Origin: an uncultured Pelagibacteraceae bacterium
GTDB taxonomy: Bacteria > Pseudomonadota > Alphaproteobacteria > Pelagibacterales > Pelagibacteraceae
Length of the DNA stretch: 64,000 nt
Direction: 5' to 3'
NCBI GenBank assembly: GCA_902556905.1
Contig: CACDYK010000009.1
Span: 1 to 64,000 of the forward strand
This document shows, piece after piece, positions 1 to 64,000 of this stretch; position 1 is the first letter of the stretch, and every line of letters begins with the position of its first letter. The translations under genes were made by a program, and so were the position numbers. The notes under the pieces were generated by a model that ran no database searches, had not been told where the DNA came from, and saw only the letters and a list, made by a program, of their open reading frames with translations.

Positions 1-1
1 T

Positions 2-1228
2 TCGGGAAAAATTAAGTTAGAGAAAGAATTTAATAAAATAAGATATGTATTTTCAAAGAGAAATAAAAAATATAATTTTGAAACAGATTTAGAAGTTAAT
101 GATGCACCTTTAAAATTAGATTTCATTAATTATGAAAAGGATAAGAAATTGAATCCCCAATTAAAAATAATTGGTAGCTATATAAAAAAAATTGGAATTG
201 ATTTAAAAAAAATTAGTCTTATTTCAAAAAATAATAGAATTATAATTAATAATTTAATATTAGATAACAAAAATAAAATTGTTAAAGTTGATAAAGTTGA
301 TTTAGACTATTTTGACAAAAGTGAAAAGAGAAACAAATTTACTCTTAGCAGAATTAAAAATAATTATTATGAACTAAATGGATCAATATTAAATGCTGAT
401 AGTCTCATTACGAATTTATTAAAAGGTAAAGAAGATCAACAATTAGATATTTTTAAGGAAAATATAAATATGACACTAAATTTTTCTAATGTTAATATTG
501 ATAACGATGATATTGTTAGGAATTTAAATGGCAATCTTCAAATTGGAGATAATAAAGTAATTCAAGCTAAAATTTCAGCATTATTTGATGATAATAAAAA
601 ATTAAAATTTTCAATTAATACCACTGATGACGGAGAAAAAATAACTATGCTTTATTCATCTAAAGCCAAACCTTTGGTAAATAGATATAAATTTATTAAA
701 GGTTTTGAAGATAGTAATGAAGGATATTTAAATTTTTACTCTAAAAAAAAAGATGGTATATCAAATTCAAAGTTGATTATAGATAATTTTAAAGTCAAAG
801 AAATTCCTACATTGGCAAAATTACTGGCTCTTGCTTCTCTTCAAGGAATAGCAGATTTACTAACCGGTGAAGGTATTAGATTTACAGATTTTGAAATGAA
901 TTTTACAAATGAAGATAAACTTATGACGATTCAAGATTTATATGCAATAGGACCGGCAATATCTATTTTAATTGAAGGCTATATTGAGGAAGATAGTTTA
1001 ATTAGTTTGAGAGGTACATTGGTTCCAGCGACTACAATTAATAGATCCATAGCTTCAATTCCATTAATTGGAGATTTACTTATTGGAAAAAAAGTTGGAG
1101 ACGGTGTTTTTGGAGTAAGCTTTAAAGTGAAGGGGCCTCCAAAAAAACTTGAAACAACTGTAAATCCGATAAAAACATTAACCCCAAGATTTATAACTAG
1201 GACATTAGAAAAGATTAAGAAAAATTAG
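2..1228 (+). CDS. AsmA/YhdP-like C-terminal region protein (5' truncated)
   Basis: The reading frame is open from base 2 with no stop before 1228, so this is the 3' part of a longer gene entering the window; the TTG at 149 is probably internal. The visible part is rich in beta-strand-like alternation and ends with a block containing GDGVFGVSFKVKGPP and then VNPIKTLTPRFITR. This resembles the C-terminal end of AsmA-like/DUF3971 (YhdP-type) proteins, which are large envelope proteins implicated in lipid transport or outer-membrane homeostasis. No catalytic motif is seen. The gene converges on tyrS with a four-base overlap. The family call is from memory of the C-terminal pattern; the N-terminal membrane anchor lies outside the window. 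Confidence 0.6.
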   Translation, partial: SGKIKLEKEFNKIRYVFSKRNKKYNFETDLEVNDAPLKLDFINYEKDKKLNPQLKIIGSYIKKIGIDLKKISLISKNNRIIINNLILDNKNKIVKVDKVDLDYFDKSEKRNKFTLSRIKNNYYELNGSILNADSLITNLLKGKEDQQLDIFKENINMTLNFSNVNIDNDDIVRNLNGNLQIGDNKVIQAKISALFDDNKKLKFSINTTDDGEKITMLYSSKAKPLVNRYKFIKGFEDSNEGYLNFYSKKKDGISNSKLIIDNFKVKEIPTLAKLLALASLQGIADLLTGEGIRFTDFEMNFTNEDKLMTIQDLYAIGPAISILIEGYIEEDSLISLRGTLVPATTINRSIASIPLIGDLLIGKKVGDGVFGVSFKVKGPPKKLETTVNPIKTLTPRFITRTLEKIKKN

Positions 1229-2454
1229 TCTAATTCGATTTTTAAATGCCTTTTTTTGCCAATAGAAAGTTTAATATAATTTTCATTAAAAATTTCACTA
1301 GTAATAATTAATTTTTCATTCGATATAATTTTATCATTAATTTTTACTCCGTTACCTTTAATTAATCTTCTTATTTCACTTTTAGACTTTTCTAATTTGG
1401 AGAGAATAATTAGATCAATTATATCAAAATCGTTATCAATATTTTTTGAACTAATTTTTATAGAGGGTAAATTTGATCCAAGTGAGTTGCCTGAAAATGC
1501 CTCTTTTGCAGCTTGTTCGGAATTTTTTGCAGCATCTTCTCCATGAAGCATAGAGGTTGTTTCGTTAGCTAAAAGTATTTTTAAATCATTAATATTATTG
1601 TTTTCAATTTTTTTAATATTTTCTATTTCTAAATCGGTAAAATTTTTTAAAAATTTTACAACATCTCTATCATCGGTGTTTCTCCAAAATTGCCAATAAT
1701 CATAAGATGATAAAAATTTTTCATCTAACCATATGGCCCCATTTTCAGATTTTCCCATCTTAGCTCCTGTAGCCAGAGTAATCAAAGGAGTAGTTAGACC
1801 ATAACTTTGTTTGTTTGAATATCTTTTGATAAGTTCTACTCCATTAACGATATTCCCCCATTGATCTGAACCACCAATTTGTAAAACACAATTTTCTTTT
1901 TTACTTAATTCTAGAAAATCGTAAGCTTGCAAAATCATATAATTAAATTCCATGTAACTTAGAGATTGCTCTCTATCCAATCTTAGTTTTACACTATCAA
2001 AAGTTAACATTCTATTGATTGTAAAATGTTTACCTATATCTCTAAGAAAAGAGATATAGTTTAAATTTTTAAGCCATGTATAATTATTTACAAAAATAGG
2101 TTTTGTTTCAGGATTTTCATTGTTTAAAAATTTTTTTAATATATTTTTTATATTTTTAATATTTTTTTCAATTTCTTCTTCACTTAATATTTTTCTTGTT
2201 TTATCTTTTCCAGAAGGGTCACCAATTCTAGTTGTACCTCCACCTAGTAGCACAATTGGTCTATGACCATTTTTTTGCAACAATCTTAGACACATTATTT
2301 GCAACAAACTACCAACATGTAAGCTTTCAGCAGTACAATCAAATCCTATGTATGCTTTAATTTTTTCATTATCCATTAGGTTTGATAGCTCTTCTTCATT
2401 TGTACATTGATAGAAGAAACCTCTATCTTTAAAGTCTTTTAAAAATTTATTCAT
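1225..2454 (-). CDS. tyrS: Tyrosyl-tRNA synthetase
   Basis: Cytoplasmic class I aminoacyl-tRNA synthetase that charges tRNA-Tyr. The HIGH-like motif is HVGS (about residues 46-49, after GFDCTAESL) and the KMSKS-like motif is KMGKS after ATGA. The tyrosine pocket shows QIGGSDQWGN, and the C-terminus holds an S4-like RNA-binding segment (KSEIRRLIKGNGVKIN). The open frame extends 16 codons further upstream, but those residues are hydrophobic and unlike the family, so I use the ATG at 2454, giving 409 aa, which is normal length. It is divergent from anmK, whose start lies 48 bases away, so the two genes share a short promoter region. Confidence 0.95.
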   Translation of the reverse strand: MNKFLKDFKDRGFFYQCTNEEELSNLMDNEKIKAYIGFDCTAESLHVGSLLQIMCLRLLQKNGHRPIVLLGGGTTRIGDPSGKDKTRKILSEEEIEKNIKNIKNILKKFLNNENPETKPIFVNNYTWLKNLNYISFLRDIGKHFTINRMLTFDSVKLRLDREQSLSYMEFNYMILQAYDFLELSKKENCVLQIGGSDQWGNIVNGVELIKRYSNKQSYGLTTPLITLATGAKMGKSENGAIWLDEKFLSSYDYWQFWRNTDDRDVVKFLKNFTDLEIENIKKIENNNINDLKILLANETTSMLHGEDAAKNSEQAAKEAFSGNSLGSNLPSIKISSKNIDNDFDIIDLIILSKLEKSKSEIRRLIKGNGVKINDKIISNEKLIITSEIFNENYIKLSIGKKRHLKIELD

Positions 2455-2501
2455 AAGCTTATAGTTACACAATATACAAATTTTTATTAAAAAGAATATC
2501 A

Positions 2502-3650
2502 ATGAAAAATAAATTATATACAGCTATTGGGCTCATGAGTGGTACCTCAATGGATGGTGTTGACGTATCATTGATTAAGTCAGACGGAATTAATCAATTT
2601 ATCAATATTTTAGATGAATATTTTGAATATACTGAAAGTTTACAGCTTCAATTGGTTAAATTACGAAATTTAATTTTAAATATTGATAATTTAAACCAAT
2701 ACACTTCTCAATTAAATGAAATCGAAAGAGAAATAACTCTTTTTAATATCAAAATTGTTAACGAGGTATTGTTAAAATATAAAGATGAGATTGATTTAGT
2801 TGGTTTTCACGGACAAACAATCTTTCATGATCCTGAAATAAGAATTTCAAAACAATTAGGAGATGGCAACCTAATGTCACAACTAACAAAAAAAAAAGTT
2901 GTTTATGATTTTAGAAAAAAAGACTTGATAAATAAAGGCCAGGGGGCACCGTTAACACCAATTTTTCATAACTTATTATCAAATATTTTAAGTGAAAAGC
3001 ATCAAATAGAGCTTCCGATTTGCTTTCTTAATATTGGAGGAATCTCAAATATTACTAAAATAATAAAAAAAGATGAAAACATAGAAGAAAATCTAGAAGC
3101 TTTTGACTCAGGCCCGGGTAACTGCATGATTGATGAATGGGTTAGAAAAAATTCTAAATATAATTTTGATAAAAATGGCTCAATTGCAAAATCAGGTAAA
3201 ATAGATCAATTAATTCTAAACCAATCAATTGATAATTTCAAAATAGACACTTATAATAAATCTTTAGATGTAAAAGACTTTGATATTTCATTTGCAAGAG
3301 GATTGTCTCTAGAAGATGGTTGTGCAACAATAACAAATTTCACTGCTTATCTAATAGCAAAAGGTATTGAGTATGCAAATGGAATTAATACTAGACCGAT
3401 TAAATATTTAGTATGTGGTGGTGGTAGAAAAAATAGCTTCCTTATTCAAAGTATTGAAGATTATCTAACAAACAAAAAAAATATTAGTTTAAGTTCTATA
3501 GATAATTATAATTTTAACGGAGATTATATTGAGTCACAGGCATTTGGATATCTTGCTATAAGATCATTTTTAAATTTGCCAATTTCTTATCCAAAGACTA
3601 CTGGGTGTGAAACACCTACGGTTGGTGGCAATTTAGTTAAAAACTTTTAA
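2502..3650 (+). CDS. anmK: Anhydro-N-acetylmuramic acid kinase
   Basis: AnmK phosphorylates and opens 1,6-anhydro-MurNAc released during murein turnover, giving MurNAc-6-phosphate for cell-wall recycling. The N-terminus has the diagnostic GLMSGTSMDGVDV (residues 11-23). Later motifs are GFHGQTIFHDP, NIGGISNIT, FDSGPGNCMIDEW and VCGGGRKN, all typical of the actin-like kinase fold. Length 382 aa is normal. It is divergent from tyrS, and its 3' end overlaps the convergent hydrolase gene by four bases. No partner recycling genes (murQ, nagZ) are visible here. Confidence 0.93.
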   Translation: MKNKLYTAIGLMSGTSMDGVDVSLIKSDGINQFINILDEYFEYTESLQLQLVKLRNLILNIDNLNQYTSQLNEIEREITLFNIKIVNEVLLKYKDEIDLVGFHGQTIFHDPEIRISKQLGDGNLMSQLTKKKVVYDFRKKDLINKGQGAPLTPIFHNLLSNILSEKHQIELPICFLNIGGISNITKIIKKDENIEENLEAFDSGPGNCMIDEWVRKNSKYNFDKNGSIAKSGKIDQLILNQSIDNFKIDTYNKSLDVKDFDISFARGLSLEDGCATITNFTAYLIAKGIEYANGINTRPIKYLVCGGGRKNSFLIQSIEDYLTNKKNISLSSIDNYNFNGDYIESQAFGYLAIRSFLNLPISYPKTTGCETPTVGGNLVKNF

Positions 3651-4303
3651 TAAAGAGCAGTTTCTTTTTTTATATATTTATTAAGATTCTTAATCAGAGA
3701 GTCTTCTGTTTTAGAAAAAAAATGATTAGCTTCTGGAACTGATTGAAATTCTACTTTAATACCTTTTTGAGCACTTAATCTTTTGTCAAGTTCAGTGACA
3801 TATTCTAAAGGAACTAGTTCATCTTTTTTACCGTAAATCATTAGCCCAGATGTAGGACATGGTGATAAAAAAGAAAAATCATAAACATTAGGCTGAGGAG
3901 ATATTGCGATAAATCTATTGATCTCTGGTCTTCTCATTAATAATTGCATAGCAATTAGAGAACCAAAAGAAAATCCTGACACCCAACATTGTGAATTATC
4001 AAAGTTTTCTCTCTCAAGCCAATCTAATGCAGCAGCAGCATCAGCTAATTCACCTTGACCATTATCAAATTCACCATCACTTTTACCAACACCTCTAAAA
4101 TTAACTCTACAAACTGAAAAATCGTTATCCATAAAAGTATGAAAGGTATCAACAACAACTTTGTTATTCATTGTTCCTCCATATTGAGGGTGTGGTTGCA
4201 ATACTAGGGCAATTGGGGATGTGTTTTTTTTACTTTTGTAATATTTAGCTTCTAACCTTCCAGCAGGCCCTGGAATAAATATTTCTAAAATTTTATTATC
4301 CAT
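3647..4303 (-). CDS. Alpha/beta hydrolase (uncharacterised, KEGG K07018-like)
   Basis: A small single-domain alpha/beta hydrolase of 218 aa with no signal peptide, so probably cytoplasmic. The nucleophile elbow is GFSFGS (about residue 107), an acid follows in YGKKDELVP, and the catalytic histidine is in ANHFF near the C-terminus. An early LQPHPQYGG block probably contributes the oxyanion hole, and NFRGVGKSDG is typical of this widespread proteobacterial family. The substrate is unknown. It is divergent from the iscR-suf operon and shares that intergenic region, so the IscR site at 4387 might also affect it; this is inference. Confidence 0.8.
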   Translation of the reverse strand: MDNKILEIFIPGPAGRLEAKYYKSKKNTSPIALVLQPHPQYGGTMNNKVVVDTFHTFMDNDFSVCRVNFRGVGKSDGEFDNGQGELADAAAALDWLERENFDNSQCWVSGFSFGSLIAMQLLMRRPEINRFIAISPQPNVYDFSFLSPCPTSGLMIYGKKDELVPLEYVTELDKRLSAQKGIKVEFQSVPEANHFFSKTEDSLIKNLNKYIKKETALY

Positions 4304-4386
4304 ATGCGATATTGATTATTATTCTCAAAAAAAAACTACGTTTATCACAAGTGAGCGACAATATGTTAGTTTTTTTATTATAAACT

Positions 4387-4418
4387 ATACTTGACCAATT
4401 TAGTCAGGTATGTATAAA
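4387..4418 (+). promoter_or_regulatory. IscR type I operator overlapping the suf operon promoter
   Basis: Bases 4387-4411 form an imperfect palindrome with arms ATACTTGAC and GTCAGGTAT. They agree at 24 of 25 positions with the type I (cluster-loaded) IscR consensus as I remember it; the mismatch is at base 10. A promoter is embedded: -35 TTGACC at 4391-4396, 16-base spacer, -10 TATAAA at 4413-4418, about 24 bases before the iscR ATG. Binding of [2Fe-2S]-IscR would block RNA polymerase, giving the classical feedback loop. The sequence match is direct; repression is inferred. Confidence 0.85.
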
Positions 4419-4441
4419 AAGCCCACATTTTAAAGGGTAAT

Positions 4442-4867
4442 ATGAAATTAACATCTAAAGGTAGATATGCTGTAATGGCATTAGTTGACTTGGCAAGGTT
4501 TGATAACATCAATCCAGTATCGTTAAGAGATATATCTTTGCGACAAGGAATTTCACTTGATTATCTTGAGCAAATTTTTTCTAAATTAAAAAAAGATCAA
4601 ATTGTTAAAAGTATAAGAGGAACTCAAGGAGGGTATGTACTATCAAAAAAACCAAATGAAATAAAACTTACCAATATATTTCATGCAGTTGACGAAAAAG
4701 TTAAAACTGTACAATGTAAGAAAGAGTCTAAAAAAGGATGCAATGGTAAAGCAACTAAGTGTGTGACTCATAATCTTTGGGATGAATTAGAAACTCATAT
4801 TAATACTTTTTTTGAAAAAAAAAGCTTAGAAGATTTATTAAAAAATAATACAGAACAAAGAACATAA
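4442..4867 (+). CDS. iscR: Rrf2-family iron-sulfur regulator IscR
   Basis: A 141-aa winged-helix transcription factor of the Rrf2 family. The N-terminus [14 protein letters not shown] and the helix-turn-helix around [16 protein letters not shown] match IscR. Three cysteines suitable for a [2Fe-2S] cluster lie in [18 protein letters not shown] (about residues 99-115), followed by THNLW, where IscR carries its cluster-ligating histidine. It is the first gene of the suf operon, with sufB starting one base after its stop codon, and a strong IscR operator lies directly upstream. Cells sense Fe-S status through this protein and tune SUF expression. Confidence 0.93.
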
Positions 4868-4868
4868 A

Positions 4869-6311
4869 ATGGATCAAAGACAAAAAGAAATTGATAATTT
4901 AAAAGATTATAAGTATGGTTTTTCAACTGATATTGAAAGTACTAAAGCTCCAAAAGGTTTAAGTGAAGAAGTAATTAAATTTATTTCAAATATAAAAAAA
5001 GAACCTAAATGGATGCTCGATTTTAGATTAAAAGCATTTGAAAGATTTAAACTATTAAAAGAACCAGATTGGCAGAAACCTAAATATCCAAAAATTGATT
5101 ATCAAGATTTGTATTATTATTCAGCCCCTAAAAGTATGGATGATAAACCTAAAAGTTTGGACGAGTTAGATCCAAAACTTTTAGAGACATATAAAAAATT
5201 AGGTATACCTCTTCAAGAACAAGCAAGGTTAAATGGTATAGCTGTAGATGCAGTATTTGACTCTGTCTCTGTTGCAACAACTTTTAGAGAAGAATTATCT
5301 AAACTAGGAATTATCTTTTGTCCTATATCAGAAGCTATTCAAAATCATCCAGAATTAGTAAAAAAATATTTAGGATCAGTAATACCAACAACAGATCATT
5401 TTTTTGCAACTCTTAATTCTGCAGTTTTTACTGATGGTTCATTTGCATATATACCCGAAGGTGTAAGGTGCCCAATGGAATTATCTACTTACTTTAGAAT
5501 AAATGCTTCAAATACAGGTCAGTTTGAAAGAACTTTAATTGTTGCAGATAAAGGAAGCTATGTAAGTTATTTAGAAGGTTGTACGGCTCCCATGAGAGAC
5601 GAAAATCAATTGCATGCTGCGAATGTAGAATTGATTGCACTTGATGATGCAGAAATAAAATATTCAACTGTACAAAATTGGTACCCTGGTGATAAAGATG
5701 GTAAAGGTGGGATATATAATTTTGTAACTAAACGAGGTTTATGTAAAGGTAAAAATTCTAAAATTTCCTGGACACAAGTAGAAACTGGTTCTGCGATCAC
5801 TTGGAAATACCCAAGCTGTATTTTAAAGGGAGACAATTCTGTTGGAGAATTCTATTCAATTGCAATAACAAACAACCATCAAAAAGCTGACACCGGCACG
5901 AAAATGATCCATTTGGGAAAAAATACAAAAAGTAAGATTATTTCTAAAGGAATAAGCGCTGGATTTTCAGATATGACGTACAGAGGTCTTGTTGATATTT
6001 CATCAAAAGCTTCAAATTCAAATAATTATACTCAATGCGATTCATTATTAATGGGTAATAAATGTGGAGCACATACTGTTCCATATATTAAAAATAAAAA
6101 TTCTGAGTCAAATATTGCTCATGAAGCAACAACCTCAAAAATAAGTGAGGAACAATTACATTATTGTCAACAAAGAGGCTTAAGCGCAGAAGAGGCTGTT
6201 GGATTGATAGTAAATGGGTTTTGTAAAGAAGTTCTTCAACAACTACCAATGGAATTTGCGGTTGAAGCTCAAAAGCTTGTTGGTATCAGTTTAGAGGGGA
6301 GTGTTGGGTAA
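4869..6311 (+). CDS. sufB: Fe-S cluster assembly scaffold SufB
   Basis: SufB is the core of the SufBCD scaffold on which Fe-S clusters are built in the cytoplasm. The 480-aa product shows the family blocks [26 protein letters not shown] and the beta-helix core. Near the C-terminus, [11 protein letters not shown] includes the conserved cysteine used in sulfur transfer, followed by [20 protein letters not shown]. Length is typical. It starts one base after the iscR stop and its own stop overlaps the sufC start by one base, so it is translationally coupled on both sides. Regulation is presumably by the IscR operator at 4387. Confidence 0.97.
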
Positions 6312-7045
6312 TGTTAAAAATAAATAAATTAAACGCAAAAATTGATAATAAGGAAATTTTAAAAGAGTTTTCTCTTAATATAAATCCTGGGGAAGTTCAC
6401 GCTATAATGGGACCAAATGGTTCAGGTAAAAGTACACTTTCAAATATTTTATCAGGAAAAAAGGGTTATGAAGTTTCAGGAGAAGTTCTTTATGAGGAAA
6501 AAGATTTATTTGAACTTGAAACAGAGGAAAGAGCTCATAAAGGTATTTTTTTAGCATTTCAATATCCATTAGAAATTCCAGGAGTTAATACAAATATATT
6601 TTTAAAGACATCATTAAACGCAGTTAGAAAAGCAAGAGGTGAAAAAGAACTAGATGCTATAGAATTCTTAAAACTAGTAAAGAAAAAATCTAAAGAGCTT
6701 AAATTTGATGAAGAGAAATTAAATCGACAATTAAATGTTGGTTTTTCAGGCGGAGAAAAAAAGAAAAATGAAATTTTACAAATGTCATTATTGGCACCAA
6801 AATTATCAATTTTAGATGAAACAGATTCAGGCCTAGATATTGATGCTTTAAAAATTGTAGCTGATGGAGTTAATACATTAAGAGATGAAAAAAATTCATT
6901 TTTAATAATTACACATTATCAAAGGCTACTTGACTACATAAAACCTGACTTTGTTCATGTATTGATGAATGGAAAAATTGTGAAATCCGGAGGAGCAGAT
7001 TTAGCTATGGAATTAGAAAAAAAAGGGTACGAAAATTTTAATTAG
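6311..7045 (+). CDS. sufC: Fe-S assembly ATPase SufC
   Basis: A soluble ABC-type ATPase that drives conformational change in SufBCD. Walker A is GPNGSGKST (about residues 34-42), the Q-loop region is AFQYPLEIPGV, the signature is FSGGEKKKNEI, Walker B is LSILDETDSGLD, and the switch histidine is in ITHYQR. At 244 aa it is normal length. The deviations from a transporter ATPase, such as the lysine-rich signature helix, are standard for SufC. sufD follows immediately, its ATG touching this gene's stop codon. Confidence 0.97.
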   Translation: MLKINKLNAKIDNKEILKEFSLNINPGEVHAIMGPNGSGKSTLSNILSGKKGYEVSGEVLYEEKDLFELETEERAHKGIFLAFQYPLEIPGVNTNIFLKTSLNAVRKARGEKELDAIEFLKLVKKKSKELKFDEEKLNRQLNVGFSGGEKKKNEILQMSLLAPKLSILDETDSGLDIDALKIVADGVNTLRDEKNSFLIITHYQRLLDYIKPDFVHVLMNGKIVKSGGADLAMELEKKGYENFN

Positions 7046-8293
7046 ATGAAAGAACAATTACAAAAAGATTTTGATAATATTATTAAAAATTTGAGTTTGT
7101 CTCAAAAAGATATTGAAGTAAAAAGATTTTATTTAGATAATTTTATAGACAGAGGTTTTCCTAATAGAAGAGAAGAGGATTGGAAATTCTCAGACCTTAA
7201 CCAAATAATAAAAAAGAATATTGGAGAACTAAGTTTTTATAGTGATTATACATCTACTAATAAAGTTGATACTTCAGTATTTGTTGATGGGCTTGAGCAT
7301 AATAAAATAGTTTTTATAAATGGCAGAATAGAAAAAATTGATTTCAATTACGAAAAAAAAAACCAAATAGAAATAATTGATCAGTCCGAAACGATAAATG
7401 AATTTAGCAATAATAATTCTTTATCTGATCTAAATAATGCTTTTACTAATAAATCTTTTAAAATATTGGTGAAAAACGGTTATCAATTACAAAAACCACT
7501 TATTATTTATCACACAACTAATTCTAAAATTTGGTCTAAAAATATAAATTTAAGATTAGATTTTGAATTAGGCAAAGATAGTTCTTTAAGGTTAATTGAC
7601 TTATTTAGTGACACCTCTGAAAAAAATTTTTTAAATATTTTTTATAACTTTAACTTAAAGGAAAATGCAGTTTTGAAAAATTATAAAGTAGATAAACTAG
7701 AAAATAAAAATATCAAATACTCCTATAATAATATTGAACAAGATAAAAATAGTATTTCAGAAACATTTATTTTATCTTCAGGGTCAAATTTCTTTAAAAA
7801 TGAAATTAACTGTAATTTAAATGGAGAATATTCATCAGCTTTTGTAAATGGTATTCTTTCTCTTAACAATTTCAAACATCATGAAATTAGAACAATAGTA
7901 AATCATTTAACTGAGAACACGAAAAGTTATCAGTTAATTAAAAGTGTTTTAGAGAACAGCTCTAAAGCAGCATATCAAGGAAAAATTTTTGTTAATTCCA
8001 AAGCACAAAAAACAGATGGGTATCAACTGAGTAAAGCGATATTATTAAATAAAGACTCAGAGTTTAATGCTAAACCAGAATTAGAAATTTATGCTGATGA
8101 TGTTAAGTGCTCGCATGGTTCAGCCTCAGGTAGTTTAAATGAAGACTCTATATTTTATTTAATGTCTAGAGGATTAAATTACCAACAATCAAGGGAGTTA
8201 TTAATTAATGGTTTTTTACTTGATGTAGTCGAAAAAATTACTGATTCAGAAATAAAAAATTTAATAAAAAACATGATTGGAATTAAAGAATGA
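7046..8293 (+). CDS. sufD: Fe-S assembly scaffold SufD
   Basis: SufD pairs with SufB in the SufBC2D complex and is involved in iron acquisition for cluster assembly. The 415-aa protein has the N-terminal helical segment ending in RREEDWKFSDL. It then has a divergent beta-helical core and the conserved C-terminal block PELEIYADDVKCSHGSASG, with the histidine that faces SufB, and SRGLNYQQSRELLINGF. Sequence outside this block is lysine/asparagine-rich, as usual for AT-rich genomes. Its 3' end overlaps sufS by four bases, indicating translational coupling. Confidence 0.94.
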   Translation: MKEQLQKDFDNIIKNLSLSQKDIEVKRFYLDNFIDRGFPNRREEDWKFSDLNQIIKKNIGELSFYSDYTSTNKVDTSVFVDGLEHNKIVFINGRIEKIDFNYEKKNQIEIIDQSETINEFSNNNSLSDLNNAFTNKSFKILVKNGYQLQKPLIIYHTTNSKIWSKNINLRLDFELGKDSSLRLIDLFSDTSEKNFLNIFYNFNLKENAVLKNYKVDKLENKNIKYSYNNIEQDKNSISETFILSSGSNFFKNEINCNLNGEYSSAFVNGILSLNNFKHHEIRTIVNHLTENTKSYQLIKSVLENSSKAAYQGKIFVNSKAQKTDGYQLSKAILLNKDSEFNAKPELEIYADDVKCSHGSASGSLNEDSIFYLMSRGLNYQQSRELLINGFLLDVVEKITDSEIKNLIKNMIGIKE

Positions 8294-9507
8294 ATATAGA
8301 TGCAATAAAAAAAGAATTTCCTATCTTTGATGAAAAAATTCAAAATAATGATCTGGTTTATTTAGATAGTGCAAATTCTTCTCAAAAGCCAAAAGTTGTA
8401 ATTGATAGAATTAATGAATTTTATACAAAACAATTTTCAAATGTTGGAAGAAGTGTTCATTATCTTGCGGTGGCTGCTACAAACTTATATGAAAATACAA
8501 GAACTTCAGTTCAAAGGTATATTAATGCAAAAGATAAAAATGAAATTGTATTTACTAAAGGTGCAACTGAGGCACTCAACTTAGTTGCCAATACATTGGG
8601 CCAAAATTATCTTCAAGAAGGTGATGAAATTCTTATTACTGAATTAGAGCATCATTCTAATTATGTTCCGTGGCATTTTTTAAGAAAATCAAAAAATATA
8701 AAAATTAATTTTGCTGAAATCAATAACGATGGAGAAATTACATTAGAAGAAATTGAAAAAAAATTAACTCCTAAAACAAAAATAATATCAATTACACATC
8801 TATCAAATGTTACAGGAGCTATTTTGCCAGTTAAAGAAATAACTGAGTTAGCACACTCCAAAGGTATTATAGTTGTGGTTGATGGCTGTCAGGGCGCTCC
8901 ACATTTAAAGCTAGATATGCAAGATTTAGATTGTGATTTCTATGCTATTTCTTGTCATAAAATGTATGGTCCAACTGGTTTGGGTGTTTTGTATGGTAAA
9001 AAGAAGTGGCTAGAGGAATTACCACCCTATCAAGGTGGAGGTGGTATGATTAATGAAGTTAAAAAAGATAGGATTTCCTATGGTGATTTACCTAATAAAT
9101 ATGAAGCAGGAACAATGGCGACCGCTCAAGTAATAGCATTCGATCAATCTATTAAATTTTTAGAGAGTGTGGGAATAGACAATGTGATGAAGCATGAAGC
9201 AGAATTAGTTGAATATGGACAAGAGCTATTACAAAAAAATAATTCTGTTAAGCTAATAGGCAATCCAAAAAATAAAGGTGGCGTTTTATCTTTTACCATA
9301 GAAGGAATTCACCCTCACGATGTAGCAACTATATTAGATGAAGATGGTGTAGCAATAAGAGCAGGCCATCATTGCTGTCAAATACTTCATGATAAATTAA
9401 ATATACCAGCAAGCTCAAGAGCATCAGTTGGAATTTATAATACTAAAGATGACCTTGATAAACTTAATGAAGCTATAAATAATTGTAAAAAAATATTTAA
9501 TTTATAA
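8290..9507 (+). CDS. sufS: Cysteine desulfurase SufS (group II)
   Basis: A PLP enzyme that removes sulfur from L-cysteine and passes persulfide to the scaffold. It has 405 aa. The PLP-binding lysine is K224 in SCHKMYGPTG, and the persulfide cysteine is in RAGHHCCQ (C362/C363), the short-loop arrangement of group II SufS/CsdA enzymes. Other family blocks are FTKGATEALNLVA and ELEHHSNYVPW. No SufE gene lies in the operon; the next gene is a SufU/IscU-type protein that could accept the sulfur. The start overlaps sufD by four bases. Confidence 0.96.
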   Translation: MNIDAIKKEFPIFDEKIQNNDLVYLDSANSSQKPKVVIDRINEFYTKQFSNVGRSVHYLAVAATNLYENTRTSVQRYINAKDKNEIVFTKGATEALNLVANTLGQNYLQEGDEILITELEHHSNYVPWHFLRKSKNIKINFAEINNDGEITLEEIEKKLTPKTKIISITHLSNVTGAILPVKEITELAHSKGIIVVVDGCQGAPHLKLDMQDLDCDFYAISCHKMYGPTGLGVLYGKKKWLEELPPYQGGGGMINEVKKDRISYGDLPNKYEAGTMATAQVIAFDQSIKFLESVGIDNVMKHEAELVEYGQELLQKNNSVKLIGNPKNKGGVLSFTIEGIHPHDVATILDEDGVAIRAGHHCCQILHDKLNIPASSRASVGIYNTKDDLDKLNEAINNCKKIFNL

Positions 9508-9971
9508 TGAACTTAAAAGAATTATATCAAGAAATAATATTAGAGCACGGTAAAAATCCAAGAAACCTTGGTAAGACTGATAACTTTAACAAAGATGCCA
9601 AAGGTCATAACCCTTTATGTGGAGACAATGTGCATGTTTATTTAAAACTAAATGGACAAAAAATTGTTGAAGATATTTCTTTTGAAGGAAGTGGATGTGC
9701 TATTTCAATGGCATCTGCATCAATTATGACTGATCTAATCAAAGGAAAAAATGAACATGAGGCCAAAGAGATTGTTGAAGATTTTTTAGGAATGATTAAA
9801 GAAAATCCTGAATTAAAATCAGATAATTTAGAAGATGATGAAAAAACAAAACTAATGTGTTTATCAGGAGTAAAACAATATCCAATGAGAGTGAAATGTG
9901 CAACTTTATCATGGCATACTTTAGTTTCTGCTTTTGATGATAAAAAAGAAGAAGTTAAAACAGAAAATTAA
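9507..9971 (+). CDS. sufU: SufU/IscU-type Fe-S scaffold or sulfurtransferase
   Basis: A 154-aa IscU-fold protein. The three conserved cysteines are visible in NPLCGDNV (about residue 40), GSGCAISMASAS (about 65) and VKCATLSWHTL (about 130). The segment between the second and third cysteine is longer than in IscU and lacks the LPPVK chaperone motif. Both points favour the SUF-associated SufU type, which in Firmicutes is a zinc-dependent sulfur acceptor for SufS. Its first base overlaps the sufS stop codon. The SufU label is a family inference; scaffold function is not excluded. Confidence 0.88.
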   Translation: MNLKELYQEIILEHGKNPRNLGKTDNFNKDAKGHNPLCGDNVHVYLKLNGQKIVEDISFEGSGCAISMASASIMTDLIKGKNEHEAKEIVEDFLGMIKENPELKSDNLEDDEKTKLMCLSGVKQYPMRVKCATLSWHTLVSAFDDKKEEVKTEN

Positions 9972-9977
9972 TCAGAT

Positions 9978-10277
9978 ATGGATAAAAAAAAACAAATTAT
10001 TGAGGAAATTAGAAAAATTTATGATCCTGAATTGCCAGTTAATATTTATGAGTTAGGTTTAATCTATGATATAAAAGTTGAAAATGATAATTTTGCTAAA
10101 ATTAAAATGACACTAACAACCCCTAATTGTCCTGTGGCTGAAAGTTTACCAAAAGAAGTTAAAGAAGGAGCGATGCAAGTTGAAGGCATTGATGATGTTG
10201 ATCTTGAATTAGTTTGGGATCCTCCTTGGAATAAAGATATGATGTCTGAAGCAGCAAAATTGGAGTTGAATTTATAA
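9978..10277 (+). CDS. sufT: MIP18/DUF59 family protein SufT
   Basis: A 99-aa DUF59 (FeS assembly P) protein of the type found at the end of SUF operons and thought to help maturate target Fe-S proteins. The hallmark DPELPVNIYELGLIYDI is at residues 15-31, TTPNCPVAESLP carries the conserved cysteine, and VWDPPWNKDMMSEAAK is the usual C-terminal block. It begins six bases after the preceding gene and its last base overlaps the next ATG, so it clearly belongs to the operon. Confidence 0.92.
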   Translation: MDKKKQIIEEIRKIYDPELPVNIYELGLIYDIKVENDNFAKIKMTLTTPNCPVAESLPKEVKEGAMQVEGIDDVDLELVWDPPWNKDMMSEAAKLELNL

Positions 10278-10612
10278 TGAGCCCTATAATAAAATTAAGT
10301 GATAATGCTGCATTAAGAATTAAAGAAATTATGTCTAAGGCTGAAAAAGATTCATTGGGTGTAAGAGTATCAGTTAAAACAGGCGGTTGTGCTGGTATGT
10401 CTTATGTTATGGAATATACAAAAGATGTTAATCCAAGTGATGAAATAATTGAAGATAAGGGAGTTAAAGTTTTTGTTGATTCGGCTGCAATAATGTATCT
10501 GCTTGGAACTGAAATGGACTATAAAAAAGAAGAACTTTCATCTTCTTTTGTATTCAATAACCCTAATGAAACTGAGCGATGTGGCTGTGGTGAGTCATTC
10601 AAAATAGAGTAG
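10277..10612 (+). CDS. sufA: A-type Fe-S carrier (SufA/IscA family)
   Basis: A 111-aa HesB/IscA-family carrier that takes clusters from the scaffold to apo-enzymes. The three ligand cysteines are present: one in TGGCAGMSYVMEY (about residue 37) and two in the C-terminal RCGCGESF. It ends the suf operon; its ATG overlaps the sufT stop. Assignment to SufA rather than ErpA or IscA rests on operon position only. No convincing terminator with a U-tract is visible just downstream. Confidence 0.9.
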   Translation: MSPIIKLSDNAALRIKEIMSKAEKDSLGVRVSVKTGGCAGMSYVMEYTKDVNPSDEIIEDKGVKVFVDSAAIMYLLGTEMDYKKEELSSSFVFNNPNETERCGCGESFKIE

Positions 10613-10631
10613 GTTGTATTATCCCAATAAT

Positions 10632-10657
10632 TGCATATCAGTATTGCGTTATATGCA
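10632..10657. repeat. Inverted repeat TGCATAT/ATATGCA upstream of small ORF
   Basis: Perfect 7-base arms at 10632-10638 and 10651-10657 are separated by 12 bases, between the end of the suf operon and the small ORF at 10679. A possible weak promoter (TTGCGT at 10645, 16-base spacer, TAATTA at 10667) overlaps it. It may be an operator or a chance AT-rich palindrome; function is unknown. Confidence 0.3.
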
Positions 10658-10678
10658 TATCTAGTGTAATTATTACCT

Positions 10679-10849
10679 ATGAATAGATTTGAATTTAAAA
10701 ATCTTGTTAAAAACCTAAAGAATTCTTTAAAAGAAAAAACTTTTTTTAAAGATCTCCGTAAAGAGGTAGAAACTGGTGCTAACGGTACTCAGGACTACGT
10801 TGTCAAAAAAGGCGTTAACAAAGATACAATTGCTACAACTAGACAGTAA
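10679..10849 (+). CDS. Small hypothetical protein (56 aa)
   Basis: An ATG-initiated frame of 56 codons fills the gap between the suf operon and glnA. The product begins MNRFEFKNLVKNLKNSLKEK and ends with GVNKDTIATTRQ. It is charged, lacks a membrane segment or signal peptide, and the N-terminal half is predicted amphipathic helix. Its second half (about 10750-10840) is clearly less AT-rich than ordinary intergenic sequence here, which suggests constraint. It converges on glnA, and a 14-base perfect palindrome at 10845-10858 spans both stop codons. I do not recognise the family; a structured RNA is an alternative explanation for the constraint. Confidence 0.5.
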   Translation: MNRFEFKNLVKNLKNSLKEKTFFKDLRKEVETGANGTQDYVVKKGVNKDTIATTRQ

Positions 10850-10856
10850 TTAATTA

Positions 10857-12263
10857 CTAGCTACTGTAATACATCTCAAACTCAACTGGATGAGGTGCAT
10901 GTTCAAATTTGTGAATTTCTTCAAACTTCAGTGCAATATAAGCATCAATTTGATCATCCGTAAACACACCACCTTGAGTTAAAAACTCTCTATCTTTATC
11001 TAGACTTTCCATGGCTTCTCTTAAAGAACCACAAACAGTAGGAATAGCTTTAACTTCTTCTGATGGTAATTCATATAAATCTTTATCAAAAGACTCACCT
11101 GGATGAATTTTATTTTTAATTCCATCAAGTCCGGCCATAAGCATTGCAGCAAAAGTTAGATAAGGGTTTCCTGAGGCATCAGGAAATCTTATTTCACATC
11201 TTGCACCTTTTTTACTTAAAGTTATTGGTATACGACATGATGCTGATCTATTTCTAGCAGAATAAGCAAGAAGTACAGGAGCTTCAAAACCTGGAACTAA
11301 TCTTTTATAACTGTTGGTAGTGGAGTTTGCAAAAGCATTAATTGCTTTAGCATGTTTTAAAATTCCACCAATGTAGTACAATGCGGTTTCTGACAAACCT
11401 GCGTAAGCATCACCAGAAAATACTGGTGTATCACCTTTCCAAATAGATTGGTGAATGTGCATACCTGAACCATTATCACCTGCAACAGGTTTAGGCATAA
11501 AGGTAGCAGTTTTACCAAATGAATGTGTAACCATTTGTACAACATATTTATAAAGTTGAACATTATCTGCTTGATCAACTAAAGTTCCAAAATACATTCC
11601 AAGCTCATGTTGACTAGGAGCAACTTCATGGTGATGTTTTTCAACTTTAATTCCAACTTCTTTTAAATTTTTTAAATATTCACCACGCATGTCCTGTTCA
11701 CTATCAACAGGAGGTACTGGAAAATAGCCACCTTTAACTGGAGGTCTGTGTCCCATGTTTCCATTTTCATAAACTTTACCAGAGTTGTAAGGACCTTCTT
11801 TACTGTCCAAAACAAATCCTGTGTTGTTTGGATCATTACTAATTCTTACATCATCAAATACAAAAAATTCTGGCTCTGGACCAAAGAAAGCTTTATCTCC
11901 AATACCTGAAGATTTTAAATATTCTTCAGCTTTTTTTGCAACACCTCTTGGATCTCTTTCATAAGGAGATTTTTTCACAGCATCTAAAATATCACAAAAT
12001 AAAACTAAAGTATTATGAGACGTAAAAGGATCCATGAACATTCTTGCAGTATCTGGTTTTAAAATCATGTCAGACTCATTGATAGCTTTCCAACCAGCAA
12101 TAGATGAACCATCAAAAAATACACCTTCGTTTAACATTTCTTCATCAACGACTGTTGAGTCCATTGTTAAATGTTGAAGTTTTCCTCTTGGGTCAGTAAA
12201 TCTTAGGTCTACGAATTCTGCTTCTTTTTCTTTAATAAATTTTAAAACATTTGCTGCGCTCAT
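10857..12263 (-). CDS. glnA: Glutamine synthetase type I
   Basis: GlnA condenses ammonium with glutamate using ATP and is the central nitrogen-assimilation enzyme. The 468-aa product has the beta-Grasp start, the active-site blocks [10 protein letters not shown] and [12 protein letters not shown], the ATP-binding [16 protein letters not shown], and [10 protein letters not shown]. The adenylylation tyrosine is present as Y397 in DLYELPSEE, the exact E. coli position, so GlnE-type control is likely though glnE is not in the window. The gene has a strong ribosome site (TAGGAGA) ahead of the ATG. It is divergent from the YbaK-like gene. Confidence 0.97.
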
Positions 12264-12404
12264 TTTGTCTCCTATATAATTTTATGAGTGGTAATTAACA
12301 AAATAATCACGAAAAATATTGCTTATTTAATAAATAACACCTATGCAATTTTCACATAAGTGGTGTATTTATGCAATATTATTAAACAAAGTTTTTTAGA
12401 TTAC

Positions 12405-12887
12405 ATGAACTCAATACTAGATAAAGAGCCCGTTAAAAGAGCTGAAAAATCAATAAAGGAATTTGATCCAAGTCTTAAAATTGTCTGTTTAGAACAAACA
12501 GCCAGAACTGCACAAGATGCAGCCACAGCTTTAGGTTGTAATGTTGGGGCAATTGTTAAGAGTTTGCTTTTTAGCACAGGAGAAAACTTTGTACTTTGTT
12601 TGGTCTCAGGAGATAAAAGGTGCTCGTTAAACAAGCTTAAAAAAATCCTAGATGAAAAAGATGTTTCAATGGCAAATCCTGATGATGTTAAAAAAATTAC
12701 CGGTTATACAATAGGAGGTGTTTCGCCAGTAGGTCATTTAAGTAAAGTAAAAATTTATATTGATACTAATCTTGAGAGATTTACAACAGTTTTTGCAGCT
12801 GCAGGACATCCAAATTGTATTTTCAAAATAGAATTTAACCAACTAACAAAGCTAACTGCTGGTGAAATTGAAGAGATCACTGAATGA
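12405..12887 (+). CDS. YbaK/EbsC-family aminoacyl-tRNA deacylase
   Basis: A 160-aa protein of the prolyl-tRNA-editing-domain superfamily, which hydrolyses mischarged tRNAs such as Cys- or Ala-tRNA(Pro). The catalytic-type lysine is in GAIVKSLLF, and the family blocks GGVSPVGHL and FAAAGHPNCIFKI are present. A GTG at 12360 would add 15 residues without family resemblance, so I prefer the ATG at 12405. The stop overlaps the start of the DMT gene by four bases. Exact tRNA specificity cannot be read from the sequence. Confidence 0.85.
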   Translation: MNSILDKEPVKRAEKSIKEFDPSLKIVCLEQTARTAQDAATALGCNVGAIVKSLLFSTGENFVLCLVSGDKRCSLNKLKKILDEKDVSMANPDDVKKITGYTIGGVSPVGHLSKVKIYIDTNLERFTTVFAAAGHPNCIFKIEFNQLTKLTAGEIEEITE

Positions 12888-13771
12888 GACAACCTAAATT
12901 AATTGATTATGTTTTATTGACTTTATTAGCCTTAATTTGGGCTTCAGCTTTTTTTAATATTAAAATTGCAACTTATTCTTTTGGGCCAGTAACAATTGCT
13001 TTCTTAAGAGTTTTTTTTGGAGCAATTCCAGTTCTACTTCTTTGTTATTATAAGGATATAAAAATTGAAGCATTTTCAAAAGACTGGCATTGGTTTGCAA
13101 TGATAGGGTTTATAAATTTAGTAGCTCCATTTTTTTTAATAGCCTATGGAGTAAAATCTGTTCAGAGTAATTTAGCAGCAATTTTAATGTCAACTACACC
13201 ACTAAGCTCAACAATTTTAGGTCATTTCTATACCAAAAATGAAAAATTTAATTTAGTCAAAACATTTGGAATTTTGATTGGATTTTCGGGAATAGTATTT
13301 TTATTTTCTGACAATATTTTGATTGATGAAAATAATTTTACATCAGCATTACTAATATTACTTGGCTCAACTTGTTATGTGATAGGTGGTGTTTTAACAT
13401 TAAAGATTAGTAAGAAAAAAAATGAAAATGTAACTGGATCAATATTAATTTGGGCTATTATAATATTATTACCATTAATGAGCTTTATTGAACAGCCATG
13501 GCAATCAATTCCAAGGACAGACTCATTAATATCAGTTATCTATTTAGGAATTGTTCCAACTGGAGTTGCATGGATGTTACGTTTTAGAGTTTTAAAAAAT
13601 AATGGTTTAATTTTCCAATCTCAAGTTTCTTATTTAATCCCAATATTTGGAACTATTTTAGGTTACATATTCTTACAAGAATTAATCACTATTAAGGTTT
13701 TAATATCATTAATAGCTGTTTGTATTGGTGTTTATTTTGTTAGAAAAGCTGATGATAGAAAGTTTATTTAA
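12884..13771 (+). CDS. EamA/DMT-superfamily transporter
   Basis: An integral inner-membrane protein of 295 aa with about ten hydrophobic segments arranged as two EamA repeats. The first begins DYVLLTLLALIWASAFFNIK and the second starts near residue 150. Such proteins export amino acids or other metabolites, and the substrate cannot be inferred. A conserved proline/glycine-rich stretch, YLGIVPTGVAWMLRF, lies in the second repeat. It is coupled to the YbaK-like gene upstream (four-base overlap) and converges with an eight-base overlap on the methyltransferase gene. Confidence 0.88.
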   Translation: MRQPKLIDYVLLTLLALIWASAFFNIKIATYSFGPVTIAFLRVFFGAIPVLLLCYYKDIKIEAFSKDWHWFAMIGFINLVAPFFLIAYGVKSVQSNLAAILMSTTPLSSTILGHFYTKNEKFNLVKTFGILIGFSGIVFLFSDNILIDENNFTSALLILLGSTCYVIGGVLTLKISKKKNENVTGSILIWAIIILLPLMSFIEQPWQSIPRTDSLISVIYLGIVPTGVAWMLRFRVLKNNGLIFQSQVSYLIPIFGTILGYIFLQELITIKVLISLIAVCIGVYFVRKADDRKFI

Positions 13772-14669
13772 TTCTTGCCATAGCTTTAATATGTGAAGGT
13801 CTAGTTTCACAACACCCACCTAATATTGTTGCACCATTTTCTTTAAATTTTTTTACAATCTCTCCAATTTTTTTTGGCGTAAGGTCATGTCTGTGACCTA
13901 AAAATTCATTAGGGTTACCACCTGAATTTTTAAAAAAAGAAGAAGTGTAACCATTTTTTGGTTTTGTAGTCATAAATCCATTAAGTTTAAAACCAAAAGG
14001 AACATTTAAGTCTTTTATTTCTTTCATATTTTTTTCATAATTTTCAGGCGAAACACAAGAAAGCATTACACCTAGCAACTTATCATCAATAATAGTTTTT
14101 ATGTCAGAAATTTTTTCACCACTTGGCAAATTAGTACCTTCAGATATATGAATACCAATTAGATATGGTTTTTTAAATTCTTTAATAGCTTCAATCCCAC
14201 ATTTAAACTCTTTAATGCTACTCCACACGTCAAAATAAAAAAAATCAACATATTTGTTTATCAATTTGGCTTGCTCATTGAAAGTTTTTGTAATTTCATT
14301 CTCATTTCTTTCATCAGCCTCATATGTTAATTCTTGAGGAGGTAATCCACCTGCAATTAAAATATTAGGAAATTCTTTTTTTACATTAGAAGCAATCTCA
14401 CCAGCTTTTATATTTAGATATTCAAATTTATCTTCAATATTATTTTCTCTTAGTCTTTTTCTTCTTGTTGTAAAAGTAGTAGTGACAATCACTTCGGCTC
14501 CTGCTTTTACAAAATCTCTATGAGTATCTTCTAATAATTGGTGATAATTTTCATCTAATATTGCATTAGCACTCCACAGTGTTCCGCTAGGCTTCATTCC
14601 TCTAGCTAGTAGTTCTTGTCCCATACCACCATCTAATATTCTTGTTTGTTTAAAAAAATTTAAATTCAT
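13764..14669 (-). CDS. Homocysteine S-methyltransferase family protein (BHMT/MmuM-like)
   Basis: A zinc-dependent methyltransferase of 301 aa that transfers a methyl group (from betaine, S-methylmethionine or dimethylsulfonio compounds) to homocysteine to make methionine. Zinc ligands are visible: one cysteine in VMLSCVSPENY (about residue 210) and the pair in GGCCETRPSHI near the C-terminus. The N-terminal ILDGGMGQELLARG is the family homocysteine-binding start. Upstream are a good promoter and tandem SAM-II and SAM-V riboswitch-like elements, so expression should fall when SAM is plentiful. In Pelagibacter the equivalent riboswitch-controlled gene is called bhmT. The methyl donor here is not provable from sequence. 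Confidence 0.88.
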   Translation of the reverse strand: MNLNFFKQTRILDGGMGQELLARGMKPSGTLWSANAILDENYHQLLEDTHRDFVKAGAEVIVTTTFTTRRKRLRENNIEDKFEYLNIKAGEIASNVKKEFPNILIAGGLPPQELTYEADERNENEITKTFNEQAKLINKYVDFFYFDVWSSIKEFKCGIEAIKEFKKPYLIGIHISEGTNLPSGEKISDIKTIIDDKLLGVMLSCVSPENYEKNMKEIKDLNVPFGFKLNGFMTTKPKNGYTSSFFKNSGGNPNEFLGHRHDLTPKKIGEIVKKFKENGATILGGCCETRPSHIKAMARIK

Positions 14670-14673
14670 TGAG

Positions 14674-14732
14674 TCCTCACTTTTTTAGTGCTTCAGCTTT
14701 TTGCTAGGTGCACAATACAGTTCAACTACCTT
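14674..14732 (-). ncRNA. SAM-V riboswitch (second of a tandem pair)
   Basis: Reading the minus strand, an AGGT/ACCT stem encloses a loop containing TTGAACTGTATTGTGC. GTGC of this loop can pair with GCAC about 20 bases on to form a pseudoknot, followed by CTAAAAAAGTGAGGA. The GAGGA at 14674-14678 is the Shine-Dalgarno sequence, four bases before the ATG, so ligand-stabilised folding would hide it and stop translation. The layout matches the SAM-V class described in Pelagibacter. An alternative CACT/AGTG hairpin competes with the pseudoknot. Confidence 0.78.
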
Positions 14733-14753
14733 GCTTATTGATTTTATGTGGGA

Positions 14754-14800
14754 ATTTCCTTTTTAGCAGTTAAAGCCCGCAATAGGATCAAATCGGCAGT
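14754..14800 (-). ncRNA. SAM-II riboswitch (first of a tandem pair)
   Basis: The minus strand carries GATTTGATCCTATTGC followed, after a short GCC/GGC stem closure, by GCTAAAAAGG. These blocks match the SAM-II aptamer core (GAUUUAACCGUAUUGC and GCUAAAAAGG in the structurally studied example). TCCT in the loop can pair with AGGA at the 3' end to make the H-type pseudoknot. The predicted transcription start (about 14797) sits at the 5' edge of the aptamer. I could not see a clear U-tract terminator behind it, so transcriptional versus translational action is unresolved. Confidence 0.83.
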
Positions 14801-14803
14801 AAA

Positions 14804-14832
14804 TTTATACCAAATGTAAATATGATTGTAAA
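14804..14832 (-). promoter_or_regulatory. Sigma-70-type promoter for the SAM-riboswitch leader
   Basis: Minus-strand -35 TTTACA (14827-14832), 17-base spacer, -10 TATAAA (14804-14809). The expected start is near 14797, just where the SAM-II aptamer begins, leaving a leader of about 128 bases that contains both riboswitches. The -35 lies directly against the stop codon of the upstream minus-strand gene. Confidence 0.7.
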
Positions 14833-15426
14833 TTATTTTTTTAAAACAATTTTAGCATTAAAAGAAAATGATCTACGTTCTCCCTCAATATTAAAAGGGT
14901 AAGCTGTATGCATTAAGTAATTTGGAAAAATCAACAAATCTTTAACTTTAGGTAATACATTATAAATACTTTTACTTAAAAATCCTCTTTGTCCATTAAT
15001 AAAATCAATTGTTCCATTAGTTTTTAATTTTTTATTTTTTACCAATTTATTATTAGTCATACCTTTAGGTAATTTTAAATAACCTACACCTGATAAATCT
15101 CCTTCATGATAATGAATTGGATTATATTCACCTTTAAATTGGCTAACTACCCAAAGATTTAAGATTTTAATATCTTTAATAGCTTTTATTTTTTCTTTTA
15201 GGAGGAATTTATTGATATTAGCTTTAATCTCTTTTTCTAAATTTTTCTTAATAAAATTATTAGAAATCTTTACTTCATTTTTAATTTGACTTGCTAATTT
15301 TGAACTATAATCAACTTTTCTTGAATTAGACTTACTTTCAAATTCTTTATTTAATTTTTCAAAAAATCTTTTTGAAATTTTTGTTTTTCCAATTGTCGGC
15401 CCAAAGGGTTTAATATTCTGCATCAA
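14833..15426 (-). CDS. Putative 2OG-Fe(II) oxygenase (PF13759-like)
   Basis: A 197-aa protein with a lysine-rich N-terminal half and a C-terminal jelly-roll-like region. Likely iron ligands are in NPIHYHEGD (histidine and acid) and in the distal histidine of MHTAYPF; RRSFSFN supplies an arginine suited to 2-oxoglutarate binding. The pattern matches the uncharacterised putative 2OG-Fe(II) oxygenase family common in marine bacteria and phages. Substrate is unknown. It lies upstream of the SAM-riboswitch gene on the same strand, but that gene has its own promoter. Confidence in the fold is fair and in function low. Confidence 0.7.
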   Translation of the reverse strand: MMQNIKPFGPTIGKTKISKRFFEKLNKEFESKSNSRKVDYSSKLASQIKNEVKISNNFIKKNLEKEIKANINKFLLKEKIKAIKDIKILNLWVVSQFKGEYNPIHYHEGDLSGVGYLKLPKGMTNNKLVKNKKLKTNGTIDFINGQRGFLSKSIYNVLPKVKDLLIFPNYLMHTAYPFNIEGERRSFSFNAKIVLKK

Positions 15427-15461
15427 GAGATTAAATATATTAAAAGATAATTAATTCAAGA

Positions 15462-16208
15462 TTATGGTATTAATCTTATTCCCATTCTTACTGCTACAAA
15501 AATTACTAATAAGGAAGTAAATAAAGCGAGAGTTTTATTAGATAAAAACTTTATATTTAAAAAATTTCCAATTTGTCCACCAACTAAAACACATATAAAA
15601 AGAGGCCAAAAGTTTAAAAATTCATCAAATACTATTTCTTTTGTAAGTTGGCCAATTACCCCAAATATAGAATTAATTAAAATGAATAAGGATGCGGTAG
15701 CTGCAATATGTTTTGGATATCCTGCTTTTATTAAAAATAATATTGGGCTTAAGAATATACCACCTCCAATTCCCACAATACCTGAAATAAAACCTATTAC
15801 AGACCCAATTGAAATAGACAGTAAATTCGAAACTTTTTTTATTTGTAATTGTTCTTTATTGAAGTTTTTACTTTCGATAAATAAAAAAATACCAGCTACA
15901 GTTAAAACAAAAAATAACAATATTTCAAATAAATCTTTTTCTATTGAAATTGAAGCTCCAAAAAAAGCAAATGGAATGGATCCAGCAAGATAAGGAACTA
16001 GTAATTTAAGATTTATGTTACCTGATCTTAGGTAGTTAATTGAATTTCCTGATACAACAATAATATTACAAAATAAAGCTAAAATGGGAATGATGAAGTA
16101 AGGTAAATCCCAAATCAACATTAGTGCAAGATAAGTAGATCCTCCACCAAATCCAACACTAGAATATAAAATTGCTGTTATAAAAAATAATACTGATAAT
16201 ATAATCAT
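15462..16208 (-). CDS. TSUP family (TauE/SafE) membrane exporter
   Basis: A 248-aa inner-membrane protein with about eight hydrophobic segments in two repeats. The glycine-rich signatures SSVGFGGGSTYLALML (first repeat) and GFISGIVGIGGGIFLSPIL (second repeat) are diagnostic of the TauE/SafE family, which moves sulfite, sulfonates or other sulfur-containing organic anions. Its start lies only 16 bases from the divergent moaB start. Proximity to Moco and methionine-sulfoxide-repair genes hints at sulfur-compound handling, but the substrate is unproven. Confidence 0.87.
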   Translation of the reverse strand: MIILSVLFFITAILYSSVGFGGGSTYLALMLIWDLPYFIIPILALFCNIIVVSGNSINYLRSGNINLKLLVPYLAGSIPFAFFGASISIEKDLFEILLFFVLTVAGIFLFIESKNFNKEQLQIKKVSNLLSISIGSVIGFISGIVGIGGGIFLSPILFLIKAGYPKHIAATASLFILINSIFGVIGQLTKEIVFDEFLNFWPLFICVLVGGQIGNFLNIKFLSNKTLALFTSLLVIFVAVRMGIRLIP

Positions 16209-16224
16209 ACTTATAAAATTTATT

Positions 16225-16725
16225 ATGAACGTAAATATAGCTTTACTGACTGTAACAGATACTAGAACTTTTGATAACGATAAATCAGGAGCTATTCTTG
16301 TTGATAAAATTAAAGAAGCTAGTCACAATTTAATTGATAGAAAAATTTGCAAAGATAATAAAGAAGACATTGTTGTAATTTTAAAAGAGTGGATAAGACA
16401 AAAAAATATTGATGTAATTATTACCACAGGTGGAACTGGATTAACTGGAAGAGATATCACACCAGAAGCAGTTGAAGAAGTAGCTGATAAACAGATACCT
16501 GGATTTGGTGAGATATTTAGAAATATAAGCTTAAAAACAGTGGGAACTTCTGCAATACAATCTAGAGCTTGTGCAGTTTTAGCTAATGGAAAATATATTT
16601 TTGCTCTTCCTGGTTCTTCAGGGGGTGTAACAGATGCTTGGGATGGAATTTTAAAACATCAATTAGATATCAATCACAAACCTTGTAATTTCGTTGAGTT
16701 ATTTCCAAGACTTAAAGAAAAATAA
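16225..16725 (+). CDS. moaB: Molybdenum cofactor biosynthesis protein MoaB
   Basis: A 166-aa MogA/MoaB-fold protein that adenylylates molybdopterin before metal insertion. Motifs include LTVTDTR at the N-terminus, the phosphate-binding TTGGTGLTGRDITPEAV (about residues 72-88), SRACAVL and the C-terminal FALPGSSGGV. It stands alone on the plus strand, divergent from the TSUP gene and convergent with the moa/msr block on the other strand. moeA and a molybdate transporter are not in the window, so Moco synthesis must be completed elsewhere. Confidence 0.93.
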   Translation: MNVNIALLTVTDTRTFDNDKSGAILVDKIKEASHNLIDRKICKDNKEDIVVILKEWIRQKNIDVIITTGGTGLTGRDITPEAVEEVADKQIPGFGEIFRNISLKTVGTSAIQSRACAVLANGKYIFALPGSSGGVTDAWDGILKHQLDINHKPCNFVELFPRLKEK

Positions 16726-16971
16726 TTATTTTTGATATTTTTCTTTCCACTCAGGGTAGGGCATTCCATATACATGGTTTCTTGCATCAGGATCTGAAAT
16801 TTCAATTCCTTTTTTTCCTGCTTCTTCCCGAAACCATCTAGACAAACAATTTCTACAAAAACCTGCTAAGTTCATTAAATCTATATTTTGAACATCTTTT
16901 CTTTCTTTAAGATGCTCCATTAATCTTTCTAATGTTGCTGATTGAATTTCTTTTTTTGTATTTTCATCCAT
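16726..16971 (-). CDS. DUF1244 domain protein
   Basis: An 81-aa soluble protein filling the DUF1244 family almost exactly, with the conserved NLAGFCRNCLSRWFREEA (two cysteines in CRNC) and DPDARNHVYGMPYPEWKEKYQ. The family is widespread in alpha- and gammaproteobacteria and has no established function. It overlaps the 3' end of msrQ by eight bases, so it is the last gene of the moa-msr transcription unit. The CxxC could bind metal or be redox active; this is speculation. Confidence 0.88.
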   Translation of the reverse strand: MDENTKKEIQSATLERLMEHLKERKDVQNIDLMNLAGFCRNCLSRWFREEAGKKGIEISDPDARNHVYGMPYPEWKEKYQK

Positions 16972-17548
16972 AATTGATATCTCTTTTTTTTATTTTAATT
17001 CTTAATGCAAGCAAAACAACTATAATTACAGTATAAATAAGAGGTTTAAAAAAGATTGTTTTAGATAACCAAATATAATGAAGTGATCCAAAAATAGCTA
17101 TAACATATACCAATCTATGCAAATTTTTCCAATTATGTTTTAGTATTCTTATCATTTTTTGTGAGGAGGTGGCTGCTAATGGAATTAATAATAACCAAGC
17201 GGAAAATCCTATGAAAATATATTTCTTTTTTAATACATCGTTAATTATTGGTTCCCAATCAAATCTATAATCTAATCCAACATAAGTTAGTAAATGAATC
17301 GTAGCATAAAAAAATACAAATAAACCAAGCATTCTTCTAAATTTTATCCAAAAAGATAGATTGGTAATTCTTTTAAGTGGGCTCATTGATAAAGTTAAAC
17401 AAATAAAAATTAAAGTCCATTCTCCAAAATGGTTCATAATTTTTTTTACTGGTTCAGCCCCAAGATCATTGTAATAAATATTTGAAATAATAATTCCAAT
17501 TGGCCATAAACACAGAAAAAAAATAAAAGCTTTAAAGTATTTAATCAA
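16964..17548 (-). CDS. msrQ: MsrPQ haem-binding membrane subunit MsrQ (YedZ)
   Basis: A 194-aa inner-membrane protein with about six hydrophobic segments, the haem b partner that feeds electrons from the quinone pool to periplasmic MsrP. Histidines suited to haem binding are in YATIHLLTYV, NWKNLHRLVYV and FGSLHYIWL, and the RRMLGLF loop is characteristic of YedZ. It starts six bases downstream of msrP, as in the classical msrPQ operon. Confidence 0.93.
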   Translation of the reverse strand: MIKYFKAFIFFLCLWPIGIIISNIYYNDLGAEPVKKIMNHFGEWTLIFICLTLSMSPLKRITNLSFWIKFRRMLGLFVFFYATIHLLTYVGLDYRFDWEPIINDVLKKKYIFIGFSAWLLLIPLAATSSQKMIRILKHNWKNLHRLVYVIAIFGSLHYIWLSKTIFFKPLIYTVIIVVLLALRIKIKKRDINYG

Positions 17549-17554
17549 TTTAAT

Positions 17555-18463
17555 TTAAAAGTATTTTTTTAAATCCATTCCAGAATATAAGTTTGCCACT
17601 TCATCTCCATAGCCATTAAACATTTGAGTTGGAATTCTTTCACTTAGAATTCCTGAACCAATAACTCTTTCTGAAGCTTGAGACCATCTTGGGTGATCTA
17701 CATTTGGATTAACGTTTGAATAAAATCCATATTCTCTTGGAGAAGATCTCATCCATGAAGACGTTGGCATTTTTTCTACTAATTTAATATTTACAATTGC
17801 TTTTGCACTTTTAAATCCATATTTCCAAGGTACAATTAATCTTAATGGTGCTCCATTTTGATTTGGAAGTTTTTTACCATAAAGACCAGTCACAAGTGTT
17901 GTTAATGGATGCATAGCTTCATCAATTCTTAAACCTTCTTTATAAGGCCATTGAAGTATAGGATATTTTTGTCCCGGCATCTGAACAGGATCATATACAG
18001 ATATAAATTCTACAAATTTTGCTTTGTTATTTGGTTTTGCTTTTTCTAAAAGTTTGCTTAAAGAAAATCCCATCCAAGGAATAACCATGGACCATCCTTC
18101 GACACATCTTAATCTATAAATTCTTTCTTCACTTTCAAACATATTGTTGATTTCTAAAGCGCTAATATTGATTTTATTCTCAACTTCACCATCAATTTTA
18201 ATATTCCAAGGTTCTGTTTTAAAATTTTGAGATTTTTCTACAGGATCTGATTTTCTAGTGCCAAATTCATAGTAGTTATTATAAGTACTTATGTATCTGT
18301 ATTCAGTTGGTTCTAATTTATTCGTTGAAGCATTGGCATTATTTAGAAAATTTTGACCAATCATTAAGAAGGAACTTGTTGATAAGCCAAGTTTCTTAAT
18401 AAAATCTCTTCTCTTTAAGTAAATTTTTTCAGGAGTTATTTCTGAAAAACTAATTTTTTTCAT
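17555..18463 (-). CDS. msrP: Periplasmic methionine-sulfoxide reductase MsrP (YedY)
   Basis: A 302-aa molybdoenzyme that repairs oxidised methionines in periplasmic proteins. A twin-arginine signal is visible as KRRDFIKKLG (residues 17-26) followed by a hydrophobic stretch. The Moco-ligating cysteine is C120 in RLRCVEGWSM. Downstream blocks YPILQWPYKEGLRIDEAMHP and PLRLIVPWKYGFKSAK match the family. It overlaps the 3' end of moaE by 14 bases and precedes msrQ. Location beside the moa genes suggests it is a main Moco consumer in this genome (inference). Confidence 0.95.
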   Translation of the reverse strand: MKKISFSEITPEKIYLKRRDFIKKLGLSTSSFLMIGQNFLNNANASTNKLEPTEYRYISTYNNYYEFGTRKSDPVEKSQNFKTEPWNIKIDGEVENKINISALEINNMFESEERIYRLRCVEGWSMVIPWMGFSLSKLLEKAKPNNKAKFVEFISVYDPVQMPGQKYPILQWPYKEGLRIDEAMHPLTTLVTGLYGKKLPNQNGAPLRLIVPWKYGFKSAKAIVNIKLVEKMPTSSWMRSSPREYGFYSNVNPNVDHPRWSQASERVIGSGILSERIPTQMFNGYGDEVANLYSGMDLKKYF

Positions 18464-18902
18464 TAATTATAGGGTTTCCTTTTAACCATGCGCTATCATT
18501 ATTTTGATAATGTTCTTTTTTCCATATTGGAGCTCTTTTTTTAATTTCCTCAATGATATACCTTGACAAAACATAAGCTTGATCTCTATGTTTGCAAGCA
18601 ACTGCAATAATGATACTTATTTCTCCTAAATTTAAATAACCTTTTGCATGTTCTATATAAACGGATTTATCTTTAATGTTTAATTTTTGATCAGCTTCAT
18701 TGTAGATTTCTTGAAAACTATTGGTAACAAGGTTATCATGGCTGTCGTACGTAATTCCTATTACACTTTTATTATCGTTTTGATTTCTCACGGTGCCAGT
18801 AAAAAAAATTGATGCCCCATAATCATGAGATGAAATGAAATTTTCAGCTTCTATAATTGATAATTTCTTTTCTTTAGTATCTATAACTTTAGCGTGAAGC
18901 AT
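18450..18902 (-). CDS. moaE: Molybdopterin synthase catalytic subunit MoaE
   Basis: A 150-aa subunit that, with MoaD, adds dithiolene sulfurs to cyclic pyranopterin phosphate. Motifs include GASIFFTGTVRN (about residues 29-40), YDSH, IEHAKGYLNLGE, the conserved VACKHRDQAY, and KKRAPIWKKEHY with the active-site lysines. Its start abuts moaD (shared base) and its end overlaps msrP, indicating tight operon structure. Confidence 0.94.
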   Translation of the reverse strand: MLHAKVIDTKEKKLSIIEAENFISSHDYGASIFFTGTVRNQNDNKSVIGITYDSHDNLVTNSFQEIYNEADQKLNIKDKSVYIEHAKGYLNLGEISIIIAVACKHRDQAYVLSRYIIEEIKKRAPIWKKEHYQNNDSAWLKGNPIINEKN

Positions 18903-19171
18903 TAACCTCCTCCAATTGGCGGAATAATAGCAATCTTTTCGTTCTTTGTTATTTTATAATTGTCGCTAATAAAGTTATTATTTTCTGAGCAAAATACTGA
19001 GGAATTTACAATTTTTTTGAAATTTTCGTTTCCACTAAAATTTATATCAAGATAATTTAGCATTTTTTTTCTTATATCTTTAATTGTAGAATGACTATCA
19101 ACGTCGAATTCTAATAAGTTTTGATCGCTAAAATCCCTACTAGCTCCAAATAGTTCAATTTTAATTTTCAT
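18902..19171 (-). CDS. moaD: Molybdopterin synthase sulfur carrier MoaD
   Basis: An 89-aa ubiquitin-fold sulfur carrier. It has the typical short MoaD start (KIELFGASRDF) and ends IAIIPPIGGG, giving the di-glycine tail that is thiocarboxylated by the E1-like MoeB; moeB is not in the window. The length and position between moaC and moaE are standard. Its stop codon shares a base with the moaE start. Confidence 0.9.
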   Translation of the reverse strand: MKIKIELFGASRDFSDQNLLEFDVDSHSTIKDIRKKMLNYLDINFSGNENFKKIVNSSVFCSENNNFISDNYKITKNEKIAIIPPIGGG

Positions 19172-19183
19172 TACGTTCTTTAT

Positions 19184-19738
19184 TTAAAATAAGTCTTTTA
19201 AAAAAGTTGGAAGACCATCTGGATTTTTCCACAAACCACTTTTTCCACCCTCTTTGATTAATAGTTTAATATTATCAATTTTTAAATTTGGATTTACTAT
19301 TTTGCTGAGGTCATAAAGAGTTATAAGAGCAGCATTTACCCCCATAATAGCTTCCATTTCAACTCCAGTTTTTGCATAAGCTGAAACAACACAAAATACT
19401 TCTAACGAACAATCTTCATCATGCATAATAATTTTAGTAGCTGTATGATCTATTGGCAATGGATGACACAAAGGTATTAATTCGCTAGTTTTTTTAACTC
19501 CTAAAACTGCAGAAACTTCTGCTAAAGCTACAGGGTCTCCTTTTGGCATTTCTTTATTTTTTATTAAACTAAAAACTTCTTTACCAACATAAATTTTCCC
19601 AGAAGCCAAAGCCCTTCTAAATGTCTCTTTCTTAGAAGAAACATCAACCATATTAAAAGAATTTTTTTTAAAAATTTCATCTGCCCAATCTTTTAATTCA
19701 TTTTTACTTATTACTTTTAAATTTTTCATATTATCCAC
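19184..19738 (-). CDS. moaC: Cyclic pyranopterin monophosphate synthase MoaC
   Basis: MoaC converts the MoaA product (3',8-cyclo-GTP) into cyclic pyranopterin monophosphate. The 184-aa protein contains LIPLCHPLPIDHT (active site), TGVEMEAIMGVNAALITLYDL and the C-terminal lysine-rich LLIKEGGKSG. It is about 20 residues longer than usual at the N-terminus; a second in-frame ATG three codons in is also possible. The start overlaps the moaA stop by eight bases. Confidence 0.93.
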   Translation of the reverse strand: MDNMKNLKVISKNELKDWADEIFKKNSFNMVDVSSKKETFRRALASGKIYVGKEVFSLIKNKEMPKGDPVALAEVSAVLGVKKTSELIPLCHPLPIDHTATKIIMHDEDCSLEVFCVVSAYAKTGVEMEAIMGVNAALITLYDLSKIVNPNLKIDNIKLLIKEGGKSGLWKNPDGLPTFLKDLF

Positions 19739-20723
19739 CCGTTGTTGATAAATTTTTTGTTAGACCAGTTTCGCCTAGCTCTAAATAATGAGACTCTTTT
19801 TTATAATTAAGTTGTTTAAGTATTAAATCTTTTAACTCTTCTATTTGATTATCTTTTTGCATTAAATGTCTTATATTTATTCCTGTGTTACCAAATAAAC
19901 ATAATCTCAAATCACCTTTAGCAGTTATTCGAAGTCTATTACAACTTTTACAAAAATCTTTAGAGTAAGGTGCAATAACTCCAAATTTACCTTTAAATTT
20001 AGGATTTAAATAGTTTTTAGATGGACCCGCATCTTTACCAAAAGTTTGAACAATCCAATTTTTATTATTTAGATAGTTCGTAAATTTTTTGGCAGAAACA
20101 TGATACTTATTAAAATAGTCTAAGTTGTCACCAGTTTGCATTAATTCTATGTATCTAAAATCTATTTCATTATCTTTTATAAATTCTGCCCATTTATCAA
20201 AGTCCTTCTCAGAGTCATTAATTCCTTTAAGTAATACTGCATTGATTTTAATGTTGTTAAAATTTAATTCTTGTAAATTTTTGATACCTTTAAGAATTTC
20301 AGGAAGTCTATCGTGTCCAGTTATTATTTTAAATGTTTCGGGATTTAAACTATCAATACTAATATTAATTCCATCTAATCCACTATCTTTTATATTTTTT
20401 GCAATCTTATCCAAACGATATCCATTTGTTGTAATAACAGTTTTTTTAATTCCAGAATTTTTTTTTATTATTTTAATTATTTCAAAAAAATCTTTTCTTA
20501 CTGTTGGTTCACCACCAGTTAATCTAATCTTACACACACCAAGTTCTGATAGTGCTTTTGCTAATCTTCCTATTTCATCAGCATTAATAAACGTTCTGTT
20601 GTCACTTTTATCAATTTTATATCCATCAGGTAAACAGTACCCACACTTAAAATTACAAACGTCTGTAATTGATAATCTTATATAAGGAAATCTTCTACCG
20701 AAACTATCTTTAAGAATATTCAT
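19731..20723 (-). CDS. moaA: GTP 3',8-cyclase MoaA (radical SAM)
   Basis: The first Moco enzyme, a radical SAM protein of 330 aa with two [4Fe-4S] clusters. The SAM cluster ligands are C23, C27 and C30 in CNFKCGYC, and the C-terminal cluster uses CKSCNRLRIT plus the cysteine in LRLCLFG. RLTGGEPTVRKD is the SAM-binding GGE motif. The protein ends in Gly-Gly, needed for activity in MoaA. It heads the minus-strand moaA-C-D-E-msrP-msrQ-DUF1244 block; its iron-sulfur need links it functionally to the suf operon nearby. Confidence 0.95.
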   Translation of the reverse strand: MNILKDSFGRRFPYIRLSITDVCNFKCGYCLPDGYKIDKSDNRTFINADEIGRLAKALSELGVCKIRLTGGEPTVRKDFFEIIKIIKKNSGIKKTVITTNGYRLDKIAKNIKDSGLDGINISIDSLNPETFKIITGHDRLPEILKGIKNLQELNFNNIKINAVLLKGINDSEKDFDKWAEFIKDNEIDFRYIELMQTGDNLDYFNKYHVSAKKFTNYLNNKNWIVQTFGKDAGPSKNYLNPKFKGKFGVIAPYSKDFCKSCNRLRITAKGDLRLCLFGNTGINIRHLMQKDNQIEELKDLILKQLNYKKESHYLELGETGLTKNLSTTGG

Positions 20724-20767
20724 ATGATGTAAATGGTACCAACAGTCTACAACAATTAAAAGTTAAT

Positions 20768-21559
20768 TTAACTATTTAATCGACCCATTTCTTTAAGTTC
20801 AACTTCTAACTTATCTAACTCTTCACCACCAGCCATCATACCTAGTAGCTCTTCTCGACTGATATCTTTTTTATTAAAAGTACCCAAACTTCTACCTCTG
20901 TTCAGAACTGTGAAGCTATTTCCAACTGGATAGGCATGATGAACGTTGTGAGTAATTAAAATTACTGCCAATCCTTCAGAAGCTGCTTTTACAACATATT
21001 TTAAAACCATAGATGCTTGATGGACACCTAAAGCAGAAGTTGGCTCATCTAAAACTAAAACTTTTGCCCCAAAGTATATAGCTCTTGAAATAGCTAAACA
21101 TTGTCTTTCTCCTCCAGACATTGTTCCAACTGCTTGAGATGGATCCCTAACATCTATTCCTATTTGGCCCATTCTTTCAGAGGCAATTTTATTTGCCTTT
21201 TCAATGTCGAATGTTTTAATGAATGGTATCCCTTTTAATGGCTCTCTACCCATAAAAAAATTTCGAGTGACACTCATTAAAGATACTAAAGCAAGATCTT
21301 GATAAACAGTTCCAATACCAATATCTAAAGCATCTTTAGGAGAGTCAAACACAGTTTTTTTACCTTCAATTATAATTTCACCTTCATCAGGTCTGTGAAC
21401 ACCGGCAAGAGTTTTAATTAATGTAGATTTTCCCGCACCATTATCTCCAAGTAAACACATAATCTCACCTTTTTTAAGCTTCATAGTGACATCTTTAAGA
21501 GCAATTACTTTTCCAAAAAACTTACTGATATTATTAAATTCAATTAAATTTTCTGACAT
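20768..21559 (-). CDS. CUT2 sugar ABC transporter ATPase (FrcA-like; probably inositol)
   Basis: A 263-aa single-domain ATPase of the FrcA type, unlike the double-domain RbsA. Walker A is GDNGAGKST (about residues 39-47), signature MSGGERQ, Walker [13 protein letters not shown], and switch histidine ITHNVHH. It is the last gene of a binding protein-permease-ATPase set, its ATG overlapping the permease stop. The neighbouring iolG and iolE make myo-inositol the best guess for the cargo, but sugar specificity is not encoded in this subunit. Confidence 0.9.
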
Positions 21560-22686
21560 TATTTACTTTCAGTTACTCTTTTTCTTACATAATTATTGAA
21601 CACAACTGCAATCAACATCATTGCACCTAAAAACACTTTAAACCAATCAGTATCAACATCGGTATAAAATATTCCCATTGAAACAGTTCCAAAAATCAAA
21701 GCTCCAAAAGCTGCACCTATTGCAGATCCATAGCCTCCAGTTAATAAACAACCACCAACAACAGCGGCAGCAATTGCCTCTAATTCTTTTAAATTTCCTC
21801 TCATCGTGTCAGCTGATCCAGCATCTAAGACTTGGATCGTTGCAAAAACTGTTGCAGCGACTGCTGTTCCTATAAATAAACTTATTTTAACTCTACCAAC
21901 AGGAACTCCAACATTAGTAGCTCCATTTTTATCTCCACCCGAAGCAAAAATCCAGTTTCCATATCTTGTTTTCATTAATATCCATGTTGCAAATAGTGTT
22001 GCAGCAATAAACCAAATTACAGAAGGAGGTATTCCTGTTGCTAAAGGAGTTCCATCAGTTCTTAACGCAATTAAATTCATTGAACCTAACCAATTAAATA
22101 GCCAAGTAAAAGTATCTGTCGCAAAGATCCATGCAATTGGATCATTTTCAATTAAAACTCTTAACCCTGGAACTTGAGTTCTACCTGTAATTAATCTTGT
22201 TATAGCTAATGTTGCACCTCTTAGGATAAACAACATAGCAAGTGTCACAATGAATGAAGGAAGTCCAGTTTTTACAACTAGAATTCCATTAAAATAACCA
22301 ACAAGTACAGCCATAGCAAAAGCAAAAATAATACTTGTCCATAAAGGCCAACCCCAATAGATAGCTGGAATTGCTATACAAATTCCTGCAAAACCAATCA
22401 TAGATCCTATTGATAGATCAAATTCACCACCAATCATTAACATTGCAGCAGCAATTGCAATAATTCCTAAATTTGCAGATACATCTAAAAAGTTTAGCAT
22501 ACCGTAAGCACTAAACATTCCAGTATCACCAGCTACAATTCCAAAAAATATAAACACCAATATTGCACCACCAAGGGCACCTAATTCTGGTCTATTTAAA
22601 AGTAGTCTTAATTTAGAGACCTTTTGAAGTCTTTCATCTTGATCAAAACTTTTTTTTGAAGCTATACTTTTGGCTTTATCTGACAT
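21559..22686 (-). CDS. CUT2 sugar ABC transporter permease (probably inositol)
   Basis: A 375-aa integral membrane permease of the FrcC/RbsC family with about ten hydrophobic segments after a cytoplasmic, lysine-rich 35-residue N-terminus. Family blocks are [38 protein letters not shown] and the C-terminal [20 protein letters not shown]. An intrinsic terminator-like hairpin lies between this gene and the upstream binding-protein gene, so the permease is expected at lower levels than the binding protein. Its stop overlaps the ATPase start. Confidence 0.92.
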
Positions 22687-22707
22687 TAATTTTTTTTCGA
22701 ATTTTTA

Positions 22708-22745
22708 TAAAAAAAGGCCTAACTAAAAACTTAGTCAGGCCTTTT
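22708..22745 (-). terminator. Terminator/attenuator hairpin after the sugar-binding protein gene
   Basis: Arms at 22712-22726 and 22731-22745 give a 15-base-pair stem with a four-base loop. Its single imperfection is a G-U pair in the minus-strand RNA but an A-C mismatch in the plus-strand RNA, so it is best formed on the minus strand. The stem is followed there by a U-rich run. It lies 11 bases after the binding-protein stop and before the permease, consistent with partial termination. Confidence 0.8.
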
Positions 22746-22755
22746 AAATTATTTC

Positions 22756-23679
22756 TTATCTGTAACCTTGAGCTGCCCACTTAATTACTTTAGCAGCATT
22801 AGCAGGAGTTACAAAACCAGGACCAGTCATTACTACACCAGCTGGCATTGTTCCATATCTCATATACTGTCCAAAGATAGCGATTGGCAAGTAACCTTGT
22901 AGGTATTGTTGTTGGTCAATTAAAAACTCTACTTTACCTGCAGCAGCAGCTTTTAACATGTCTGGTGACATATCAAATGTACCAAGTTTAACACTGCCAA
23001 CTTTTCCAGCAGACTCTAAAGCTTTAAGAGCAGCTTCACCTGCAAGACCAGCACCTAAAGTAAGGATAGTGTCATATCCACCACCTAATTTAGCAGCAAC
23101 AGCTTTTTGAATTTCTGTTGGGTCATTAGAAGTTCCTAATATATCAACTGAACCACCAAAACCTTTTTTGAATCCAGCACATCTTCTGTCTAGCGCAACG
23201 TTTCCAACTTCGTGGTTAACACATAGTGCTTTTTTACCACCAGCAGCTTTCATTTTTTGTCCGCCACCAACACCAGCTTCAAACTCAGTTTGTCCAACAT
23301 GAGCAGAAATACCTAGTGATGCAAAGTCATCAGAACCAGAGTTCATTGAAATTACTGGTATCCCAGCAGCGATAGCAGCTTTAACTGATTTACCTAAAGC
23401 GGCAGCATCTGGAAGAGTAATCACAATACCTTTTGGTTTTTGTGAAACTGCGTTGTCAATTAATTTAGCCATTTCAACCATGTCGAAAGTAGCGGGTGCA
23501 GTATATTTGCAAGATATTCCCATATCTGAACAACCTTTGTCTACACCATTCTTAGCAACAGACCAAAACGGGTCATTAGCTTGTCCGTGAGATACAACAA
23601 TCACGTCTACTGCAAAAGCAGACACTGATAGCATAACCCAAGCAGCAAAAGCTAAAATAGATTTATATAATGTTTTCAT
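22756..23679 (-). CDS. Periplasmic sugar/inositol-binding protein (CUT2)
   Basis: A 307-aa periplasmic binding protein of the ribose/inositol-binding (Peripla_BP_4) family. A Sec signal peptide occupies about residues 1-23 (ending SVSAFA), followed by VDVIVVSHGQANDPFWSVAKNG. The hinge and ligand blocks PKGIVITLPDAAALG, GIPVISMNSGSDDF and DTILTLGAGLAGEAALKALES are present. It has a strong ribosome site (AGAGGG at 23687-23692) and a predicted promoter at 23723-23752. The iolG/iolE neighbourhood suggests myo-inositol as ligand (inference). Confidence 0.88.
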   Translation of the reverse strand: MKTLYKSILAFAAWVMLSVSAFAVDVIVVSHGQANDPFWSVAKNGVDKGCSDMGISCKYTAPATFDMVEMAKLIDNAVSQKPKGIVITLPDAAALGKSVKAAIAAGIPVISMNSGSDDFASLGISAHVGQTEFEAGVGGGQKMKAAGGKKALCVNHEVGNVALDRRCAGFKKGFGGSVDILGTSNDPTEIQKAVAAKLGGGYDTILTLGAGLAGEAALKALESAGKVGSVKLGTFDMSPDMLKAAAAGKVEFLIDQQQYLQGYLPIAIFGQYMRYGTMPAGVVMTGPGFVTPANAAKVIKWAAQGYR

Positions 23680-23722
23680 TTATTTTCCCTCTTGTTAATA
23701 AAAGTTAACTTTTTAAGTGCGG

Positions 23723-23752
23723 ACCGTATCACAATAAAAAGTGATTTGTCAA
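23723..23752 (-). promoter_or_regulatory. Promoter with internal inverted repeat upstream of inositol-type ABC operon
   Basis: Minus strand: -35 TTGACA (23747-23752), 18-base spacer, TG-extended -10 TACGGT (23723-23728), about 45 bases before the ATG. The spacer contains an inverted repeat ATCAC/GTGAT (23728-23732 and 23741-23745), well placed for a repressor to block polymerase. The consensus -35 is clear and the -10 is weak. Confidence 0.5.
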
Positions 23753-23767
23753 AATAGGTTATTTAAA

Positions 23768-23788
23768 TATGTATAGTTATTATACATA
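23768..23788. repeat. Perfect 8-5-8 inverted repeat, candidate operator
   Basis: Arms TATGTATA (23768-23775) and TATACATA (23781-23788) flank a 5-base centre, upstream of the promoter of the inositol-type ABC operon and 38 bases after the iolG stop. It has the GT...AC core common in GntR-type operators. No regulator gene lies nearby, so its partner is unknown; it could also form a hairpin in a read-through transcript. Confidence 0.35.
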
Positions 23789-23826
23789 GTTTATAATAAA
23801 TCTAAATATACAATTATAAGTTGTAA

Positions 23827-24828
23827 TTAAAATTTTAATTTTATTTGTTTTTTTTGTTTTAAAGACAATGAAGCAGCATTTGCAACAATTAATGCTCTTC
23901 TACCATCTTCAAAAGTTGAGAGAGGCTTTGAATTTTTTTTAATAAATTTTGATAAGTCATTTAATTGGAGATTATAGGCTTGTTTATATCTCTCTATAAA
24001 AAAATGTTGCAATGGTTTTTTTTGTGCAGTGTTTGATTTATTGTAAATTTCAGTTTCGTTTAGATTTTTATTTCCTGAAATTAACATTCCTTTGTTGCCG
24101 AATAACTCAACTCTTTGGTCATAACCAAAACTACAATGTCTTGAATTCGTAATAATACATTGTACTCCTTTCTTAGAATTAAGAATACAAGATGCTAACT
24201 CGTAATCATTTATTTTATTAAATCTTTTATCAGACATATTGGTTGCAGTTGAAAAAATTGAATTTAATTCATCTTTATCTAAATAAAATCTTAACAAATC
24301 AAAATCATGGATCATCATATCTTTGAAAATTCCTCCAGAAATTTTTAGATATTCTATTGATGGAGGTGAAGGATCTCTACTAGTTATAATAATCTTTTCT
24401 AAATTTCCAATAACTCCTTTTTTTAGATCTTTTTTTAATGAGTTATGACCTGGGTCATATCTTCGGTTAAATCCTAGTTGAATTTTTGGATTTAAACTTT
24501 TAATTTTTTTTTTACATCTATTAATTTTTTCAATACTTAAATCTAAAGGTTTTTCACAAAATATTACTTTTTTATATTTTACTGCTTCTTCAATTAATTT
24601 GATGTGAGTGGATGTGCTTGAAGCAATAAATATTGCGTCTATCTCTTTATCTCTAAATGCTACTTTAGGGTCATTAATACCAATAGATAAAAATTTTTTT
24701 GCAATTTTATTTGTTAAATTTTTATCTAAATCAAATACATACTTAAGCGTAAAATCGTTGTGCATTAAGAGATTTTGGCCATGCATTTGACCAATTCTAC
24801 CCAATCCAATTAATGCAATATTAATCAA
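23827..24828 (-). CDS. iolG: Inositol 2-dehydrogenase
   Basis: A 333-aa Gfo/Idh/MocA oxidoreductase that oxidises myo-inositol to 2-keto-myo-inositol with NAD+. The Rossmann motif is ALIGLGRIGQMHG, the catalytic-type lysine is in FCEKPLDL, and the IolG-specific blocks GFNRRYDPGH, ITSRDPSPPSIEYLKISGG, MMIHDFDLLRFYL and YDQRVELFGNKGM are clear. It follows a second Gfo/Idh gene with a four-base overlap. With iolE on the other strand it supplies the first two steps of inositol catabolism. Confidence 0.88.
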   Translation of the reverse strand: MINIALIGLGRIGQMHGQNLLMHNDFTLKYVFDLDKNLTNKIAKKFLSIGINDPKVAFRDKEIDAIFIASSTSTHIKLIEEAVKYKKVIFCEKPLDLSIEKINRCKKKIKSLNPKIQLGFNRRYDPGHNSLKKDLKKGVIGNLEKIIITSRDPSPPSIEYLKISGGIFKDMMIHDFDLLRFYLDKDELNSIFSTATNMSDKRFNKINDYELASCILNSKKGVQCIITNSRHCSFGYDQRVELFGNKGMLISGNKNLNETEIYNKSNTAQKKPLQHFFIERYKQAYNLQLNDLSKFIKKNSKPLSTFEDGRRALIVANAASLSLKQKKQIKLKF

Positions 24829-25958
24829 ATTTTAACCCATCTTTTTTTTCTAGATGAAATTTTACACGCATTAATAAATTTAGCAGTTTCTAGACCTTCA
24901 TCTTCATTAGGATAAAAGTTTCTTTGTTTTGTTTTACTCTTTATGGATGTAGCAAATTCTCTATAAATGTTTGCAAAAGCATCTAGATAACCTTCTGGAT
25001 GCCCAAATTTAATTCTTGAGAATTTTTTTGATAATTCAGCATTATGAAATCCTCTTTCAAGCAACTTTACAGCACCTCGGGAAGGATTAAATTTTAAGTA
25101 ACCAGGATCATTTTGCACCCATTCAATACTCCCTTTTGATCCAAATATTCTAATTCTTAAACCATAGACACCACCTTTTGCCATTACACTTGTCCAAAAC
25201 ATTCCTTTTGCTCCATTAGTAAAGTTGATCATTACTTGAGCATTATCATCCATCTTAATTTTTTTAGAAACTTGTTTTATGTCAGCAAAAACTGTTTTTC
25301 CTTTTAATCCAGATATATAAGAAGCCAAGTGATAAGCGTGAGTTCCTATTTCATTAAGCACGGCTGAAGCACCAACTATCTTACTATCAATTTTCCATTT
25401 TAAATTTTTTTTTGCATTCTTACTCGTTAGATTTTTTCCCTCAGACCAATCCTGAACGTATTCAACATTTACATATTCTACTTTTCCTATTTTACCTTTT
25501 TCTAATAAAACTTTTGCTTCTCTTACCATTGGGTATGCTGAGTAGTTATGTGTTAAAGCATATTTAATTTTTTTATTTAATTTAATTTTTTTATAAAGTT
25601 TTTTTGCCTGTTCTAAATTTCCAGCAAAAGGTTTGTCTGAAATTACATGAATATTTTTATCTATAAATGTTTCGGCAATAATTTGGTGACTCGAAGGCGG
25701 TGTCATTACAGCTACAACGTTTATTCCATCTTTTCTTTTTGCCTCTTCGTTAGCCATTTGTTTATAATTTGAATAACATCTTTCTTTAGAAACACCTATT
25801 TTTCTTCCAAATTCTGTTGATGATTTAACATTTCTTGAAAATACACCTGCAACAATTTCATATTGATCATCATATCTAGCAGCAATCCTATGAACATGTC
25901 CTATCCATGATTTAGAGCCACCACCAACTATTCCAAGATTTAATTTTTTTGTTTTCAT
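24825..25958 (-). CDS. Gfo/Idh/MocA family oxidoreductase (inositol-locus type)
   Basis: A 377-aa NAD(P)-dependent oxidoreductase. The dinucleotide motif is GIVGGGSKSWIGHVHR, the catalytic-type lysine is in ISDKPFAG, and THNYSAYPM and NEIGTHAYHLASYISGL line the active site. The open frame extends 30 residues upstream, but the ATG at 25958 fits the family start. Enzymes of this subgroup occur next to iolE/iolG in rhizobia-like inositol loci and may act on scyllo-inositol or another cyclitol; the substrate is not proven. Divergent from iolE across only 40 bases, so their promoters must interleave. Confidence 0.8.
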   Translation of the reverse strand: MKTKKLNLGIVGGGSKSWIGHVHRIAARYDDQYEIVAGVFSRNVKSSTEFGRKIGVSKERCYSNYKQMANEEAKRKDGINVVAVMTPPSSHQIIAETFIDKNIHVISDKPFAGNLEQAKKLYKKIKLNKKIKYALTHNYSAYPMVREAKVLLEKGKIGKVEYVNVEYVQDWSEGKNLTSKNAKKNLKWKIDSKIVGASAVLNEIGTHAYHLASYISGLKGKTVFADIKQVSKKIKMDDNAQVMINFTNGAKGMFWTSVMAKGGVYGLRIRIFGSKGSIEWVQNDPGYLKFNPSRGAVKLLERGFHNAELSKKFSRIKFGHPEGYLDAFANIYREFATSIKSKTKQRNFYPNEDEGLETAKFINACKISSRKKRWVKI

Positions 25959-25998
25959 TATTAATATTGTTTTATATATCATAACAAAAATTTTTATT

Positions 25999-26901
25999 AT
26001 GTCAGTAAAATTAGGAATAGCACCAATTGCATGGAGTAACGATGACATGCCTGAACTTGGTGGTGAAACTTCTTTAGAACAATGTTTGGATGAAGCTAGT
26101 CAAGCTGGATTTATAGGAATAGAGTCGGGTGGAAAATTTCCAAAAACTTCTAAAGAACTTTTACCAAAACTTAATAATTATAATTTGAATTTATGTTCTG
26201 GTTGGTATGGAGGAAATTTAAGACAAAATTCAACTAATGAAGAAAAACAACTAATAAGGGGTCAGCTAGATCTATTTAAAGATTGTAATGCTCCATGTAT
26301 AGTTTTTGCTGAAGTTTCAGGTTCAATTCAAGGAGATCCTAACAGAAAACTTTCAACTAGACCTCAAATGGATAATGAAGAATGGGATTCATTTTGTAAT
26401 AAATTATCTGAAATGGGAAAATTTTTAGAGGGTGAAGGCATGCCACTAGCTTATCACCATCATATGGGAACAGTTATTGAAACTCATGAAGATACTATCA
26501 GACTTTTAGAAAATACTGATGATAGTGTAAAGCTAACTTTAGATACTGGACATATGTTGTTTGCTCAAGGAAATTCAAAGAAAATCTTAGAAGACTTTAG
26601 TAGTCGTATAATTCACATTCACTGCAAAGATATTAGAAAAAATGTTTTAGACAATTCATTAGAAAATGATTTGAGTTTTAGAGGTGCTTTTTTAGATGGC
26701 GCTTTTACAGTGCCGGGAGATGGATGTATCGATTACAAACCTTTATTTGATATTCTAAAGGTTAAGAATTATTCAGGATGGCTAGTGGTTGAGGCGGAAC
26801 AAGATCCTGCAAAAGCAAATCCATTTAAATATGCCAAGATAGGTTATAAGTATTTAACTGAAACTCTAAAAGCTAGTAATATTGAAATTTTTAAAAATTA
26901 G
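25999..26901 (+). CDS. iolE: Myo-inosose-2 dehydratase
   Basis: A 300-aa TIM-barrel enzyme that dehydrates 2-keto-myo-inositol to the diketone used by IolD. The N-terminal GIAPIAWSNDDMPELGGETS followed by ESGGKFPKTS is diagnostic of IolE. Metal-binding residues typical of the family are in AYHHHMGTVIE, TLDTGHMLF and IHIHCKDIR, and the C-terminal VVEAEQDPAKANPF closes the site. No iolB or iolC is visible nearby; iolD is about 20 kb downstream. Confidence 0.92.
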   Translation: MSVKLGIAPIAWSNDDMPELGGETSLEQCLDEASQAGFIGIESGGKFPKTSKELLPKLNNYNLNLCSGWYGGNLRQNSTNEEKQLIRGQLDLFKDCNAPCIVFAEVSGSIQGDPNRKLSTRPQMDNEEWDSFCNKLSEMGKFLEGEGMPLAYHHHMGTVIETHEDTIRLLENTDDSVKLTLDTGHMLFAQGNSKKILEDFSSRIIHIHCKDIRKNVLDNSLENDLSFRGAFLDGAFTVPGDGCIDYKPLFDILKVKNYSGWLVVEAEQDPAKANPFKYAKIGYKYLTETLKASNIEIFKN

Positions 26902-27402
26902 TTATCTATAAACAGAAGTTAATTCATTATTTCCTGCCGCAACACAAGGTGACTTAAAACATGTGCCAACTACCCATTCAGACCCAGGATCTGGTAAAAA
27001 ATTTGATGACATTAAGAAAATAACTCCCATTTCAACAGATTGGCCTGCTTTACCTTCAGCTTTAATTCTTGGATCTGGGTCGGTTCTTACTGTCGTGTCT
27101 TCTGAAAAGGGATTTTCAATATTAAGATTTTTATTGATATAACCAACTACTTTGTCGGCTATCCATTCTCCATCACATGGGTCGCCCCAAACAGTAGATT
27201 TCCCTTCATCATTATTCCCACAGTTATTGATTTCATCATTAATTAAATTAACAACTTTATTGTGATTATCCTTAACAAGATTTGCTCTTGCCTCTACAGC
27301 CGGTCTAGTGCTTGCAGTCCAAATTAACATACCAACAACAAAAATTGCAGAAAATGATACCAAAAATTCTAAAAAACCAAAATTTTTTAAATTAATTCTC
27401 AT
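26902..27402 (-). CDS. Pilin-like hypothetical membrane-anchored protein
   Basis: I do not recognise this 166-aa protein. It has a short positive N-terminus, then one hydrophobic segment (about residues 9-29, FGFLEFLVSFSAIFVVGM) followed by a helical stretch and a soluble domain with four cysteines (NNCGNN, GDPCDGEW, GTCFKSPC) that could form two disulfides outside the membrane. The layout recalls type IV pilins or pseudopilins, including a glycine before the hydrophobic helix and a nearby glutamate, but the glutamate is not at the canonical +5. It converges on iolE with no gap, lies one base from the dehydrogenase upstream, and has no pilus genes around it. Confidence 0.55.
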   Translation of the reverse strand: MRINLKNFGFLEFLVSFSAIFVVGMLIWTASTRPAVEARANLVKDNHNKVVNLINDEINNCGNNDEGKSTVWGDPCDGEWIADKVVGYINKNLNIENPFSEDTTVRTDPDPRIKAEGKAGQSVEMGVIFLMSSNFLPDPGSEWVVGTCFKSPCVAAGNNELTSVYR

Positions 27403-27403
27403 A

Positions 27404-28369
27404 TTATAATTTTACAATTTTCGATTTATCTATTTTTTGATCAAAATAATCTATGATATTTTGAATTGTCTCCATACCCATTCTAATCATGCATTCATCA
27501 GTGAAAGCTGCAGTGTGAGGACTTAAAAATACTTTTTCATTTTTAATAAGTGGGTTATCATTTTCAGGAGGTTCTTTTTCAAATACATCAATTGCAGCTC
27601 CAAAAATAAGGTCTTCATTTAATGCTTTATCTAAATCTCTTTCATGAATTATCCCACCTCTTGCAGCATTAATTAAAATACAATTTTTCTTCATAGTCTT
27701 TAATAAATCATAATTAATTAAATTTTTTGTTTTATCGTTTAAAGGCATATGAAGAGATACTACATCCATGTCAGTTATTGATTGATTAAGGTCTTCAACC
27801 TTTTTTCCACCTAATGCTTCAATTGCTTCTTTTTCAACAAAAGGATCATAAACAAAAACATTCATTTCAAAACCCAAACATCTTTTTATCAATGCTTTTC
27901 CAATTCTACCAAAGCCCATAATTAAGAAGTTTTTCTTCCATATTTCAATTGTTTTTGGAAGTTTATTTCTATCTTTGAAATTTCCATCTCTAACTGTTTT
28001 ATCGAATAAATTTTTTCTTTTAGCAATATGTAACAAAACAAACATTACATGTTCAGCTACCGTAACAGCATTAGCATTTGCAGTAATAGCGATTTTAATA
28101 TCTTTTTCTTTTGCTTTTTTTAAGTCTATATTGTCGTATCCAACTCCGTGTCTTGAAATAATTTTAAGATTTTTTGCTTCCTCAATTACTTCTCCTGGTA
28201 AATTTGCAATTCTAATTGATGCTCCATCACAATCTTTAATTTTAGACTTTAAGTTTTCCACAGAAACATCATCAGTAACATCAACTTCAAAATTTGGATG
28301 ATTTTTGAATAGCTCCATTCCCTTGTCATGGACTTTTTGTATAACTAGTATTTTTTTTTTATCACTCAT
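27404..28369 (-). CDS. D-isomer-specific 2-hydroxyacid dehydrogenase (SerA-like)
   Basis: A 321-aa NAD-dependent 2-hydroxyacid dehydrogenase of the phosphoglycerate/hydroxypyruvate type. The Rossmann motif is MGFGRIGKAL (about residues 150-159), catalytic arginine in NAARGGII, glutamate in FEKEPPEN, histidine in SPHTAAFT; GVGYDNIDL is the substrate-domain signature. It lacks the C-terminal ACT domain of full SerA, so a catabolic 2-ketoacid reductase/hydroxyacid dehydrogenase is as likely as serine synthesis. It is divergent from the TRAP transporter operon, which may bring in its substrate. Confidence 0.85.
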   Translation of the reverse strand: MSDKKKILVIQKVHDKGMELFKNHPNFEVDVTDDVSVENLKSKIKDCDGASIRIANLPGEVIEEAKNLKIISRHGVGYDNIDLKKAKEKDIKIAITANANAVTVAEHVMFVLLHIAKRKNLFDKTVRDGNFKDRNKLPKTIEIWKKNFLIMGFGRIGKALIKRCLGFEMNVFVYDPFVEKEAIEALGGKKVEDLNQSITDMDVVSLHMPLNDKTKNLINYDLLKTMKKNCILINAARGGIIHERDLDKALNEDLIFGAAIDVFEKEPPENDNPLIKNEKVFLSPHTAAFTDECMIRMGMETIQNIIDYFDQKIDKSKIVKL

Positions 28370-28476
28370 AATTTTATCTAAAGAAGTTTTTTAATACGCA
28401 AAAATATCAATATTGTAAATTAAATTTTCAAAAGATTATATATTATCTATATTTATTCAATTAAAGTTGAAATTAT

Positions 28477-29097
28477 TTGATTATTAAAATAAATTTAACT
28501 GTGGATTTAACTTTCAAAACAATCTTATTTTTTTTTACCTTTCTTCAGAAAGTAAATACTTTTTTTTTAAGAATTGGTCGAAATTTTGCTTGGGTTGCAA
28601 TTTTATTAATGGTTGTTGTGATAATGATACAGGTTTTTTTTCGATATGTGTTGAATAATGCTTTGCCGTGGCCAGATGAAGTTGCAAGATTTTTGATGTT
28701 ATGGATGACTGGTCTGATTGCTCCATCTGCCTATAGATGGGGTGGATTTGTATCTATAGATATTTTAGAGAGATTTTTGCCAAAATTAATATCAAATTTA
28801 TTAATTCTTTTTCTATTAACTTTATCATTAGGTGTTTTAATTATTGGGTTTGAGCTAGGTCTTAAACATATAAACGCTGGTTGGATATTTAGCTCAGCAT
28901 CTATCAAGATACCTTACCACTTAATTGGAGGTAAAGCAGAAGCTATTAAATTAGCCTGGATGTATATGTCTTTACCTGTAGGTATTTTTTTTATGATTTC
29001 TATAAATATTGAATTAATTTTTAGAAATATTTTATCTAATTTTACAAAATTAGAATTACCAAATGATACAGATCAACAAAAATTAGAGGCTCAATAA
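28477..29097 (+). CDS. TRAP transporter small permease (DctQ type)
   Basis: The small membrane subunit of a sodium-driven TRAP transporter, with four hydrophobic segments and the family block FRYVLNNALPWPDEVARFLMLW (residues about 60-81). Start choice is uncertain: TTG at 28477 gives 206 aa, while GTG at 28501 gives 198 aa; there is no nearby ATG and no clear ribosome site for either. The stop codon shares a base with the start of the large subunit. Gene order is small permease, large permease, binding protein. Confidence 0.88.
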   Translation: MIIKINLTVDLTFKTILFFFTFLQKVNTFFLRIGRNFAWVAILLMVVVIMIQVFFRYVLNNALPWPDEVARFLMLWMTGLIAPSAYRWGGFVSIDILERFLPKLISNLLILFLLTLSLGVLIIGFELGLKHINAGWIFSSASIKIPYHLIGGKAEAIKLAWMYMSLPVGIFFMISINIELIFRNILSNFTKLELPNDTDQQKLEAQ

Positions 29098-30386
29098 TGT
29101 TGATTTGGTTCTTGCCACTTTTTTTATTATTTTTAATGATTGGCTTGCCAGTTTTTTTTGGTCTTTTAGCTGCCCCAGGAATTTTACTTTGGTTAAATGA
29201 TCAGGGAAGAGATGGGGCGATGCTTTATAGAAATATTTATAATGGCATCGACAGCTTTCCTTTAATGGCAATTCCATTCTTTATGTTAGCAGGTGAATTG
29301 ATGAATAGAGGAGGAATTACTCTTAGATTAGTAGAATTCAGTCAGGCTATGATGGGTCATCTAAAAGGAGGTTTGGCTCATGTAAATGTTTTGACTTCCA
29401 TGTTATTTGCAGGCTTATCTGGTTCAGCTGTAGCTGATACTTCAGCGATAGGCTCAATGTTAATTCCTGCAATGGAAAAACAAGGTTATACAAAAAAATT
29501 TGCTGCAGCTATTACAGCCGCAAGTTCAGTTATAGGTCCAATAATTCCACCTTCAGGAATAATGATTATATATGCTTATGTCATGGGGGAAAGCGTTGCA
29601 GCTTTATTTCTTGCAGGAATTGTTCCCGGAATTTTAGTTGGAGTAAGTTTAATGGTTACAATTAAATTTATGGCGAAGCGATATAATTTTCCAGCTGTAA
29701 CCAAAAAAACAACATGGAGTCAAAGAGGCAAAGCATCTTTAAAAGCTTTTTTTCCTTTAATGACACCAGTAATAATTCTTGGAGGAATTCTAGGTGGAAT
29801 TTTTACTCCTACAGAAGCTTCTGCAGTGGCTGCTGCTTATGCAATGTTTATAGGATTATTTGTTCTAAAATCTTTAGAGTGGAAAGAGATACCTAAAGTA
29901 ATGACTAAAGCTGCAATGGTCTCATCAGTTGTGCTTCTTCTAGTTGGTGCTGCAATGGCATTTAAAACTGTTGTTAGTTTATCCCATGCTCCTGAGTATC
30001 TAGCTCAATTTGTGTTAGGATTAAGTGACAACCCATATATTTTATTATTTTTAATTAATATTTTATTATTTATTGTTGGAATGTTTTTAGACGCAGGGCC
30101 AGCAATAATAATCTTGGGTCCTATCTTAGGACCAGTTTTTGTTGAGCTTGGGGTTCATCCTGTTCATTTTGCTATCATCATGTCAGTAAACTTAACTGTT
30201 GGATTAGCTACACCTCCAATGGGGCTTGTTCTCTTTGTTGCTTCATCTGTGTCCGGTGAAAGAGTTGAAACAATTGCAAAAGCAATATTGCCTTTCTTAG
30301 CTGTGGAAGCAATTGTAATATTTCTAATCACTTATTTTCCAGCAATTTCAATGACTATTCCTCTTCTTACTGGTTTTGCTAAATAG
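29097..30386 (+). CDS. TRAP transporter large permease (DctM type)
   Basis: A 429-aa DctM-family permease with about twelve hydrophobic segments that carries substrate with sodium across the inner membrane. Diagnostic segments include PLMAIPFFMLAGELMNRGG, FAGLSGSAVADTSAIGSML, IGPIIPPSGIMIIYAY and GLATPPMGLVLFVASSVSGE. It is coupled to the DctQ gene by a one-base overlap. Substrates of this family are usually carboxylates (C4-dicarboxylates, sugar acids, ketoacids); the specific cargo cannot be read here. Confidence 0.94.
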   Translation: MLIWFLPLFLLFLMIGLPVFFGLLAAPGILLWLNDQGRDGAMLYRNIYNGIDSFPLMAIPFFMLAGELMNRGGITLRLVEFSQAMMGHLKGGLAHVNVLTSMLFAGLSGSAVADTSAIGSMLIPAMEKQGYTKKFAAAITAASSVIGPIIPPSGIMIIYAYVMGESVAALFLAGIVPGILVGVSLMVTIKFMAKRYNFPAVTKKTTWSQRGKASLKAFFPLMTPVIILGGILGGIFTPTEASAVAAAYAMFIGLFVLKSLEWKEIPKVMTKAAMVSSVVLLLVGAAMAFKTVVSLSHAPEYLAQFVLGLSDNPYILLFLINILLFIVGMFLDAGPAIIILGPILGPVFVELGVHPVHFAIIMSVNLTVGLATPPMGLVLFVASSVSGERVETIAKAILPFLAVEAIVIFLITYFPAISMTIPLLTGFAK

Positions 30387-30472
30387 TTATTTTATTTTTT
30401 ATCGATAATAGACTCTCAATAATTTTAAGTATAATCTCTATACATAAATATTAAAAAGAGAGGGAAATAATT

Positions 30473-31525
30473 ATGAACAATTTAATTAAATCATTTTTTT
30501 CATTATTATTGTTGATTGGTTTTACTGCATCTGTTTCAGCTGCAGATTACAATCTTAGAATGACAATGAACTCTAATGATCAAGATGAAGATTACGATGG
30601 TGCAGTAGTTTTTAAAAACTATGTTGAAGCAGCATCTAATGGTAAAATAGGTGTAGAACTTTTTGTAGGTACGCAACTTTGCTCAAAAGGAGCTGAGTGT
30701 TTACAAGGTGTATCTGATGGAAGTATAGATATTTATATATCTACTTCTGGTGGAGCTGCGGGTGTATTCCCATATGTTCAAGTTTTAGATTTACCTTATC
30801 TAATGGCTAATGACAGAATTGCTGAAGATGTTATGCAAGGTGATTTCGTAAGAACTATGAGAAAAATGGCTCTTAAAGACTCTAGTGACTCTATTAGATT
30901 GATGACTATTGGAAATACAGGTGGATGGAGAAACTTTGCAAACACAAAAAGAAGAGTTGCAGATCCATCAGATATGAAAGGTCTAAAAATTAGAACTGTG
31001 GTAGCTGATTTACCTCAAGAGCTTGTTAGAGCTTTGGGTGCTTCACCAACTCCTATTCCATGGCCTGAATTATTTACATCTTTTCAAACAGGTGTAGTTG
31101 AAGGCTCAAAAAATGGAATAACTGACATTATGAATATGAAGTTTCCTGATGCAGGTCTAAAATATGTAACGTTAGATGGACATGCATACATGGGAGCACT
31201 TTGGTGGATGAACAATGCAAAATATGAGTCTATGCCAACTGATCTTAAAAGAGTGGTTACAGATGGATTCTATGCTTTACAACAAGCAACTTTTGCATCT
31301 CCAAAAAGAAAATCAATCAAAGCTTATGAGGATTTTGTAGCTGGTGGTGGAGACTTATATGTCCCAACACCTGATCAAAAGGCAGGTTTCAAGAAAGCTG
31401 CAAGCCCAGTTTATGATTGGTTTAAGTCAAATGTTAAAGGCGGTGGAGAAATCTTTAACGCTTTAACTAGTGCAGTTGCTGATGCTGAAAAAAGAGCATC
31501 TAGTGATTATAAAAAAGACTTATAA
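30473..31525 (+). CDS. TRAP transporter substrate-binding protein (DctP type)
   Basis: A 350-aa periplasmic binding protein with a Sec signal peptide ending SVSAA (about residue 24), then DYNLRMTMNSNDQDED. The DctP core is visible: GKIGVELFVGTQLCSKGAECLQGVSDG, the carboxylate-binding arginine region LKIRTV, and PWPELFTSFQTGVVEGSKNG. A pair of cysteines (LCSKGAEC) may form a disulfide. It has the strong AGAGGGAAATAA leader seen before other binding-protein genes here, and a hairpin after its stop. Confidence 0.92.
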   Translation: MNNLIKSFFSLLLLIGFTASVSAADYNLRMTMNSNDQDEDYDGAVVFKNYVEAASNGKIGVELFVGTQLCSKGAECLQGVSDGSIDIYISTSGGAAGVFPYVQVLDLPYLMANDRIAEDVMQGDFVRTMRKMALKDSSDSIRLMTIGNTGGWRNFANTKRRVADPSDMKGLKIRTVVADLPQELVRALGASPTPIPWPELFTSFQTGVVEGSKNGITDIMNMKFPDAGLKYVTLDGHAYMGALWWMNNAKYESMPTDLKRVVTDGFYALQQATFASPKRKSIKAYEDFVAGGGDLYVPTPDQKAGFKKAASPVYDWFKSNVKGGGEIFNALTSAVADAEKRASSDYKKDL

Positions 31526-31544
31526 TATTAAATAAATTTTAATG

Positions 31545-31564
31545 GGGCGGATTTTAATTCGCCC
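31545..31564 (+). terminator. Hairpin between TRAP and Sel1 genes, possible terminator
   Basis: Eight-base-pair stem (one G-U) between 31545-31552 and 31557-31564 with loop TTTA, 20 bases after the TRAP binding-protein stop and just before the convergent Sel1 gene. The U-run behind it is weak on both strands, so termination may be inefficient. Confidence 0.45.
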
Positions 31565-31566
31565 TG

Positions 31567-32037
31567 TTATCTAAAAGGATAAATCCAAGATTTGTAATCT
31601 TTAATAAGTATATGAGCTTTTTCAATTTGTTCAGGAGTCATTTTCTTAATAACTTCTTCCTGAGAAATTGCAGCATCAGGGTCTCCCCCTATAGCAGACA
31701 AGCCATACCACATATAAGCTCTAACAAGGTCAGGGGCAGGAAGTCCTCTTCCAATTTCATAGTACCATCCTACACCAGATTGAGCACCGGGATGACCTTT
31801 CATAGAAGATCTAAGGTACCACTCAAAAGCTCTTACATCGTCTCTTTCAACTCCAAGACCCATAGCATACATAATTCCAATAAGTTCTTCTGCATCAGCA
31901 TTTCCAGACCTAGCTGCTGGCATAAGCTCTTCCATAGCTTCTTTAAATTTTCCTTCTTCCATCAAATCTCTTGCATTTTCAATTTCAGCAAAAACTATAG
32001 AGGGAATAAAAAAAATTATAAAAATATACTTAATCAT
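31567..32037 (-). CDS. Sel1-repeat (SLR) periplasmic protein
   Basis: A 156-aa protein with a signal peptide (residues 1-17, ending IVFA) and two to three Sel1-like repeats, for example AEELIGIMYAMGLGVERDDVRAFEWYLRSS and AQSGVGWYYEIGRGL...AYMWYGLSAIGG. SLR proteins are helical scaffolds for protein-protein contact in the envelope. It is divergent from a di-haem cytochrome c peroxidase, with the two coding regions essentially touching at 32037/32038, so the pair may function together. Its specific partner is unknown. Confidence 0.82.
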   Translation of the reverse strand: MIKYIFIIFFIPSIVFAEIENARDLMEEGKFKEAMEELMPAARSGNADAEELIGIMYAMGLGVERDDVRAFEWYLRSSMKGHPGAQSGVGWYYEIGRGLPAPDLVRAYMWYGLSAIGGDPDAAISQEEVIKKMTPEQIEKAHILIKDYKSWIYPFR

Positions 32038-33375
32038 TTAAAAATTATTTTATTTATAGTTCTATTTTTAATTTCAGTAAATAAATCATACGCAACAGAA
32101 TTACCAAAACCTTTAACCAATGATGATTTTCATCAAGCTGATATAGAAAAAGTTAAAATAGGTAGACTTTTGTTTCATGATAAAATTTTATCTGCAAATC
32201 GTAATATTGCCTGTGCAACATGTCATAGTCATGATTTAGGAGGTACTGATGGTCTTTCACTTGGTATTGGAGAGGGTGGACATGGTATTGGCTTAAATAG
32301 AACAGCTGGAATTGGAGCAGATAGGATTAAAAAACGAATACCAAGAAATTCTTTAGCTTTATGGAATTTGGGATTTAAAGAAATAACAACACTATTACAT
32401 GATGGAAGGGTGACTAAATCAAATATGTTTGGTAATAATTTTAATACTCCAGCTCAAGAAGCACTTCCAAAGGGTTTAGATAATATTGTTGCGGTACAAG
32501 CTTTATTTCCAATGACTAGGCAATTTGAAATGGCAGGCAATCCAGGTGAAAACGAAATAATAGGACTAGTTTCAAAAGTTGGAAAAGATAGTATGACAAT
32601 TGATAGAGTTTGGCCTGTAATTACACACAGAATTAGAGGAATACCTGAATATGTTAATTTATTTAAAAATGCTTTTGAAGATGTAGATAGTTCTTTAGAT
32701 ATTAATATTACTCATATCGTAAATTCAATTGCTGCTTTTGAAATTCATGAATGGACTTCTTTCGACTCTCCGTTTGATGATTATTTAAACGGTGACAAAA
32801 AAGCTTTAACTTCTAAACAAATTAAAGGAATGGAATTATTTTATGGAAAAGCAAATTGTAGCTCGTGTCACTCAGGATCTTTGTTGTCAGATCAAAAATT
32901 TCACTCAATAGGAATTCCACAGTTTGGACCAGGAAGAACTAGGCCTTTTGATCCTTATGCACGGGATGTAGGTCGTATGGTTGAAACAGATAACATAAAT
33001 GATATGTATAAATTTAAGACACCTGCATTAAGAAATGTTTCTTTAACCGCTCCTTATGGACATAATGGTGCTTACCCAACTCTCAAAGGAATAATCAAAC
33101 AACATTTAGATCCGACTAAAATGAATAAAAATTGGAAACCAGCATATGCAAATTTACCTAATGCTCCTTGGTTAGAGCAGATCGATTTTGTAACTTTTTC
33201 AGATAAAAGGGAACAAGACAGAATACTATCAAGTATAAATATTAAGCCTGTAGACTTAGATGAAAAAGAAATCGATTTATTAGTTTTATTTCTAGAGTCG
33301 CTAACTGGCAAAAGTGGAAATCAAAGACCGCTCGGTAAACCAATTAAAGTACCAAGTGGATTAACAATTGATTAA
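32038..33375 (+). CDS. Di-haem cytochrome c peroxidase/MauG-family protein (start uncertain)
   Basis: A periplasmic c-type cytochrome with two haem sites, CATCH (about residue 59) and CSSCH (about residue 274), and the CCP blocks GHNGAYPTLKGII and FKTPALRNVSLTAPYGHNG. CCPs reduce hydrogen peroxide; MauG relatives oxidise protein side chains. A hydrophobic signal sequence ending KSYA is visible right after 32038, but there is no in-frame ATG, GTG or TTG between the divergent Sel1 start and that signal; candidate starts are TTA 32038 or ATT 32044. The frame stays open upstream through the antisense of the Sel1 gene, where encoded residues look meaningless. A rare start codon or a sequence error is possible. 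Confidence 0.8.
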   Translation, partial: LKIILFIVLFLISVNKSYATELPKPLTNDDFHQADIEKVKIGRLLFHDKILSANRNIACATCHSHDLGGTDGLSLGIGEGGHGIGLNRTAGIGADRIKKRIPRNSLALWNLGFKEITTLLHDGRVTKSNMFGNNFNTPAQEALPKGLDNIVAVQALFPMTRQFEMAGNPGENEIIGLVSKVGKDSMTIDRVWPVITHRIRGIPEYVNLFKNAFEDVDSSLDINITHIVNSIAAFEIHEWTSFDSPFDDYLNGDKKALTSKQIKGMELFYGKANCSSCHSGSLLSDQKFHSIGIPQFGPGRTRPFDPYARDVGRMVETDNINDMYKFKTPALRNVSLTAPYGHNGAYPTLKGIIKQHLDPTKMNKNWKPAYANLPNAPWLEQIDFVTFSDKREQDRILSSINIKPVDLDEKEIDLLVLFLESLTGKSGNQRPLGKPIKVPSGLTID

Positions 33376-33405
33376 TTTTTTGAATTAAACTGATACAAGC
33401 AAAAT

Positions 33406-34488
33406 ATGAAAATAATTAAATATGGTATTATAGGAGCGGGAACAATGGCTCGTGAACATATTCTAAATATTTCATTAATTGAAAATGCAGAAGTGGTTGC
33501 TCTTTCTGATCCTCATGAAGCATCATTAAATCAGTGTAAGGATATACTTAAAACAAAAGTACCTTGCTTCAAAAATCATCAAGATATGATCAAAGAAAAC
33601 TTAGTTGATGTATACTTAATTTCATCACCTAATTTTACGCATATTGAAATTTTAAAAGATGTTATTAAAACTAAAAAACATATATTGGTTGAAAAACCTT
33701 TATGCACCAATACAAAAGATTGTTTAGAAATTAAAAAACTTACAAAAGATTATCCATCACTTTTCTGGACAGCAATGGAATATCGATACATGCCTCCTGT
33801 TGCAAAATTTATTGATGAAATTCACAACAAAACAATAGGAGAATTAAAAACATTAACTATTAGAGAGCATCGATTTCCTTTTTTAAAAAAAATAAATAAT
33901 TGGAATCGATTTGAAAAGAATACTGGTGGTACTTTAGTTGAAAAATGTTGTCATTTTTTTGATTTAATGTGTCTAATAGCAAAAAGTAAACCTATAAGTG
34001 TTTATGCAAGTGGAGCCCAAGATGTAAATCATCTTGACGAAGAATATGATGGTAAAAAACCAGATATCATTGATAACGCTTACGTAATTGTAAACTTTGA
34101 AAATGGAGCTAGAAGTTTGCTCGAACTTTGTATGTTTGCTGAAAATTCAGACATGCAAGAAGAGTTAGTTGCGACTGGAAATAAAGGAAAAATTGAAACA
34201 TCAGTGCCATCTAATGAGTCTGGTAAAATTTCTTCAAATTTACGAATTGGTATGAGAGATGGAGAAACCAGACTTGAAATTATTGAAGTTGATAAAAAAA
34301 TTTTAGAAGCTGGTCATCATCATGGCTCTACTTATTATGAACATTTAGCTTTTTTAAATGCAATTAAAAATAATTCTAATCCTGAAGTATCGTTAAATGA
34401 TGGGTTGATTGCTGTAGCAGTAGGAGAGGCAGCAGAAAAATCAATTAAACTTAAAAGATTAGTTAAATTAGAAGAAATTATTGATTAA
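33406..34488 (+). CDS. Gfo/Idh/MocA family oxidoreductase
   Basis: A 360-aa NAD(P)-dependent oxidoreductase. The Rossmann motif is YGIIGAGTMAREH, the catalytic-type lysine is in LVEKPLCT, and the active-site histidines are in EKCCHFFDLMCLIA; GHHHGSTYYEHLAFL is a conserved C-terminal block. Substrate is probably a sugar, cyclitol or amino-cyclitol. It lies 30 bases after the peroxidase gene on the same strand and its 3' end overlaps the convergent hydroxyacid dehydrogenase by 11 bases. Confidence 0.85.
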   Translation: MKIIKYGIIGAGTMAREHILNISLIENAEVVALSDPHEASLNQCKDILKTKVPCFKNHQDMIKENLVDVYLISSPNFTHIEILKDVIKTKKHILVEKPLCTNTKDCLEIKKLTKDYPSLFWTAMEYRYMPPVAKFIDEIHNKTIGELKTLTIREHRFPFLKKINNWNRFEKNTGGTLVEKCCHFFDLMCLIAKSKPISVYASGAQDVNHLDEEYDGKKPDIIDNAYVIVNFENGARSLLELCMFAENSDMQEELVATGNKGKIETSVPSNESGKISSNLRIGMRDGETRLEIIEVDKKILEAGHHHGSTYYEHLAFLNAIKNNSNPEVSLNDGLIAVAVGEAAEKSIKLKRLVKLEEIID

Positions 34489-35404
34489 AAAATTCTGTTG
34501 TTTTTTTTACGATAAAATCACTCACTCTAATATTTGACTCAGTTGTAACACCAGAGATGTGTGGCGTTAAAATACAATTCATATCAGAACTGATTTTTTT
34601 ATAAAATTCACTTTTTATTGGTTCGTTTTCAAAAACATCCAAGGCAAATCCAGAAATTAAATCATTATGATAAGCATCAATTAAATCATTTTCGTTTATA
34701 ATGCTTCCTCTTGAAGTATTAATTATTATTGGTTTATTTTTCATTTGTGAAAATGTCGATTTATTGATTAAATTTTTTGTTTCTTCAGTTAATGGAAGAT
34801 GTAAAGAAATTATATCTGATTTTTCTAAAATCTCTTTTAAATTTGATAATTCAATTTTGATTTCTTTTTTATTTAATTCAGCAAAATAAGGATCATAAGC
34901 TAAAACAGTTAATTTATTTTTTAAAGCATATTCAGCAACTTTTTTTCCAATTGTTCCAAAACCTATAACTCCTAAGCATTTTTGATTTATTTCAGCTGAT
35001 TTAATTGTTGTCCTCGGCCATTCACCTTTTACTGTTCCAGAATGAAACATAGGGATTTTTTTTACTAAAGACATTGAAGAGGATAAAACATACTCTGCAA
35101 CTGAATCGGCATTCATACCTGTGGCTGGTTGAACATGAATATTTTTAACTTTACAATTTTCTGTATCAATATTGTCTAAACCAACACCTAATCTACCAAT
35201 GAATTTTAGGCTACTAGCATTTTCTAAAATATTTAAGTTTACTTTAGTTTTGTTTCTAACAATCAATCCATCATAGTCTTTAATTATTTCCTCTAATTTT
35301 TTATTATTCTCCCAAAGTTTTTCATCGTATTTAACATCAAATTTATTTTTTAAATTATTTAGACTTTCTTGATTTATAAATTCTGTGATTAAAATTTTAG
35401 TCAT
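34478..35404 (-). CDS. D-2-hydroxyacid dehydrogenase downstream of TTT transporter
   Basis: A 308-aa NAD-dependent 2-hydroxyacid dehydrogenase. Motifs are GRLGVGLDNID, the nucleotide-binding GFGTIGKKVAEYA, catalytic arginine in NTSRGSII, glutamate in FENEPIKSE and histidine in LTPHISGVT. There is no ACT domain. It is the last gene of the minus-strand tctC-tctA-tctB set, eight bases from tctB, suggesting it oxidises or reduces the imported carboxylate or a product of it. It is distinct in sequence from the relatives at 27404 and 50168. Confidence 0.85.
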   Translation of the reverse strand: MTKILITEFINQESLNNLKNKFDVKYDEKLWENNKKLEEIIKDYDGLIVRNKTKVNLNILENASSLKFIGRLGVGLDNIDTENCKVKNIHVQPATGMNADSVAEYVLSSSMSLVKKIPMFHSGTVKGEWPRTTIKSAEINQKCLGVIGFGTIGKKVAEYALKNKLTVLAYDPYFAELNKKEIKIELSNLKEILEKSDIISLHLPLTEETKNLINKSTFSQMKNKPIIINTSRGSIINENDLIDAYHNDLISGFALDVFENEPIKSEFYKKISSDMNCILTPHISGVTTESNIRVSDFIVKKTTEFFNQ

Positions 35405-35412
35405 AAAATATG

Positions 35413-35865
35413 TTATAGATCTCTAAACCAAAGACCTTCTGGTAAAGGAACTAACAATAAATTTTTAAATCCAAAATATAAGAACAGAACAAATATGCTA
35501 CCAAAAATCATATATAAAGTTATTTTTTTAATACCTGCGTTTAAACCTGAATTTACCAATATTAATAAATTAAAAGCAATTAAACTTGTTAATACAAACC
35601 CTGTTCTTTCTAAAAAATAAATCCATGCAAAGAAAACTATGATTAGTAAGAAAATTTTAACAGTATCTACCTTATCCTTTTCAACTTTAATCTCAATTTT
35701 AAAGGATCTAAAAATTAAAAGCACTGATAACAATAATAGTACAGAAGTTATTGCGTAAGGAAAAACAGAAGCAAAAGGGCTTAACTGATTTGCCTCGTGA
35801 AATAAAACAGTTGATAAAATAATTAAACAAATTCCGGATATGAAAGAAGTAAGATCCTTAATCAT
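35413..35865 (-). CDS. tctB: Tripartite tricarboxylate transporter small subunit TctB
   Basis: A 150-aa membrane protein with four hydrophobic segments, the poorly conserved small subunit of TTT carboxylate transporters. It begins DLTSFISGICLIILSTVLF and ends with a segment (MIFGSIFVLFLYFGFKNLLLVPLPEG) typical of TctB, in which LPEG is near the C-terminus. The start overlaps the tctA stop by four bases. It works with the TctA channel and the periplasmic TctC encoded just upstream. Confidence 0.87.
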   Translation of the reverse strand: MIKDLTSFISGICLIILSTVLFHEANQLSPFASVFPYAITSVLLLLSVLLIFRSFKIEIKVEKDKVDTVKIFLLIIVFFAWIYFLERTGFVLTSLIAFNLLILVNSGLNAGIKKITLYMIFGSIFVLFLYFGFKNLLLVPLPEGLWFRDL

Positions 35866-37361
35866 TTGCTAAATCTTTTTTTATAAATTTTTTTTAAAGC
35901 AGGGAAAAATAAACTCGTAATAATTAGTAAAACTAAAACAAAAGATATTGGTCTGGCAAAATAATTTGCAACAACACTACCTTGAGCACTTCCTATGATG
36001 TACGCTTGAACAAAACCCTGCTCTGCAATTTGACCTAAAACCAAACCTAATACAATTGGCGAGGCTCTAAAACCTGATCTATTTAAGACCCATCCGATTA
36101 AACCAAAGAAAAACATAAAATAAACATTTAAAATGTTATTTTGAATAGAATAACTACCAATAATTGTTAGAAAAATAATTATTGGAATTAAAACTTGTTT
36201 TGGAACTTTTAATAAAGACTTATAAGCATATCGACCCATCAATAAACCTAATGGCAACATCATTATAGTTGCTAAAAGCAATCCAAAAATAAATGTATAA
36301 ACAATTGATGATTGTTGAGTGAAAAGAGTATCACCAGTTCTAATTCCCTGTACTAATAATGCTCCTAAAATTACTGCATCAGGAGGAGTTCCTGGTATTC
36401 CAAGACATAAAGTTGGAACAAAACCACCTCCAACCGTTGCATTGTTTGCAGTTTCAGAGGCAATCAATCCTTCGGGCTCACCTTTACCAAAATTTTCTTT
36501 ATTTTTTGATGTTCTTTTAGCTTCGCCGTAAGAGACAATACTTGCAATACTTCCGCCTGCACCAGGTAAAATTCCAACAAATGTTCCAATTAATGCACCT
36601 CTAACTGCTTCAAATTTTTTAGCAAACATAATTAAAAATGACTCTTTTAATCTAAGACTTTTAGGAGTTTCGTTTTCTCCTAAATGTTTACCTTTCATAC
36701 TAGTAAGATCTAAGATTACAGGAATACAAAAAAGACCGATCATTGCACTGACAATCTCTATTCCACTGTTTAAAAAACTTATATTCCATGTCATTCTGAC
36801 GTCGCCACCAACCACCGCAACACCTATCATTGACATTAACAAACCAATACAAGCGCCAATTAAAGATTTGATATTATCTCCTTCTGATAATGTAGAAATT
36901 AGTGTTAATCCTAACAACGCTAACCAAAAATATTCTGTTGGGCCAAACATTAATGAAACACTTGCAAGTGGAGGAGCAAAAAGAGCAAGGCATATCACGC
37001 CAATTATTCCTCCTATGAATGAGGACATACAGCTAATTGACATAGCTAAATCACCGTCACCTTTTTTTGCTAATGGATAACCATCAAATGTAGTTGCAAC
37101 TGCTGAAGGTGTACCAGGTGTATTAATTAGAATTGCTGACCACGATCCCCCAAAAATTGCCCCAGTATATATTGCCCCAAGAACAATAAGCCCTGATGAT
37201 GGTTCAAGTGCAAATGTGAAAGGAACGAGAATGGCAACCGCCATCGTTGCGGAAAGTCCTGGCAAGGCACCAATGATGATACCCGCCAGAACCCCTGAAA
37301 ATGCTAAACCTAAATTAATTAGGCTCAGTGATGACAAAAAATCTGCAAAAAGACTTGCCAT
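35862..37361 (-). CDS. tctA: Tripartite tricarboxylate transporter large subunit TctA
   Basis: A 499-aa permease with about twelve hydrophobic segments. Family signatures are GIIIGALPGLSATMAVAIL near the N-terminus, GGSWSAILINTPGTPSAVATTFDGYP, and the repeat-like FVGILPGAGGSIAS with LCLGIPGTPPDAVILGAL. It imports carboxylates using the membrane potential together with TctB and TctC. The gene lies 12 bases downstream of tctC, and the divergent D-tartrate dehydratase gene suggests tartrate or a related hydroxy-diacid as cargo (inference). Confidence 0.94.
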   Translation of the reverse strand: MASLFADFLSSLSLINLGLAFSGVLAGIIIGALPGLSATMAVAILVPFTFALEPSSGLIVLGAIYTGAIFGGSWSAILINTPGTPSAVATTFDGYPLAKKGDGDLAMSISCMSSFIGGIIGVICLALFAPPLASVSLMFGPTEYFWLALLGLTLISTLSEGDNIKSLIGACIGLLMSMIGVAVVGGDVRMTWNISFLNSGIEIVSAMIGLFCIPVILDLTSMKGKHLGENETPKSLRLKESFLIMFAKKFEAVRGALIGTFVGILPGAGGSIASIVSYGEAKRTSKNKENFGKGEPEGLIASETANNATVGGGFVPTLCLGIPGTPPDAVILGALLVQGIRTGDTLFTQQSSIVYTFIFGLLLATIMMLPLGLLMGRYAYKSLLKVPKQVLIPIIIFLTIIGSYSIQNNILNVYFMFFFGLIGWVLNRSGFRASPIVLGLVLGQIAEQGFVQAYIIGSAQGSVVANYFARPISFVLVLLIITSLFFPALKKIYKKRFSK

Positions 37362-37373
37362 CTAGAAACTTAA

Positions 37374-38324
37374 TTATTTTATTAAACCAAGTTCTTTAGC
37401 TATCGCTTCATTAGCTGCTTGTTGTTGTTTCATAAAGTCATCAATTTGATCATGACCAATATTCACAACTACGAAAGCACCATCTTCCATCTGTTTTTTG
37501 AATTTAGGATCTGAATTAATTTTCATAATTCTATCAGACCATTCTTTAACAGTTGCTGCAGAAGCTGACTTAGGTAGCGCATAACCTCTGTAAGCACCTG
37601 AAACGATATCAAAACCTAACTCTTTAAATGTTGGAACATCTGGATATGCAGGAAGTCTACTTTCTGATGCAACAGCTAACATTCTAACTTTAGATCCTTG
37701 TTTAGCAGCAACAGTTGAATAACCTGCTTCAGCTACAACTTGTTTACCAAGTAGTGCTTGCACTGCAGCTCCTGTGCCTTTGAAAGGAACATAAGTTGTT
37801 TTGATATTTGCTTTTTGATTTAAAGAAATTGTTAATAAGTGGTTTGCAGAATAAGTTCCAGATCCACTAAAAGTTAATTTACCTGGATTGTTTTTTGCAA
37901 AGTTAATTAATTCAGCAAGACTATTATAAGGGCTAGATGCCTCTACTAGGATTGCATCTGGTGTGTAATGGAAAAAAGAAAAAACATTTACGTCTTCAGT
38001 TTTGTATCCAGCTTTATCACCTTTTGCAATTGGTTGCATAATAATATGTGGAAGGTTAACTCCCATTATAACGCTACCATCACCTTTTTCTGAATTTAAA
38101 GAAGACCAACCTACTGATCCTCCACCACCTGGTTTGTATTGAACAACAATATCGTCATTATAAATACTTTTATAATAAGGTTGTTGCATTCTAGCAGTTA
38201 CATCAGACTCACCGCCTGGACCGAATGGAATTATATTTGTTACTCCTGCATTAGCACCACTTAATGTAATGACCAAAAGTGATATTGTAGCAAGGAATTT
38301 ATTAATGAATGTTTTTAATTTCAT
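37374..38324 (-). CDS. tctC: TTT substrate-binding protein TctC (candidate tartrate binder)
   Basis: A 316-aa periplasmic Bug-family binding protein. The signal peptide ends near ANA (residue 26) and is followed by the Bug carboxylate-binding loop IIPFGPGGESDVTARM. Other blocks are VQYKPGGGGSVGW, LTFSGSGTYSANHL and the second carboxylate loop around VPFKGTGAAVQALLGKQV. A ribosome site (GAGAGAG) precedes the ATG and a promoter is predicted at 38362-38390. Divergent from the D-tartrate dehydratase gene across 154 bases containing phased half-sites. Confidence 0.9.
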   Translation of the reverse strand: MKLKTFINKFLATISLLVITLSGANAGVTNIIPFGPGGESDVTARMQQPYYKSIYNDDIVVQYKPGGGGSVGWSSLNSEKGDGSVIMGVNLPHIIMQPIAKGDKAGYKTEDVNVFSFFHYTPDAILVEASSPYNSLAELINFAKNNPGKLTFSGSGTYSANHLLTISLNQKANIKTTYVPFKGTGAAVQALLGKQVVAEAGYSTVAAKQGSKVRMLAVASESRLPAYPDVPTFKELGFDIVSGAYRGYALPKSASAATVKEWSDRIMKINSDPKFKKQMEDGAFVVVNIGHDQIDDFMKQQQAANEAIAKELGLIK

Positions 38325-38361
38325 TTATCTCTCTCTGTTAATTATTATTTTATAAACGATC

Positions 38362-38390
38362 AAGTTAGTTTTATCTTAAGTAGTTGTCAA
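38362..38390 (-). promoter_or_regulatory. Predicted promoter of the tctC operon
   Basis: Minus strand: consensus -35 TTGACA (38385-38390), 17-base spacer, weak -10 TAACTT (38362-38367), placing the start about 30 bases before the tctC ATG. The -35 is exact; the weak -10 suggests an activator or simply a low-level promoter. Confidence 0.4.
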
Positions 38391-38434
38391 AGACTCAAAA
38401 TTATATTATTTCTAATGCGTCAATGTATCTAAGA

Positions 38435-38464
38435 AGTATTAATATAGTATTGTTTTAATACTAT
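38435..38464. promoter_or_regulatory. Three phased AGTATT half-sites, candidate operator of tct/tarD divergon
   Basis: AGTATT occurs at 38435 and 38446 and its complement AATACT at 38457, with starts exactly 11 bases apart, so all lie on one helix face. The last two form a perfect 8-5-8 inverted repeat (ATAGTATT at 38444-38451, AATACTAT at 38457-38464). The array ends 14 bases before the tarD ATG, where a repressor would block that gene. A GntR-type regulator is plausible but none is encoded beside it. Confidence 0.5.
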
Positions 38465-38478
38465 TCTAAAAATTAAGA

Positions 38479-39645
38479 ATGAAAATTATAAATATTCAAG
38501 AAAAAATAGCTCCTATAAATTCAGAAATTAAAAATGCCTATATTAGTTTTGCTAAAATGGACTGTAGTGTTGTAGCAATTACAACAGATGTGAAAATTGA
38601 TGGTGAAAATATTGTGGGTTATGGATTTCATTCTAACGGAAGGTACGCTGTAAGCGAATTATTGACTAAAAGATTTATACCAAGAATAAAAGAAGCAGAA
38701 GAAAAAGATTTACTAAACGATGAGGGTAACAACTTTAGTCCTAAAAAAATTTGGAGAGTTCTAATGAAAAATGAGAAACCAGGTGGACATGGAGAGAGAA
38801 GTACTGCTGTAGGAGTAATAGATATGGCGGTCTGGGATATTGTTTCAAAAATTGAACAAGCTCCGTTGTATGAACATTTAGCAAAAAAATATGGAAATGG
38901 AAAATTTACTAATAAAATTTTTGTTTATGCAGCAGGTGGGTATTATTATCCAGGTAAAGATATTCAATTATTACAAGATGAAATGAAAGGCTATTTAGAC
39001 TTGGGCTATACTACAGTCAAAATGAAAATAGGAGGTGCTTCTTTAAAGGAAGACTTAAAAAGAATTGAAAGTGTTTTAAAAATTGTTGGTAACGGTAAAA
39101 ATTTATGTGTTGATGCAAATGGAAGATTTGATCTTAATACTGCCATTGAATATGCAAAAGCAATTGAGCCATTTGATTTAAAATGGTTTGAAGAAGCTGG
39201 AGATCCTTTGGATTACAAATTAAATCAAGAATTATCAAAAATTTATAAGAATGGACTTGCTACGGGTGAAAATTTATTTTCCATGCAAGATGCAAGAAAT
39301 TTAATTCGATATGGGGGAATGCGAAAAGATATAGATTGGTTACAATTTGACTGCTCTCTAAGTTATGGACTAGTTGAATATTTAAGAACATTACAAATGA
39401 TGAAAGAAAATGAATGGAGCTCAACAAGAGTGATACCTCATGGTGGTCATCAAATTTCTTGTAATATTGCAGCTGGACTTAATCTAGGTGGTAATGAAAT
39501 ATACCCAAGTTTATTCCAACCTTTTGGTGGATTTCCCGACACTTCAATAGTCGAAGATAGCTATGTATCTTTTTCTAAGTTTATTGGAATGGGTTATGAA
39601 AATAAAAAAGAATTAAAAAATTTACTTATAAAATTGTTTGATTAA
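38479..39645 (+). CDS. tarD: D-tartrate dehydratase (enolase superfamily)
   Basis: A 388-aa enolase-superfamily enzyme whose sequence closely follows the characterised Bradyrhizobium D-tartrate dehydratase as I remember it. Shared blocks are IKNAYISF, VGYGFHSNGRY, EKPGGHGERS, VYAAGGYYYPGK, the KxK base TTVKMKIGG (about residue 182), DANGRF, WFEEAGDPLDY, TGENLFS.QDARNL and the general acid/base histidine in IPHGGHQ. The reaction would convert D-tartrate to oxaloacetate, entering the TCA cycle directly. It is divergent from the tctCAB genes, a sensible uptake partner. Activity on another hydroxy-diacid is possible. Confidence 0.82.
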   Translation: MKIINIQEKIAPINSEIKNAYISFAKMDCSVVAITTDVKIDGENIVGYGFHSNGRYAVSELLTKRFIPRIKEAEEKDLLNDEGNNFSPKKIWRVLMKNEKPGGHGERSTAVGVIDMAVWDIVSKIEQAPLYEHLAKKYGNGKFTNKIFVYAAGGYYYPGKDIQLLQDEMKGYLDLGYTTVKMKIGGASLKEDLKRIESVLKIVGNGKNLCVDANGRFDLNTAIEYAKAIEPFDLKWFEEAGDPLDYKLNQELSKIYKNGLATGENLFSMQDARNLIRYGGMRKDIDWLQFDCSLSYGLVEYLRTLQMMKENEWSSTRVIPHGGHQISCNIAAGLNLGGNEIYPSLFQPFGGFPDTSIVEDSYVSFSKFIGMGYENKKELKNLLIKLFD

Positions 39646-39667
39646 AAAAATATATAATTCAATTATT

Positions 39668-40651
39668 TCAAACTAATTTTGAAAGATCTTTTTTATTATT
39701 TTTAAATGTTGGTAGTGGATATTTAAAAGCATATTTTCTTTGAATACATTTTTCTTTTGCTTTTTCCCATAAAGCTAACCATTGTTTAAAGTTTTTGATT
39801 TTAAGATTTTTTTTATTTTTGCTTCTAACATAAAAGTTTGGTAACGGTTCACGTCCTGAAGGTTGTCCAGCAATATTATATCTAAGATCAGCACTTATTC
39901 TAAAATCATCTGATCGATTTGGTAAAGAACAGTGAATTGAATGTTTATGTAAAAGTATTATGTCACCAATATTTGCTTCCAAGTAAACATGTTGCATATT
40001 ATCTAATAATTCACTATTTTTTAACTCTACTTGACCTCGATATCCTGATACATGATTTAATAATCCCATTTTGTTAATTTTTTTTACTGTTATCATGCAA
40101 CCATTTTTAATGGTTGTTTTGGTAAAAGGGATCCAAACAGTAACCATATCAGTTAATTTTTGCCCTCTAGGGTTTAGTACGGCAGCATCCTGATGCCAAG
40201 GAGTTCTTCCACTTAAGCCATCATGAATTGATCCTTTAGGTAATTTTTTTTCAGGCTGTTTGATTCTTGTATTTTGTACAGGATTAGACATTATTTCTTT
40301 TCCTAAGATCTTTTCAACAACATTTAAAACTTTTATATTATTGATTAAATTCCATAATGATTGGGTAGCAAAATAATCGCTTTCTTTTTTAACATGATCT
40401 CGTGGCAATCTAGTATTAAAATATTGGTCTAAATCATGGATATTAAGTTTTGAAATATATGAATATTTTTTTTTAAAATCATATTTCAAAACTTCTTTAA
40501 TATCTTTTTTTTTTGCATATTTTTGAACCAGACAATCCATAACAAATTCCATATCATTCAAAATAGGCTTTAGATCTCTTTTAAAGTTAAGCACATTTTT
40601 AACTTTTAAAAAACCTTGTTCATAAAGTTTCTTTTGAAGACTATTTTGCAT
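39668..40651 (-). CDS. Phytanoyl-CoA dioxygenase (PhyH) family protein
   Basis: A 327-aa non-haem Fe(II)/2-oxoglutarate dioxygenase. The iron triad is visible as the histidine and aspartate in PWHQDAAV and the distal histidine in LHKHSIHCSLPNRSDD; the 2OG-binding arginine is probably in DFRISADLRYN. The family hydroxylates diverse small molecules, including lipids, ectoine and halogenated or secondary metabolites, so the substrate is open. It is the third gene of a minus-strand set with a PanE-like reductase and another 2OG oxygenase; it starts 31 bases after the previous stop. Confidence 0.83.
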   Translation of the reverse strand: MQNSLQKKLYEQGFLKVKNVLNFKRDLKPILNDMEFVMDCLVQKYAKKKDIKEVLKYDFKKKYSYISKLNIHDLDQYFNTRLPRDHVKKESDYFATQSLWNLINNIKVLNVVEKILGKEIMSNPVQNTRIKQPEKKLPKGSIHDGLSGRTPWHQDAAVLNPRGQKLTDMVTVWIPFTKTTIKNGCMITVKKINKMGLLNHVSGYRGQVELKNSELLDNMQHVYLEANIGDIILLHKHSIHCSLPNRSDDFRISADLRYNIAGQPSGREPLPNFYVRSKNKKNLKIKNFKQWLALWEKAKEKCIQRKYAFKYPLPTFKNNKKDLSKLV

Positions 40652-40682
40652 AATAAAATTTTATTTTATCATAAAGATAATA

Positions 40683-41552
40683 TCAATGCTTAGGTACAGT
40701 AGTTAAATAATTTGCATCATGAAAAGAAGTCAACATTCTTTTTTTTGTGCTTATTATATGTGGATAATACAATGTGTTTTTATAATTCCATATGACTGGT
40801 TTATTTAAAGCATAGCTTCCGTAAAGAAAAAATCTTTTAGGGCAATTTTTTTCAATAAATCTTTTGACCCCATGATAAGAATTAGGTGTTGATTGAAAAA
40901 AAACTACAGTACCTTGTTTTGGAGTAAATTCTTTGACAATCTCTAGCTCATTAATCTTAGGAAATCTTCGAAAGCTTTTTCTAATGTTTTTTTTTGTTTT
41001 TTTTTTATAAATTGTAAGTGAGCCACCATTTTTTTTTGGAATATCAGTTAAATAAATCAAAAAATTATATAACCTGGTAATATCATCTCGATGTGGTCTT
41101 AATCTGTACCCACCTCTTGAAACAGAAAAATCAATATCTAAGTTTACTTTTGGATTTTTGTAGTTATTTCCAAGTATTTTTTTTAGTTCACTAGAATTTA
41201 GTTTCTTCTTGATGGTAAATTTACTTTTATTAAAAATATTTGGAAGATTTTCATTTTTCCAAGAAGTATTTTCAAATTTATTTTTAAAAATTTTCTCAAT
41301 TTTTTTATAAAAAGATTTACTATTAAAAAGTTTAAAAATTTTTTGCGAAATTTTAGAGTTTTTTATATAAATATTAAAATTTTTTGAACCTTTATTTATA
41401 CGACTTCTTCCACCCATGATCATATCGTCAAAGGATTTAGAATTGCTTATTTCTTTTATTAACACTTTACAAATACTTTTAGAGAGAACTTTATCACCTA
41501 CTAAAACTGGAAAATTACTTTTGATAATCTTTAATCTTTCGATTTTAAGCAT
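40683..41552 (-). CDS. 2OG-Fe(II) oxygenase, prolyl-hydroxylase-like
   Basis: A 289-aa protein with a lysine-rich N-terminal half and a C-terminal dioxygenase core. Iron ligands: histidine and aspartate in RPHRDDITRLYN, distal histidine in NSYHGVKRF. GGSLTIY and TPKQGTVVFFQS are the usual beta-strand flanks, and the lysine/arginine in KRFFLYGSY may bind 2OG. The order and spacing match the 2OG-FeII_Oxy_3 type. Its start codon immediately follows the stop of the PanE-like gene, so the two are co-translated. Substrate unknown; a nearby second dioxygenase suggests two successive oxidations. Confidence 0.72.
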   Translation of the reverse strand: MLKIERLKIIKSNFPVLVGDKVLSKSICKVLIKEISNSKSFDDMIMGGRSRINKGSKNFNIYIKNSKISQKIFKLFNSKSFYKKIEKIFKNKFENTSWKNENLPNIFNKSKFTIKKKLNSSELKKILGNNYKNPKVNLDIDFSVSRGGYRLRPHRDDITRLYNFLIYLTDIPKKNGGSLTIYKKKTKKNIRKSFRRFPKINELEIVKEFTPKQGTVVFFQSTPNSYHGVKRFIEKNCPKRFFLYGSYALNKPVIWNYKNTLYYPHIISTKKRMLTSFHDANYLTTVPKH

Positions 41553-42497
41553 TTAGCTATACATTCCCTCCTTAACTTTAATCATTTTGTACATTAGGTC
41601 GTTTAAAGGAGTCTTTATTCCATGTTTTTTTCCAAGATTTGAAACAACACCACTAATAAAATCAATCTCCGTTTTTCTTTTATATTGAACATCAAAAGCC
41701 ATTGAGGATTTATTTGTTTGGTTTGAATCTACAATTTTATTAAACATAAAAAGACACTCATCTTCAGATACTTCAACTCCATCTGCTAAAGCAACCTGTC
41801 TAGTCTCTAGTATAATTTCTTTACCCAGCGATCTTGAAACATTACTGGCATTATTGTTAATGTATAGATCTGTATGATGAAGATCAAAAATTGCTGATAA
41901 TGGGCCAATAGCTGTTAATGCAAAAAGCTTCATCCATTTTCTTTTTTTTACATCGTCTGCTGCAATGGTTTCTAAATTATAGGCAGTAAATGTATCGGCT
42001 ACATTATTAACCCTTTCACTCATTCCACCTTCGTATTCACCTATCCAAGATGGCAAAGCAGCATGATTCATTATATGACCAGGTCCTAATATATTTGATG
42101 CCTGAGTTGTTGTTCCACCTAAAACTTTTTCCACACCAACAATTTTTTGCATAATAGCTTCGTGGCCAAAACCATTTTGAAAAGACATGAAAACAGTTTT
42201 TTCTCCAATAATATTTTTGATACTATTAAGAGCTGGTTCTAATGCGGTTGCTTTACACATTACAATCACTGCATCAACAACATCTACAGTTGACGGATCA
42301 GTTGTTGCTTTAACTTTAATAACTCTATCCCCACCGTGACCATCCATTTTAAGACCATTTTTATTGATAGCTTCGACGTGTTCTTTCCAAACATCTATAA
42401 GAATTACATTTAATCCTTTTTCTGCTAACAAACCTCCAAATAAACAGCCCATTGCTCCTGCGCCCAAAACTGCAACTTTTAAATCTTTATTTATCAT
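41553..42497 (-). CDS. Ketopantoate reductase (PanE/ApbA) family protein with altered active site
   Basis: A 314-aa NAD(P)-dependent reductase fold: N-terminal Rossmann motif VLGAGAMGCLFGGLLA, then FQNGFGHE and GGTTTQASNI, a C-terminal helical domain with WMKLFALTAIGPLSA, and the RKTEIDFISG glutamate block. The helix lysine and the glutamate of PanE are kept, but the two asparagines that normally follow (as in KLAVN and INPLTA of E. coli PanE) are replaced by Leu and Gly. It may therefore act on a 2-ketoacid other than ketopantoate. First gene of the PanE-like/2OG/PhyH set and divergent from the DUF1907 gene. Confidence 0.78.
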   Translation of the reverse strand: MINKDLKVAVLGAGAMGCLFGGLLAEKGLNVILIDVWKEHVEAINKNGLKMDGHGGDRVIKVKATTDPSTVDVVDAVIVMCKATALEPALNSIKNIIGEKTVFMSFQNGFGHEAIMQKIVGVEKVLGGTTTQASNILGPGHIMNHAALPSWIGEYEGGMSERVNNVADTFTAYNLETIAADDVKKRKWMKLFALTAIGPLSAIFDLHHTDLYINNNASNVSRSLGKEIILETRQVALADGVEVSEDECLFMFNKIVDSNQTNKSSMAFDVQYKRKTEIDFISGVVSNLGKKHGIKTPLNDLMYKMIKVKEGMYS

Positions 42498-42522
42498 TAT
42501 CCCTTTTTTAAATTAATTTATG

Positions 42523-42548
42523 TATAGATATTATATATATTATCTATA
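42523..42548. promoter_or_regulatory. Inverted repeat TATAGATA/TATCTATA in a divergent promoter region
   Basis: Perfect 8-base arms at 42523-42530 and 42541-42548 around a 10-base AT centre lie in the 86-base gap between the PanE-like and DUF1907 genes; outer bases ATG..CAT extend the symmetry imperfectly. A further CTATAG lies directly before the DUF1907 ATG (42578-42583). The MarR-like protein encoded two genes downstream is a natural candidate to bind it. Confidence 0.42.
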
Positions 42549-42583
42549 GACATTATGCAAAATAATATATAGCTTAACTATAG

Positions 42584-43552
42584 ATGCAATTAAAAATAGA
42601 AAAATCAAAATTTAAAGAATATTCACTAGATAAAATCTCTCAAGCTTTACAAAATGGATTATCAAGTAATTACAAAGTAGTTGAAGTATCAATAGTTGAT
42701 TGTCCAAATTTAAGAGATTGGGGTTGTCCATCAGAAGGAATTAGTGGTAATCAAAAAATCATCGATGTAGGAGGCGAACCATACATGCACGATCCTAAAT
42801 TCATTGGTGCTGAATTTGATTATGAAGAAATTTCAAAAATGATTGGTTCAGAGAAATCTTATGCTTTAGGTGCTGGTTCAGGAGCTATGTCATGTTTAGA
42901 TGGTCATTGTGGAGAATTAATAATTAATGAAAATCTAATTACCTCAGAGTCGAAATCAATAATAGCTCGAGTTGGAAAAGATAAAGAATGTATTGCTGAA
43001 AAATATACAGCTAGAAAACATGGTGGATTAGGTAATGTTTTTTATACCGATGGAGTTCAAGGAAAAGTTATCAAAATTAAAATAAAAGGAAGATCTGGAG
43101 AGCAGGGCTCTCTTAGTCAATCAATGAGAAAAGCTTTGACTGATAATTTACAAATTAAAGATAACGATCACATAGCTTTGGCAGGTGTTTTTAGAATTTT
43201 AAATGGAAAGATAAAATCTCATGTACAGCCTGATTATAAGGACATTAAGCATGAGTATTATGATCCTAAACAAATGAAATGTGTAAAAGATTTTTTACAA
43301 TTTTATGAACCAGTTGGACCTGAGTTACAAGGTTACTGTGTGCTTTGGACTGGTGACCCAACAGGAGGAGATCTTAATTTAAGAGAGTCTGGAGAACATA
43401 CTCACTTTCATTCTTATACGAAAGAAAATATAGCAGGCCATTATCACTTTGATGTAACTCCTGAAGAAATAGAATATGAGGGTTATTTTAATACCGCAGA
43501 AGAAGTGCACAGAGTTAATAATATATATAAGGAATTAACCTATAAAAAATAA
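42584..43552 (+). CDS. DUF1907 protein, homologue of C11orf54 ester hydrolase
   Basis: A 322-aa protein clearly of the DUF1907 family, better known from animals (C11orf54/PTD012), where a zinc-dependent ester hydrolase activity has been reported. Key blocks are VGGEPYMHDPKF, GAGSGAMSCLDGHCGELI, ARKHGGLGNVFYTDG and the C-terminal histidine cluster EHTHFHS (272-277) with GHYHFD (285-290), the expected zinc site, then VEY/IEYEGYF. No signal peptide, so cytoplasmic. First gene of a three-gene set with a MarR-like regulator and a PanB-like protein. Physiological substrate in bacteria is unknown. Confidence 0.82.
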   Translation: MQLKIEKSKFKEYSLDKISQALQNGLSSNYKVVEVSIVDCPNLRDWGCPSEGISGNQKIIDVGGEPYMHDPKFIGAEFDYEEISKMIGSEKSYALGAGSGAMSCLDGHCGELIINENLITSESKSIIARVGKDKECIAEKYTARKHGGLGNVFYTDGVQGKVIKIKIKGRSGEQGSLSQSMRKALTDNLQIKDNDHIALAGVFRILNGKIKSHVQPDYKDIKHEYYDPKQMKCVKDFLQFYEPVGPELQGYCVLWTGDPTGGDLNLRESGEHTHFHSYTKENIAGHYHFDVTPEEIEYEGYFNTAEEVHRVNNIYKELTYKK

Positions 43553-43587
43553 TATTAATTTAACTTTCTTTGAGATAACATTTTAGA

Positions 43588-44001
43588 ATGAAGAAACAAT
43601 TTAAGTATCCTAAATATTTTGAAGAACAAAAAAAAATTCCAAAAATAACTCAAAAAAGAATTAAGTTAGCAGAGGCATCATTAGGAGATTTTGAAGGTAG
43701 ATTAGAGAATGATTTGCTTAATTGGTTTTCATTAACTCCTCAGCATTGGATTATGCTTCATATGGTAATGCTTGCTTATTATAAAAATAAATCAATTACT
43801 AAAAATGAATTATTAAAAGTTATTGAGAAGTCATACTTAACATCAAATGTTTACATAGATACAGCGATTAAAAAAGGTTTTTTTAGAATTATTAGAAATG
43901 AAAAAGACAAAAGATCAATTTTTATTCTACCATCAGTAATAACAATAAAAACTTTTGAAGGTTTTATAGACAGAAGAGATACAGTTTATAAAGGAATTTA
44001 A
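43588..44001 (+). CDS. MarR-like winged-helix regulator
   Basis: A 137-aa protein with a basic N-terminus and a winged-helix region: helix LTPQHWIMLHMVMLAYY, helix-turn-helix SITKNELLKVIEKSYLTSNVYIDTAIKKGFF, then a wing NEKDKRSIFILPS that follows the MarR pattern (charged loop, then beta-strand). It is shorter than most MarR proteins and the C-terminal dimer helix is not obvious, so dimerisation may differ. Its stop overlaps the next ATG (TAATG). Probable local regulator of the flanking divergent genes; the target could be the inverted repeat at 42523. Confidence 0.6.
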   Translation: MKKQFKYPKYFEEQKKIPKITQKRIKLAEASLGDFEGRLENDLLNWFSLTPQHWIMLHMVMLAYYKNKSITKNELLKVIEKSYLTSNVYIDTAIKKGFFRIIRNEKDKRSIFILPSVITIKTFEGFIDRRDTVYKGI

Positions 44002-44816
44002 TGAAAAATATTTATACCTGGGCAGCACAACCAGCTAAACGAACTTTAACAGTAGCAGATCTAAAAGCAGCTAAAGGCAGAAAGAAATTTACTCAAGTCA
44101 CAGCAAATTCACATGACGAAGCTCAAGCTGCAGAGAAAGCTGGTTTTGATATGATTATTTGCCAAGCTAAAAATGTTTCAAAAGTAAGAGAGGGATCAAA
44201 ACATCTATTTTTAACAGCTTCTTTAATTCTTAACGAATATGTAACTAAGGAAGATGTTATGAGAGGTGCTTTTAAAGCATTAGAGAATGGTGCAGATGCG
44301 GTCATGACTCCTAGAAGTATGGAGGTAGTAGAAATGTTAACTAAAGAAGATATTCCTGTCATGGGTCATTTGGGTTTAGTTCCAAGAAAATCAACATCAC
44401 TTGGTGGAATGAGAGCAATAGGAAAAACTGCAAATGAAGCATATGAATTATTTCAAAAATTTAAGAGATTAGAAGACGCAGGAGCTTTTTCTGCAGAGTG
44501 TGAGGTCATCCCTGAAAATGTAATGGGTGAAATTTCGAAAAGAACAGATATCGTAACAGTATCCTTAGGAGCTGGAAAAAAAGCTGATGTTATGTATTTG
44601 TTTATGGAAGATATATGTGGAGATACAGAAAATTTACCAAGACATTCTAAAGCTTATGGTAATTTACTAAAACTTAGAAATGAAATTAAGCTTGAGAGAG
44701 TAAGAGCACTTAAAGCTTTTAAAAAAGATACTATGAGTGGAATATTTCCTGGAAAAAAACAGTCCTCTAACTTAGATAAAAAACAACTTGATGAATTTTT
44801 GAGTAAGATTGATTAA
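44001..44816 (+). CDS. PanB-like (ketopantoate hydroxymethyltransferase fold) protein lacking metal ligands
   Basis: A 271-aa TIM-barrel protein of the PanB/PEP-mutase superfamily. PVMGHLGLVPRKSTSLGGMRAIGK and the C-terminal MSGIFPGKK align with PanB, and AGAFSAECEVIP keeps the catalytic-region glutamate. However, the two metal-binding aspartates of PanB (in VGDS and LADLPF of the E. coli enzyme) appear as CQAK and LTASLIL, and about 17 residues between them are missing. A normal Mg-dependent hydroxymethyl transfer therefore seems unlikely. It is co-translated with the MarR-like gene and overlaps the convergent aldolase gene by four bases. Function unknown. Confidence 0.7.
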   Translation: MKNIYTWAAQPAKRTLTVADLKAAKGRKKFTQVTANSHDEAQAAEKAGFDMIICQAKNVSKVREGSKHLFLTASLILNEYVTKEDVMRGAFKALENGADAVMTPRSMEVVEMLTKEDIPVMGHLGLVPRKSTSLGGMRAIGKTANEAYELFQKFKRLEDAGAFSAECEVIPENVMGEISKRTDIVTVSLGAGKKADVMYLFMEDICGDTENLPRHSKAYGNLLKLRNEIKLERVRALKAFKKDTMSGIFPGKKQSSNLDKKQLDEFLSKID

Positions 44817-45607
44817 TAAGTACCCGAGTCTTCTTTTTTACCAACTGAACCTTTCATTCCATCTACCATTGATTTAGCACCAGCACTTAATGCTCTTAGA
44901 TCAGATGCAATAGTCACAAAATCAAAACCTTTTTCAATCATCTTTGTTGCGTATTCTGGAGTTCCATTATGAATACCAGCAAAAATATTATTTTTTTTAG
45001 CATGTTCTAGAATTCTTAAAATTTCAGAATAAGCTTTTGTGCTTTCAGGTCTATCAAATCCAGGTTTTTCACCTATTGCTAAACTTAGATCAGCTGGACC
45101 TATATAAATACCATCTACACCTTCAGTTGACATAATTTCATCTAACTTTCCAAGAGACTCCTCGGTTTCAATCATAGCTAACTTTAAAATTTCATCATTA
45201 GCATGTTCTGCATAATCAGGACCTCCATAAATCAAACCTCTAATTGGCCCAAAACTTCGATATCCATTAGGAGGATACATACAAGCTTGTACAAATTTTT
45301 CAGCTTCTTCTTTATTACTAACCATTGGACAAATCACTCCATAACAGCCAGCATCTAAAATTTTCATTATTTGCCCTGGCTCATTCCAATTAACTCTTGC
45401 TAGTGGAGTAACTTCAGTGGTTGAAATAGTTTGAAGCATTGGAAGTGCATTACTGTAATCCACCAAACCATGTTGCATGTCTATAGTTAGAGAGTCCCAA
45501 CCTTGATGAGCCATAGCTTCTGCAGAAGCTGTACTTGGGATTGCACACCAACCATTAATTACAGGTTTCCCTGCTTTCATCATTTCTTTTATTTTGTTTT
45601 TTCTCAC
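44813..45607 (-). CDS. HpcH/HpaI-family class II aldolase
   Basis: A 264-aa metal-dependent aldolase that splits 2-keto-3-deoxy (or 4-hydroxy-2-keto) acids into pyruvate and an aldehyde. Active-site features: the histidine in DMQHG (about residue 45), arginine in LARVNW, metal ligands glutamate in MIETEES and aspartate in IGPADLS. The sequence is close to 2-keto-3-deoxy-L-rhamnonate and 4-hydroxy-2-oxoheptanedioate aldolases. It lies two bases downstream of an aldehyde dehydrogenase gene that would oxidise its aldehyde product. Confidence 0.88.
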   Translation of the reverse strand: MRKNKIKEMMKAGKPVINGWCAIPSTASAEAMAHQGWDSLTIDMQHGLVDYSNALPMLQTISTTEVTPLARVNWNEPGQIMKILDAGCYGVICPMVSNKEEAEKFVQACMYPPNGYRSFGPIRGLIYGGPDYAEHANDEILKLAMIETEESLGKLDEIMSTEGVDGIYIGPADLSLAIGEKPGFDRPESTKAYSEILRILEHAKKNNIFAGIHNGTPEYATKMIEKGFDFVTIASDLRALSAGAKSMVDGMKGSVGKKEDSGTY

Positions 45608-45609
45608 AA

Positions 45610-47052
45610 TTATATTTTTAAACCCATGTGAGTGTATTTTACATTCAGATAATCTTTAATTGCACCAGAACCGCCTTCACGTCCATAACCAGTTTGTTTT
45701 ATTCCACCAAAAGGTGCTTCAGCAAGCGCAACTACCCCAGTGTTAACTGCAACACATCCAGACTCTAATTTTTCTGATCCAATATGAGCTTTGTCCATAG
45801 AGTTTGTGTATAGATAACTACATAAACCTAAATCATTATCATTAGCTCTTTCAATAACTTCATCAAAAGTTTTAAAAGTTAAAATAGGTACCAGTGGACC
45901 AAATGGCTCTTCTTTCATGATTGTGAAATTATCTTTAATATCATCAAATACAGTTGGTTCGTAATAATATCCTTTATTGAAACCAGAAGGTCTTTTTCCA
46001 CCCATTAAAACTTTTGCTCCCTCCTTTTTTGTAGTTTCAACCAATTTTTCTATTTCCTCTAATCTCTTTGCAGTACTTAAAGGTCCTAGTTCAACACCTT
46101 CATCCATACCATTTCCTATTTTTAATTTTTTTGCTCTTTCCATAAAAGCACTTACAAACTCTTCTTTTCTATTTTCTTGAATATAAAATCTATTAGGAGA
46201 AATACAAACTTGTCCATTATTTCTAAATTTACCAGCTATAGCTATATCAGCAACTTTGTTCATATCTACATCTTCACATACTATAAAAGGAGAGTGGCCA
46301 CTTAACTCCATGGTAACTCTTTGAACTTTATCAGCTGCTTTTTTTAAAATTATTTTTCCAACTCTTGTAGAACCAGTAATTGATACTTTTTTAATTATGT
46401 CTGACTCCATCAGCTCATTTGATATTTCAGCTGGATCACCTGACAAAAGACTAACCACACCATCTGGTACACCTGCCTCTTTACATATATTAACTAATTC
46501 CATTACTGCGCCAGGTGTAATTGTATCTGGCTTACAAATAACAGAACAACCTGCTGCTAAAGCAGTTGAAATTTTTCTTGATGCTAACACAATTGGAAAA
46601 TTCCATGGAACTAAAGCAGCTACAACACCTACTGGTTGATAGTAAACATGAACTCTAGTATCTGGAAATCTACTTTGTTGTGTTTGACCATAAATTCTTT
46701 TTGTTTCTTCAGCATTCCATTCAAAAATATCAGCTCCGCCACCGACTTCTCCAACAGCTTCAGCAAGAGGTTTTCCAACTTCAAGCGTCATCCATTTTGC
46801 TAGGATTTCTTTTTTTTCTCTCATTAAGTCAGCAATCTTTCTAAGCACATAAGCTCTCTGCCAAGGCGCAGTATTTTTCCAAATCTCTAATCCTTTTTCA
46901 GCAGACTTTAACGCTCTTTGCACTTCTATAGAGGATGCTTTTGATGCTTTTCCAATCACTTCTTCTGTTGCAGGATTGATTACATCGTAAGTTTCTTTTT
47001 TTTCAGCTTGTTGCCATTTACCATCAATGAATTGTCCAAATTTTTCGTACAT
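45610..47052 (-). CDS. NAD(P)-dependent aldehyde dehydrogenase (succinate-semialdehyde type)
   Basis: A 480-aa aldehyde dehydrogenase. The nucleotide site is VPWNFPI and ITGSTRVGK, the general base is the glutamate of VTMELSGHSPFIV, and the nucleophile is the cysteine in NNGQVCISPNR. PFGPLVPI and the C-terminal PFGGIKQTGYGREGG are standard. The MELSGHSP segment differs from the usual MELGGNAP, which may affect the pocket. It pairs with the aldolase downstream; glycolaldehyde, lactaldehyde or succinate semialdehyde are possible substrates. Divergent from iolD across 92 bases. Confidence 0.88.
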   Translation of the reverse strand: MYEKFGQFIDGKWQQAEKKETYDVINPATEEVIGKASKASSIEVQRALKSAEKGLEIWKNTAPWQRAYVLRKIADLMREKKEILAKWMTLEVGKPLAEAVGEVGGGADIFEWNAEETKRIYGQTQQSRFPDTRVHVYYQPVGVVAALVPWNFPIVLASRKISTALAAGCSVICKPDTITPGAVMELVNICKEAGVPDGVVSLLSGDPAEISNELMESDIIKKVSITGSTRVGKIILKKAADKVQRVTMELSGHSPFIVCEDVDMNKVADIAIAGKFRNNGQVCISPNRFYIQENRKEEFVSAFMERAKKLKIGNGMDEGVELGPLSTAKRLEEIEKLVETTKKEGAKVLMGGKRPSGFNKGYYYEPTVFDDIKDNFTIMKEEPFGPLVPILTFKTFDEVIERANDNDLGLCSYLYTNSMDKAHIGSEKLESGCVAVNTGVVALAEAPFGGIKQTGYGREGGSGAIKDYLNVKYTHMGLKI

Positions 47053-47144
47053 AAGTTTTATTTTTAGGTTTACTTAATTAGGTTTTTTAATTTATAAATA
47101 TATTTATATTTAAACACTATACATATTAAAAAATAAACATATTT

Positions 47145-48989
47145 ATGAAAAAAATTACTCTCACTTGTGCTCATGCAATTGTAAAATATTTAATTGCTCA
47201 AAAAATATTAATTAATGGTAAAAAAGAACCTTTATTTCCAGGTGTGTTTGGAATTTTTGGTCATGGTAATGTAGCGTGTTTAGGTCAAGCTCTTGAAGAA
47301 AATCAAAAAGAGCTTCCAACTTATAGAGGGCACCATGAACAGAACATGGCTCTTACAGGTATTGGTTATGCAAGAGCAAAGAGAAGGCAGCAAATTTTTG
47401 TAGCAACATCATCTGTTGGACCAGGAGCAACAAATATGGTTACGGCCGCTGCAGTTGCGATGAGTAATAGGTTGCCGATTTTATTTTTACCAGGTGATAC
47501 TTATGCTAACAGAATGCCTGACCCAGTTTTACAACAGGTTGAACACTTTAATAATCCAGGAATTACAGCAAATGATGCTTTTAAATCTGTAACTAGATAC
47601 TTTGATAGAATTACAAGACCAGAACAAATCATACAATCATTTCCAGCTGCCGTTCAAACTATGTTGGATCCTGCAGATTGTGGGCCAGCTTGCATAGCTT
47701 TAAGTCAAGATATTCAAGGACAAACATTTGATTATCCAGAAGAATTTTTTAAAGAGAAGATTCATGCGATTAGAAGACCTAGACCTGATGAATTTCAAAT
47801 AAAAGAAGCAGCAGAAAAAATTAAGACTTCAAAAAATCCTATAATTATATCTGGAGGAGGAGTTTTTTATTCAGATGCTATGGAAGATTTAAGTAACTTT
47901 GCAATTAAGCATAATATTCCAGTTACTCAAACTGTAATGGGTTATTCTACAATGAAAAGAGATCACTCACATTTTGCTGGACAAATTGGAGGGTTAGGTG
48001 GAAAAAATAGTAATTCATTAGCTAAACAAACAGATCTAGCTATTGCAGTTGGGACTAAACTTGCAGATTTTACAACAGGGTCATGGGCTAATTTTGAAAA
48101 CGAAAATTTTAAACTTGTTTCAATTAATGTCTCAAGATTTGACGCAAACAAACACTTGGCTCAAGCAGTTGTTGGTGATGCAAAAGTTTCGTTAAATGAT
48201 TTGTCTCAAGCACTAGGTGATTGGAAAGCTGGAGAGGAATGGAACAAAAAATCTCAAGCTGAATTAAAGACTTGGAATGAACAAGTAGATAAAGAGAGTG
48301 CGCCCACAAATCAAGAGGTGCCAAGTTATGTTCAGGTAATAGGTGCTGTATATCGAAATTCAGATCCAACAGATATTGCGGTTACGGCTGCAGGGGGATT
48401 GGTTGGTGAAGTAGTGCAAGTTTGGAGACCAAGAGAATTGAATACACATGAAACAGAATGGGGTTTTAGTTGTATGAGTTATGAAATTTCTGGTGCGTTA
48501 GGAATTAAAATGGCAAATCCAGATAAAGAAGTTATCTCTTTTATTGGTGATGGATCATACCTATTAAATAATACAGATATTTATTCTTCAGTAATTACGA
48601 AAAATAAACTTATCATTATTGTATGTGATAATGGAGGGTTTGCAGTTATTAACAGACTTCAATTATTTAAAGGTGGAAAAGAATTTAACAATTTACTTAA
48701 AAGTTCAAAAACACCAGGACTTGTGAATGTTGACTTTGCAAAACATGCTGCAAGTATGGGTGCTAAATCTGAAGAAGTAAGTTCAATTTCTGATTTAGAA
48801 GAAGCATTTAAAAGAGCAAAAAAATCTGATGTGACTTATGTTATTTCCATTAAAACACACGCTTATAAATGGCTAGAAGGTTCAGCTTTTTGGGATAGTC
48901 CAACACTAGAAATTCCAACCACAGAAGAAAATAAAGAAGCTATAAAACTTTATAAAGAAGGAAAATCAAAACAAAGACAAGGCGTATAA
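47145..48989 (+). CDS. iolD: 3D-trihydroxycyclohexane-1,2-dione hydrolase
   Basis: A 614-aa thiamine-diphosphate enzyme that opens the ring of the inositol-derived diketone formed by IolE. The catalytic glutamate is in YRGHHEQNMALTG (about residue 66), the ThDP/Mg motif is GDGSYLLNNTDIYSS (about residues 465-479) followed by DNGGFAVINRLQ, and the IolD-specific start TCAHAIVKYLIAQK and GVFGIFGHGNVACLGQAL are present. It is far from iolE/iolG (20 kb) and is followed eight bases later by a Gfo/Idh gene, so the inositol pathway is split across at least two transcription units. Confidence 0.93.
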   Translation: MKKITLTCAHAIVKYLIAQKILINGKKEPLFPGVFGIFGHGNVACLGQALEENQKELPTYRGHHEQNMALTGIGYARAKRRQQIFVATSSVGPGATNMVTAAAVAMSNRLPILFLPGDTYANRMPDPVLQQVEHFNNPGITANDAFKSVTRYFDRITRPEQIIQSFPAAVQTMLDPADCGPACIALSQDIQGQTFDYPEEFFKEKIHAIRRPRPDEFQIKEAAEKIKTSKNPIIISGGGVFYSDAMEDLSNFAIKHNIPVTQTVMGYSTMKRDHSHFAGQIGGLGGKNSNSLAKQTDLAIAVGTKLADFTTGSWANFENENFKLVSINVSRFDANKHLAQAVVGDAKVSLNDLSQALGDWKAGEEWNKKSQAELKTWNEQVDKESAPTNQEVPSYVQVIGAVYRNSDPTDIAVTAAGGLVGEVVQVWRPRELNTHETEWGFSCMSYEISGALGIKMANPDKEVISFIGDGSYLLNNTDIYSSVITKNKLIIIVCDNGGFAVINRLQLFKGGKEFNNLLKSSKTPGLVNVDFAKHAASMGAKSEEVSSISDLEEAFKRAKKSDVTYVISIKTHAYKWLEGSAFWDSPTLEIPTTEENKEAIKLYKEGKSKQRQGV

Positions 48990-48996
48990 TTCTTCT

Positions 48997-50154
48997 ATGA
49001 ATAAAGTTTTTAAAGTCGGTCTAATAGGCTGTGGACATATTTCTGAAACTTATTTTAGAGCGCAGGAATATTTTAACAATATAAGAATAATTAAATGTGC
49101 AGATATCAATATGGAATCTGCAAAAAAATGTGCAATACATTACAATATAGAAGCTATTACTGTAGAAGAAATATTAAAAGACAAAGACATTGAAATAATT
49201 TTGAATTTAACCATTCCTCGTGCTCATTATGAAGTTTCAAGAATGGCATTAGAAAATGGAAAACATTCTTATGCAGAAAAACCGATGGCAGTTAATTTTG
49301 AAGATGGAAAAAAATTATTAGAAATTTCAAAATCAAATAAATTGTATATTGGAAATGCTCCTGATACTTTTTTAGGAGGTGGTATCCAAAAGACAAGAGA
49401 ATTAATAGATAATGGAATTATAGGAGATATCAAATTAGGAAATGCAATTTTTGCTTTTCCTGGAGTTCAATCTTATCACCCAAGCCCAGAACCATGGTTT
49501 GCAGAGAACGAAGGAGGTCCAGTTATTGATATGGGTCCATATTATCTTACAGCTTTAGTTAATTTGCTTGGACCTGCAAAACAAGTTCAAGGAAGATGTA
49601 CTACAGTTTTCAAAGAAAGAGAGATAGGAATAGGACCTAAAAAAGGTCAAAAATTTAAAGTTGATACCCCAACAACTTATTTAGCTACAATACAATTTGA
49701 AAATGAATGTATAATTCAAATTACATTATCATTTGATGTAGTTGCTCACCAAAGAAATCATATTGAGCTTTATGGAAATAAGGGATCAATAATAGTTCCA
49801 GATCCAAATATGTTTGGTGGGTCAGCATTTGTTTCAGTTACCGCAGGAGGTAATTGGGGGGAGCACAAAACGGATAATATGCCTTTGGGAAAAATTAACA
49901 TTAAAAGTCAGAGTTCAAGAGCAAATGAATCTCCTACTAATGCCAATTATAGAGGAGCAGGTCTCTCAGAAATGGCATTTGCAATTGAAAATAATAAAGA
50001 GCACAGATGTAATGGTGAACTTTCACTTCATGTGCTAGATATTATTGACTCAATAATGAAGGCGTCTCAATCAGGAATTCCTCAAACGATGAGAACAACC
50101 TGCAAACAACCCAAGCCTTTTTCTTTAGAAGAAGTAAAAAAAATAATGAATTAA
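48997..50154 (+). CDS. Gfo/Idh/MocA family oxidoreductase, co-transcribed with iolD
   Basis: A 385-aa oxidoreductase. Rossmann motif GLIGCGHISETYFRA, catalytic-type lysine in YAEKPMAV, and the active-site block PVIDMGPYYLTALVNLLGP; NHIELYGNKGSIIVPDPN is a common C-terminal strand region. Subgroup members with GPYYLTALVNLLGP are often annotated as dehydrogenases of sugars or inositols. Placement eight bases after iolD suggests it feeds a cyclitol isomer (for example scyllo-inositol or a methylated inositol) into the pathway, but the substrate is unproven. Confidence 0.84.
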   Translation: MNKVFKVGLIGCGHISETYFRAQEYFNNIRIIKCADINMESAKKCAIHYNIEAITVEEILKDKDIEIILNLTIPRAHYEVSRMALENGKHSYAEKPMAVNFEDGKKLLEISKSNKLYIGNAPDTFLGGGIQKTRELIDNGIIGDIKLGNAIFAFPGVQSYHPSPEPWFAENEGGPVIDMGPYYLTALVNLLGPAKQVQGRCTTVFKEREIGIGPKKGQKFKVDTPTTYLATIQFENECIIQITLSFDVVAHQRNHIELYGNKGSIIVPDPNMFGGSAFVSVTAGGNWGEHKTDNMPLGKINIKSQSSRANESPTNANYRGAGLSEMAFAIENNKEHRCNGELSLHVLDIIDSIMKASQSGIPQTMRTTCKQPKPFSLEEVKKIMN

Positions 50155-50167
50155 AGTTAATTAATTA

Positions 50168-51190
50168 ATGTCAAAATTAATTGTAATATCTGATCCATTT
50201 CCAAGAACACTGGAACTAATTTTTACAAAAAAAAAACTTAAAGAGTTAAAATCAAAATATAAAGTTTTAACAGTTTCAAAAAATAATCCAAAAAAATTTT
50301 ATGAAAATAATATACACAAGGCTACATTTATAATGGGTCAGCCAAATTTAGATAAAAAACTTTTATCTAAAGCAAAAAAATTAAAAGCAATTATTAATGT
50401 TGAAAGTAATTTTATGGATAACATGGATTATGATTATTGTTTTAAAAAAGGTATACATGTAATAGCAACATCTCCAGTATTTTCAAAACCTGTAGCAGAA
50501 CTTGCTTTAGGTATGACTTTATCTTTGTTGAGAAATATTCATGCTGCTCATTCAGATTTTATTGAAGGAAAAGAAAAATATGGTTTGGAGAGCAATCTTA
50601 AAGCCTCATTATTATCAGAAAAGAAAATAGGACTGTTAGGTTTTGGTGATTTAGCTAAATCTTTATACCCTTTGCTATTACCATTTACCAAAGACTTAAA
50701 TGTATATGATCCATGGATACCTCAGTCAAAAATTAAAAAGTTAGGATTTAATTCTATGAGCTTAAACCAAATGTTTAAAAGCTGTGAGATTATTTATGTT
50801 CTTGCAGCTGTCACTACAAAAAATAAAAATCTGATAGATAAAAAATTATTAAATAAATTGAAGCCTAATTCATTGGTTATATTAATGAGTAGAGCTGCAG
50901 TAGTAAATTTTAAAGATCTAATTAAACGTGTAAAAAAAGGAGATATATTTGTTGCAACCGATGTATTTCCTGAAGAACCTGTGACAAAAAATGATCCGAT
51001 TAGAAAAATAAAAAATATTTTATTTTCTGCACACCGAGCTGGAGCCTTGGAATCAGCCTTCTTTAATATGGGAAATATTGTCTTAAAAGATATGAATTTA
51101 ATTTCAAAAAATTTACAACCAAAATTTTGTAAAATTGCACAACCTAAAACTGTAAGCCTGTTAGCATCAAAACCAGTTGCAATTAACTGA
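50168..51190 (+). CDS. D-2-hydroxyacid dehydrogenase-like protein
   Basis: A 340-aa member of the D-isomer-specific 2-hydroxyacid dehydrogenase family, more divergent than the two others in the window. The nucleotide motif is GLLGFGDLAKSL (about residue 157), catalytic arginine in LMSRAAVV, glutamate in FPEEPVTK, and histidine in SAHRAG, so the active-site triad is intact. The N-terminal substrate domain is lysine-rich and has lost the usual GVGxDNID signature (here VESNFMDNMDYDY). It sits between the Gfo/Idh gene and an ABC transporter operon on the same strand. Confidence 0.82.
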   Translation: MSKLIVISDPFPRTLELIFTKKKLKELKSKYKVLTVSKNNPKKFYENNIHKATFIMGQPNLDKKLLSKAKKLKAIINVESNFMDNMDYDYCFKKGIHVIATSPVFSKPVAELALGMTLSLLRNIHAAHSDFIEGKEKYGLESNLKASLLSEKKIGLLGFGDLAKSLYPLLLPFTKDLNVYDPWIPQSKIKKLGFNSMSLNQMFKSCEIIYVLAAVTTKNKNLIDKKLLNKLKPNSLVILMSRAAVVNFKDLIKRVKKGDIFVATDVFPEEPVTKNDPIRKIKNILFSAHRAGALESAFFNMGNIVLKDMNLISKNLQPKFCKIAQPKTVSLLASKPVAIN

Positions 51191-51212
51191 TTTTTTTATA
51201 ATTTCATTATTT

Positions 51213-51962
51213 ATGTCTTCATCTAATAACTTACTTCTCGAAGCTAAAGGAATTACAAAATATTTTGGAACTATCACAGCGCTTGAAAATGTAAATTTAA
51301 AAGTACGTGCAGGAGAATGCCTTGGAGTAGTAGGAGACAATGGCGCAGGCAAATCTACATTAATGAAAGTTCTTTCTGGTCTCTACAAGCCTAGTGCTGG
51401 ATCATTACATTTTCAAGGTAAGGAAGAAGTATTAGAAAGTCCAAGAGACTCTCAAAATTTAGGATTAGAAATGGTTTATCAAGATCTTGCTTTAGCAGGA
51501 AATCTTCCAATTGGAGAAAATATATTTTTAGGTAGAGAGCCAACTAAAAATTTAGGACTTTTAAAATTTTTGGATTTCAAAAAGATAAAAGAATTAACTG
51601 ATGCGCATTTAGGAAAATTAAAAATTAATGTAAAAAGTGCAGATCAAAAAGTTGAAGAACTTTCTGGTGGACAAAGACAAGCAGTTGCAATTGCAAGATC
51701 AACAGCTTTTGATGCAAAAGTAGTTATTATGGATGAGCCAACGGCAGCACTTGCCATTAAAGAAGTTGGTAAAGTTCTTGATCTCATAAATAGCTTAAAA
51801 AAAACAGGAGTTGGTGTAATTGTCATAAGCCATAGGATGGATGATATATTTACTGTTTGCGATAGGGTGATGGCTTTATTTCAAGGTACTAATTTTGCTG
51901 AAGCAGAATTATCAAAAACTTCAAGAGATGAAGTTATTGGATGGATTATGGGTAAGAAATAA
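51213..51962 (+). CDS. CUT2 sugar ABC transporter ATPase (second system)
   Basis: A 249-aa single-domain FrcA-type ATPase. Walker [10 protein letters not shown], signature LSGGQRQ, Walker B VVIMDEPTAALA and switch ISHRMDD are intact. The open frame reaches back to 51177, but those residues overlap the previous gene, and the ATG at 51213 begins a normal family N-terminus (SSSNNLLLEAKGITKYFG). The stop shares a base with the permease start. Gene order here (ATPase, permease, binding protein) is the reverse of the inositol-type system at 20.8 kb. Confidence 0.9.
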   Translation: MSSSNNLLLEAKGITKYFGTITALENVNLKVRAGECLGVVGDNGAGKSTLMKVLSGLYKPSAGSLHFQGKEEVLESPRDSQNLGLEMVYQDLALAGNLPIGENIFLGREPTKNLGLLKFLDFKKIKELTDAHLGKLKINVKSADQKVEELSGGQRQAVAIARSTAFDAKVVIMDEPTAALAIKEVGKVLDLINSLKKTGVGVIVISHRMDDIFTVCDRVMALFQGTNFAEAELSKTSRDEVIGWIMGKK

Positions 51963-52978
51963 TGGTTGAAGAAAAAGATAAGAAATCTGAAAGTCTATAT
52001 TTAAAATTAATTCCATATTTTGATAAATATGGAATTTTGCTCTTATTATTATTAATGATATTGGTGATGCATATTTTGCAACCAGATGTTTTTTTATCTT
52101 GGCGAAATGTTACAAACGTTTTTAAGCAAATATCATGGCAATCAATGCTAGCTTTAGGAGTGTTCATGGTCATTGTAACTGCAGGTATAGATCTTTCAGT
52201 AGGATCAATCATGATGTTATCTTTAATGATTTTAGCAATAGTTGCTAAAGCAGGAGCGCCCTGGTTTATAGTTGTAATTACTCCTTTAATTGCTGGTTTT
52301 TTATGTGGATTAATTAATGGAGCTGGAATCACATTTTTAAGAATGCCCCATCCATTTATTATGACACTAGGTACTTTATATATTTTTAGAGGAACAGGAA
52401 ATCTAATTTCAGGTGGAACTCCAATTAGTGGTTTTACAGATGAAGTAAGATATTTAGGTCATGGTAGAATTGATCTCACTTGGTTAGGGTTAGAAAAATC
52501 ACAATATCTTCCGGTAAGTTTAGTTTTAATTGCAGTTGTGTATTTTATTTTTTGGATTTTTATGAACCATAGTCGTACAGGAAAATGGATATATGCAATT
52601 GGAGGAAATCCTAATGCAGCTAGAGCCTCAGGTATAAATGTTAATAAAATTTTAATAATTGTTTATTCTTTATGTGGTTTTTTATCTGGGATTGGAGCAT
52701 TAATTTTAGCTGGCAGAGCAGATTCAGGCTATCCAAATGCTGGACTTCAATCAGAACTTGATGCAATTGCAGCATGTATAATTGGTGGAGCAAGTTTTTT
52801 TGGTGGGAGAGGAACTGTACTTGGAGTTTTTGCAGGTGTGATGATAATGGGAATATTAAGAAATGGTCTTAACTTAATGGATGTAAGTTCTTTTTGGCAA
52901 CAAGTTTTAATTGGTTCAATTATTGTTTTAGCAGTTTACATAGATGTATTAAGAAGAGATTTAAGTACGAGAAAATAA
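51962..52978 (+). CDS. CUT2 sugar ABC transporter permease (second system)
   Basis: A 338-aa permease with about ten hydrophobic segments. The RbsC/FrcC blocks VMVIVTAGIDLSVGSIMML, FLRMPHPFIMTLGTLYIFRG, YAIGGNPNAARASGINV and IIGGASFFGGRGTVLGVFAG are clear. It is coupled to the ATPase gene by a one-base overlap and followed after 112 bases by the binding-protein gene. The cargo is probably a pentose or another monosaccharide, judged by the RbsD- and RbsK-like genes further on. Confidence 0.92.
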   Translation: MVEEKDKKSESLYLKLIPYFDKYGILLLLLLMILVMHILQPDVFLSWRNVTNVFKQISWQSMLALGVFMVIVTAGIDLSVGSIMMLSLMILAIVAKAGAPWFIVVITPLIAGFLCGLINGAGITFLRMPHPFIMTLGTLYIFRGTGNLISGGTPISGFTDEVRYLGHGRIDLTWLGLEKSQYLPVSLVLIAVVYFIFWIFMNHSRTGKWIYAIGGNPNAARASGINVNKILIIVYSLCGFLSGIGALILAGRADSGYPNAGLQSELDAIAACIIGGASFFGGRGTVLGVFAGVMIMGILRNGLNLMDVSSFWQQVLIGSIIVLAVYIDVLRRDLSTRK

Positions 52979-53090
52979 TTACACGCTATAGTTGATTTAA
53001 TACAAATCTTTAGAATAATTATAAAGTATTGAATTTTAATCAAAAATTATATTAAATTTATTTTTTAAAAACTAAATAGGGAAATAATAA

Positions 53091-54014
53091 ATGAAAAACT
53101 TAACAAAAATAATTAGTGTATTTATTACAACGGTATTTCTTTTAGCAAGTATTTCTACAAGTGCGAATGCTGGAAAGAGAATATTGTTCAGTATTAAAGG
53201 TCCTGGATCAGGAAATCCATTTTGGGCATCAGTAGAAAAAGGAGCTAAAGAAGAAGCTGCGAAATTAGGTGTGGATCTAGTTTTGGTTGCGCCACCTCAA
53301 GAAGGTGATGTTCAAGCACAAATTAACCAAGTTGAAGATCAACTTGCAAAAGGTGTTGATGCTATAGCATTAGCCCCAGGGGATCCAAATGCTTTTGCTC
53401 CAATCGTTGATGATGCTATCAAGAGTGGAGTTCCAGTAGTATTTGTTGATACTAAAGGAATTAATGAAGGTGTAACTTTTATTGGAACAAATAATAAAAA
53501 TGGTGCTGCGTTAGCCGCTAAGTTTATTTGTGATAAAACTCCAAAAGGTGCTGACGTTGCAGTTTTAACTGGTATTGAGTCTCAATCTACAGCTCTACTT
53601 AGAAGAGACGGAGCAGTTCAAGGACTAAAAGATTGTGGTTTAAATTTAGTTGCAACTCAAACAGCTGAATGGGATACGGCAAAAGGAAGATCTGTAACTG
53701 AGTCAATCATTTTAAAAAATCCAAATATAAAAGCTATATTTGCATCAAATGACAACATGGGATTAGGTGCTATGCAAGCTCTAAAAGATGCTGACATGAA
53801 TGATGTAGTAGTAGTTGGATTTGATGCTACTCCAGATGCTGCTAAAAGTATTTTAGCAGGTGGTATGACAGCTACAATTGCTCAGTTTTCTTACAACATG
53901 GGTGCTTATGGTGTTAAATATGCACTTGAGTTAGCTAACGGTGGAAGTATTGATATAAATATCGATACAGGTACTCAGTTAGTAACTAAAGAAAACGCTA
54001 ACGATTTTAAATAA
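53091..54014 (+). CDS. Periplasmic sugar-binding protein (ribose-type, second CUT2 system)
   Basis: A 307-aa periplasmic binding protein. A signal peptide ends near SANA (residue 27), then the mature start KRILFSIKGPGSGNPFWASVEKG aligns with ribose/allose-binding proteins. Ligand-region blocks are VDAIALAPGDPNAF, VPVVFVDTKG, NIKAIFASNDNMGLGAMQAL and VVVVGFDATPDA. It has the GGGAAATAATAA leader shared with other binding-protein genes in this window, and a very strong terminator follows. Ligand is probably a monosaccharide; ribose is only one option. Confidence 0.9.
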   Translation: MKNLTKIISVFITTVFLLASISTSANAGKRILFSIKGPGSGNPFWASVEKGAKEEAAKLGVDLVLVAPPQEGDVQAQINQVEDQLAKGVDAIALAPGDPNAFAPIVDDAIKSGVPVVFVDTKGINEGVTFIGTNNKNGAALAAKFICDKTPKGADVAVLTGIESQSTALLRRDGAVQGLKDCGLNLVATQTAEWDTAKGRSVTESIILKNPNIKAIFASNDNMGLGAMQALKDADMNDVVVVGFDATPDAAKSILAGGMTATIAQFSYNMGAYGVKYALELANGGSIDINIDTGTQLVTKENANDFK

Positions 54015-54036
54015 TCTTTAGAAAATATTAAAACAT

Positions 54037-54069
54037 AAGGGTGGAATTTTTATTCCACCCTTTTTTTTT
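54037..54069 (+). terminator. Strong intrinsic terminator after sugar-binding protein gene
   Basis: A perfect 11-base-pair stem (54037-54047 with 54052-54062), a four-T loop, and an unbroken T-run (54061-54069). It begins 22 bases after the stop of the ribose-type binding protein and should end or strongly reduce transcription before the RbsD-like gene, which starts 18 bases beyond the T-run. Confidence 0.9.
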
Positions 54070-54087
54070 ATGTAATATAATAATTTT

Positions 54088-54558
54088 ATGCTTATTAAAA
54101 TTGATCCAATACTAAGTCCAGATCTACTATTTCTTTTAAGATCAATGGGTCATGGAGATAAGCTTGTTTTAGCTGATGCAAATTTTCCAGCAAACTCTAT
54201 GAATAAAAATGTAGTAAGATTAGATGGTGTTAATATAGAGGCTGCTGCTAGAGCAATTCTTTCTGTGTTTCCACTTGATAGTTTTATTGTTTCTCAAGGA
54301 GGTACAGCAGCTAATCGAATGGAAGTTGATGACAAGCCAAATGAATTAACTGATACACATAAAGAATTTATTAAAGCAATTAAAGAAGTTTCAGGCAATA
54401 ATTGGGAAGTTGGATCTATTGAAAGACAATCTTTTTATGAAGAAGCTAAAAAATCTTATGCTATCGTTACCACTACAGACGCTAGACCATTTGGATGCTT
54501 CATAATAACAAAAGGTGTAATTAAACCAGATGGTAGTGTTTGGGTTCTTGAAAAGTAA
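54088..54558 (+). CDS. RbsD/FucU family sugar mutarotase
   Basis: A 156-aa RbsD/FucU-type protein that interconverts sugar anomers after uptake. The catalytic histidine is in SMGHGDKLVLADANFP (about residue 22), and VTTTDARPFGCFIITKG is the conserved C-terminal block. FucU-like features (LLRSMGHGD) seem stronger than RbsD. The stop overlaps the kinase start by one base. It is separated from the ABC operon by a strong terminator, so it may be expressed by read-through or from its own weak promoter. Confidence 0.88.
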   Translation: MLIKIDPILSPDLLFLLRSMGHGDKLVLADANFPANSMNKNVVRLDGVNIEAAARAILSVFPLDSFIVSQGGTAANRMEVDDKPNELTDTHKEFIKAIKEVSGNNWEVGSIERQSFYEEAKKSYAIVTTTDARPFGCFIITKGVIKPDGSVWVLEK

Positions 54559-55469
54559 TGAACTCAATTTGTATTTTTGGGGTATTTGTTGCTGATCTTT
54601 GTTTTTTTGGAAATAAAATACCTGTAAAGGGAGAAACAGTTTTGGGAAACAACCACATAGTTGGACCAGGTGGAAAAGGCTCTAATCAAGCAATTGCTGC
54701 TGCAAGACTAAATGGCAATGTTCACTTTATAACTAAAGTGGGTAATGACAATCATGCAGATATGGCTTTCTCATTATATAAAGAGGCAGGCGTTAATGTA
54801 GATTGTATAATTAGAGACCCTAGCCTTTCAACAGGTGTTGCAGGAATAATGATTGATGAAGATGGAAATAATGCAATTAATGTTTTTGCAGGGGCAGCTA
54901 AACATTTAAAGAGTGATGATGTTGATAAAAATTTAGAAATATTTAAAAAATCAAAAATTTTTCTTACACAAATGGAAACACCTGAAGAAGTAACTTTATA
55001 CTCTCTAAAAAAGGCAAAAGAAAATAATTGTATTACTGTTTTAAATCCAGCTCCTGCAAGAAATATTAGTGAAGAAGATTTTTCTTTGTTAGATTTTTTT
55101 ACCCCAAATGAGACAGAGGCAGAATTTTATTTAAATAAAAAAATTGAAACAGAAACAGATATTAAAAATGCTGGAAAAGAATTTTTAAAAAAGGGTGTAA
55201 AAAATATTATAATCACGTTAGGAGAAAAAGGAGTTTATTTTGCTAATAAAGATCAAGAATATTTTATTGAAGCTTTAAAATTGAAGAATAAAGTTTTGGA
55301 CACAACTGGAGCTGGAGATGCTTTTAATGGAGCATTTGTTGTTGGTCTAGCTAATGATTTAAAATTTAAAGATGCATTAATATTTGCAAATAAAGTCGCT
55401 GGTATATCAACGACAAAAGTTGGTGCTGCAAATTCAATGCCTACATTTGAAGAGGTTGAGAATTATTAA
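54558..55469 (+). CDS. Ribokinase-like PfkB-family sugar kinase
   Basis: A 303-aa PfkB kinase that phosphorylates an imported sugar. The substrate motif GPGGKGSNQAIAAARL (about residues 37-52) and the ATP/catalytic motif DTTGAGDAFNGAFV with the catalytic aspartate near residue 250 are both intact; NPAPARNI and TPNETEAEF match ribokinase. It overlaps the mutarotase stop by one base and is followed two bases later by an SDR gene. Ribose is a reasonable but unproven substrate. Confidence 0.9.
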   Translation: MNSICIFGVFVADLCFFGNKIPVKGETVLGNNHIVGPGGKGSNQAIAAARLNGNVHFITKVGNDNHADMAFSLYKEAGVNVDCIIRDPSLSTGVAGIMIDEDGNNAINVFAGAAKHLKSDDVDKNLEIFKKSKIFLTQMETPEEVTLYSLKKAKENNCITVLNPAPARNISEEDFSLLDFFTPNETEAEFYLNKKIETETDIKNAGKEFLKKGVKNIIITLGEKGVYFANKDQEYFIEALKLKNKVLDTTGAGDAFNGAFVVGLANDLKFKDALIFANKVAGISTTKVGAANSMPTFEEVENY

Positions 55470-55471
55470 CT

Positions 55472-56233
55472 ATGAAAGCCCAATATTTTGATTTGAAAGG
55501 GAAGCGTGCCTTAGTTTCTGGCGGGGCTTCCGGAATAGGATCATCAATCGTTGAGCATCTTTGTGAACAAGGTGTTGAAGTTTACTTTTTTGATATAGAT
55601 AAAAAAGAGGCTCAAAAAACAATATATAGAATTAAAAAGAAAAAATTTAAAATTCCTACTTTTATAAAATGTAATATTAAAAAAATTCAAAAATATAAAA
55701 CATCAATTTTAAATATTATTAAAAAAAAAGGTCCAATAGATATTTTAGTTAATAATGCATCAAATGATCAAAGACATAGTTTAGAGGAAATTACAGAAAA
55801 ATATTGGGATGAAAGAATGGCAATAAATTTAAAACATTATTTATTCGCTATTCAAACTGTTAAAAAAAGTATGGTTAAAAATAAAGGAGGATCAATAATC
55901 AATTTAGGGTCAGTAAGTTGGTTTAGAGGTGCCGTTATGTTTCCAGCTTACAGTATTGCAAAAGCAGGTATTTATGGGTTGACCAGATCTTTAGCTAGAG
56001 ATTTGGGAGAACACAACATAAGAATTAACTCTATTGCACCAGGATCAATTGCAACTGAACGACAATCTAAATTATGGCTTAATCCAAAATTTAAAAAAGA
56101 AATTTTAAAAAAACAGTGTTTAAGTAGACAATTATTGCCTCAAGATGTATCAAAGATGGTGTTGTACTTAGCCTCAGATATCTCATCAGGCTGTACAAAA
56201 CAAAACTTTACAGTTGATGGCGGACTAACTTAA
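55472..56233 (+). CDS. SDR family dehydrogenase
   Basis: A 253-aa classical short-chain dehydrogenase/reductase. The cofactor motif is SGGASGIGSSI (residues 16-26) with an aspartate at the end of the second strand (FFDID), favouring NAD. The catalytic tetrad is visible: NNAS, serine in LGSVSW, tyrosine and lysine in YSIAKAG. The middle of the protein is very lysine-rich. It resembles sugar 1-dehydrogenases. It ends the ABC/RbsD/RbsK string and converges on the RhmD-like gene with five bases between. Confidence 0.86.
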   Translation: MKAQYFDLKGKRALVSGGASGIGSSIVEHLCEQGVEVYFFDIDKKEAQKTIYRIKKKKFKIPTFIKCNIKKIQKYKTSILNIIKKKGPIDILVNNASNDQRHSLEEITEKYWDERMAINLKHYLFAIQTVKKSMVKNKGGSIINLGSVSWFRGAVMFPAYSIAKAGIYGLTRSLARDLGEHNIRINSIAPGSIATERQSKLWLNPKFKKEILKKQCLSRQLLPQDVSKMVLYLASDISSGCTKQNFTVDGGLT

Positions 56234-56238
56234 GAGTG

Positions 56239-57414
56239 CTACTCAATTATATTAAAGTCTGATTTGTATTTATCAGTTATTGTTAATCCTAATCCTGGTT
56301 TATTATCATCTAAATCAATAAATCCACTTTCTGGAGCAGGATCACCTTCAAAAATATAATAAAAAAGTTCATTTCCAATTTCAACATCATGAACAGGAAA
56401 GAATTCTGAAATAGGACAATTAAAATTAGACATTGTTAGATGATAATTATGCATTTGACCAGCATGAGGGATTACCGGAACTTGATGAGCTTCTGCAATC
56501 GCATTAATTTTTTGTGCAGCAGTAAAACCCCCAACTCTATTATTGTCATACTGAATGTAACTAACTGCTTTTAAATCTAACAATTGTTTAAAACCAAACA
56601 TATTGAATTCGTGTTCTCCTCCTGAAATCGGAATCATGTTCATATTATTTAGTTCTGCATATCCATGTATATCATCTGCTATAACAGGTTCCTCTAACCA
56701 TCTTGGATTAAACTTCATAAGCTTTGGAATCATTCTTTTTGCATAATCTAAATTCCAACCCATATAACACTCCATCATCAAGTCTGTATCTTCACCAATT
56801 ACTTCTCTCACCGCCTCTGCAAGTTCAATATTTTTTTTCATTCCTTCAGGTCCATCTTTAGGGCCCCAACCAAATCTCATCTTAAACATTTTAAAACCTT
56901 GCTTTACGTAACTTTCAGCTTCTTTTTGAAGATCTTTAATTGGTTGGCTATATAGTTTTGATGCATAAACTGGAATTTTCTCTTTTGTTCTTCCCCCTAA
57001 AAGTTTGAACACAGGTTTGTTTGTGATTTTACCCATCATGTCCCAAAGCGCGATATCGATTGCAGAAATTGCAACCATTCCAATTCCTCTACGGCCCCAA
57101 GCATGAGTTCTTCTATACATTTTTTCCCAAATGTAAGCGTAATCAAAAGGATCTTCACCAATCACTAAGGGTTTTAAATATGTATCGATTGTTTTTTTTG
57201 CAACCTGAGGTGCTAAGGCTGCGTTTCCAATTCCAATGATCCCGTCATCTGTTTCAATTTCACAAATCAACCATTCATGAAATCTAAATGAACCCATTGC
57301 ATCAGATTTTTCAAATAAAAGATCTGAAGCATTTGTACAAAAGTTGTTTTGGGGTGGTACAGTTTTCCCATTCCACTGATAAACCTTAGTTCTTATTTCT
57401 TTAATTTTTGTCAT
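56239..57414 (-). CDS. L-rhamnonate-dehydratase-like enolase-superfamily enzyme
   Basis: A 391-aa enolase-superfamily sugar-acid dehydratase. Metal ligands lie in [18 protein letters not shown] and SGGEHE; the last of these (SGEH-type) motif and the C-terminal [19 protein letters not shown] and DKPGLGLTI pattern resemble RhmD, in which a histidine in this region is the acid/base. The reaction would yield a 2-keto-3-deoxy sugar acid, suitable for the HpcH/HpaI aldolase at 44.8 kb. It is the second gene after the PdxA2-like gene with a one-base overlap. The exact sugar acid is not certain. Confidence 0.78.
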
Positions 57415-58409
57415 TACTTATTTTTATTTTCAGCCATTGTTAATGCAATTTTGAAAGAATTCAAAGTAGGTTCTAGATTAGCCTCATTTTTACCAGCAAT
57501 ATCAAAAGCAGTTCCATGAGCTGGGGTAGTAATTGGAACAGGTAAACCACCTTGAACAGTGACACCTCTATCAAAGCCAAATGCTTTTAGACCAGATTGT
57601 AGAGCATCATGATACATCCCAACAATACAATCATGATTTTTATTTTTATAAGCAGTTATAAAAGAGGTATCACAAGGTAAAGGTCCATCTGCATTAATAC
57701 CTAATTTTTTTGCCTCTACTATTGCTGGAATAATTTCATCTTTTTCTTCAGTTCCAAACTCTGCATGAGGGTTAAGAGCTTGAACCGCAACTCTTGGACT
57801 TTCAATACCATTTAATTTCATTGCCTCATTAATAAGCTTAATTGGTTTCATAATTTTTTCTTTTTTAACATGATCTGGAACTTCTTTAATTGGAATATGT
57901 GATGTAACTCTTGCTGTCCAAAAATTATCAATAACATTAAATTCACAAAAGAAATTTTTTACATCTAATTTTTCAGCCATTAAATGCAATTCATCAGAAT
58001 ATTTATTGCCACCAAGTTTTAAACTTGTTTTATTAAAGGGCCCAAAATTTATCGCATGGATTTTATTTTCTTTAGCAAGTTCTAAAGCTAAATTTAATGC
58101 AGATAGAACACTTTCACCAGACTCTTTAGAACATTCCGACAATTTATAGTTATGATTTTTACCTTTAGAAATATCTAAAAAAAATTTATTTCCTTCATCA
58201 AAATTTATTTCATCAAAGTTGTCAACATATTTTAGATTTTGTGAGTTACCAGAAATTTTATTACCACCTTCTAAAATATTTTTTTCGCCTATTACAACTA
58301 TATTAGCTTTATCAGTAATTCTCTCTGTCAATAATTTGGACACAAGTTCTGGCCCTATACCAGAAGGATCTCCTAAAAGAAGTGCAATATTAATTTTATT
58401 TTGAGGCAT
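57414..58409 (-). CDS. PdxA2-family 4-phospho-sugar-acid dehydrogenase
   Basis: A 331-aa PdxA-superfamily oxidative decarboxylase. Metal-binding histidines are in VTSHIPI (about residue 167), GMYHDALQ and [15 protein letters not shown], and [13 protein letters not shown] is the typical start. True PdxA acts in vitamin B6 synthesis; PdxA2 paralogues oxidise 4-phospho-D-threonate or -erythronate in catabolism. Coupling to an enolase-superfamily dehydratase and divergence from a TTT transporter favour the catabolic role. The DUF1537 kinase that usually accompanies PdxA2 is not in the window. Confidence 0.8.
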
Positions 58410-58478
58410 TTTTTACTTTACGCTATGTATCAGATTATGTTTATATATTTAATTATAAATTAACTAAAGAGGGAAATA

Positions 58479-59450
58479 ATGAAAAAAAGTTTTAAACTTT
58501 TCTTAGCTGCTGCGTTTCTAGTGACTGAATTTTTTGTTATAGCATTACCAATGCTTACTACTTCTGCAAGAGCAGATGGTGCTATACAAGCGATTACTCA
58601 TGCTGGTTTCGGTGGTGGTACTGACGTAACTACTAGAATGATGCTTTTAAGAGCTCGAAGAGTTCTTAAACAAGACATGCAATTAGTTAACAAAAAAGGT
58701 GGCGGTGGAGCTGTATCTATGGATTACATGATGAGTTTGCCTGCTGATGGTCAACACACTTTAACTTGGACTACTGGACATGCTGTATCAATGGCATTAG
58801 GTAAAACTAAAGTTAAAATTAGTGACATGCAACCACTTGCTAGAGGAACTGATGACCCTCAGTTATTTGTTGTAAATTGTAAAGCTGACATCAAAGATGC
58901 TAAAAAATTTATTAGCACTCAAAAATCAAAATCACTTAAATATGGAACAACTCATGTTGGTGGAATTGATGATGTAAGCGCAATTGCATTTACTAAAAAA
59001 GGTGGATTAAAAGATCCAACTATTGTTGCTTATAAAGGTGTAGCTCCAATTAAAACCAACCTAATCAAAGGAGATATTGATGTAGGTGTTTTAAATTTAG
59101 GAGAAGCATTAACAGAAATAAATGATGGAACACTTTGTGTTTCTGTTGTTTTAGCAAATAATAGAATGGCTAAAATTGGAGACTCTCCAACGGCTAAAGA
59201 ATTAGGAATACCTGTTTCTTTGTCTACTGTTAGAGGATTCGTAACTAAAAAAGGAGCTCCAGCTGAAAGAGTTAAAGAGTTAGAAGCTGGAATGATGAAA
59301 GCAATGAGTCACAACTACTACAAAAATTTCTTAACTGAAATTGGTCTAGATGACACTAGTGTTGTTGGTGCAGACGAATGGGGTAAGCAAATGGAAGAAA
59401 TGCTTACTGAAATGACGGCACAACTTAAAGCTTTAGGTTACATCAAGTAA
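58479..59450 (+). CDS. TTT substrate-binding protein TctC (second system)
   Basis: A 323-aa Bug-family binding protein. A long signal peptide (about residues 1-32, ending SARA) precedes AIQAITHAGFGGGTDVTTRMM, the first carboxylate-binding loop. The hinge blocks KSLKYGTTHVGGIDDVSA and VAYKGVAPIKTNLIKGDIDVG follow. Two cysteines (VVNCKAD, TLCVSV) may pair. The gene has the AGAGGGAAATAATG leader typical of binding-protein genes here. It heads the tctC-tctB-tctA-SDR-ROK set and is divergent from the PdxA2-like gene. Confidence 0.88.
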   Translation: MKKSFKLFLAAAFLVTEFFVIALPMLTTSARADGAIQAITHAGFGGGTDVTTRMMLLRARRVLKQDMQLVNKKGGGGAVSMDYMMSLPADGQHTLTWTTGHAVSMALGKTKVKISDMQPLARGTDDPQLFVVNCKADIKDAKKFISTQKSKSLKYGTTHVGGIDDVSAIAFTKKGGLKDPTIVAYKGVAPIKTNLIKGDIDVGVLNLGEALTEINDGTLCVSVVLANNRMAKIGDSPTAKELGIPVSLSTVRGFVTKKGAPAERVKELEAGMMKAMSHNYYKNFLTEIGLDDTSVVGADEWGKQMEEMLTEMTAQLKALGYIK

Positions 59451-59474
59451 TTATAAAGACAGTACATTTAACTT

Positions 59475-59984
59475 ATGAAAAATGTACGAAAACAAAAAAG
59501 GGCAAACAAAAGTTTGCCCTTTTTTTTTAAAGATGAATTTAAAGTTTCATTTATAATTATATTTATTTCAACTATTTTATTAATAACTACTTTTTCTTTT
59601 GATATTGTTCCTCCAATTTTAAATAGAGGTATTCAGCCAGCAACTTTCCCAAAAGGATTGTTGGTTTTAATAATCAGCTTAACGTTAATTGTCTATTATT
59701 TATCATTTAAAAAACCTTGGAAAATTGAAAAAAAATTACCAAAAACTTTTTATTTAACCTTAACAAGTTTTTTATTATTTGTTTTAATTTCAAAAACTTT
59801 AGATTTCTTTTTAGCAATTTCTGTTTTATCTATTTTTGTTTCATATTATTGGGGAGAAAGAAGAATATTTCATCTACTATTAGTAAGTATAATTTTTCCA
59901 ATAATTGTATTTGTTTTTTTTGAGACAATTCTAGGATTAAGATTTCCCCCAGGTATCATCACCAATATTTATTATCAGGTATAA
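59475..59984 (+). CDS. TctB small subunit with a terminator hairpin inside its 5' end
   Basis: A 169-aa membrane protein with four hydrophobic segments, the TctB partner of the flanking tctC and tctA. GIQPATFPKGLLVLI after the first segment is typical. The ATG at 59475 is the only normal start available; the first 18 codons encode a basic peptide (KNVRKQKRANKSLPFFF) whose DNA is a canonical intrinsic terminator (59494-59528). The ATG itself lies in the loop of a second hairpin (arms 59462-59469 and 59480-59487). Its stop directly adjoins the tctA start. Confidence 0.82.
   Translation: MKNVRKQKRANKSLPFFFKDEFKVSFIIIFISTILLITTFSFDIVPPILNRGIQPATFPKGLLVLIISLTLIVYYLSFKKPWKIEKKLPKTFYLTLTSFLLFVLISKTLDFFLAISVLSIFVSYYWGERRIFHLLLVSIIFPIIVFVFFETILGLRFPPGIITNIYYQV
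59494..59528 (+). terminator. Intrinsic terminator overlapping the tctB coding start
   Basis: A perfect stem of eight G/C-containing pairs (GGGCAAAC with GTTTGCCC, 59500-59507 and 59512-59519) extended by six A-T pairs, a four-A loop, and a T-run to 59528. It lies 44 bases after the tctC stop and inside the predicted tctB frame, so it should attenuate tctB-tctA relative to tctC; translating ribosomes could melt it. Confidence 0.85.
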
Positions 59985-61463
59985 ATGGACAATTTACTTT
60001 TAATGATGGCACCATTATTTAGTTCAAAACTTTTATTAGTTTTGTTTTTTGGAACTTTATTTGGATTGATTTTAGGTGTCTTACCAGGACTAGGTCCTAC
60101 CACGGGAGGTGCTTTAATTTTACCTTTCACAATGACTTTGGATCCACTTTCAGCAATTGTTTTATTAACCTCTATTTACTGTGCGGGAACTTATGGAGGT
60201 GCAATTACAGCAATATTAATTAACACGCCAGGAACGCCGGCAGCAGCTGCCACATGTTTAGACGGCTATCCATTAGCTCAAAAAGGTGAAGCAGGTAGAG
60301 CTCTTGGGATGGCAACAGTATCAAGTACTGTGGGTGGGATTTTTAGTGTGATAATATTAGTTTTTTTTGCACCATTGCTTGCAAAACTCGCATATGAATT
60401 TGGACAACCTGAATACTTTGCTTTAGCTATTTTTGGATTAACAATGCTTGCTTCTATTGGTGATGGAAGTCCAATTAAAAATTTAATTGCAGGAGCTTTT
60501 GGAATTTTAATTTCAACAATTGGAAAAGATTTTATGACTTCAATAGATAGGTTCACTTATGGTATTAATGAATTATCAGAAGGTATTGGTTTTATTCCTG
60601 TTGTTGTTGGTCTTTTTGCAATTAGTGAAATGTTAACTCAATCAACATTATTAGATCAAGTATTTAAAAGAGTAGCTTTAAAAGCAGTAAAATTGCCATC
60701 CCTTAAAGATTATAAATTAACATGGAAAACAATTTTAAGATCTTCAGGTATAGGATCTTTTATTGGCGTACTTCCTGCTGAAGGTGGAACAGTTGCATCT
60801 TTAATAGGTTATTCTGAAGCTAAAAGATTTTCAAAGAACCCAGAGGAATTTGGTAAAGGTTCAATTGAAGGTATTGCAGGAGCAGAAGCTGCAAATAATG
60901 CAGCAACAGGTGGTGCAATGGTACCAACACTTGCTCTTGGAATTCCAGGTAGTGCAACAACCGCTGTAATACTAACGGGTTTGATTATTCACGGTGTAAG
61001 ACCTGGCCCAGATTTATTTAGAGAACAGCCTGAATTTTTATATGGAATTTTTGGTGCAATGTTAATTGCAAATATACTCTTCTTTATATTTGGATTTTTT
61101 GGAGCTAAAATTTTTGCTCGTATAACTTTAGTTCCTAATAAAATTTTATGGCCAATGATATTTGCTGTTTCTGTCTGTGGAACTTATTCATTAAGTCAAT
61201 CTATAATCGATGTTTGGATAATGCTTTTATTCGGAGTAATTGGATTTTTTATGAGAAGATATGGTTTTTCAGTAGTACCAGTTATTATTGGATTAATATT
61301 AGGTGAATTGGTTGAAGGAACTTTGAGACAATCTTTAGTAATATTTGATGGAAATTGGTTAATGTTCTTAACAAGACCTATTGCTTTAACATTCTTCATT
61401 TTATCTTTAATTGCTTTAGCTTTTCCATTATTAAGATCAAAAAAAAGGAAAAAAATACTATGA
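59985..61463 (+). CDS. TctA large permease (second TTT system)
   Basis: A 492-aa TctA permease with about twelve hydrophobic segments. Signatures: LFGLILGVLPGLGPTTGGAL, GGAITAILINTPGTPAAAATCLDGYP, FIGVLPAEGGTVASLIGYSEAKR and LALGIPGSATTAVILTGL. The C-terminus is short and basic (RSKKRKKIL). Its stop overlaps the SDR start as ATGA. With the PdxA2/RhmD-like pair on the other strand it probably brings in a sugar acid or hydroxycarboxylate (inference). Confidence 0.93.
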   Translation: MDNLLLMMAPLFSSKLLLVLFFGTLFGLILGVLPGLGPTTGGALILPFTMTLDPLSAIVLLTSIYCAGTYGGAITAILINTPGTPAAAATCLDGYPLAQKGEAGRALGMATVSSTVGGIFSVIILVFFAPLLAKLAYEFGQPEYFALAIFGLTMLASIGDGSPIKNLIAGAFGILISTIGKDFMTSIDRFTYGINELSEGIGFIPVVVGLFAISEMLTQSTLLDQVFKRVALKAVKLPSLKDYKLTWKTILRSSGIGSFIGVLPAEGGTVASLIGYSEAKRFSKNPEEFGKGSIEGIAGAEAANNAATGGAMVPTLALGIPGSATTAVILTGLIIHGVRPGPDLFREQPEFLYGIFGAMLIANILFFIFGFFGAKIFARITLVPNKILWPMIFAVSVCGTYSLSQSIIDVWIMLLFGVIGFFMRRYGFSVVPVIIGLILGELVEGTLRQSLVIFDGNWLMFLTRPIALTFFILSLIALAFPLLRSKKRKKIL

Positions 61464-62209
61464 TTAAATTTGATTTAACTAATAGAGTAGCAATTGTAAC
61501 TGGGGGAGCACAAGGTTTTGGTCTAGCTATTACAGAAAGATTTATTGAGGCAGGAGCTAAGGTAGTAATTTGGGATATTGATGAAGATGCTGCTAAAAAA
61601 GCAACTGACAAAGTGAACTCTGAAAATCTAAGTTATCAAATTGTTGATGTGAGTAATTTTGAAATTATTAATAGAAATTTATCTGAAGTTGAAAGCAAAC
61701 ATGGAAAAATTGATATCTTTGTAAATAATGCAGGAATAGCAGGAATGAATACAACTGTTGCAGAATATCCAATCGAAGAATGGAACAAAGTAATAAATCT
61801 TAATTTAAATTCAGTATTTTATTGTTGTAAAGCAGTTGTGCCTTTTATGATGAAAAATGACTATGGAAGAATAGTTAATATTGCTTCAATAGCTGGAAAA
61901 GAAGGAAATCCAAATGCAAGTGCTTATAGCACCTCAAAAGCGGGGGTTATTGGTTTAACTAAATCATTAGGTAAAGAGCTCGCACAAAAAAATATTGCAG
62001 TAAATTGCGTGACACCAGCTGCTGCAAAAACAAGAATTTTTGATCAAATGACTGAAGAACATATCAATTATATGCTTTCAAAAATTCCAAGAAATAAATT
62101 TGCTAAAGTTGAAGAATTGGCGTCTTTAGTTGCTTGGTTATCATGTGAAGAAAATTCATTTTCAACAGCGGCAGTATTTGATTTAAGTGGTGGAAGGGCT
62201 ACTTATTAA
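61460..62209 (+). CDS. SDR family dehydrogenase (sugar-acid operon)
   Basis: A 249-aa short-chain dehydrogenase. Cofactor motif TGGAQGFGLAITERF with WDIDED (NAD-type aspartate), then NNAGIAG, catalytic serine in IASIAG, tyrosine and lysine in YSTSKAG. An upstream extension of the frame to 61355 overlaps tctA and adds unrelated hydrophobic residues, so the ATG at 61460 is chosen. Relatives include sugar and polyol 1-dehydrogenases. It is coupled to tctA upstream and lies two bases before the ROK kinase gene. Confidence 0.9.
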   Translation: MIKFDLTNRVAIVTGGAQGFGLAITERFIEAGAKVVIWDIDEDAAKKATDKVNSENLSYQIVDVSNFEIINRNLSEVESKHGKIDIFVNNAGIAGMNTTVAEYPIEEWNKVINLNLNSVFYCCKAVVPFMMKNDYGRIVNIASIAGKEGNPNASAYSTSKAGVIGLTKSLGKELAQKNIAVNCVTPAAAKTRIFDQMTEEHINYMLSKIPRNKFAKVEELASLVAWLSCEENSFSTAAVFDLSGGRATY

Positions 62210-62211
62210 TC

Positions 62212-63114
62212 ATGCAAATTGGTATTGATGTAGGTGCAACTAAAATAGAGAGTGTTGTTTTAGAAGAGGATGGTCAAGAAAGACATAGATCAAGAACTGC
62301 TTGTCCAAAAGATTATTTAACTATAATAAGAACTATAAAAGATATTCATAAAAATTTAGAAGAAGAATTCAAAACCGACTTACCAATTGGAGTTTGTCAT
62401 CCTGGTGTACATTCACCTCAAACAGGATTGGTTAAGAATGCTCCTAATTGTTTATGGTTAGAAAAAAAACCATTTCAAAATGATCTGCGTAAAGCTTTAG
62501 GAAAAGAAGTTTTTTGTGAAAATGATGCAAATTGTTTTGCTTTATCTGAAGCTATAGATGGATCAGGCAAACATTATAAAATTGTTTATGGAATTATTTT
62601 AGGCTCTGGTGTTGGTGGAGGGCTAGTTATAGATAAAAAAATTGTAAGTGGACCTAATGGAGTTGCTGGTGAATGGGGTCATAATCAGATTCCATATTTT
62701 GCTGCTAAAAAAGAAAATTTTGACTCTAATAATGCTAGAGATGCAGAAATAGAAAGCTTCATTTCAGGACTAGGAATGGCGAAAAGATTTAATAAGATTT
62801 ATAAAAAAAATTTAAAAACCAATGAGATTTTTGAATTAAATCGAAAACATGATCTCGATGCTGAAAGATTTATCGATGATTTTAAGTTAAATTTAGCAAT
62901 GTCACTGTCGAGTATAATAAATATTTTAGATCCAGATGCTTTTATTTTTGGAGGAGGAGTTTCCAATGAAATAGATTTCTTAAATGATATCGATCATATG
63001 GTTAAAAAATTTGTAATAGGTAAAGAGTATGAAGGTGTTTTTTTAAAACCAAGATATGGTGATGCTAGCGGAGTAAGAGGTGCTGCTAGATTAGGAAGAA
63101 GCGCGACATATTAA
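62212..63114 (+). CDS. ROK-family sugar kinase lacking the zinc-binding cysteines
   Basis: A 300-aa ROK kinase. The ATP motif is GIDVGATKIESVV (residues 3-15), the catalytic aspartate is in CENDANCFALSEA, the phosphate loop is GSGVGGGLVID, and GVAGEWGHNQIPYF carries the metal histidine. In typical ROK kinases a CxCGxxGCxE motif follows; here the aligned stretch reads NARDAEIESFISGLG with no cysteine, so the structural zinc site is missing. The sugar substrate (fructose, mannose, glucose, GlcNAc) is not determined. Last gene of the tctCBA-SDR-ROK set. Confidence 0.86.
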   Translation: MQIGIDVGATKIESVVLEEDGQERHRSRTACPKDYLTIIRTIKDIHKNLEEEFKTDLPIGVCHPGVHSPQTGLVKNAPNCLWLEKKPFQNDLRKALGKEVFCENDANCFALSEAIDGSGKHYKIVYGIILGSGVGGGLVIDKKIVSGPNGVAGEWGHNQIPYFAAKKENFDSNNARDAEIESFISGLGMAKRFNKIYKKNLKTNEIFELNRKHDLDAERFIDDFKLNLAMSLSSIINILDPDAFIFGGGVSNEIDFLNDIDHMVKKFVIGKEYEGVFLKPRYGDASGVRGAARLGRSATY

Positions 63115-63303
63115 AATACAATTTTTAATTGAATTCAAAAATACTCTTTTTCATAGTATTTCCTTAATTTATTATTTAAATTTGAAAAAAAAATTAACAA
63201 CTTCTGGTTGTATAAAATTATTTAATTTTCAATTAATAACCATTCTACCTATAGTAATTTTTTTAAAAAAATAAGTTAACTTAATAAATATAAGAGGAAA
63301 GAC

Positions 63304-64000
63304 ATGAAAAAAATAATAATCGCTTTAATTACATTAGCGTTTACTTCTACTTCTTCTATTGCAGGACCAAAAATTGAGGTTTTGCACTGGTGGACTTCAG
63401 GTGGTGAAGCTGCTGCTCTTAAAGTATTAAAAGATGATTTTGCTGCTAACGGTGGTGAATGGTTGGACATGCCTGTAACGGGTGGTGGTGGAGACGCTGC
63501 TAACGTTGCATTAAAAGCTAGAATAGTTGCTGGCGATCCACCATCTGCTTCACAAATTAAAGGTCCTACAATTCAAGAGTATGACCAAGAAGGTGTAGTA
63601 GCTCCATACAATATAGACTCAGTTGCTCAATCAGAAGGTTGGGATAATTTATTAGATCCAATGATTGCAGCTATTCACAAATGTGAAAACAACAGCGGAC
63701 CTTATTGTGCAGCTCCAGTAAACATTCACAGAATTGACTGGATGTGGGCTAACAAAGCTGTGTTTGATGCAAATGGTATTTCTGTACCAACTACATGGGA
63801 TGAATTAAATGCTGCGGCAGATAAGTTACAAGCTGCTGGTATAATTCCTTTTGCTCATGGTGGTCAAGCTTGGCAAGATGCTACAGTTTTTGAAGCAGTT
63901 GCTATGGGTATAGGTGGTAACAACTATTATAAAAATTGTTACGTTGATCTTAAAGAAAACTGTCTAAGAAGTGAAACGACAGTTAAAGTTTTTGATCAAA
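63304..64000 (+). CDS. CUT1 sugar ABC transporter binding protein (3' truncated)
   Basis: The first 232 codons of a periplasmic binding protein, open to the window end. The signal peptide MKKIIIALITLAFTSTSSIA is followed by KIEVLHWWTSGGEAAALKVL and MPVTGGGGDAA, then AGDPPSASQIKGPTIQEY, a pattern characteristic of GtsA-like glucose/mannose-binding proteins of Pseudomonas and marine alphaproteobacteria. A ribosome site (AAGAGGA) lies just before the ATG. Permease and ATPase genes are expected to follow outside the window. The 189-base gap before it holds no other gene that I can see. Confidence 0.88.
   Translation, partial: MKKIIIALITLAFTSTSSIAGPKIEVLHWWTSGGEAAALKVLKDDFAANGGEWLDMPVTGGGGDAANVALKARIVAGDPPSASQIKGPTIQEYDQEGVVAPYNIDSVAQSEGWDNLLDPMIAAIHKCENNSGPYCAAPVNIHRIDWMWANKAVFDANGISVPTTWDELNAAADKLQAAGIIPFAHGGQAWQDATVFEAVAMGIGGNNYYKNCYVDLKENCLRSETTVKVFDQ

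Follow-up and report, generated by a model that had tools for sequence, protein, structure and literature searches.

The Pelagibacter (SAR11) DNA analysed here, a window of 64,000 nucleotides taken as a whole, contains six genes in two divergent sets that are inserted into an inositol locus, at its aldolase-ALDH-iolD end (Table 1). The cassette is defined by its gene content, an invariant core, the insertion site, the coupling of operator and regulator, and conserved active-site residues. We tentatively regard it as an accessory catabolic cassette under MarR control that may process a substituted cyclitol or sugar acid, a candidate reading that is quite possible but that we stop short of calling probable. 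Few organisms in the ocean are as abundant as Pelagibacter, whose carbon sources are in many cases still a matter of inference; the cassette provides a testable lead to a dissolved compound used by these cells. To our knowledge, no described pathway matches the gene set, and here we concur with the preliminary description, which had found the mix of genes to be without a known counterpart.

Table 1. Positions of the cassette features and of genes of the surrounding inositol locus in the window
Feature	Position	Strand	Basis
PhyH-type Fe(II)/2-oxoglutarate oxygenase, core gene	39668..40651	-	PF05721 59.9 bits
Second 2OG-Fe(II) oxygenase, optional	40683..41552	-	PF13640 (2OG-FeII_Oxy_3) 42.7 bits
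PanE/KPR-family hydroxyacid dehydrogenase, probably NAD-type, core gene	41553..42497	-	TIGR00745 240.1 bits
Divergent control region common to both sets, 86 bases	42498..42583	.	
Palindromic operator (predicted), TATAGA-N14-TCTATA	42523..42548	.	MarR-like co-occurrence
DUF1907/C11orf54-type metal-dependent beta-keto-acid decarboxylase (predicted), core gene	42584..43552	+	PF08925 201.4 bits
MarR/SarA-like winged-helix regulator, optional	43588..44001	+	sub-threshold PF22381, TIGR01889
PanB-like protein without PanB metal site (PanBL), optional	44001..44816	+	PF02548 135.6 bits
HpcH/HpaI-type aldolase, host inositol locus, outside cassette	44813..45607	-	Pfam
Aldehyde dehydrogenase (ALDH), host inositol locus	45610..47052	-	Pfam and curated profiles
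IolD	47145..48989	+	TIGR04377 801.5 bits, cut-off 715
IolE	25999..26901	+	TIGR04379 396.6 bits, cut-off 290
IolG	23827..24828	-	TIGR04380 362.5 bits, cut-off 355

Gene content and distribution of the cassette

A check of the open reading frames placed all six genes and the control region between 39668 and 44816, exactly as in the preliminary description. Five cassette families lie above their Pfam cut-offs (PhyH, 2OG-FeII_Oxy_3, ApbA/ApbA_C, DUF1907 and Pantoate_transf). Purifying selection acts on the genes: dN/dS ranges from 0.015 to 0.174 (dS 0.34-1.3) when the six pairs of lowest divergence are compared for each gene. The PanE-like and DUF1907 proteins and the oxygenases retain the tested catalytic residues wherever these residues are aligned.

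The distribution of the genes was followed in 10 relatives and in the best 80 of 269 related stretches, all titled Pelagibacteraceae or Pelagibacter. These two sets overlap (4 of the 10 relatives share a DNA-identical DUF1907 gene with at least one of the 80 loci), and 86 of the 91 DUF1907 genes, including that of the window, are distinct. The genes for the PhyH-type oxygenase, the PanE-like dehydrogenase and DUF1907 form the invariant core: they occur together in 10/10 relatives and in every evaluable locus among the best 80 of 269 (68/68 for PhyH). The remaining three genes are optional. Within the same relatives and best 80 of 269 loci, the second oxygenase gene was found in 9/10 and in 72/73 evaluable loci (L050, outside the evaluable set, likewise lacks it) and the PanBL gene in 8/10 and in 69/79 evaluable loci. 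Since PanBL is thus absent from 10/79 loci and 2/10 relatives, and the MarR-like gene from 1/80 and 4/10, neither the proposed one-carbon role nor the regulator role is essential to the unit.

The preliminary description had staked its single pathway on the genes not occurring independently of one another. For the core this holds, as PanE-like orthologues (E<=1e-40) were present in 11 of 101 relatives, every one of them DUF1907-positive. It does not hold for PanBL or for PhyH-type oxygenases in general, both of which are also found away from the cassette. Apparent independent occurrence in four genomes (G052, G024, G005 and G050 (L023)) was rejected, as these are cassettes cut by contig ends. 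Likewise, the MR_MLE and TctABC genes at 35413-39645 were rejected as cassette members: they were seen adjoining it only in the window and G024, and neither in L013-L022 nor in any of the best 80 of 269 loci. Cassette presence is patchy across the genus, and DUF1907 was found only in the window genome in both the class sample (1/385) and the phylum sample (1/299). No DUF1907 relative was found among viral contigs, phages or plasmids, leaving a phage or plasmid origin unsupported.

Control region and MarR-like regulator

The divergent region contains the palindrome TATAGATATTATATATATTATCTATA. By itself this repeat is weak in such AT-rich DNA, as 8 of 150 shuffles were equally good. However, its occurrence follows the MarR-like gene: 82 of 84 loci that have the gene contain the repeat, and none of the 5 that lack it does; when each intergenic sequence was counted once, the values were 43/45 and 0/4. 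Its TATAGA-N14-TCTATA pattern has a single match within the window. The optional MarR-like gene therefore travels with the predicted operator, and the two divergent, coupled sets around one inverted repeat, as the preliminary description had presented them, are borne out. Both sets constitute a single coupled unit, probably under the control of the MarR-like protein. The profile scores of the latter are below threshold (PF22381, 19.1 bits with a cut-off of 27; TIGR01889, 25.4 bits with a cut-off of 62.6), these matches being of the SarA/Rot type, and its structure model (pLDDT 42.8) was too poor for use.

A divergent promoter under predicted MarR-type control, together with the patchy presence in the genus, would also suit a unit for defence or detoxification, in which the MarR-like protein would sense a cyclitol, keto acid or one-carbon compound that is toxic or reactive. 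We consider this decidedly unlikely in view of the fixed position within the inositol locus and of an oxygenase-dehydrogenase-decarboxylase set that would be typical of catabolism.

Enzymes of the cassette

The PanE-like protein matches ApbA (134.6 bits) and ApbA_C (101.4 bits), and with its TIGR00745 score it exceeds the cut-off of 141.35 for the PanE/KPR family. D35 is conserved in 88/88 sequences, N108 in 87/88 and K190 in 86/88, all shortfalls being unaligned positions. Its second-best solved relative is 3wfi (E 3.9e-34), a KPR-family protein entered in the PDB under the title 2-dehydropantoate 2-reductase, whose activity we take to be that of an NAD-dependent D-2-hydroxyacid (mandelate) dehydrogenase. 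Both share the segment LID-x-W-x-EHV with an acidic residue after the second strand, which suggests that the cassette enzyme is probably NAD-type. The genomic context gives no support to ketopantoate as its substrate.

DUF1907 is matched over its full length (profile 1-285 of 285) and aligns with C11orf54/PTD012 (PDB 1xcr) over residues 10-313 (E 4.2e-36). The histidine-rich EHTHF...GHYH segments of C11orf54 are kept, and the four C-terminal, metal-binding histidines H272, H274, H286 and H288 are present in 90/90 loci. In contrast to C11orf54, the cassette protein is bacterial, and its gene neighbours encode oxygenases and a PanE-family dehydrogenase; the cassette thereby supplies genetic context for bacterial DUF1907. 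The preliminary description had assigned a C11orf54-type zinc hydrolase. We replaced this assignment, because a commentary on one human enzyme reports the family to be a 3-dehydro-L-gulonate (beta-ketogulonate) decarboxylase (PMC12435205), and family membership predicts a beta-keto-acid decarboxylase for the cassette protein. According to the same commentary, DUF1907 is fused to a 3HCDH-type dehydrogenase in rotifers (PMC12435205), a parallel to the PanE-DUF1907 pairing.

In both oxygenases the HxD...H facial triad and a distal Arg are present. H153, D155, H240 and R251 of the PhyH protein were found in 77/78 loci, the remaining one being unaligned there; in the second oxygenase H154 and D156 were found in 81/81 and H227 and R240 in 80/81, the other one again unaligned. 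For the second oxygenase, sequence comparison at E<=1 gave no relative in the PDB; the best solved relative of the PhyH protein by sequence is 2rdn, a tailoring hydroxylase. This relative and the tandem oxygenase pair could speak for biosynthesis or 2OG-oxygenase tailoring of a secreted small molecule instead of catabolism. Such a function is quite unlikely, however, as no synthetase or ligase gene was found among the cassette and the scanned neighbouring genes, the set includes a dehydrogenase and a predicted decarboxylase, and the cassette is surrounded by a catabolic locus in which sugar and TRAP uptake genes occur.

Two cassette genes have pantoate-pathway folds, which would be expected of a vitamin-related route for salvage or degradation of pantoate or ketopantoate, and the records seen annotate the PanBL subfamily as ketopantoate hydroxymethyltransferase. 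PanBL nevertheless scores only 102.6 bits with TIGR00222 (panB), under the cut-off of 207.55. Among 31 PanBL sequences, the GDSLG motif around D45 was found in none and an Asp in the D45 column in four; D84 is kept in one, K112 and E114 in none, and H136 and E181 in all. In PanB, D45 and D84 are presumably the Mg ligands and K112/E114 the catalytic residues. The window genome encodes a separate PanB with the same motifs intact, and 18 canonical PanBs form one clade in a tree of 49 tips; the PanBL structure model (pLDDT 49.7) was too poor for use. A passage on R. etli reports that the p42e homologue RHE_PE00443 is unable to complement a panB mutant (PMC3082293). With the metal site missing and this failed complementation, PanB-type pantoate metabolism was rejected, and a pantoate-related route is largely refuted and very improbable. 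Of the PanB-like protein in the preliminary description, the Pantoate_transf match thus stands and the PanB function does not. The PanBL subfamily is separate from true PanB, despite its annotation.

In R. etli, S. meliloti and Phyllobacterium, the PanBL gene lies behind genes for a desaturase (Pfam-supported in two of the three), a MocE-type ferredoxin and a reductase; in Phyllobacterium, purU follows PanBL. An oxygenase or MocE-type Rieske gene was found in 11 of 19 PanBL stretches compared to 3 of 39 controls (Fisher p 7e-5). The controls came from 13 genomes out of the 17 in which the PanBL stretches lie, and one of their three matches, L279, is on a PanBL gene's contig, 10-13 kb away from that gene. 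Eight of the 19 class-level stretches have no match in the counted models. One of them (L201) carries a Rieske ring-hydroxylating oxygenase gene, a model type that was not counted, and no oxygenase gene was found in the other seven. Four further Pelagibacter PanBL copies adjoin PhyH genes. The rhizobial runs are of the mocDEF type, and MocDEF is, as we assume, an O-demethylase. Passages on mocDEF-type genes assign them to the catabolism of rhizopine, an inositol derivative (PMC3538637, PMC10107442). As in these runs, the Pelagibacter cassette places a member of the PanBL subfamily beside an oxygenase system, but 2OG oxygenases replace desaturase, ferredoxin and reductase, and PanE-like and DUF1907 genes are added. 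A Pfam scan of 40 window proteins revealed no mocD desaturase, mocE ferredoxin or mocF reductase.

Inositol locus and possible route

The cassette insertion separates the aldolase gene from a 2-hydroxyacid dehydrogenase gene. In 6/6 fetched cassette-less genomes this site is empty, and the aldolase gene abuts the dehydrogenase gene. An aldolase orthologue was found in 10 relatives without a DUF1907 match, one of which (G005) has a cut cassette. Because aldolase and ALDH persist in cassette-less genomes, they are not cassette members, and the proposal in the preliminary description that they supply the last steps falls. The association with aldolase and iolD is positional only: it stems from a single co-inherited insertion site, which does not independently attest to a link in metabolism.

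The locus shares IolG, IolE and IolD, all above curated cut-offs, with the canonical myo-inositol pathway (IolG-E-D-B-C-J-A). In contrast to that pathway, it contains ALDH, an HpcH aldolase and the 2-hydroxyacid dehydrogenase, and lacks IolB and above-cut-off IolC. In 20 genomes, 18 of them with IolD, IolB/KduI (PF04962) was found in none (5/14 controls above cut-off) and IolC (TIGR04382) above cut-off in none (best score 99.7 with a cut-off of 300; 3/14 controls above). The IolD product therefore seems to need another exit.

Such an exit could be a Pelagibacter counterpart of the glucuronate-xylulose route of animals. Hydroxylation alpha to a carboxyl is the classical reaction of PhyH enzymes; here the oxygenase would alpha-hydroxylate a deoxy-uronate (e.g. 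the IolD product), the PanE-family enzyme would act as gulonate-3-dehydrogenase and DUF1907 would yield a pentulose through decarboxylation. The beta-ketogulonate decarboxylase activity reported for the DUF1907 family (PMC12435205) is consistent with this. However, no reductase step was identified, and genomes with iolD and aldolase-ALDH but no cassette exist, which shows that the iolD route can do without the cassette. We regard this alternative as unlikely.

For the processing of a substituted cyclitol or sugar acid, we infer the substrate, the order of steps and a one-carbon role as follows. The oxygenase(s) would hydroxylate or oxidatively demethylate the compound, the PanE-family enzyme would use NAD(P) to oxidise a hydroxyl group to a keto group, and the DUF1907 enzyme would decarboxylate the resulting beta-keto acid, the product of which would enter the surrounding inositol/sugar-acid route. 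PanBL, where present, would probably handle the group removed by the oxygenase (e.g. a one-carbon unit) and not synthesize ketopantoate. Of the oxidation, hydrolysis and C-C cleavage of a branched or methylated compound put forward in the preliminary description, oxidation and C-C cleavage are possible, with indirect support from the mocDEF association, and hydrolysis is dropped; its interpretation is thus partly supported. A bolder version appears doubtful: PanBL would be a new enzyme type accepting the one-carbon group from O-demethylation by 2OG, MocD-type or fatty-acid-hydroxylase-type oxygenases, and the cassette would amount to an entire novel pathway for a cyclitol or sugar acid carrying an O-methyl group or another substituent, ending in C11orf54-type decarboxylation and feeding an inositol route in which aldehyde oxidation and the HpcH aldolase would circumvent IolB and IolC.

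A mycosporine/gadusol substrate was also considered, on chemistry alone.

Gene content, unity and control of the cassette

All six open reading frames lie exactly where the preliminary description had placed them. Five of its six family labels scored above cut-off but the regulator's did not, and two of its annotations require correction. To our knowledge, this combination of genes is known nowhere else. The source genome assembly comprises 1.28 Mb in 42 contigs.

Features of the window and related PanB-like loci
Feature	Position	Strand
Inositol locus, first part	22756-28369	
Conserved 166-residue protein	26902-27402	
Di-haem cytochrome c peroxidase/MauG-type protein (PF03150)	31612-33375	
TctABC transporter and enolase-superfamily gene	35413-39645	
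PhyH	39668-40651	-
2OG-Fe(II) oxygenase	40683-41552	-
PanE-like	41553-42497	-
DUF1907	42584-43552	+
MarR-like	43588-44001	+
PanB-like	44001-44816	+
Inositol locus, second part	44813-48989	
HpcH aldolase	44813-45607	-
Aldehyde dehydrogenase (ALDH)	45610-47052	-
IolD	47145-48989	+
Second TctABC set	58479-61463	
Second PanB-like gene with PhyH and neighbours, genome G006	L163:5319-10243	
Second PanB-like gene with PhyH and neighbours, genome G041	L164:6105-11029	
Third PanB-like type with PhyH, genome G019	L165:1022-2769	
Third PanB-like type with PhyH, genome G002	L166:7417-9126	

The window was compared with ten relatives, chosen as contigs of sufficient length, and with the best 80 of 269 related stretches, all 80 titled Pelagibacteraceae or Candidatus Pelagibacter. 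Genes were counted where the flank was sufficient; the two sets overlap, four of the ten relatives having a DUF1907 gene identical to one among the 80. In the ten relatives, PhyH, the 2OG oxygenase and PanE-like stand divergent from DUF1907, MarR-like and PanB-like, followed by the convergent aldolase, with some cassette members absent from some relatives. PhyH (10/10 relatives, 68/68 evaluable loci), PanE-like (10/10, 78/78), the aldolase (10/10, 76/76) and IolD (9/9, 68/68) were always present. The second (2OG) oxygenase was found in 9/10 and 72/73, the MarR-like gene in 6/10 and 79/80, and the PanB-like gene in 8/10 and 69/79. Locus L050, outside the evaluable count, is without the second oxygenase, because PhyH comes at most 1.3 kb after PanE.

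PanE orthologues (E ≤ 1e-40) occurred in 11 of 101 relatives, all within the 12 DUF1907-positive genomes; in the twelfth, G050, which has none, the contig starts inside DUF1907. Two genomes (G052, G024) showed a PhyH orthologue and one (G005) a close PanB-like gene without DUF1907, and all three are cassettes truncated at contig ends. As the apparent exceptions are contig-end cuts, the core genes (PhyH, PanE-like and DUF1907) were never found apart. The preliminary description had seen independent occurrence as evidence against a common pathway; PanB-like and PhyH-type genes in general, unlike the core, do occur apart. We conclude that the cassette is a real accessory unit under selection, probably regulated and probably catabolic. 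A role in tailoring biosynthesis is improbable, as is one in detoxification.

The 86-base divergent region contains a 26-base palindrome. The "good inverted repeat" described earlier is present, but alone it is unremarkable in AT-rich DNA (8 of 150 shuffles were equally good). The MarR-like gene was accompanied by TATAGA-N14-TCTATA in 82 of 84 loci; the two exceptions (L081, L096) each keep one half-site. None of the five loci lacking the gene (L018, L019, L020, L022 and L100) has the full motif, of which L100 keeps one half-site. Counting distinct sequences only, the values were 43/45 and 0/4. The site occurs once in the 64 kb window. The MarR-like gene and the putative operator were gained or lost together, although the five losses may not all be separate events. 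The family of the MarR-like protein is not certain, with family scores below cut-off and a poor predicted structure model.

Insertion site in the inositol locus

IolG, IolE and IolD of the locus scored above cut-off with curated models; its sugar-type binding protein best matched a rhizopine binding protein, below cut-off (317.7 vs 420). HpcH orthologues were present in 21 and IolD in 20 of 101 relatives. Ten HpcH-positive genomes had no DUF1907 match, including G005 with its cut cassette. Six of the other nine were inspected, and in each the aldolase gene has a 2-hydroxyacid dehydrogenase gene as its neighbour, 5-24 bases away. In loci with the cassette (L014, L018-L022), only 11-16 bases separate the end of the same dehydrogenase gene from PhyH. 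It follows that the cassette was inserted (or lost) at a single site within the inositol locus. This evidence is positional and not independent functional support, because place is inherited by descent.

Several neighbours were also recorded. The 166-residue protein, with no Pfam match at E ≤ 1e-5, stays beside the dehydrogenase gene in empty-site genomes. Of the loci compared, only the window and G024 have the TctABC/enolase-superfamily arrangement between the cassette and a 2-hydroxyacid dehydrogenase gene; the window has a second TctABC set. The MauG-type gene adjoins an inositol-dehydrogenase-like gene.

IolB/KduI gave no match and IolC no above-cut-off match in 20 of 20 genomes searched (18 with IolD), several of them incomplete assemblies, with IolD-positive G004 and G039 at 95-96% completeness included. 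The empty-site genomes carry the genes for ALDH, HpcH aldolase and 2-hydroxyacid dehydrogenase side by side, and together these enzymes may form a different lower route. One that would fit starts with aldehyde oxidation of 5-deoxyglucuronate, continues with alpha-oxidation and yields hydroxypyruvate and malonate semialdehyde by retro-aldol cleavage.

The PanE-like and DUF1907 pair

Human C11orf54 carried an ester-hydrolase annotation for a long time and has been reported as the missing 3-dehydro-L-gulonate decarboxylase (Galperin commentary, PMC12435205). Its fold resembles acetolactate decarboxylase, and in rotifers it is fused to the dehydrogenase domain of the preceding step (PMC12435205). 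The earlier assignment of DUF1907 as a hydrolase is abandoned, since the family is now reported as a decarboxylase (PMC12435205). The window protein aligned with PDB 1xcr over residues 10-313 (E 4.2e-36), and its histidine-rich EHTHF and GHYH segments are kept in 90/90 loci. DUF1907 looks rare: in samples of 385 genomes from the class and 299 from the phylum it occurred only in the window genome, and searches of plasmids, phages and viral contigs gave no match.

The PanE-like protein matched TIGR00745 with 240 bits, and N108 and K190 are conserved across loci. Asp35, past the second strand within LIDVWKEHV, agrees with 3wfi and would favour NAD over NADP as cofactor. A natural reading of the invariant pair is that a hydroxy acid is oxidised and then decarboxylated. 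In the order suggested by chemistry, the oxygenase would act first, the PanE-like dehydrogenase second and the DUF1907 decarboxylase third. An analogy to the glucuronate-xylulose route appears less likely.

PanBL and its neighbourhoods

We aligned 31 sequences of PanBL (the cassette's PanB-like protein and its subfamily) with the PanBs of E. coli and R. etli and compared the PanB residues D45, D84, K112, E114, H136 and E181, of which D45 and D84 are Mg ligands and K112 and E114 catalytic. In PanBL the D45 loop is shortened, with GDSLG in 0/31 and Asp in the D45 column in 4/31; D84 is kept in 1/31, and K112 and E114 in 0/31. H136 and E181 are kept in 31/31, and E166 and H215 are new invariant residues. 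Sixteen PanBs of SAR11 relatives and two reference PanBs keep all six and form a single clade (support 1.0); the window genome has a separate true-type PanB with GDSLG, KLEGG and GHLGL. The PanBL gene of stretch L188 was identified with RHE_PE00443 of R. etli p42e by plasmid, annotation, length (271 vs 270 residues) and as sole match in the record, not by locus tag. PMC3082293 describes RHE_PE00443 as non-functional in pantothenate synthesis and unable to restore it, with no metal site detected.

PanBL (E ≤ 1e-35) was found in 18 of 337 class-sample genomes, the window's included, at 21 places. The closest relatives found outside SAR11 (~55% identity) are plasmid-borne, in Mesorhizobium and Bradyrhizobium, and precede fatty-acid-hydroxylase-family, Rieske ferredoxin and reductase genes, with a sugar isomerase gene interposed in Bradyrhizobium. 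On two roseobacter plasmids PanBL adjoins a hydroxylase-family gene, with no ferredoxin or reductase gene alongside. R. etli p42e, S. meliloti pSymB and Phyllobacterium carry desaturase, MocE-family ferredoxin and reductase genes, then PanBL (~40% identity), as does an unannotated Ensifer stretch; in Phyllobacterium, purU is next to PanBL. MocDEF performs O-demethylation. Such moc clusters are reported for R. etli and R. leguminosarum (PMC3538637, PMC10107442).

Neighbour models from which the test loci had been excluded detected a gene for an oxygenase or a MocE-type Rieske protein in 11/19 non-SAR11 PanBL stretches vs 3/39 controls (Fisher p 7e-5); for oxygenase genes by themselves the counts were 10/19 vs 2/39 (p 8e-5). 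One of the eight stretches not counted, L201, carries a gene for a Rieske ring-hydroxylating oxygenase; in the remaining seven no oxygenase gene was found. By the mocDEF parallel and the inositol locus, O-methyl-cyclitols may be the type of substrate; this reading fits worst where the PanB-like gene is missing, in 10 of 79 evaluable loci. Literature searches found no paper combining the enzyme name with rhizopine, or ketopantoate hydroxymethyltransferase with sterol desaturase, and nothing wider is claimed.

Four further Pelagibacter PanBL copies (G006, G041, G019, G002) adjoin PhyH genes. In G006 and G041, the second PanB-like gene (67% identity) and a PhyH gene point away from each other; a GMC oxidoreductase gene follows the PanB-like gene, and a flavin-monooxygenase-like gene lies past PhyH. 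The third type (39% identity) forms a tandem with a PhyH gene distinct from that one. The cluster of stretch L204 (G217) comprises a MocE-type ferredoxin, a sugar isomerase, a PanB-like gene, two GFO/IDH/MocA genes and purU, a second lineage tying PanB-like genes to purU.
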